In this document: one piece after another, positions 1 through 23,138 of the stretch
Numbering within the stretch: the first letter of the stretch is position 1
Layout: every line of letters starts with the position of its first letter
Translations under genes and position numbers: made by a program
IMG/VR virus record: IMGVR_UViG_3300030109_004865
Coordinates: 32,101 to 55,238 of that record
Reading direction: 5' to 3' (one strand)
DNA from: a virus
Length of the DNA stretch: 23,138 bases
The notes under the pieces: model-generated
The model's input: the letters and a program-made list of their open reading frames with translations, nothing else
The model's database searches: none
Told to the model about the DNA's origin: nothing

Positions 1-2076
1 ATGGGCAAAATGGGCGCTGGCTTACAAAGCTTAGCATTTGTAGGTACAGTAGCTACTAGTAATTTAGTTAAAAATATTCAAACAGCAAAAGAGAAGTATG
101 GGTCTCAAGACTTCAATGCAGTAAAGGGACATTTTAAAGGTCTTATAAAGGAAGGTTTTGATGTTATATTTTCTAAAAAAGAAAATAGAGATGTAGAAAA
201 AGAAGAGTTTAAGTCTAAGTTTCAAAACAGTTTTGGTAGCTTAAAAGGTATGATTAACGGCACGTTTTTTGCTGAAAAACTTGTAGAGGAAGGTGAATAC
301 AATAGGGCTTACCTAGAAGAAAATCCAGCCGAAGCCGCGAAGTTTGATATACTTAGATCGACTAAAGAAAACCCTGTTAAAGCCGAAGGACTTCCATATG
401 ACGGATGTTATTCTGAGTTAGAAATGGTGGACGGTAATTGGAAAAGAATGTACTATGGGCCTAATGGTGAAAAAATAACTAGCTTTGACGAAGACGGTAC
501 TCCAAAATTTAAAGGCACAGAGCAGGTAGGTAGCGATGAAAAAGAAAGAGTTGTAAAGAATCCTAGAAGAAAACTAAAAGGTGAAATGGTGCCAGGTACT
601 GAAACACCACCGGGTGAAGATGAAGGTGCTTTATACGATGGAAGTGGTTTAAAAAGCGAAGAGGAATATATGAAAGTAAACAACCTGCTAGGTAAATACA
701 CAACAAAAACTTATGGTGATATAGAATCTGGCGATAAAGGATCTATTGATAAAGCATTAAAAGTTATGGGTTATGAAGCTAACGCTGAAGGTTTTGCTAA
801 GTTTCAAGAAGACGATATGTTTTCTAGTAGCTTTTATAGACCTAATCTTATAGGTGAAGCGCCTGTAGTTGCAGAAGCAGAGCATTTTGGTTTAGACGAG
901 ACAGGTGTAGGAGGTCTTATAGTTAGAAAAAACCCAGATGTACAAGTTGCGATTCAAGAAGCGCAGTTAGCGGCTATGCAAGACGGTGCTCAAGGTCTTG
1001 AGTTTAAACCTAACGAGTATAAAAACGTACTTAAAGAAGTTATCAACAATAGAGACAAGTTTGTTGATATGACATATACTCCAATAGGTAATCAAGAATA
1101 TAGCTACGCTCAACTTTTAGCTCAACCTAATGAGATGACTAAAGAGATGTTTAATCAAGTTGTTGCTGTAGCAGATGGGTTGTCTGGTATTGATCGAGGA
1201 GCTGACAATGTATTAAACATGCAAGATTTTGACGGACCAGAAGATGCTGCTAATTTAGCAATACTACGTAAAGGTATGCTTAACTACAACAATCCTCAGG
1301 CCCGTGAGATTTTTTATGACTTCTTAACTCAAGAAGGCGCTAGCCAGCACAAGATTCGCTTTGATAAATACACAAAAGACAACATGGTAATAGTACCAGG
1401 CGAGGAAAGTGAGGAAGGTGGTATTATTAGAACGAAAAAATCTGTACAACCTACATCTAGCTTCGTAGATAGCAATAAATACTTTCCAGCTTCATCTATG
1501 AATAATCTTGCGGTAGATATTAATAAACATGCCGACGTAGAGATTTCAGAGGGCATTTTTGCTACTTGGAATGATGCTGGGTATTATGAAGTTGACGGAC
1601 GAGTGATTAAAAACAAAGGTAGTATGTTATCAACATTCTTTGGTGAAGAGCTTACAAACGACTTTAAGTTAACTGATGTGTATAGAAGTATAGAAGATTG
1701 GGATGCCGAAGGAGCTACTAGCACTAGTAAAGGTATAAGCAAGCAGTTTGAAAGTATGATTACAGGTAATTTTGCAGCTGGCTTCAGAGAGTCAGCAACT
1801 GAAAAGAGTTTAATAACTACGCTTAAGGCTATGCAAGACACTTATCCTCAAGTAACAAAGCTTATAACTGATTTGGAAGATTTGACCTTTGGCAGTGACG
1901 CCAATATGCTTACCGGATACCAGCTTGAAATGGACGTAGATAATGACGGTGAAGATGAAACATATAATTTTAAAAACAAGAACCAAAGATCTTCAGCGGC
2001 ACAGCAATTTATAGCTGCGCTTAACAAGAGAATAGCAAAAGGAACTGTAAACAACGAATTTAATACTACAGAGTAA
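1..2076 (+). CDS. Large phage protein of unknown function (691 aa), probably an internal virion protein
   Basis: I do not recognise a named family. The reading frame opens with ATG at the first base of the window, so the true start may lie upstream; if this ATG is right the protein is 691 aa. It is hydrophilic and acidic, with no signal peptide. A mildly hydrophobic N-terminus (about residues 6-25) is followed by a basic helical stretch. The middle (about 290-460) is helix-rich. Near the C-terminus, residues 645-654 read DVDNDGEDET, a DxDxDG calcium-loop-like motif whose twelfth position is Asn rather than Glu or Asp. The stop codon abuts the ATG of the next gene with no gap, so the two are probably translated together. 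Its place ahead of two giant proteins in a late operon suggests a virion or ejection protein. That role is inferred only from context and size. Confidence 0.75.
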   Translation: MGKMGAGLQSLAFVGTVATSNLVKNIQTAKEKYGSQDFNAVKGHFKGLIKEGFDVIFSKKENRDVEKEEFKSKFQNSFGSLKGMINGTFFAEKLVEEGEYNRAYLEENPAEAAKFDILRSTKENPVKAEGLPYDGCYSELEMVDGNWKRMYYGPNGEKITSFDEDGTPKFKGTEQVGSDEKERVVKNPRRKLKGEMVPGTETPPGEDEGALYDGSGLKSEEEYMKVNNLLGKYTTKTYGDIESGDKGSIDKALKVMGYEANAEGFAKFQEDDMFSSSFYRPNLIGEAPVVAEAEHFGLDETGVGGLIVRKNPDVQVAIQEAQLAAMQDGAQGLEFKPNEYKNVLKEVINNRDKFVDMTYTPIGNQEYSYAQLLAQPNEMTKEMFNQVVAVADGLSGIDRGADNVLNMQDFDGPEDAANLAILRKGMLNYNNPQAREIFYDFLTQEGASQHKIRFDKYTKDNMVIVPGEESEEGGIIRTKKSVQPTSSFVDSNKYFPASSMNNLAVDINKHADVEISEGIFATWNDAGYYEVDGRVIKNKGSMLSTFFGEELTNDFKLTDVYRSIEDWDAEGATSTSKGISKQFESMITGNFAAGFRESATEKSLITTLKAMQDTYPQVTKLITDLEDLTFGSDANMLTGYQLEMDVDNDGEDETYNFKNKNQRSSAAQQFIAALNKRIAKGTVNNEFNTTE

Positions 2077-5000
2077 ATGGTAGAGCAATACACTTTTGAA
2101 GGCGTAACATACAACGTTTCATCTGATAGACTGAATGATTTTTTAGCGAAATACCCTGACGCGGTAAAGGTTGAACAGCCGGGAAAGACGTCGGGCACAG
2201 CAATGGGCGATGCAGCTGCTGTGTCAAGCGATATGGAATCAGCATCGGAACCTGGTTCTTCGGAATCTCTAAATATAATTAACGTTGACGCGCCTGATCC
2301 TGAACGCAAGACATCTATACAGCATATAAGTATAGACGATATTAAAGGTACTAGCGGGTCAAATAGGACTGAAGCGCAAAGAGATTACAGTGGTGACCCT
2401 GACTTTGAAGAAAGCAACCTTGTCAGCGTGCTTACTAACCACTACAATAGAGTAGCGCCAGATAAAAATATTAGATTTGCAGAAGCCAAAGCAGGTTTAG
2501 ACGCTATTGAGGTTTTAATAGGTGATCAAAAAGCAGGTGAAGGTCAGGTGTTTGACTTTGACGGAGGTCTTGAGATGGCTGCGCCGTTTACAGGGGAAGC
2601 GGTATGGTGGAAAAGCTTCTTTGGTACTAACGAAAAGTTTACAAACGAAGACTCTTTTGAGTCTATGAGACTTCATATTGAGACTTCAATAAACCCTCAA
2701 GCTAAAGATGACGTGCTTGATGTGGCTTCACAGTTTCTTACTGAAGGTAGCTACGGAGGTGGGTATGACGCTGACGCAAAGGATCGATTTATTAAAAGCA
2801 TTGTAGGTGAAGAGGCTTTTGAGTCTAGAGGAGCTGGTTGGAGCTCTAGAGATGGTGATTGGGCTAATATGGAAGGTTCTCTTGATTTAGGGCCAGAATA
2901 TGGTGGGCTTAAAATACCGTATAAATATTTGTGGGACAATAGAGACGATCTACGTATGGCCACGGCCGCTAGAAACGATGAAAATCTTGTTTTAGAGGTA
3001 ATAGAAAACCAAGGCGAAGGGAAAGTATATTTAGATCCTAACAACCCTTTAACTGGTGTAAGAACCGAAGGGGCTTATAAGTATAGAGAAGATCAAGTTA
3101 GACCTTTGTTAGAAAACGCTTTTGAGGTTGATGAAGAAATCATGAGGCTAACTGATCTAATAAAGACTGGTACCGTTGGCGTGTTAAAAGAAGGTGACGA
3201 AGGGTATGATGATGGGTTGAAAGCACTTCATGCTAGATTGAACGTCGCATTACAGGAGCAAGGTGTTGTGCCATTATGGAAAAACGATGATTCTTCTTCT
3301 GGACTTATAGATATAACAAGAAGTACAGAGCTTTTGCATGACAACATGAGCGAACAAGAAGCTGAGTTCAATGTTGAATCAGATTTATTAGCTAGAAACA
3401 ACAGCGTATATGATCTTCAAGAGATGGCTCTTAACGCTTATGCTAGACTCATAAACTCAGCTCAAGCGGTTATGGATAACGAAGAGTTAGTTTTAGATGA
3501 AGAACCTTTTGCATCACGCGGACCTGACGTTCTAGTAGAACAGTTTAAGAGCGAAGACGATTTAAATCTTCTTGACAGAGCAGCGAAACAACTTGATTCT
3601 CCTAATGCTAGAAGAGATCTAGTGGGTATAAACCGTATTGCTAACAACCGTAGTCTTGATAATTTCTTTCAGTTACCATTATTAAATTCTAAAATTGCTG
3701 AAAATGTACCTGCGGCGCAAGCCTACAACGATGCAGTTAACGATCTATTAGTGCTTTCAAAAGCTGTTGATTTAAACAGAAGAATAGACGCTGAGTCTAG
3801 AGACAGCTATGGCGTTGAAGTTATAAGTGATCTTGCTAACTCTTTTAGAGGTGAAAGAATTTTTCAACCAAAAGCAAGGCCTTCAAAAGAAACTGAGGAA
3901 GTGTTTAAACACGCCATGCATAACGGCGGTTTTGTTGTTCCAGATACATACGATAATAGGCGCATTGGCGAAGGGGCTCTTCAAGTTACAACTGATATGG
4001 CTCCACTCCTTATGGAGATCGCAGCTTTTAATAAGCTAGCTGGTGGATCTAGGTTAGTCAAGTATGTAGGTGGCGCTGTAACAAAGAGTTTAAATTCTAT
4101 GAACGTGCTTTCAAGGATAGGACTTAGATTACCTAGGTTGTACAGCAACTTTAATAAAGCTGTTGGAGCTGGCGTAGGAACAACTCTTGAGTGGTCGGCG
4201 GCTGAAACTATTGGTGAAAAAACTTTAGGCTGGAAAGCTCAAACTATAGACCTTAATACTGGTGAAACTAGATTTACTATGCCTTTTGTTATGGGTATGT
4301 CTGGGACTATGTTTGGCGTTCTTCAAAATAGTCTCAAGTCTCAACTTATGAAAAATCCCTATGTAGGTGCTGTAGTAGAGCGTTTTACTGATACTACTTT
4401 AAAAACTATAGGTGGATCAACAGTTGGTAAGATAGTTAAGCCTTTTACTAACACAATAGGTAAAGCCGCGGGTCAAGGTGCTACAGCTACTGCTTTATTA
4501 ACAGGTGCGGAGCTAGGTCAAATGAATATCGATTCGCTTATGAAAGCTGGTAGGTTTGCTGAGGCAGAGGAAATGGCCGAGCTGTTTGACAGCGAGCACC
4601 TGCTGAACACGTTTTACGCTATGTCTCTTTTAAGTGGTAAAAAAGTTTTACCTGAGTTTAAAGAAGCCGTTAGGCAGAGCGTGCAGCGCATTAAGTTTAG
4701 AACCGCAGAGTCAAACGCTGCTTCAAAAAAACTAGGCGGTATCGATCAAGTAAAAGGTACTAACTACTACCACAGCGAGCAAATTTCCGAGGGTGCTAAT
4801 GCAGAAAAGAAAAAGATTGAAGCTGAAGACAGAAAGCAAAAGCGTCAAATTAAAAAAGACTTAGATGCTGGTAGAATATCAGAAGCTGACGCTAAGTCTA
4901 GAAGAGCTGAGCTAAACAAAAAGAAAAAAGAAAGTAAAAAAGAAGTTGATAATGCAGTAAAAGAGTTAGAACTGCACAACAATATTTTACACGCACAGAG

Positions 5001-6777
5001 AGGAGCTAGAAAGCAAAGAAAGTATAACGAGTACCTAAGAAACCAGCTAAATGATTTTAATATACTAAGAGGCTCTTTAGGTTTACGTGTTGACAATTTA
5101 ACAGACAAGCAGCTTGATAGATTAGCTGAGCTAGATCACGGAGATGTTGAGATGATGCTCTACATGGAGGGTGTTGAACCAGGTTCTCCAGTGTACAGTG
5201 GCGCAGTGTCTACTCACGAAATTTTACGTGACTTAACAAGGTTATCAGATCAACTATTTGTTGGTGAAAAGTCTATGCGTGTTTTTGAAGGTAGCAAAAG
5301 AAGAGAGTTTATTCAAAACCGTATTGAGTTACTTCAAAAAGAAGCTCAAATCGCCGCTTTACAAGAGCAGATAAAGAAAAACCCTAACGATGGAGCGCTA
5401 AGGCTAAACAATGACGGTAAGATTATTGAGGCTAAAAAAGAAGCTAAAGAGCTTAGAGAAAAATCTGCAGAGCTTTTAGGTGAACATAGAGAAGCCGCTG
5501 AAGCTATTATAGAAGCTGAGCTAGCTGCAGCAAAGATTATAGCTGAAAAAGTCGGTGTAGAAAGTGATAGATTTAAAGTTTTAACTGACGCAGAATACAA
5601 AGACTTAGCTAAGAAAGAAGGGTTTGATCCTGATTCAGAAGCTTTTTACGATGCAGAAAAGCAGAGGGTAGTAATAAACAAAGAGCTAGCAGCTCAAATG
5701 GGTTCGTTTGGTGTTGGAGTACACGAAGCGATACACCATATACTAAAAGACTCTTTAAAATCCGTAGATAAGTACGGCCAAAGATTTGTAGATGCAGATG
5801 GCATGAAAATTGTAAATCAGTTTTTAGAGTCATTGCCTAAGAAAACAAGGGGTCTTATAGATAAAAGATTAAACGAAAACTACAGGTTTAAAGAGTTTAC
5901 TACAGAAAAGTATAACGAGCTTTCTGAAGGTGAGAAGTTTATGTTTAAAGATGTTCAAGAGATTGATGGTGGGTATAGAGTAGAGTTTAAAGAGGAGTAC
6001 TACAAAGAAGAAGCTGTTACCGCGTTTAGTGATTTATTAAAAGAAAAAGTAGTAACTTACGAAAAAAGTACTGGTCAAAAAATACAATCTTTATTTTTTC
6101 CTATAATTAATAAAGTATTTAAAAGCGCGTATAAAACAGAAGGAATAAGATCAATAAAAGCTGGTGAAGATTTATATAAGCTTGTTACAGACATGTATGA
6201 AACAAGTGAAATTGCTAAACTAGGCGTTAAAGTAGAAATTTCTAATATTGAGGCTAAAGGCAAGGCTACAAAAAAAGGTGCGGAATTAGGGAAAAAACAT
6301 TTAAAAAGAGACTTTAAATCACTAGAAGGAGCTACTACTCCTAAAAGTAAATTTGAAGCTATTTCAAAGATTTTAAATAGTGTTTCTAAAGGAGCGAAGC
6401 TTAGTAAAGAACAGCAAGCCTTATTAGACAAAACACAACTAGAATTAAAGAACCAAGGATACGAGTTAAAGCACAAGCTTGGGGACAAGGTTAAAGAAGG
6501 AGATATAATCGACATCGAGAATGAGACTATTGAAGTAGAAGGTGGAGAAAAGGTTATTACAAGAGTCATTAGGCCAGCGATATTAAAGAATGGTAAACTA
6601 ATACAGAAAGCCAAGGTTGAAGTTACAGTTGGTGGTCAACCAGGAAGAGTTGCTTATTCAAAAAGAGCAAGACTTAAGAAGGTAACGAAAGTAGAGCAAC
6701 CATCGGATATAGTTAACAAATTTGCAGAAGGTGTAGAAACAAAATCAGAGTGGCTTGAAAGCAGTCGATGCTCTTAA
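2077..6777 (+). CDS. Giant phage polyvalent/internal virion protein with HExxH metalloprotease domain (1566 aa)
   Basis: The N-terminus (residues 5-30) is a compact YTFEGVTYNVSSDRLNDFLA-type module followed by a low-complexity Ser/Ala/Gly linker. Residues about 641-815 are Gly/Ala-rich with hydrophobic helices that could contact membrane. Charged coiled coils lie at about 900-990 and 1075-1160. Residues 1216-1220 read HEAIH, the zinc-binding HExxH motif of a gluzincin-like peptidase. E1312 in KEEAVTAFSDLL is the likely third ligand. The preceding AFYDAEKQRVVINKEL strand is typical of metallopeptidases embedded in phage polyvalent proteins. The last about 120 residues form a basic beta-rich module. 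Such proteins are known to be very large and are thought to be carried in virions and delivered with DNA; here that is inference. Possible roles are self-processing or cleavage of host proteins. The last 8 residues may be an out-of-frame tail, because the next reading frame continues this sequence smoothly. Confidence 0.85.
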   Translation: MVEQYTFEGVTYNVSSDRLNDFLAKYPDAVKVEQPGKTSGTAMGDAAAVSSDMESASEPGSSESLNIINVDAPDPERKTSIQHISIDDIKGTSGSNRTEAQRDYSGDPDFEESNLVSVLTNHYNRVAPDKNIRFAEAKAGLDAIEVLIGDQKAGEGQVFDFDGGLEMAAPFTGEAVWWKSFFGTNEKFTNEDSFESMRLHIETSINPQAKDDVLDVASQFLTEGSYGGGYDADAKDRFIKSIVGEEAFESRGAGWSSRDGDWANMEGSLDLGPEYGGLKIPYKYLWDNRDDLRMATAARNDENLVLEVIENQGEGKVYLDPNNPLTGVRTEGAYKYREDQVRPLLENAFEVDEEIMRLTDLIKTGTVGVLKEGDEGYDDGLKALHARLNVALQEQGVVPLWKNDDSSSGLIDITRSTELLHDNMSEQEAEFNVESDLLARNNSVYDLQEMALNAYARLINSAQAVMDNEELVLDEEPFASRGPDVLVEQFKSEDDLNLLDRAAKQLDSPNARRDLVGINRIANNRSLDNFFQLPLLNSKIAENVPAAQAYNDAVNDLLVLSKAVDLNRRIDAESRDSYGVEVISDLANSFRGERIFQPKARPSKETEEVFKHAMHNGGFVVPDTYDNRRIGEGALQVTTDMAPLLMEIAAFNKLAGGSRLVKYVGGAVTKSLNSMNVLSRIGLRLPRLYSNFNKAVGAGVGTTLEWSAAETIGEKTLGWKAQTIDLNTGETRFTMPFVMGMSGTMFGVLQNSLKSQLMKNPYVGAVVERFTDTTLKTIGGSTVGKIVKPFTNTIGKAAGQGATATALLTGAELGQMNIDSLMKAGRFAEAEEMAELFDSEHLLNTFYAMSLLSGKKVLPEFKEAVRQSVQRIKFRTAESNAASKKLGGIDQVKGTNYYHSEQISEGANAEKKKIEAEDRKQKRQIKKDLDAGRISEADAKSRRAELNKKKKESKKEVDNAVKELELHNNILHAQRGARKQRKYNEYLRNQLNDFNILRGSLGLRVDNLTDKQLDRLAELDHGDVEMMLYMEGVEPGSPVYSGAVSTHEILRDLTRLSDQLFVGEKSMRVFEGSKRREFIQNRIELLQKEAQIAALQEQIKKNPNDGALRLNNDGKIIEAKKEAKELREKSAELLGEHREAAEAIIEAELAAAKIIAEKVGVESDRFKVLTDAEYKDLAKKEGFDPDSEAFYDAEKQRVVINKELAAQMGSFGVGVHEAIHHILKDSLKSVDKYGQRFVDADGMKIVNQFLESLPKKTRGLIDKRLNENYRFKEFTTEKYNELSEGEKFMFKDVQEIDGGYRVEFKEEYYKEEAVTAFSDLLKEKVVTYEKSTGQKIQSLFFPIINKVFKSAYKTEGIRSIKAGEDLYKLVTDMYETSEIAKLGVKVEISNIEAKGKATKKGAELGKKHLKRDFKSLEGATTPKSKFEAISKILNSVSKGAKLSKEQQALLDKTQLELKNQGYELKHKLGDKVKEGDIIDIENETIEVEGGEKVITRVIRPAILKNGKLIQKAKVEVTVGGQPGRVAYSKRARLKKVTKVEQPSDIVNKFAEGVETKSEWLESSRCS
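6737..6777 (+). other. Possible +1 frameshift junction joining the two giant reading frames
   Basis: The upstream frame (TGG CTT GAA AGC...) stops at 6775-6777. The downstream frame is open from just after a TAG at 6734-6736, and its only nearby start is a TTG at 6755 with no convincing ribosome-binding site. Skipping the single C at 6754 after TGG gives a seamless protein, ...KSEWLKAVDALKPGG..., that continues an amphipathic stretch of the upstream frame. This fits a recent 1-nt indel, an assembly error, or programmed +1 slippage at CTTG. The alternative is two genes with a 23-nt overlap. I cannot choose among these from the sequence alone. Confidence 0.45.
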
Positions 6778-9700
6778 GCCTGGTGGTGTAATATATAATC
6801 GTATTGCAGACAAGAGCAAAGGGCTAAGTAAAGAAAAGATCTCTGAGACTGTAAAAGAACTTAGAAGCAGGTTAGTTAACTTTGATCCGCAAGCTAAAAG
6901 AAGAACAGGGTCTGAGCAACCCATTACCTTTGATGAGTTTATTAACGCAAACATCGGTTTTGGTAAACTAGTTGCTGCTAAAGAGTTATTTAAGCAGTCT
7001 GAACAAGCGTCTAGAACTAAGAGAATAGACGAAACAACATCTGAGGGCAGGCAAATGTTTGAGCTTGAAGCAGATAGAGATACTAGATTAGAAGCTTTTG
7101 AAAATATGGACTTAAGTGCCGGCGCACAGGCTAGAAGAGCTAAGCTAAAAGAAGCTGGTAAATCAGAAACAGAAGGTCCAAGATCTAAAGTTAAAAAGCT
7201 ATTATTGAAAAACAACAAGCTAGCAAATCCTGAGGCTTCAGTTAAAGAGTTTGAAAACAAGTTTAAAGCTTCGGTACAAAAAGCAGTAAGAACTGGAGGA
7301 TATATAGGTGCTACAGCTAAAAATAAACCATTTGTTTTTAGAGACAACTTAGAAAAAACATTTGAAAACGATATGTTTAAGGATGTTAAAAACGCTCTTG
7401 GCACACGTAAAGTTTACGAAGACTTCGTTAAAAGTAAAGACTTTTTTGACGTAGTAAACGGCGTAGACATGAGACAGCTTATTAAAGCTAAAATGACGTT
7501 TGCTTATGAGCCTGTTATAGACCCTGCTACTGGAAAGCAGCAAAGAATGTCGACAGAAGAGATGCGAGAAGCTGGTTATCCTGAAAGATATGACTTTGGC
7601 GCAGCTCCTGGTAAGTTTAGAAAAAAGAACTTTACGCAACAAGATCTTATTGACTGGGCTGAAGGTAAAGGTATGGCTGGCTCTACAAAAGGAACGCGTA
7701 AAGACGCAATAGCTAGGGTGCTTTCTATTGAGGGAGCTAAAGACGCTATGCCAACAGCTTTGCGCAATCCGTTTGTTGAAGCGCTTGATAGAAATGGTAG
7801 ACCTATACTTGAAGCTGACGGTACGCCTAGAAAAATAAACTTACTAGAAGACTTAAACTCTAAACAAGTAGAAACGTTAATGTTAACGGATCTAAAAGCT
7901 CAAGTACTAGACGTTGTAAATAGAAATCCTAACCTACAGTTTTCTAAAAAGACTGTTAGTGATTTTAACTTTAAAACAAAAGACTTAAGTATTAGTGAAG
8001 TAATAAACGAGCTAAAGAAAGCAGAAAACTCAAACATAAAAGATATTTATGATACTGTTACTTTAGCTAGACATAATATGGAGTTTATACCATACATAAA
8101 GTCTATTAGAGATAACTATTACGATAATAAAGATTTACACGAGTTAAAGCTAAAAGAATCTGATTTAAAAGGTGAGATGGAAGATGTTCGTGTTTTAAAA
8201 GAAATGGCTGTTACTGAGTCTGCTTTTAAAGACGTGTCAATTAAGTTTAACTTAGAGAATAAATCTAACCAAATATCTTTGCCGGGTAAAATAAGTGGTT
8301 TTGATGCTTGGACTATGGACCCAAAACAGTTAGAAGTATTTCAAAAAGAATATGGCGAAATTTTAGATTTGCTACCTTCATGGATGCTAAGCAATAAGCA
8401 GATCATGAACACCTTAATTACTACAGGTGGTCAAGGTAAGATTTATACCAGGATTGGTAAAAACAGCAAAGGCAACGATTCTCCGCGTGTTCAAAGAAAA
8501 GATAGCGGTAATTTAAATTATCAAATAGAAAATTACGGTAAAGAACTTAAAGGCATAGAGTCTAAAGCGCCTATGATTAAAAACAACAAAGGTAAAGAAG
8601 TTCCTTTGACAGACGCGTTTAAAGTAACTGATACAGGTAAATTCAAGAAAGAATACCGTAAATTCCAATTAGAAAACCAAAAGCTACTTGAGCAGGGAAG
8701 AGAGGCTGAATATTTATCAAAGTTAAAAAAGTTTGCTAATGATAAAATTGCTAAAAAAGGTTTTACTTTTGAACAAACGTATGAAGCTAATCAGCTTGTT
8801 AGAAACTCTGTAACAGAAGCTATGGTTAAAAGAGCCTTTGAGCAAGGCATAACAAACGCTGAGCGCACAGCTAGATTTGACGCAATACACAAGTTATTAC
8901 AGATACAAACAAACATTGGTAACGGCGCGTTTAAAGGTTTAAATACTATAAGATACATTGATACTTCAAAAGCTCCTTCGCTAGAAGGTATTGAATATAA
9001 CAGCTCTAAGGCTAGCGGATACCACGCAGAGCACGCGTTTTTTAATCTTGCACATACAGCTACGGTTTCTAAACTACTTTCCAAGTATAACAATACTAAG
9101 GGTAGTCAAGCTAGCAAAACAGAAAAGTTCATGGAGGAATATAAAAAGATTTCTCTTGATCAATATATTATACCTGAGACTTTAAGACAAATGAACGAAG
9201 GAGCTCAAGTAGACCCTAAGACAGGCGAGATAAAAGAGGTTAAAGGTAATACTGAGTTTGAATACCTTGGTAATGTTTATCCCGAGCTTAATGTTTTAGC
9301 TAATGCTCCTAAAAAAGCGTTTGAAATATTTGACATAAAAGAAGGTAAGTTTATGTCGGACCGCTTGCTGGATAATCTTAATGCCGGAGGAGAAGCTGCT
9401 AGAAAACTAAGTATATTAGCTGAAAGCCTAGACGTTATAAAGCAAGACAGAAATACTGTTGAAGCCGTTGACGCAGCCAACGAAGCTAAACTAGTTAAGT
9501 CTGGTTTTCACAGTAAAAAATCTGCTAAAGACCTAACGTTTAATGAGAAGAAAAAAGCTTTACAAAATATAAAGAAAGCTTTTGATAACGCGCGTAAAAC
9601 AGACGGCAAGAAAAAAGGTATGTCAACATTTGACTTTGACGAAACAGTAGGTGTAAGCGAGAACTTTGTTATAGCTACAAAAAACGGTGAGACAAAAAGA

Positions 9701-12181
9701 ATAGCTTCTCATGAATGGCCATTTGTAGGTGAGAGCTTAGTGAAAGACGGTTGGAAAATGGATTTTTCTGACTTTAATAAAGTTACAAAAGGAAAGCCTG
9801 GTCCTCTCATGACTAAGCTTAAAAACCAAATATCTAAGTTTGGACCTGACAATGTGTTCATACTCACAGCTAGAGCTCAAGAAAGCGCATCAGCAATACA
9901 TGAGTGGCTTAAGACTCAAGGTGTAAACATACCTTTAAAGAACGTAACTGGACTAGGCAATAGCGCGGGTGAAGCTAAAGCTGCTTGGATGGTTGAAAAA
10001 TACGCTGAAGGATACAATGATATGTACTTTGTTGACGACGCGATGCCTAATGTTGAAGCTGTTAAAAAAGCTTTGGATCAGCTTGACATTAAATCAAAAG
10101 TTAGGCAAGTTCAATATTCTAAAAAACAATCTCTTGATGCTGATTTAAACAAATTACTAGAGCACTCGTTTGGTATTGATGCCGCAAAAAAATTCAGCAA
10201 AGCAGAAGGACGTATGAGAGGTCAATCGGCTAAGCGTAGAAAAATATTCTTACCAGATTCTGCCGCTGATTTAGGTCTGTTACTAGAGCCTCTATATGGT
10301 AAAGGTAAAAAAGGTATTGAAAACAAAGAGTGGTTTGAAAAGAATTTTTACAGAAAATTTGAAAGAGGCATTAACAGCTATAATACGGCAAAGCAAAGAA
10401 TATCTAACGAATATATAGCGCTTAGAAAATCTAGCAAGGATGTAGTTAAGGGTCTTAGTAAAGATATACCAGGCACAAACTTTAGCCACGACATGGGCGT
10501 AAGAATATACATATGGAATAAAGCTGGTTTTAAAATACCTGATCTTGCTGAAACAACTAAAAACACTATATTAGAATATATTGAACAATCACCTAAGTTT
10601 AAGGCTTACGCGGAGTCTGTATCTAAAATTAGTGGTATTGAAACTGGATTAAGAGAGCCTACAGCTGAGTGGTGGGCAGAAACTATAGCTACAGAGCTAA
10701 GCGACGCTAACAGAAGTGTTGGAAGAAAAGAATACTTAGCTGATTTTATAGAAGCTAGAAAGCAAATATTTTCTGAAGCCAACTTAAATAAAATGGAGTC
10801 TAAGCTTGGTAAAGACTGGCGTGAAAACATTGAAGACATGTTCGATCGTATGGAAAGCGGTAGAAGTAGATCTGAAAAATTAACTGGTATTACTGGTGAT
10901 CTCGTAAACTATCTTAATGGATCTGTTGGTGCAATAATGAACTTTAACACAAGATCTGCAACGCTGCAGTTGTTATCGACAGTTAATTTCATTAATGCAA
11001 CATTTAACAACCCTGCAAGAGCAGCTCAAGCGTTTGCTAATCAAAAGCAGTACTGGAAAGACTTTATGACTATTATGAACTCTGACATGCTAAAGCTTAG
11101 GAGAGATGGTCTTCAAATAAACGTCACAGAGGCTGAGCTCGCTAGCGCTGCTAAGGGCACTAAAAACCCTGTTAAAGCAGTCATGGCTAAGCTTATAAAA
11201 GCTGGTTATTTACCCACTAAGTTTGCTGACAGTTTTGCTATAGCAGCTGGTGGAGCAACATACTATAGAAACTCTATACGTAAATACATGAAAGAAGGCA
11301 TGAGTAAGGCTGAGGCTGAAAAACAAGCGTTTTTAGATTTCCAAGCTATCGCAGAAAAAACTCAGCAATCTAACAGACCTGATCTTATATCTCGAGAGCA
11401 AACAACGCTAGGTGGTAGACTTATACTTCCGTTTGCAAACACACCTCTTCAGATGAATAGATTAGCTGCAAAAGAAATGTTAGACATTGCAAAAGGTAGA
11501 TACAAAAACAAAGCAGAGTTAACAGAAAAACTAGGTAAAATAGGTTATTACGGTTTTGTTCAAACGGCTATATTTGCAGGTCTTTCATCAAGCGCTTTTG
11601 CGTTAATGATGAATAGTGAAGATGAAGACGCTATAAAAGAAAAGCAAACAAGAGCTCGTGATAGCTGGATGGATTCAACGCTTAGAGGTATGGGTATAAA
11701 AGGAGCTGTACTAAACGGAGTTGTTAATGCTGTTAAAGAGTTTGGCACACAAAGCGAAAAAGGTTTTGGGGCTGATTACAGTGAGGTTGCAGAAGATCTA
11801 TTGAACATATCTCCACCTATAGGTTCTAAGTTCAGAAAACTTGATCAAGCAGGTAATATATATAAGTATAATAGAAAAGAAATAGACGATCAAGGTATTG
11901 AGTTTGATCTTGATAGCCCTGGCTTAGAAGCATCATTGTTAACTACTGAAGCTATTACAAACATACCTGTACATAGATTCCATAGAAAAGCAACTAATCT
12001 TAGAAACTTAACAGATTCTGATTTTGAAATTTGGCAAAAGGTGTTGATGGCATTAGGTTGGAGCTCTTGGGATGTAGCCCCTGATGTTGCTAAAGAAAAA
12101 GCAAAAGAAAAGAAAGGTGGAACCAAAGAAAATAAAAAACAAGAAAAAAAGCCTTTTAAAATAATTAATATAGATAGATAA
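6755..12181 (+). CDS. Giant phage polyvalent/internal virion protein with HAD-like phosphatase domain (1808 aa)
   Basis: The first half is charged and helix-rich with no family I can name. Residues about 956-1110 form a complete HAD-superfamily hydrolase: motif I FDFDET (D960 nucleophile, D962), motif II T1038 in LTAR, K1075, and the acidic pair D1094-D1095 in YFVDDAMPN. The TAR and helix pattern resembles 3'-phosphatase domains of polynucleotide kinase-phosphatases, so nucleic-acid end processing is possible. The C-terminal third (about 1130-1700) holds blocks I associate with large marine phage virion proteins, such as TQQSNRPDLISREQ and GRLILPFANTPLQMNR. A hydrophobic segment at about 1597-1615 may cross or insert into membrane. 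The start shown is TTG; an in-frame ATG comes only near 7053, about 100 codons later. It may really be the C-terminal part of a fusion of about 3370 aa with the upstream frame. The stop overlaps the next ATG by 1 nt. Confidence 0.85.
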   Translation: MKAVDALKPGGVIYNRIADKSKGLSKEKISETVKELRSRLVNFDPQAKRRTGSEQPITFDEFINANIGFGKLVAAKELFKQSEQASRTKRIDETTSEGRQMFELEADRDTRLEAFENMDLSAGAQARRAKLKEAGKSETEGPRSKVKKLLLKNNKLANPEASVKEFENKFKASVQKAVRTGGYIGATAKNKPFVFRDNLEKTFENDMFKDVKNALGTRKVYEDFVKSKDFFDVVNGVDMRQLIKAKMTFAYEPVIDPATGKQQRMSTEEMREAGYPERYDFGAAPGKFRKKNFTQQDLIDWAEGKGMAGSTKGTRKDAIARVLSIEGAKDAMPTALRNPFVEALDRNGRPILEADGTPRKINLLEDLNSKQVETLMLTDLKAQVLDVVNRNPNLQFSKKTVSDFNFKTKDLSISEVINELKKAENSNIKDIYDTVTLARHNMEFIPYIKSIRDNYYDNKDLHELKLKESDLKGEMEDVRVLKEMAVTESAFKDVSIKFNLENKSNQISLPGKISGFDAWTMDPKQLEVFQKEYGEILDLLPSWMLSNKQIMNTLITTGGQGKIYTRIGKNSKGNDSPRVQRKDSGNLNYQIENYGKELKGIESKAPMIKNNKGKEVPLTDAFKVTDTGKFKKEYRKFQLENQKLLEQGREAEYLSKLKKFANDKIAKKGFTFEQTYEANQLVRNSVTEAMVKRAFEQGITNAERTARFDAIHKLLQIQTNIGNGAFKGLNTIRYIDTSKAPSLEGIEYNSSKASGYHAEHAFFNLAHTATVSKLLSKYNNTKGSQASKTEKFMEEYKKISLDQYIIPETLRQMNEGAQVDPKTGEIKEVKGNTEFEYLGNVYPELNVLANAPKKAFEIFDIKEGKFMSDRLLDNLNAGGEAARKLSILAESLDVIKQDRNTVEAVDAANEAKLVKSGFHSKKSAKDLTFNEKKKALQNIKKAFDNARKTDGKKKGMSTFDFDETVGVSENFVIATKNGETKRIASHEWPFVGESLVKDGWKMDFSDFNKVTKGKPGPLMTKLKNQISKFGPDNVFILTARAQESASAIHEWLKTQGVNIPLKNVTGLGNSAGEAKAAWMVEKYAEGYNDMYFVDDAMPNVEAVKKALDQLDIKSKVRQVQYSKKQSLDADLNKLLEHSFGIDAAKKFSKAEGRMRGQSAKRRKIFLPDSAADLGLLLEPLYGKGKKGIENKEWFEKNFYRKFERGINSYNTAKQRISNEYIALRKSSKDVVKGLSKDIPGTNFSHDMGVRIYIWNKAGFKIPDLAETTKNTILEYIEQSPKFKAYAESVSKISGIETGLREPTAEWWAETIATELSDANRSVGRKEYLADFIEARKQIFSEANLNKMESKLGKDWRENIEDMFDRMESGRSRSEKLTGITGDLVNYLNGSVGAIMNFNTRSATLQLLSTVNFINATFNNPARAAQAFANQKQYWKDFMTIMNSDMLKLRRDGLQINVTEAELASAAKGTKNPVKAVMAKLIKAGYLPTKFADSFAIAAGGATYYRNSIRKYMKEGMSKAEAEKQAFLDFQAIAEKTQQSNRPDLISREQTTLGGRLILPFANTPLQMNRLAAKEMLDIAKGRYKNKAELTEKLGKIGYYGFVQTAIFAGLSSSAFALMMNSEDEDAIKEKQTRARDSWMDSTLRGMGIKGAVLNGVVNAVKEFGTQSEKGFGADYSEVAEDLLNISPPIGSKFRKLDQAGNIYKYNRKEIDDQGIEFDLDSPGLEASLLTTEAITNIPVHRFHRKATNLRNLTDSDFEIWQKVLMALGWSSWDVAPDVAKEKAKEKKGGTKENKKQEKKPFKIINIDR

Positions 12182-13218
12182 TGAAAAGAATACTATTATT
12201 AACTTTACTGCTTTTTGCTGTAAACCAGCTACAAGCTCAAGAGGTAAAAAAAGCTTTTAAGTTTTCTACGTTCTATGCAGCTGTTAATGGAGGTAACTCT
12301 GTATCAGATCAAACTATATACTCTGTTACTAATGGATTAACTCAAGAAACCGTAGCTACTCCGTTTGACTATAGCTTATCTATGGGTGTGCGTAAGATCG
12401 CTAGATTCGGGTATGAAAATAGAGCTCAAGCTTTTTATGACGGATCAGAAACATCTTGGTCTGCTGACGCTAACATAGGTAAGCGCAATGGCATAGAGTT
12501 TCTTGGAGAAGTTACATACGAAAGACAGCAGGGTAAAGAGTTCTTTAACCAGCATCACTTTTTTCGCTACATCGGAGACAAAGTTATGGCAAAGGTTGAG
12601 TACCTTGAAGACGGGTTTGCAGACATTGAGTACTTTGAAGGATCACAGCGATTTCGACTTAAGCTCGGCAACAAGTTTTCTTTGCACGCGGGTGTCGCGC
12701 AACGTATCTCAGAACCTTACGGGTATGATCCACTTGAAGAGTGGAAGCTGGAAACAGGAGACATACACTATACTTACCTCGCAATTGAAGAAGGATATTC
12801 ACACAACCTTACTACGGGCGAGTACCTCGCTCCTGATGGAACAGTCGTTGCGACAAACACTGAAGTTTGGGAGGCAGTCACTATCCCTAGCATCTTATCT
12901 GAATACACTGCTAGAAAAAGAAATGAACTCTCTCGTCAATGGAATTACTCAGTGGTTGCCGGCTTCGACTTCTATCACTTTACAGACGACTTCTGGTTCC
13001 ACTCATGGGGAAACGTTTTACCCTACCATTACGACACTGGAGGTGAGTATATGTATCACAATACAGTAAACGGACAATGGCTTGATTACTCAGGCGGTTT
13101 GATATTTGGACACAGATTCAACAAACACTTAGGTGTATTCTTAGAAGGTAGATATTATAAGTACTGGAATAGAGAGTGGTACAACTTTAAGTGTGGAGCA
13201 AACTATGTAATCTTCTAA
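12181..13218 (+). CDS. Exported outer-membrane beta-barrel-like protein (345 aa)
   Basis: Residues 1-19 are a classic Sec signal peptide (MKRILLLTLLLFAVNQLQA followed by Gln). The mature part is rich in alternating, aromatic-containing strands and ends in ...CGANYVIF; a terminal Phe is the usual sorting signal of outer-membrane barrels. These features support an outer-membrane barrel of about 12-16 strands, though strand number is a guess. A phage gene with this design could mask a receptor and block superinfection, or alter permeability; neither role can be proved here. The start is fixed by a TAATG overlap with the preceding giant gene. Codon use changes inside the gene: about 12480-13020 is richer in TAC, TTC, ATC, GTC and CTC than both flanks, which suggests recombination or recent acquisition of that segment. 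It is followed after 3 nt by the basic-protein cluster. Confidence 0.8.
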   Translation: MKRILLLTLLLFAVNQLQAQEVKKAFKFSTFYAAVNGGNSVSDQTIYSVTNGLTQETVATPFDYSLSMGVRKIARFGYENRAQAFYDGSETSWSADANIGKRNGIEFLGEVTYERQQGKEFFNQHHFFRYIGDKVMAKVEYLEDGFADIEYFEGSQRFRLKLGNKFSLHAGVAQRISEPYGYDPLEEWKLETGDIHYTYLAIEEGYSHNLTTGEYLAPDGTVVATNTEVWEAVTIPSILSEYTARKRNELSRQWNYSVVAGFDFYHFTDDFWFHSWGNVLPYHYDTGGEYMYHNTVNGQWLDYSGGLIFGHRFNKHLGVFLEGRYYKYWNREWYNFKCGANYVIF

Positions 13219-13221
13219 GAT

Positions 13222-13611
13222 ATGGCGTACACTCAAAAAAATAATCCAATACCAGTAACATCTTGCGGTAGGCGTAGAGCAGGCGGCATAGGACAAGGAT
13301 TTAATTCGCCTATTAAAATGGTTGACGAATCACCGCTTGAAAAAAGAAAGCGTAAACGTAAACCTGATGTTAGAAAAACAACTAAAGGTAAAAGCCGTAA
13401 CTTTCGTACAGTAAAAGAAGGTGCAGGTATGACAAAAGCTGGGGTACGTAAGTACAAGGCTAAAAACCCTGGAAGTAAATTAAAAACAGCTGTAACTGGT
13501 AAAGTAAAACCAGGTAGTAAAGCTGCTAAACGTAGAAAATCGTTCTGCGCTAGATCAAAAGGTTGGACCGGTGAAAGAGGTAAAGCAGCTAGACGTAGAT
13601 GGAAATGTTAG
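13222..13611 (+). CDS. Small highly basic phage protein with a KRRKSFCARSKGW-type domain (129 aa)
   Basis: About a third of the residues are Lys or Arg. The N-terminal half holds SPIK and SPLE motifs and a KRKRKRK run. The C-terminal half (about residues 70-129) runs GMTKAGVRKYKAKNPGSKLK, then VKPGSKAAKRRKSFCARSKG, and ends GKAARRRWKC. That block resembles a small domain of unknown function that I recall from many marine phages and large DNA viruses (DUF6321-like; from memory, not searched). There is no signal peptide or membrane segment. The composition suggests nucleic-acid binding, perhaps as a DNA-packaged or DNA-condensing protein. Four such proteins in a row support a shared job. The start follows the upstream stop by 3 nt. 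Confidence 0.8.
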   Translation: MAYTQKNNPIPVTSCGRRRAGGIGQGFNSPIKMVDESPLEKRKRKRKPDVRKTTKGKSRNFRTVKEGAGMTKAGVRKYKAKNPGSKLKTAVTGKVKPGSKAAKRRKSFCARSKGWTGERGKAARRRWKC

Positions 13612-13615
13612 AATC

Positions 13616-13738
13616 ATGGCATTTAAAATGAAATCACCGCTAAAAGCGTGTTGGAAACGTTACGTGCAAAAAGGCATGAAGAAAAAAGGTAATCGCATGG
13701 TGCCAAATTGCGTGCCAAGAAAAAAGAAAAAGAAATAA
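13616..13738 (+). CDS. Very small basic protein (40 aa)
   Basis: This short frame fills the gap between two basic-protein genes. The translation is MAFKMKSPLKACWKRYVQKG, then MKKKGNRMVPNCVPRKKKKK, then TAA. It begins 4 nt after the preceding stop, and its TAA overlaps the next ATG by 1 nt (TAATG), the same coupling used elsewhere in this operon. The MAFKMK start is repeated exactly in the next gene, the SPLK motif occurs in the genes on both sides, and the two cysteines and poly-Lys tail fit the family style. These points make it a real gene rather than a chance frame. Function is unknown; nucleic-acid binding is inferred from charge. Confidence 0.7.
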   Translation: MAFKMKSPLKACWKRYVQKGMKKKGNRMVPNCVPRKKKKK

Positions 13739-14025
13739 TGGCTTTTAAAATGAAATATAAAGACTTGCAAGAAGTTGTAGATCAACTTAAAGGCGCGGTT
13801 AAAGCACACGGCAAGCAGGCTAAAGTAGTAGAAAACCACATTAAAGAAATGCAGTCTCCTGCTAAAATGATGTCTCCTTTAAAAGGTAAAATTAGCGGTC
13901 CGTGTAAAACAGCCGCTAAACGTAAGTTTAAGGTGTGGCCTAGTGCTTACGCTTCTGGTTGGGGTGTAAGGTGTACTAAAGCTGGTGGACCTAGTAAAAT
14001 GGGTAAAAGTAAAAAGAAAAAGTAA
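13738..14025 (+). CDS. Small basic phage protein with a KVWPSAYASGWGVRCTKAGG-type domain (95 aa)
   Basis: The chosen start is the ATG at 13738, not the in-frame ATG at 13708, because 13738 gives a TAATG overlap with the 40-aa gene and an N-terminus MAFKMK identical to that gene's. Residues about 4-37 form an amphipathic helix, followed by SPAK and SPLK motifs. A Cys-containing module (about 53-85: CKTAAKRKFKVWPSAYASGW, then VRCTKAGG) resembles a short domain I remember from many phages and giant viruses, often annotated only as a DUF (DUF5872-like; from memory). It ends in KKKK. A nucleic-acid-binding or virion-internal role is likely but unproven. The stop overlaps the next start by 1 nt. 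Confidence 0.78.
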   Translation: MAFKMKYKDLQEVVDQLKGAVKAHGKQAKVVENHIKEMQSPAKMMSPLKGKISGPCKTAAKRKFKVWPSAYASGWGVRCTKAGGPSKMGKSKKKK

Positions 14026-14303
14026 TGGCTTTTAAGCAGTTAAATAATCCTTTTAAAAAACAAAAGGGTGGAGGTACTAAAAAGACGTGCTTACCTGCTG
14101 CTAAGATTAGAAGCATGAGTAAGTCTGAGCGCGATAAGCTTGTAAGAGCTAAGCGTAAAGCTGCTAAAGGTGGTAAGTATAAAAGATCTAGTAAAACAAA
14201 TGTTAAAGGCGCTCGTAAAAAAGGTGCTACATTAAGAGATTGGTTTCAAAAAGAAGACTGGAGACAAGTTAATGATCCGAGTAAAAAGTGTGGAGAAAAA
14301 TAA
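14025..14303 (+). CDS. Small basic phage protein, GATLRDWFQKEDWRQV type (92 aa)
   Basis: It opens MAFKQLNNPFKKQK, echoing the MAFK starts of the two preceding genes. The body has a charged helix with SMSKSERDKLVRAKRKAAKG, a KGARKKG loop, then a conserved-looking aromatic patch (LRDWFQKEDWRQVNDPS) and a terminal KKCGEK. A single Cys near each end (C30 and C89) could pair or bind metal. The aromatic DWF...DW module recurs in small marine phage proteins to my memory, but I cannot name a characterised function. It is coupled to the upstream gene by TAATG and followed after 6 nt by the holin-like gene. DNA binding is inferred from charge. Confidence 0.75.
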   Translation: MAFKQLNNPFKKQKGGGTKKTCLPAAKIRSMSKSERDKLVRAKRKAAKGGKYKRSSKTNVKGARKKGATLRDWFQKEDWRQVNDPSKKCGEK

Positions 14304-14309
14304 AGTAAA

Positions 14310-14594
14310 ATGGCAAAACAAATAGGTGAGGATACTAAAGTAACATTAGACCTTAAAACAATTGGCATGGCAGGTGCTGGACTAGCAGCCTTGATCGGTT
14401 TATATTTTACGCTACAAGCTGATATAGCTTTAGCTAAAGAACTACCTGAACCGTTGCCTCCAGATGTAACTCGCATGGAGTTTGATATGAAAGATAAACT
14501 GGTGCGTCAGACTATTATGACTACACAAGAAGACGTGTCTGAGCTTAAAGAAGATCTTGATCGTATCGAAGAAAAAATTGATAAACTAAAGTAA
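14310..14594 (+). CDS. Holin-like single-pass membrane protein (94 aa)
   Basis: A short polar N-terminus (about 16 residues) is followed by one hydrophobic helix at about 17-36 (IGMAGAGLAALIGLYFTL). A Pro-rich hinge (ELPEPLPPD) and a C-terminal coiled coil (about 58-94, ending VSELKEDLDRIEEKIDKLK) follow. Size, topology and position upstream of an endolysin with no signal peptide fit a holin or other small lysis protein. A membrane anchor for an exported complex is the main alternative, because the next two genes encode exported proteins. The ATG sits in a TAAAATG-like context (AAAGTAAAATGG) common in Bacteroidota. It is followed by a 2-nt gap. Confidence 0.65.
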   Translation: MAKQIGEDTKVTLDLKTIGMAGAGLAALIGLYFTLQADIALAKELPEPLPPDVTRMEFDMKDKLVRQTIMTTQEDVSELKEDLDRIEEKIDKLK

Positions 14595-14596
14595 TC

Positions 14597-14971
14597 ATGG
14601 AAACAGATACAATGAACTGGAAAACTACACTAGTATACGCGCTGTTGTTAGTCATAATGCTTATCGGTGGAATGTCTGTTAGTGCTCAGAACCTATGTGG
14701 TAGTGATATTTGTGTAGTTCAATTTAATGCTAGCTGGAACGCTAGCAATAACGTTGACTACTTAGAAAAACTTACAGACTGTGAAATTATGAATGTCAAT
14801 ATTGACGAGGGTAGCTATCAAAGTGATTATAAGATAGTTGTAGTACCTACTATCATAGTCTTTAATGGCAAAGAGGTAGAGAGGTTTCAAGCAAATATAA
14901 TGATGGAGATGGAAGCTACTAAGAAAGATGTGCAAGGGGCGATTGACGAAATAATATATAGTGATTTTTAA
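14597..14971 (+). CDS. Exported thioredoxin-fold protein lacking the CxxC active site (124 aa)
   Basis: A signal peptide or anchor covers residues about 9-30, with a good cleavage site after SVSA (A30, then QN). The rest follows the thioredoxin pattern: strand VVQFNASW, a helix, strand CEIMNVNID, then VVVPTIIVFNGKEV carrying the cis-Pro (P84), and a final helix. The usual W-C-G-P-C is replaced by W47-N-A-S-N, so both catalytic cysteines are Asn. Three cysteines remain (C34, C39, C62) and could form a structural disulfide. Known CxxC-less thioredoxin folds act as chaperones or binding modules, so a binding role in the periplasm or envelope is more likely than redox catalysis. Its stop abuts the ATG of the T9SS-tailed secreted protein, so it may assist folding of that Cys-rich cargo; this is inference. 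Confidence 0.75.
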   Translation: METDTMNWKTTLVYALLLVIMLIGGMSVSAQNLCGSDICVVQFNASWNASNNVDYLEKLTDCEIMNVNIDEGSYQSDYKIVVVPTIIVFNGKEVERFQANIMMEMEATKKDVQGAIDEIIYSDF

Positions 14972-17269
14972 ATGAAGAATTTTTTATTAGCTTTATTGCT
15001 AGCTCCGCTAGCCTTATTTGCTCAACCTGAAAACGCTAGTTGGTTAAACGTTACCGTTCAAACAGATAACTACGGCGGTGAATCGTCATGGGAGATAATT
15101 AACGCGGACAGTAATACTGTTGCTGTAAGTCCACCACTGGCAGACAACAGCTTAACAAACATGATGATCTTCTTACCTGCCGGTGAGTATAGTTTTATTA
15201 TGTACGACTCCTTTGGTGATGGTATATGTTGCTCGTTTGGTAACGGGTTTTATGGTATAACAAACAACTGTGGGCTTGAAGAGTTTAACTACGAGTTTGA
15301 TGTAGCTATAGATACAATACCTTTTGTGCTAGACCCTTGCTTACCCGTATTGCTTGGTTGTATGAACGAGGCAGCTGATAACTATAATCCTTGGGCTAAC
15401 CAAGATGATGGTAGTTGTGAGGTACTTGAGTGCGACTCTCTTGAAACACAAGTGTCTATGTCTCTGACTCTTGACACGTGGCCTGGTGAAACTGGTTTTA
15501 ATATAGTTAACTTATCTGATGGTCAGTTGTATGAACAAGTTATACCTGGTGAGTTTGACTTTGGCGATCAGCTAGTTACCTACACATATGACTTTTGTGT
15601 AGCATTAGGTTTTGAGTTAGTGCTAATAGATGAATTTGGTGATGGGCTAAACGGCTCTGCATCAGGAGGTGAAGACGGAGCTTGCGTTATTACAGCTTGC
15701 GACAGCGTTATATGGGAGTTAGAAGATCTAGCGTTTACAGAATTTACTGGTAACACAGAGTACTCTGGACCTATATTTACTGAGCCTTGTCCACCAGCAC
15801 CAGACGTACTTGGTTGTATGGACGATGACTATGTAGACTATGATCCACTAGCTACAGTTCAAGACACGTGTCAAACGTTACACACGTGGGGTTGTTTAGA
15901 CCCAGAGTCTTTTAACTATGATAGCTTAGCTACTATATCAGACAATAATAGCCCTTGCGCTATAACTGTTATGATAGAAGATGATGGTGGTGATGGTTGG
16001 GGTAACTCAAAGCTAGGCATGGTTCAAGGTGATCAGCAGTGGCTGTTTACTATGGGACCTGGACAGTTCAGCGAAGAGTGGGTTATTAACTTAGACTCTG
16101 ATGAAGAGGTTAAGCTATATTACTTTCAACAAGGTAATGCTCAACAATCAGCTCAGGAGTTAGCCTTTCAAACATTACATAACTCTGTGTTGATTACTAA
16201 TGCAGCGGGTGATACGTTATTATCTGAAGGTACAAATCCTTTTTTTAACAACGGGCAAGGTGCATTGCAACCATTTAAAGCACCTAGTTGGCCAACATAT
16301 AGCTTTGAGCCTTACTGTGGTGATAGCTGCGAACCATACTCATATGGCTGCACAGATGATCAAGCACAGAACTACAATGCTGAAGTAAACACGGAAGATG
16401 GCAGTTGTTATTACCAAGCTGGTTGTACTCAAGCAGGTTACTTAGAGTATTACACTCAAGGATATGAAGCTGATTTTGATAATGGTAGCTGTGATACTCT
16501 AGCGGTATTTGGCTGCATGGATAATACGGCTTACAATTATAATCCAGAAGCAAATGTAGATAACGAAGGTTGTATACCTGTAGTACTAGGCTGCACGAAC
16601 CCACTTGCTTTTAACTATAACTCGGCTGCTAATACCGACGATGATAGCTGTATACCTTTCGTCTACGGTTGCACAGACGCAACAATGTTTAACTATGATC
16701 CGGAAGCTAATGCTGAAGACGGCAGTTGTATCGCTTACATTTATGGCTGTACTGATAGCAACGCCTTTAATTATGATCCGCTGGCTAATACTGACAACGG
16801 TTCGTGTGAAGAAGTAATCATTGACTGTATGGACCCAGCTGCTTACAACTACAACGAACTAGCAAACGAAGCTGCTAGTAACTGCTTATACGCGGCTGAC
16901 TGTGTTACAGGTCCTGGTAATCCTTACTGGTTAAATGATATGTGTTATGCTTGGGTAATACAAGCTGACCCATATTGCTGTGATGAAGGCTGGGATGCTA
17001 CATGTCAGCAAACTTATAACTACTGTGAAGCAACAGGCATTGAGGCTATATTGGCTGGAGATGATTTAGTAATATACCCAAACCCAGTTAATGACGTATT
17101 AAGCATAAATCAAAACGCTGATATAACTGTATACGATTACTCTGGGCGTATGATAGCATCTAAAAACAATACTAATGCAATAGAGGCATCTTTATGGGCT
17201 TCAGGAATGTATACTGTGTGTATAGCATACAATAATAGAACTATTGTAAGAAGAATAATTAAGGAATAA
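14972..17269 (+). CDS. Secreted repeat protein with T9SS type A sorting domain (765 aa)
   Basis: Residues 1-17 are a Sec signal peptide (MKNFLLALLLAPLALFA, then Q). Three beta-sandwich-like modules follow, each with a DxxGDG motif (DSFGDGICCS, DEFGDGLNGS, DDGGDGWGNS). Between and after them lie ten copies of an about 25-residue unit of the form GC(T/M)D..A.NY(N/D)P.AN.(D/E)DGSC, the first at residue 129 and five in tandem at 512-638. A Cys-rich segment (about 643-690) precedes a complete type A sorting tail: IYPNPVNDVLSI, then ITVYDYSGRMI, then ASGMYTVCIAYNN and the ending IVRRIIKE. In Bacteroidota such tails send proteins through the type IX secretion system to the cell surface or medium. 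Its place between a holin-like gene and the endolysin shows that it belongs to the phage late block. Possible roles are surface adhesion, decoration or superinfection exclusion. A transferred host gene is the likely origin. Confidence 0.9.
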   Translation: MKNFLLALLLAPLALFAQPENASWLNVTVQTDNYGGESSWEIINADSNTVAVSPPLADNSLTNMMIFLPAGEYSFIMYDSFGDGICCSFGNGFYGITNNCGLEEFNYEFDVAIDTIPFVLDPCLPVLLGCMNEAADNYNPWANQDDGSCEVLECDSLETQVSMSLTLDTWPGETGFNIVNLSDGQLYEQVIPGEFDFGDQLVTYTYDFCVALGFELVLIDEFGDGLNGSASGGEDGACVITACDSVIWELEDLAFTEFTGNTEYSGPIFTEPCPPAPDVLGCMDDDYVDYDPLATVQDTCQTLHTWGCLDPESFNYDSLATISDNNSPCAITVMIEDDGGDGWGNSKLGMVQGDQQWLFTMGPGQFSEEWVINLDSDEEVKLYYFQQGNAQQSAQELAFQTLHNSVLITNAAGDTLLSEGTNPFFNNGQGALQPFKAPSWPTYSFEPYCGDSCEPYSYGCTDDQAQNYNAEVNTEDGSCYYQAGCTQAGYLEYYTQGYEADFDNGSCDTLAVFGCMDNTAYNYNPEANVDNEGCIPVVLGCTNPLAFNYNSAANTDDDSCIPFVYGCTDATMFNYDPEANAEDGSCIAYIYGCTDSNAFNYDPLANTDNGSCEEVIIDCMDPAAYNYNELANEAASNCLYAADCVTGPGNPYWLNDMCYAWVIQADPYCCDEGWDATCQQTYNYCEATGIEAILAGDDLVIYPNPVNDVLSINQNADITVYDYSGRMIASKNNTNAIEASLWASGMYTVCIAYNNRTIVRRIIKE
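16505..16885 (+). repeat. Five tandem about 25-residue Cys-bracketed repeats inside the T9SS-tailed protein
   Basis: Units of 75-78 bp encode (V/I)(F/L/Y)GC followed by a D/N-rich NY(N/D)P.AN.(D/E)D.SC core. Each unit starts with one Cys and ends with another, so each probably closes its own disulfide loop and may bind calcium through its acidic residues. The last unit is the most divergent (starts IIDC, ends SNC). Five more dispersed units lie upstream between 15356 and 16500. The DNA copies differ at many positions, so this is an old protein repeat rather than a recent DNA amplification. Confidence 0.85.
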
Positions 17270-17272
17270 AGT

Positions 17273-17734
17273 ATGGACAAAATAAGTGATCATATAAGCT
17301 ATAGAGAAGCAGTTAAAAGTAATACTGCCACTAGACGGGGTATTGACAATATACCTGACGTAGAACAACTTGAAAACATGAAGCTTATAGCTGAAAAAGT
17401 ATTTGAACCTCTACGCGAGTTTGTTAAAGGTCCGATTAAAATAAATAGCTTTTACAGATCGCCGGAGCTAAACGTGGCTATAGGTGGTAGTAAAAAGTCT
17501 CAACACTGTAACGGCCAAGCAATTGATCTTGACGATACATATGGACATAGAACAAATGCGTCTATGTTTACATTTATTAAAAATCATTTAGACTTTGATC
17601 AAATTATATGGGAGTTTGGTGATGATAAAAACCCAGCGTGGGTACACGTTAGCTACGTTTCTGAAGAAGACAACAGGCATCGTTGCTTAAAAGCATATAA
17701 AGAAAACGGTAAAACAAAATATAAAGTAATATAA
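17273..17734 (+). CDS. M15-family peptidase endolysin (153 aa)
   Basis: This is a zinc peptidase of the D-Ala-D-Ala carboxypeptidase / L-Ala-D-Glu endopeptidase type that cuts peptidoglycan cross-link peptides. All signature residues are present: YRSPELN upstream of the site, SQHCNGQAIDLD carrying zinc ligands H78 and D85, the catalytic acid E114 in IIWEFG, and the third ligand H125 in WVHVSY. At 153 aa it matches compact single-domain phage enzymes. It has no signal peptide, so it needs a holin, and the 94-aa membrane protein at 14310 is the best candidate. It follows the secreted protein by 3 nt and precedes the first fibre-cluster gene by 1 nt. The start is AAAGTATGG with no strong Shine-Dalgarno sequence. 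Confidence 0.93.
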   Translation: MDKISDHISYREAVKSNTATRRGIDNIPDVEQLENMKLIAEKVFEPLREFVKGPIKINSFYRSPELNVAIGGSKKSQHCNGQAIDLDDTYGHRTNASMFTFIKNHLDFDQIIWEFGDDKNPAWVHVSYVSEEDNRHRCLKAYKENGKTKYKVI

Positions 17735-17735
17735 C

Positions 17736-18140
17736 ATGGCAACTACAACAGCTACAATTACGCTATCAAGTACTGACTTGTTGTCAGACGAGTTAGCTTT
17801 AACAACCACAGCGACGCTTCACGCCGCGGACTCAGCGACTGGTTTAACTCAGGCTTCTGGTTTAAGTAGAAAAAAACTAGCATCAGGTCACGCAGAATAC
17901 ACTCTGTACGACGGAAGCGCATATACAGCAGATAAAGCTCATAAGGTTTATCTTAAAAACACTTCATCAACAGCAGCGGAGTTTTTTTTACTAACAGTTA
18001 ACGCTGAGGTAGTAGGAAGACTTTACGCAGGTGATTGGGCTTTATTTCCTTGGTCAGCTCACGACAATGATTGTGATATTAAAATAGACCCTAGTGCAGC
18101 TGACATGGTACTAGAGCACATGCTATTCGTCGACGAATAA
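17736..18140 (+). CDS. Phage structural-type protein, first of three tandem paralogues (134 aa)
   Basis: It is a beta-rich, Thr/Ser/Ala-rich protein with no signal peptide. It opens MATTTATITLSS and carries the family hallmark VGRLYAGDWALFPWS (residues 93-107) before a short acidic C-terminus. The two following genes share the MATT-A-T start, a TATL..A..TTGL-like segment, a (V/A)Y(L/I).N strand pair and the G(R/K)LY(A/G)GDW...PW block. I recall similar small proteins beside tail fibres of marine phages, but know of no measured function. Position between endolysin and tail fibre suggests a virion decoration or tail appendage protein. It ends in tandem TAA TAA stops. Confidence 0.82.
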   Translation: MATTTATITLSSTDLLSDELALTTTATLHAADSATGLTQASGLSRKKLASGHAEYTLYDGSAYTADKAHKVYLKNTSSTAAEFFLLTVNAEVVGRLYAGDWALFPWSAHDNDCDIKIDPSAADMVLEHMLFVDE

Positions 18141-18163
18141 TAACAACTAAATAAATAATTAAA

Positions 18164-18598
18164 ATGGCAACTACAGCAACGATTACGTTAACTAGTGCAG
18201 ACATTGCTGGAGACCCAGTTAATGTTTCTAAAACAGCGACCTGTACAAAAGCAGGCGCAACAACAGATTTAGATCAAACAACTGGATTAAATAGAGTCCA
18301 TTTAAGATCTACAACAAACAAAGTATTACTTGCAGCTAATGCAGAAGGTAATGATTTATCAGCTAAAGTTTATATTATAAACAAAGCTACAGATCCAACT
18401 CTTTACGTTACTATTACTATTAACGCGCAGACTATTGGTAAACTTTACGCAGGTGACTGGATGTTTATTCCATGGAGCCAGACAGATTCGTCGGCTGATA
18501 TCGAAGTAGCAGCAACAAACTGGACAGCATCTACAGGTGACATACCTGTTGAGTACGCTTTATTTCACGAAGATACAGACTTTTTAACTAACGCATAA
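18164..18598 (+). CDS. Phage structural-type protein, second of three tandem paralogues (144 aa)
   Basis: It shares its layout with both neighbours: MATTATITLTSADI at the N-terminus, TATCTKAGATTDLDQTTGLN, strands KVYIINK and LYVTITINA, then IGKLYAGDWMFIPWS (residues 91-105). It carries an extra WTASTGD loop and a longer acidic tail. The 23-nt spacer ahead of it is the widest gap in the plus-strand block and holds only an A/T run ending TTAAAATGG, a start context typical of Bacteroidota. It ends with TAA TAA. The role is inferred to match its paralogues: a virion surface or tail protein. Confidence 0.82.
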   Translation: MATTATITLTSADIAGDPVNVSKTATCTKAGATTDLDQTTGLNRVHLRSTTNKVLLAANAEGNDLSAKVYIINKATDPTLYVTITINAQTIGKLYAGDWMFIPWSQTDSSADIEVAATNWTASTGDIPVEYALFHEDTDFLTNA

Positions 18599-18610
18599 TA
18601 ACTAGAAAAT

Positions 18611-19018
18611 ATGGCAACAACAACAGCAACAGTAAGCATAAGCAGCGATATTACAGACAGCACGATAAATGTGTCTAACACTGCGGCGCTAAACACAGCT
18701 GGAACTACAACTGGCCTCAACACTATGACGTCAGTTACAAAAGTACTAGCTAGTACAAATCAGGTAGATTTAATTACTACTGGCAGCGTGTCAACAACTC
18801 ACGCTTACGTGTATATAAACAACCCGTCAACAGATCACACTGAATACTTCAATATCACTATCGGCAATGCAGGTGGTGGTTCAGCTACAGATACTGAGGA
18901 AATTGGTAGACTGTACGGTGGAGACTGGATGTGGTTTCCTTGGGATGTTGATGATGATATTTGCATCACGCCAAGCGTAGCAACTGATATGACTGTAGAG
19001 TATCAAGTATTCTCATAA
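18611..19018 (+). CDS. Phage structural-type protein, third of three tandem paralogues (135 aa)
   Basis: It opens MATTTATVSISSDI, continues NVSNTAALNTAGTTTGLN, and has AYVYINNPS and EYFNITIGN strands and the hallmark IGRLYGGDWMWFPW (residues 98-111). A Gly-rich insertion (AGGGSATDTEE) before the hallmark sets it apart from the other two copies. It ends with a YQVFS strand. The gene lies 12 nt after copy two and 11 nt before the next small gene. Divergence among the three copies is high (shared mainly at motif positions), which suggests an old duplication kept by selection, perhaps to form a hetero-oligomer. Confidence 0.82.
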   Translation: MATTTATVSISSDITDSTINVSNTAALNTAGTTTGLNTMTSVTKVLASTNQVDLITTGSVSTTHAYVYINNPSTDHTEYFNITIGNAGGGSATDTEEIGRLYGGDWMWFPWDVDDDICITPSVATDMTVEYQVFS

Positions 19019-19029
19019 TATAGTAACCC

Positions 19030-19338
19030 ATGCCTACCAAAAGTCAATACGTTGTTGGTGACACTAATACAACATTGTTAGAAGCTGGCACAGCAAGTAA
19101 AGTAAAATCAATTATTTTTGTTGGTTTTTACGAAACAGAGGTGCAGCTTGTTGATATACGCATGGGTAGCACTCAATATATTTGTAAGAACCTAAAAGTT
19201 AACGGAGGATCGACTCTTATTATAGACGATCCTTCGTTACTAACTTATGATACTGATACTTTAGATCTTGTATTAAACTTTACTAGGGATGGCAGTGCTT
19301 CAAGTACTACTGCATATGTAACTGTCAATTGGATTTAA
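19030..19338 (+). CDS. Small beta-rich phage structural-type protein (102 aa)
   Basis: No named family is recognised. The protein alternates short strands and polar loops: an N-terminal YVVGDTNTTLLEAG, then SKVKSIIFVGFYE, VQLVDIRMG, QYICKNLKVNGGSTLIIDDP and a final AYVTVNWI. Small beta-sandwich proteins of this size and pattern are common near phage tail fibres, where they act as adaptors or decoration proteins. This one lacks the LYAGDW block of the three preceding paralogues, although its GGSTLIID segment may play a similar structural part. Its stop abuts the tail-fibre ATG directly. Confidence 0.75.
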   Translation: MPTKSQYVVGDTNTTLLEAGTASKVKSIIFVGFYETEVQLVDIRMGSTQYICKNLKVNGGSTLIIDDPSLLTYDTDTLDLVLNFTRDGSASSTTAYVTVNWI

Positions 19339-22245
19339 ATGAGATTTTTAGAACCATTTGGTCAACATACATTTCATCACGCAGCTGAGTTTTTAGAAGG
19401 AACTGTTGTAATTAAAAACTTAAACGACAGTGACGGCGACGGTGGTAGTTATTCTTTTCAAGTTAATGACACTGGAAGCATAATAACCACTATCAGCTCT
19501 TCAGAAGATGTAAACTGGTTTAACCTTAACTCAACGCAGGGTAGTAGCGCAGATGGAAACGACCCATATAGAGCTCCTGCTTTAATATTTAGTAAAACCG
19601 CTACAGATGTAGATGGTCAAAAAGAAGGTGCTATATTTTTTGGTAGCTCCGGCGTTGGTGGAAGTGTTGCTAGTATTGTTGGATGGCACCACGATGTTTC
19701 TGATTTTGAAGGTGCAATACAACTTGCTGTAAGAACTGAAGGTACTTCAAGTGGTTCTACTCCATACGTTCTTGCAGATTGGCACGGTAGCGAGGTACAT
19801 ATAGACGATGAAACAAATTATGGTGCCGGTAACGTTATTAAAGGATACGCAAACGGTGCTGGCATAGTTAATGTTGATTTAGGTATTGGTGCTTCTTCTA
19901 CAACTACTCTAGCTGGTAATGCTTATATAACGTCTAATATAGAACTAGGACATGCTTCAGACACTACAATATCTAGATCGTCGGCTGGTGTAGTTCAAAT
20001 AGAAGGTAGCACGATTGCAACAGCGGCTAATCTCGCAACTTTAGTAACTGATTTACATGGAGCTGGAGTTGATGGTGCTGCTAATCAATTGCTTACTGAT
20101 GATGGTGACGGAACTGTAACATCTGAATCTACTTTAACGTGGGACGGTTCTATGCTTACTGTGTCAGCCGTCGATGATCCTAACGAACCGGTAATAAAAA
20201 TACGCCAAACAGATACTACTTCTTTACCGCTAACTGGTGGTGAGCTTAGGTTTGATACTGATAGAAACTCAGGAGGCGAAGGTCTTGGTAATAATAATGA
20301 TATGCTTGGGTTTATTACCTGGCGAGGCCATGATAATCAAGCTGGTGGGGCTGCTGAAGAATCTATATTTGCCAAAGCGCTTGCAACCGCAGTAAACGTA
20401 GCGAACAACGCCGAAACAGGTAAGTTAGAACTACAGGTGCTTAACCCAGGTGGCTCATTAACCACCGGCTTGTCTTTGCAAGGTCTCGGCGCTGCCGGTC
20501 ATATAAACGCAACAGTAGGTCAAGGCACTCTTAGTACAGTTACTATTGAAGGTAATCTTAACGTAGGCGGTCACAGCGTTAATGATATAGATATAACCTC
20601 TGAGGCTAGTGACGCTGATGACCACTTAATGACTGCTCTTGCTATAAAGAATAGAATTGAAGACTATGGGTTAACAAGCAGTGGATTAGCACTTTCTTCG
20701 GCTACGTCAGATTTACCTACCATAACACTAACAAATAGCAATACAGACGCAAATCCTTCAGTCTTTACATTTCAAAAAACAGCAACAGGAGCAGATAATG
20801 ATGTTATTGGAAACATAAATTTTATTGCGGACAATGACGCAGACGAGGCTATAACTTATGCTAAAACCTCAGCGGCAATCAAGGACGCTAGCGATACAGA
20901 CGAAGCTGGTCAATATGTAGTTCAAGTTGCTACAAGTGACGGCAGTACGTCAACACTGCGAAACGCTTTATTTGCCGAGGGAAGTCCTTCTGCTGATGAT
21001 GTAGATGTAACTATCGGACATGGTTCTACTTCAACAACTACTATAGGTGGTAACTTAAATGTCAATGGCACAGATCATGCTTTTACTTCTTCCACTGATA
21101 ACAAACCAGTCGTTACTTTAAGTTGCGGAGGTACTGCTCAAGTTGGGTCATCACTTGTTTTCAAAAGAACTGCCACTGGAGCAGATAACACGGACATAGG
21201 AACGATCAGTTTCCAAGGTAAGAATGACGCAGATGAGGATATATACTATGCTCATATGTGGGCTGATACAGCCGACGCTAGCGATACAGATGAAGCTGGC
21301 ACGTTTAATATTCAAGTTGCTTGTAGTGATGGTAGTACATCGAGCTTACAAAACGCGTTTAGCGCAACAGGAACAACTCCAGTTTCTTTCCAAACTGAGG
21401 TAGATGTTAATATAGGCCATGGTGAGTTTTCTAAAACCAATATAGCTGGAAGTATGACTATAGGTGGCGCAAATACGCAAGGCGACACTTTTAGTATTAC
21501 AGCAAATTCTCCAACTACTACTGGCAACAACGGAGCGACATTTAAAATCTTAGGTAGTGACGGTAATGGAACAAATAAAAACGGTGGCTCTTTAGAAATT
21601 GTAAGTGGAGCTAGTACTGGAACTGGTACAGGTGGTAGCATAAGATTGAATGGAACCGCGCCAGGATCGTCAGGCAGCTCGGTCAACGCGAATACTAGTC
21701 GATTTGAATTCGTAGTTGGAAACACGACTCCTTATTTAGACATAGGTCCTCAAAGCCTTGGTGTTAGATCATTTATTGATTTTAATAGTGAAACTTTTGA
21801 AAACTCGATTCCAGATGGCGGAGACTCGAGGCACTCTACCACACTTAGATACGCTCCAGCAGGAACTCAAGGCTCGTTAGGAGTTGGGGAAATATATTTC
21901 TTGCAAACCAACGGGTCTTGGGCTCAAGCAGACGCTAGCGCAACGTCTACTGGAGCAACTCAATTGCTAGGAGTTATTGCAAGTGGTGGCGCACTTCCAA
22001 GTAAAGGAGCTATATTAGAAGGTTTTATAAGAATACCATCAAACTCAATACTAAACACCCCAGGGTCTGGAGCTGTTGATGGTCTACCTGTTTATGTGTC
22101 TACTACGGCAGGGCATTTTGATTTTACAGCACCATCGGGTAATGACGAATATGTGAGATGCGTAGGTTACGCTCTTGATGACCATAGTGGTGACGTGTTA
22201 GTTTATTTCAAGCCTGACAACACGTTTGTTAAGATCACTACGTAA
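19339..22245 (+). CDS. Tail fibre protein built from about 130-residue repeats (968 aa)
   Basis: It is a long Thr/Ser/Gly/Asp-rich beta protein. Modules of about 130 aa recur, each pairing a (F/K)KTATGADND.IG strand, a DASDTDEAG turn, a VQVA.SDGSTS.L.NA strand and a VDV.IGHGSTSTTTI.GN hairpin. Two are clear (about residues 448-577 and 578-710), and two more divergent copies lie near 30-210 and 280-415. Residues 180-250 carry HASDTTISRSSAGVVQIEG and LLTDDGDGTV motifs seen in other marine phage fibres. A GGSLEIVSGASTGTGTGGSI stretch follows near 750. The C-terminal about 120 residues (LLGVIASGGALPSKGAILEG..., VRCVGYALDD, VLVYFKPDNTFVKI) look like a globular tip. The inferred role is a trimeric receptor-binding fibre. 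The stop overlaps the next ATG by 1 nt. Confidence 0.85.
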   Translation: MRFLEPFGQHTFHHAAEFLEGTVVIKNLNDSDGDGGSYSFQVNDTGSIITTISSSEDVNWFNLNSTQGSSADGNDPYRAPALIFSKTATDVDGQKEGAIFFGSSGVGGSVASIVGWHHDVSDFEGAIQLAVRTEGTSSGSTPYVLADWHGSEVHIDDETNYGAGNVIKGYANGAGIVNVDLGIGASSTTTLAGNAYITSNIELGHASDTTISRSSAGVVQIEGSTIATAANLATLVTDLHGAGVDGAANQLLTDDGDGTVTSESTLTWDGSMLTVSAVDDPNEPVIKIRQTDTTSLPLTGGELRFDTDRNSGGEGLGNNNDMLGFITWRGHDNQAGGAAEESIFAKALATAVNVANNAETGKLELQVLNPGGSLTTGLSLQGLGAAGHINATVGQGTLSTVTIEGNLNVGGHSVNDIDITSEASDADDHLMTALAIKNRIEDYGLTSSGLALSSATSDLPTITLTNSNTDANPSVFTFQKTATGADNDVIGNINFIADNDADEAITYAKTSAAIKDASDTDEAGQYVVQVATSDGSTSTLRNALFAEGSPSADDVDVTIGHGSTSTTTIGGNLNVNGTDHAFTSSTDNKPVVTLSCGGTAQVGSSLVFKRTATGADNTDIGTISFQGKNDADEDIYYAHMWADTADASDTDEAGTFNIQVACSDGSTSSLQNAFSATGTTPVSFQTEVDVNIGHGEFSKTNIAGSMTIGGANTQGDTFSITANSPTTTGNNGATFKILGSDGNGTNKNGGSLEIVSGASTGTGTGGSIRLNGTAPGSSGSSVNANTSRFEFVVGNTTPYLDIGPQSLGVRSFIDFNSETFENSIPDGGDSRHSTTLRYAPAGTQGSLGVGEIYFLQTNGSWAQADASATSTGATQLLGVIASGGALPSKGAILEGFIRIPSNSILNTPGSGAVDGLPVYVSTTAGHFDFTAPSGNDEYVRCVGYALDDHSGDVLVYFKPDNTFVKITT
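20680..21468 (+). repeat. Two adjacent about 390-bp coding repeats in the tail fibre
   Basis: Unit one (about 20680-21069) and unit two (21070-21468) encode the same module. Short stretches are nearly identical in DNA, for example GACGCTAGCGATACAGA followed by CGAAGCTGG or TGAAGCTGG (around 20884 and 21274), and ATCGGACATGG against ATAGGCCATGG. Most of the rest has diverged. Such units can recombine and change fibre length or specificity. Confidence 0.75.
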
Positions 22246-22808
22246 TGCCTACTACAACTTCCTTTCCTAGCTCCGTTAGTACAAACTCTGTTAATGCAAA
22301 TAATACATTTGCTGATGATGGAACCAATACTAGCGCGATTTTCTCGACTACATCTGCAATTACATGGTCTGGCTTTTCGAGTTTATCAATACCATCTGGC
22401 GCTACTATAAATGGGATAACTATTAGTGTAGAAGCTAGCTCAAACTCGTTTGGTGTTTCACCTCAAATTAGAGTGTACAATGGTACATCATATAGTTCTT
22501 CAGTAGCAGCTAATACGTGGCCAAGTAACAAAGCGGTAGGTGTACACACTTTTGGAGGTGCTAGTGATTTATGGGGATTGTCTTGGACACCTACTACTGC
22601 AGCTGGAATATCTTTTGAGTTTGCTTTTAGCTACATGACTTCAGGGAGAGTTATGTTTGCTGATTATATAACCATAACCGTTACGTATACAACCGGTTCA
22701 TCACCAACGGTTCATACAGTAAATACTGTGGCAGAAGCTAATATAGCTACTATAAAAGGCGTGGCTCACGTAAATATAGCGGAAATAAATACTGTAACAT
22801 TTGATTAA
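22245..22808 (+). CDS. Fibre-associated beta-rich protein with a NIATIKGV-type tail (187 aa)
   Basis: The first about 150 residues are Ser/Thr-rich and strand-rich, with a jelly-roll-like pattern: AITWSGFSSLSIPSGATING, then ISVEASS, PQIRVYNGTSY, GISFEFAFSY and DYITITVTYTTG. This resembles carbohydrate-binding or fibre-tip domains in outline only. The last about 30 residues contain two linked NTVAEANIATIKGVAHVN and IAEINTV units, a short repeat seen at the ends of phage and bacterial surface proteins. It follows the tail fibre with a 1-nt TAATG overlap and is the last gene before the terminator. Likely roles are fibre tip, fibre chaperone or host-binding accessory. Confidence 0.75.
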   Translation: MPTTTSFPSSVSTNSVNANNTFADDGTNTSAIFSTTSAITWSGFSSLSIPSGATINGITISVEASSNSFGVSPQIRVYNGTSYSSSVAANTWPSNKAVGVHTFGGASDLWGLSWTPTTAAGISFEFAFSYMTSGRVMFADYITITVTYTTGSSPTVHTVNTVAEANIATIKGVAHVNIAEINTVTFD

Positions 22809-22856
22809 ACATTGACGCTAACACTAACGTATACTTGTGTATAGCATATATATAAA

Positions 22857-22884
22857 AAAAGGGGAACCGCAAGGCTCCCCTTTT
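22857..22884. terminator. Bidirectional rho-independent terminator
   Basis: Arms AAAAGGGGAACC and GGCTCCCCTTTT enclose a GCAA tetraloop and pair along 12 positions with one A-C mismatch. On the plus strand the stem runs into TTTTCTGT; on the minus strand it is followed by a run of seven T. It lies 48 nt after the last plus-strand gene and 19 nt after the end of the minus-strand gene, so it can end both convergent transcripts. Confidence 0.88.
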
Positions 22885-22903
22885 CTGTATCCGGTAGTTT
22901 AGG

Positions 22904-23138
22904 TTATGTAACCTCACACGATCCGCCTGAGCAAGCTAGCTCACCAGAAAGATCTGTATTATCCTCGGTCTCCATTACATTTGATAAGTCAACAGTATCT
23001 AGTGACTTAACCATTTCATTAAATTTAGTTTTAGTAATGTCTTCAAATGGAGCTTGAGTATATGTACCACCGTCGTATGGTAGAACAGATAAACCGTTAT
23101 AGTATTCTCTGTTTTTCCACATCCACTCACCAGCCTCA
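22904..23138 (-). CDS. C-terminus of a B12-dependent (class II) ribonucleotide reductase, cut by the window edge
   Basis: The minus-strand frame is open from the window edge to a TAA at 22904-22906 and gives 77 residues beginning EAGEWMWKNREYYNGLSVLP, continuing YDGGTYTQAPFEDITKTKF. The pattern of a YNGLSVLP strand, DGGTY and APFED(I/C)T is typical of the end of monomeric adenosylcobalamin-dependent ribonucleoside triphosphate reductase. The last residues, ACSGGSCEVT, hold a C-x4-C pair matching the redox-active cysteine arm that re-reduces the active site. The enzyme makes deoxynucleotides for phage DNA synthesis and is common in marine phages. The Met at 23122 is internal, not the start. 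Being on the opposite strand, it is probably in an early or middle gene group. Confidence 0.85.
   Translation of the reverse strand, partial: EAGEWMWKNREYYNGLSVLPYDGGTYTQAPFEDITKTKFNEMVKSLDTVDLSNVMETEDNTDLSGELACSGGSCEVT

Follow-up and report, generated by a model that had tools for sequence, protein, structure and literature searches.

What are four consecutive genes for small, lysine-rich proteins doing in a late gene run of a phage? The genes lie in a 23,138-nt stretch of DNA (the window) from the IMG/VR record IMGVR_UViG_3300030109_004865. A sequence-only reading had proposed that they encode DNA-condensing or ejected nucleoid proteins whose S-P-x-K motifs bind AT-rich minor grooves, as in histone H1-type proteins. 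The four open reading frames (ORFs), which we denote A–D, are found exactly at the positions and with the lengths claimed there (Table 1), on a single strand, and are near-contiguous or overlap by one base. The shared starts (MAFKMK in B and C, MAFK in B, C and D) and the S-P-x-K motifs of the first three proteins (SPIK in A, SPLK in B, SPAK and SPLK in C) are likewise present, as are Cys residues in all four (3, 2, 2 and 2 in A–D). Lys-only tails are seen, and all four proteins are strongly basic, with K+R contents of 32, 40, 25 and 33% and net charges of +35, +16, +19 and +23 in A, B, C and D. Each protein carries one small module flanked by an invariant Cys pair (66/66 aligned sequences for A; 17/17 and, among non-gap rows, 12/12 for B; 76/76 and 75/76 for C; 81/81 for D).

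Table 1 Positions of the four-gene cassette and of neighbouring features in the window
Feature	Position	Strand	Description
691-aa protein	1..2076	+	Same late gene run; open frame; Pfam match below cut-off only
1566-aa protein	2077..6777	+	Open frame; no PHROG match of note
1808-aa protein	6755..12181	+	Upstream of the cassette; start codon uncertain
345-aa protein	12181..13218	+	Directly before the cassette
Protein A, 129 aa	13222..13611	+	N-terminal tag MAYTQKNNPI + TSCGRRR, SPIK linker, C-terminal module A (DUF6321)
DUF6321 match inside protein A	13423..13575	+	PF19846, residues 68-118
Protein B, 40 aa	13616..13738	+	Tag MAFKMKSPLK, then module B (CWKxxVQKGMKKKGNRMVPNCV)
Protein C, 95 aa	13738..14025	+	Tag MAFKMK, helix-like segment (VVDQLKGAVKAHGKQA), SPAK + SPLK, module C (KFKVWPSAYASGWGVRC)
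Protein D, 92 aa	14025..14303	+	Tag MAFKQLNNPFKK, half-module D1 (~14079-14210), half-module D2 (~14226-14297)
94-aa protein	14310..14594	+	Directly after the cassette; one hydrophobic segment (by eye)
124-aa thioredoxin-like protein	14597..14971	+	PF00085, E 0.013, 16 bits against a cut-off of 23.5

The cassette ORFs are real genes under strong purifying selection. Across seven comparisons with the close relatives L002, L009 and L003, dN is 0.01–0.13 against a dS of 0.5–1.3, giving dN/dS of roughly 0.02–0.19. The start of B at 13616 is supported because a MAFKMK or MAYKMK start is common to the relatives of this protein. Low-complexity, fast-drifting Lys-rich filler without function might be expected to have poly-Lys tails such as those seen here, and neither Pfam nor PHROGs annotates a function for any of A–D. 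This explanation is nevertheless already refuted by conservation, given the low dN/dS and the invariant columns, and hundreds of phage records hold homologues; its probability is close to nil.

To place the cassette among related phages, we searched IMG/VR with D, which returned 184 relatives, and kept the best 80; together with the window these form a set of 81 loci. D is present in all 81, C in 76, A in 65 and B in 17, with the A–D modules on a single strand and within 6 kb. In the 57 loci from the best 80 of 184 that extend at least 3 kb before and at least 1.5 kb after D, C is found in 57 and A in 50. Further modules accompany them in the 81 loci (E in 39, F in 32, G in 35, H in 8 and M in 27), and the gene order varies: A-C-D occurs 29 times, C-D-A 19 times and A-B-C-D three times, including the window. 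Modules are also fused to one another in this set (B-D 3, B-E 2, P-D 4, P-E 3, P-E-D 1 and F-G-D 2). A PAP2 phosphatase, encoded in 51 of the 81 loci (best 80 of 184 plus the window), adjoins the basic modules and is sometimes fused to D or E; one such gene is at L011:2772-3317. One of these proteins matched Pfam PAP2 with E 5e-7, and 44 of the 51 keep in full the pattern that we take to be the PAP2 signature. Two loci (L034:9336-9620 and L047:9244-9528) encode a small basic Cys protein (VSFACRFAGMKASMT) with a MAY..NP tag, which looks like a distant DUF6321 variant. A basic gene pair of cassette type also lies about 41 kb from the cassette in the same virus record, upstream of head genes (L183:3508-4054); one member has SPMK and the other matches phrog_6437, as module H does.

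The same set of loci (best 80 of 184 plus the window) allowed the SPxK motif to be examined across homologues. SP.K occurs 108 times in the 344 cassette proteins, against 28.7 expected and a maximum of 38 in 20 shuffles, and 37 times in 1,064 other proteins of these loci, against 44 expected; SP.[KR] was absent from all 14 other main window genes checked. The enrichment and the high Lys content recall histone H1 and the SPKK sperm histones, and the enrichment would favour an H1-like set that binds the AT-rich minor groove through SPKK-type motifs. In the available text of PMC9903204, however, the sperm histone motif is SPK(K/R), whereas the third residue here is hydrophobic rather than basic: 83 of 99 unique contexts have L, M, A, V, I or F there, and Lys fills the position in just 8 of the 99 and in none of the four SPxK of the window. 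The motifs therefore do not follow the histone-type pattern S-P-K/R-K/R, and no homology to these histones was seen. Nor is SPxK conserved, a finding that the sequence-only reading had itself named as counting against its proposal: the motif is present in stand-alone B (12/12) and in F-G (17/22) and is absent from most C (present in 23/76), A (13/66) and D (8/71) proteins of the 81 loci. We rejected the SPKK reading on the hydrophobic third residue and the patchy conservation, and regard an H1-like set as very improbable. By alignment, the conserved feature is the Cys-bracketed modules rather than SPxK.

A different pattern may account for the motif. A start of the form M(A)[FY] closely followed by [SN]P and a hydrophobic residue is shared by 120 module proteins from five or more unrelated kinds (D 45, A 38, C 16, B 6 and E 6, plus fusions and others); 27 additional ORFs match it as well, some of which are clearly other proteins. 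Because the third residue is mostly hydrophobic and the tag is common to unrelated modules, SPxK most plausibly represents one form of a common, apparently swappable N-terminal or linker tag, MA[FY]..[SN]P-hydrophobic.

Profile searches indicate that the modules belong to families found well beyond these loci. Protein A is by score a member of DUF6321 (PF19846), exceeding the curated cut-off with E 3.9e-10 and 40.7 bits against 28.5; the family covers A alone and says nothing about B, C and D, for which the Pfam search gave no DUF6321 match. The papers that we searched make no mention of DUF6321. Protein C scored 15.7 bits against DUF5872 (PF19197), under the cut-off of 27.5 for membership; this family appears in a gene list in the available text of PMC12085832. 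In PHROGs, A matches phrog_10346 (E 1e-20) and B matches phrog_9737 (E 4e-9), and a single family, phrog_727, is matched at different places by A (E 9e-5), B (E 3e-6) and C (E 1e-4). Module A is present in 52 phage records, and module B matches 199 by tblastn. A tblastn search of 50,697 phage records with C and D found nothing at E 0.001, so that within this analysis the stand-alone form of D comes solely from uncultivated viral contigs and from three metagenome-assembled genome (MAG) contigs. The invariant columns of D include C22 and C89 in a 71-row alignment. Its structural model, of moderate confidence (pLDDT 67), had no relative by fold in the PDB (best E 7.9), and the PDB held no credible relative by sequence, with one match at E 0.01 for D and none for the fused chains described below. 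In BFVD, two relatives of the D model had E-values under 0.001; one of them comes from an uncultured virus, is named DUF6321 and also aligns with D, which suggests, at the level of models, a D-A fusion.

The common match to phrog_727 is explained by T4-like cyanophages, in which all four modules reside in one chain. This family takes in the T4-GC119 protein of cyanophages (Syn33_105, SSM1_115, S-SCSM1 gp029 and S-B43 QDH50481), and the chain is found in 488 phage records. From the N-terminus, it reads D-like region, C, B, A in Syn33, S-B43, S-CAM9 and S-SCSM1. A search with the S-B43 chain gave at least 598 loci, of which we took the best 80. In these and in six annotated phage records, 85 long proteins carry A, B or C or a combination of them. 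A D-like region, recognised by a sequence pattern of our own, accompanies C, B and A in 45 of the 85, and the order is D-C-B-A in 42 of those 45. The A, B and C profiles match single cyanophage chains with E down to 9e-29, 7e-14 and 1e-9, respectively. The chain, of about 430–700 aa, differs from the window in several respects: the window has four genes in the reverse order, A-B-C-D; the halves of D are swapped; and, by eye, the cyanophage chains have no MAFK/SPxK tag. In the model of one fused chain (L093), confidence is mostly confined to a domain at about residues 263-312, which has no counterpart in the window. Some cyanophage chains also show, by eye, a zinc-ribbon-like Cys cluster (YC..C......C; L174:13537-15024 and L175:3368-4921).

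The swap within D is visible in the order of its conserved elements. In the window, 'C..SMSKSER..' precedes 'LRDWF..W..V..C', whereas the cyanophage D has the second half first. With separate D1 and D2 half profiles, hmmsearch failed to hit the D region of cyanophages apart from a single match by D2, so a profile–profile comparison was required. We used hhalign to compare an alignment of 71 D sequences with one of 55 sequences of the cyanophage region; its E-values refer to single comparisons. Unswapped D aligned over 30 columns of one half (67%, E 5e-5), whereas D with its halves swapped aligned over 54 columns across both halves (96.7%, E 3e-10); six other module profiles all remained below 1%. 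On these alignments, D is circularly permuted between window-type phages and T4-like cyanophages. Swapping also brings the two invariant Cys residues near to each other in sequence, as in cyanophages, suggesting that they are likely to be close in space. As judged by such comparisons, the modules of the cassette are homologous to those of the fused chains and have been freely recombined and fused.

The surroundings of the cassette are stable: among the best 80 of 184 loci, 53 contain relatives of the 1808-aa neighbour, 51 of the 345-aa, 54 of the 94-aa and 49 of the thioredoxin-like one. Upstream in the 55-kb record of the window, and on the same strand, lie TerL, portal and head proteins, and the size and position of the 1566-aa protein make it a candidate virion or ejected protein. 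Downstream, a 765-aa protein (14972-17269) with Cys-rich 'GC.D..A.NYN..AN' repeats and relatives in 34 of the best 80 of 184 loci carries, inside a phage, a Bacteroidota type IX secretion C-terminal domain (PF18962, E 4e-12), and three tandem proteins of 134-144 aa with MATT.AT starts (17736-19018) look like paralogues. Outside the window, the same virus record encodes a GroEL (PHROG match) followed by what by eye looks like a GroES ORF (L183:4623-6435). Two of three matches in genome collections are Bacteroidota MAGs (Saprospiraceae and Cryomorphaceae); the third is labelled Aliivibrio and is a 5-kb contig. These matches and the type IX secretion domain fit the earlier guess of a Bacteroidota phage, and the host is probably a member of this phylum.

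Where the modules act is best approached through their carriers in cultured cyanophages. In S-CREM2, virion mass spectrometry detected ORF137 (108049-109521) with four unique peptides and 4.1% coverage (Table 3 in the available text of PMC10665884). The chain ends in module A and, by eye, lacks B, C and D, and the few peptides may derive from the part outside module A. The S-SCSM1 record gives the name 'virion protein' to gp029, a chain with D, C, B and A, and calls a gene next to it 'hypothetical protein'; the available text of PMC9602691 reports 45 virion proteins by mass spectrometry, and the label suggests that gp029 is among them. The S-B43 homologue is annotated as 'structural protein'. 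The virion association of module carriers is thus partly established, in two cyanophages, and because published mass spectrometry finds the carrier of one module in virus particles, A–D are probably packaged, DNA-associated parts of the virus.

Gene positions among head and packaging genes favour the same reading. Module A is encoded between the genes for scaffold and capsid in HTVC031P, between those for capsid and tail tube in P-SCSP1u, and beside the terminase in S-TIP28, Venkman, S-B43, S-SCSM1 and S-CREM2, and TerL, portal and head proteins precede the cassette in the record of the window. In HTVC010P, HTVC028P and S-CRES3, module A instead lies near lysis or unknown genes, which counts against it. 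Gene positions also bear on two alternatives. One holds that A–D act only in the infected cell, as late non-virion DNA- or RNA-binding factors that, for instance, aid packaging at the terminase or take over the host nucleoid or ribosomes. The fused cyanophage chains are encoded next to TerL or in the gap that separates the small and large terminase genes, as an intracellular role would predict; the strong positive charge of A–D suits such a role too. So does S-SM1, in which SSM1_115 is named 'hypothetical' although others in the record are 'virion structural protein' and 41 proteins were found by mass spectrometry; the available text of PMC3037559 likewise terms T4-GC119 hypothetical, and SSM1_115 was probably not detected in these virions. 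The S-CREM2 peptides and the S-SCSM1 label argue against confinement to the cell, as do the scaffold, capsid and tail genes that surround module A in the T7-like phages HTVC031P and P-SCSP1u. We regard a purely intracellular role as possible, if doubtful. In P-SCSP1u and HTVC031P, a small basic protein with GLYANIHAKRKRI.AGSGEKMRK adjoins the module A gene among capsid genes (L173:6201-6377 and L176:3319-3468).

The same head-gene positions would also suit a second alternative, in which A–D serve the head or neck as minor structural or cement proteins and direct their charge at the capsid or at other proteins, not at the genome; the Cys-bracketed mini-domains resemble binding units, and one tag is common to several unrelated modules. 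The extreme Lys/Arg content and Lys-only tails, however, suit nucleic acid better, and no known cement protein was matched in Pfam or PHROGs, which makes a cement role quite unlikely.

We therefore favour, at about even probability, the explanation that A–D are stand-alone versions of basic modules that are fused elsewhere, and are packaged, DNA-associated, perhaps injected virion proteins loaded by their tag. The DNA-condensing or ejected nucleoid set of the sequence-only reading survives in part: carriers of the modules have been reported in virions, and a positive charge as strong as that calculated from the sequence fits DNA contact, whereas the argument from H1-type SPKK motifs does not hold. 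In such a scheme, A–D would be synthesised late, the shared tag would load them into the head, their charge would hold them against the packaged DNA, and they would exit with the genome on infection in the manner of T4 internal proteins; the Cys pairs would probably staple each mini-domain through a disulfide or a shared metal.

The T4 head protease removes the N-terminal targeting sequence of such internal proteins at [LI]xE. Among 91 tagged N-termini, this site occurs in the first 30 residues of four, against a shuffled mean of 2.4 (range 0-9), that is, without enrichment, and T4-type capsid targeting with [LI]xE cleavage was rejected on this basis. The available text of PMC7697877 describes how a short N-terminal targeting sequence brings T4 internal proteins into the prohead, with a capsid targeting sequence (CTS) of about 10 residues common to IPI, IPII and IPIII. 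As in the cassette, several small proteins thus have a common short N-terminal element, and carriers of the cassette modules are virion-associated; in contrast, no sequence relation to the T4 proteins was seen and the cleavage site is not enriched, so we speak of a likeness to T4 internal proteins and not of membership.

Hundreds of records of marine phages contain these modules; the hosts are SAR11 and cyanobacteria and, in the present case, probably Bacteroidota. Tentatively, and with a rather low probability, marine phages may share a combinatorial kit of Cys-bracketed basic mini-domains that undergo swapping, permutation, splitting and fusion between genes. In it, a swappable tag, MA[FY]..[SN]P-hydrophobic-x-K, of which SPxK would be one form, would load modules and fused enzymes such as the PAP2 phosphatase, so that the virion delivers them to the host. 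By tying four 'hypothetical' genes to one chain, for which there is partial evidence from virions, and to a candidate loading tag, the analysis makes them a group of putative virion proteins that can be put to the test.
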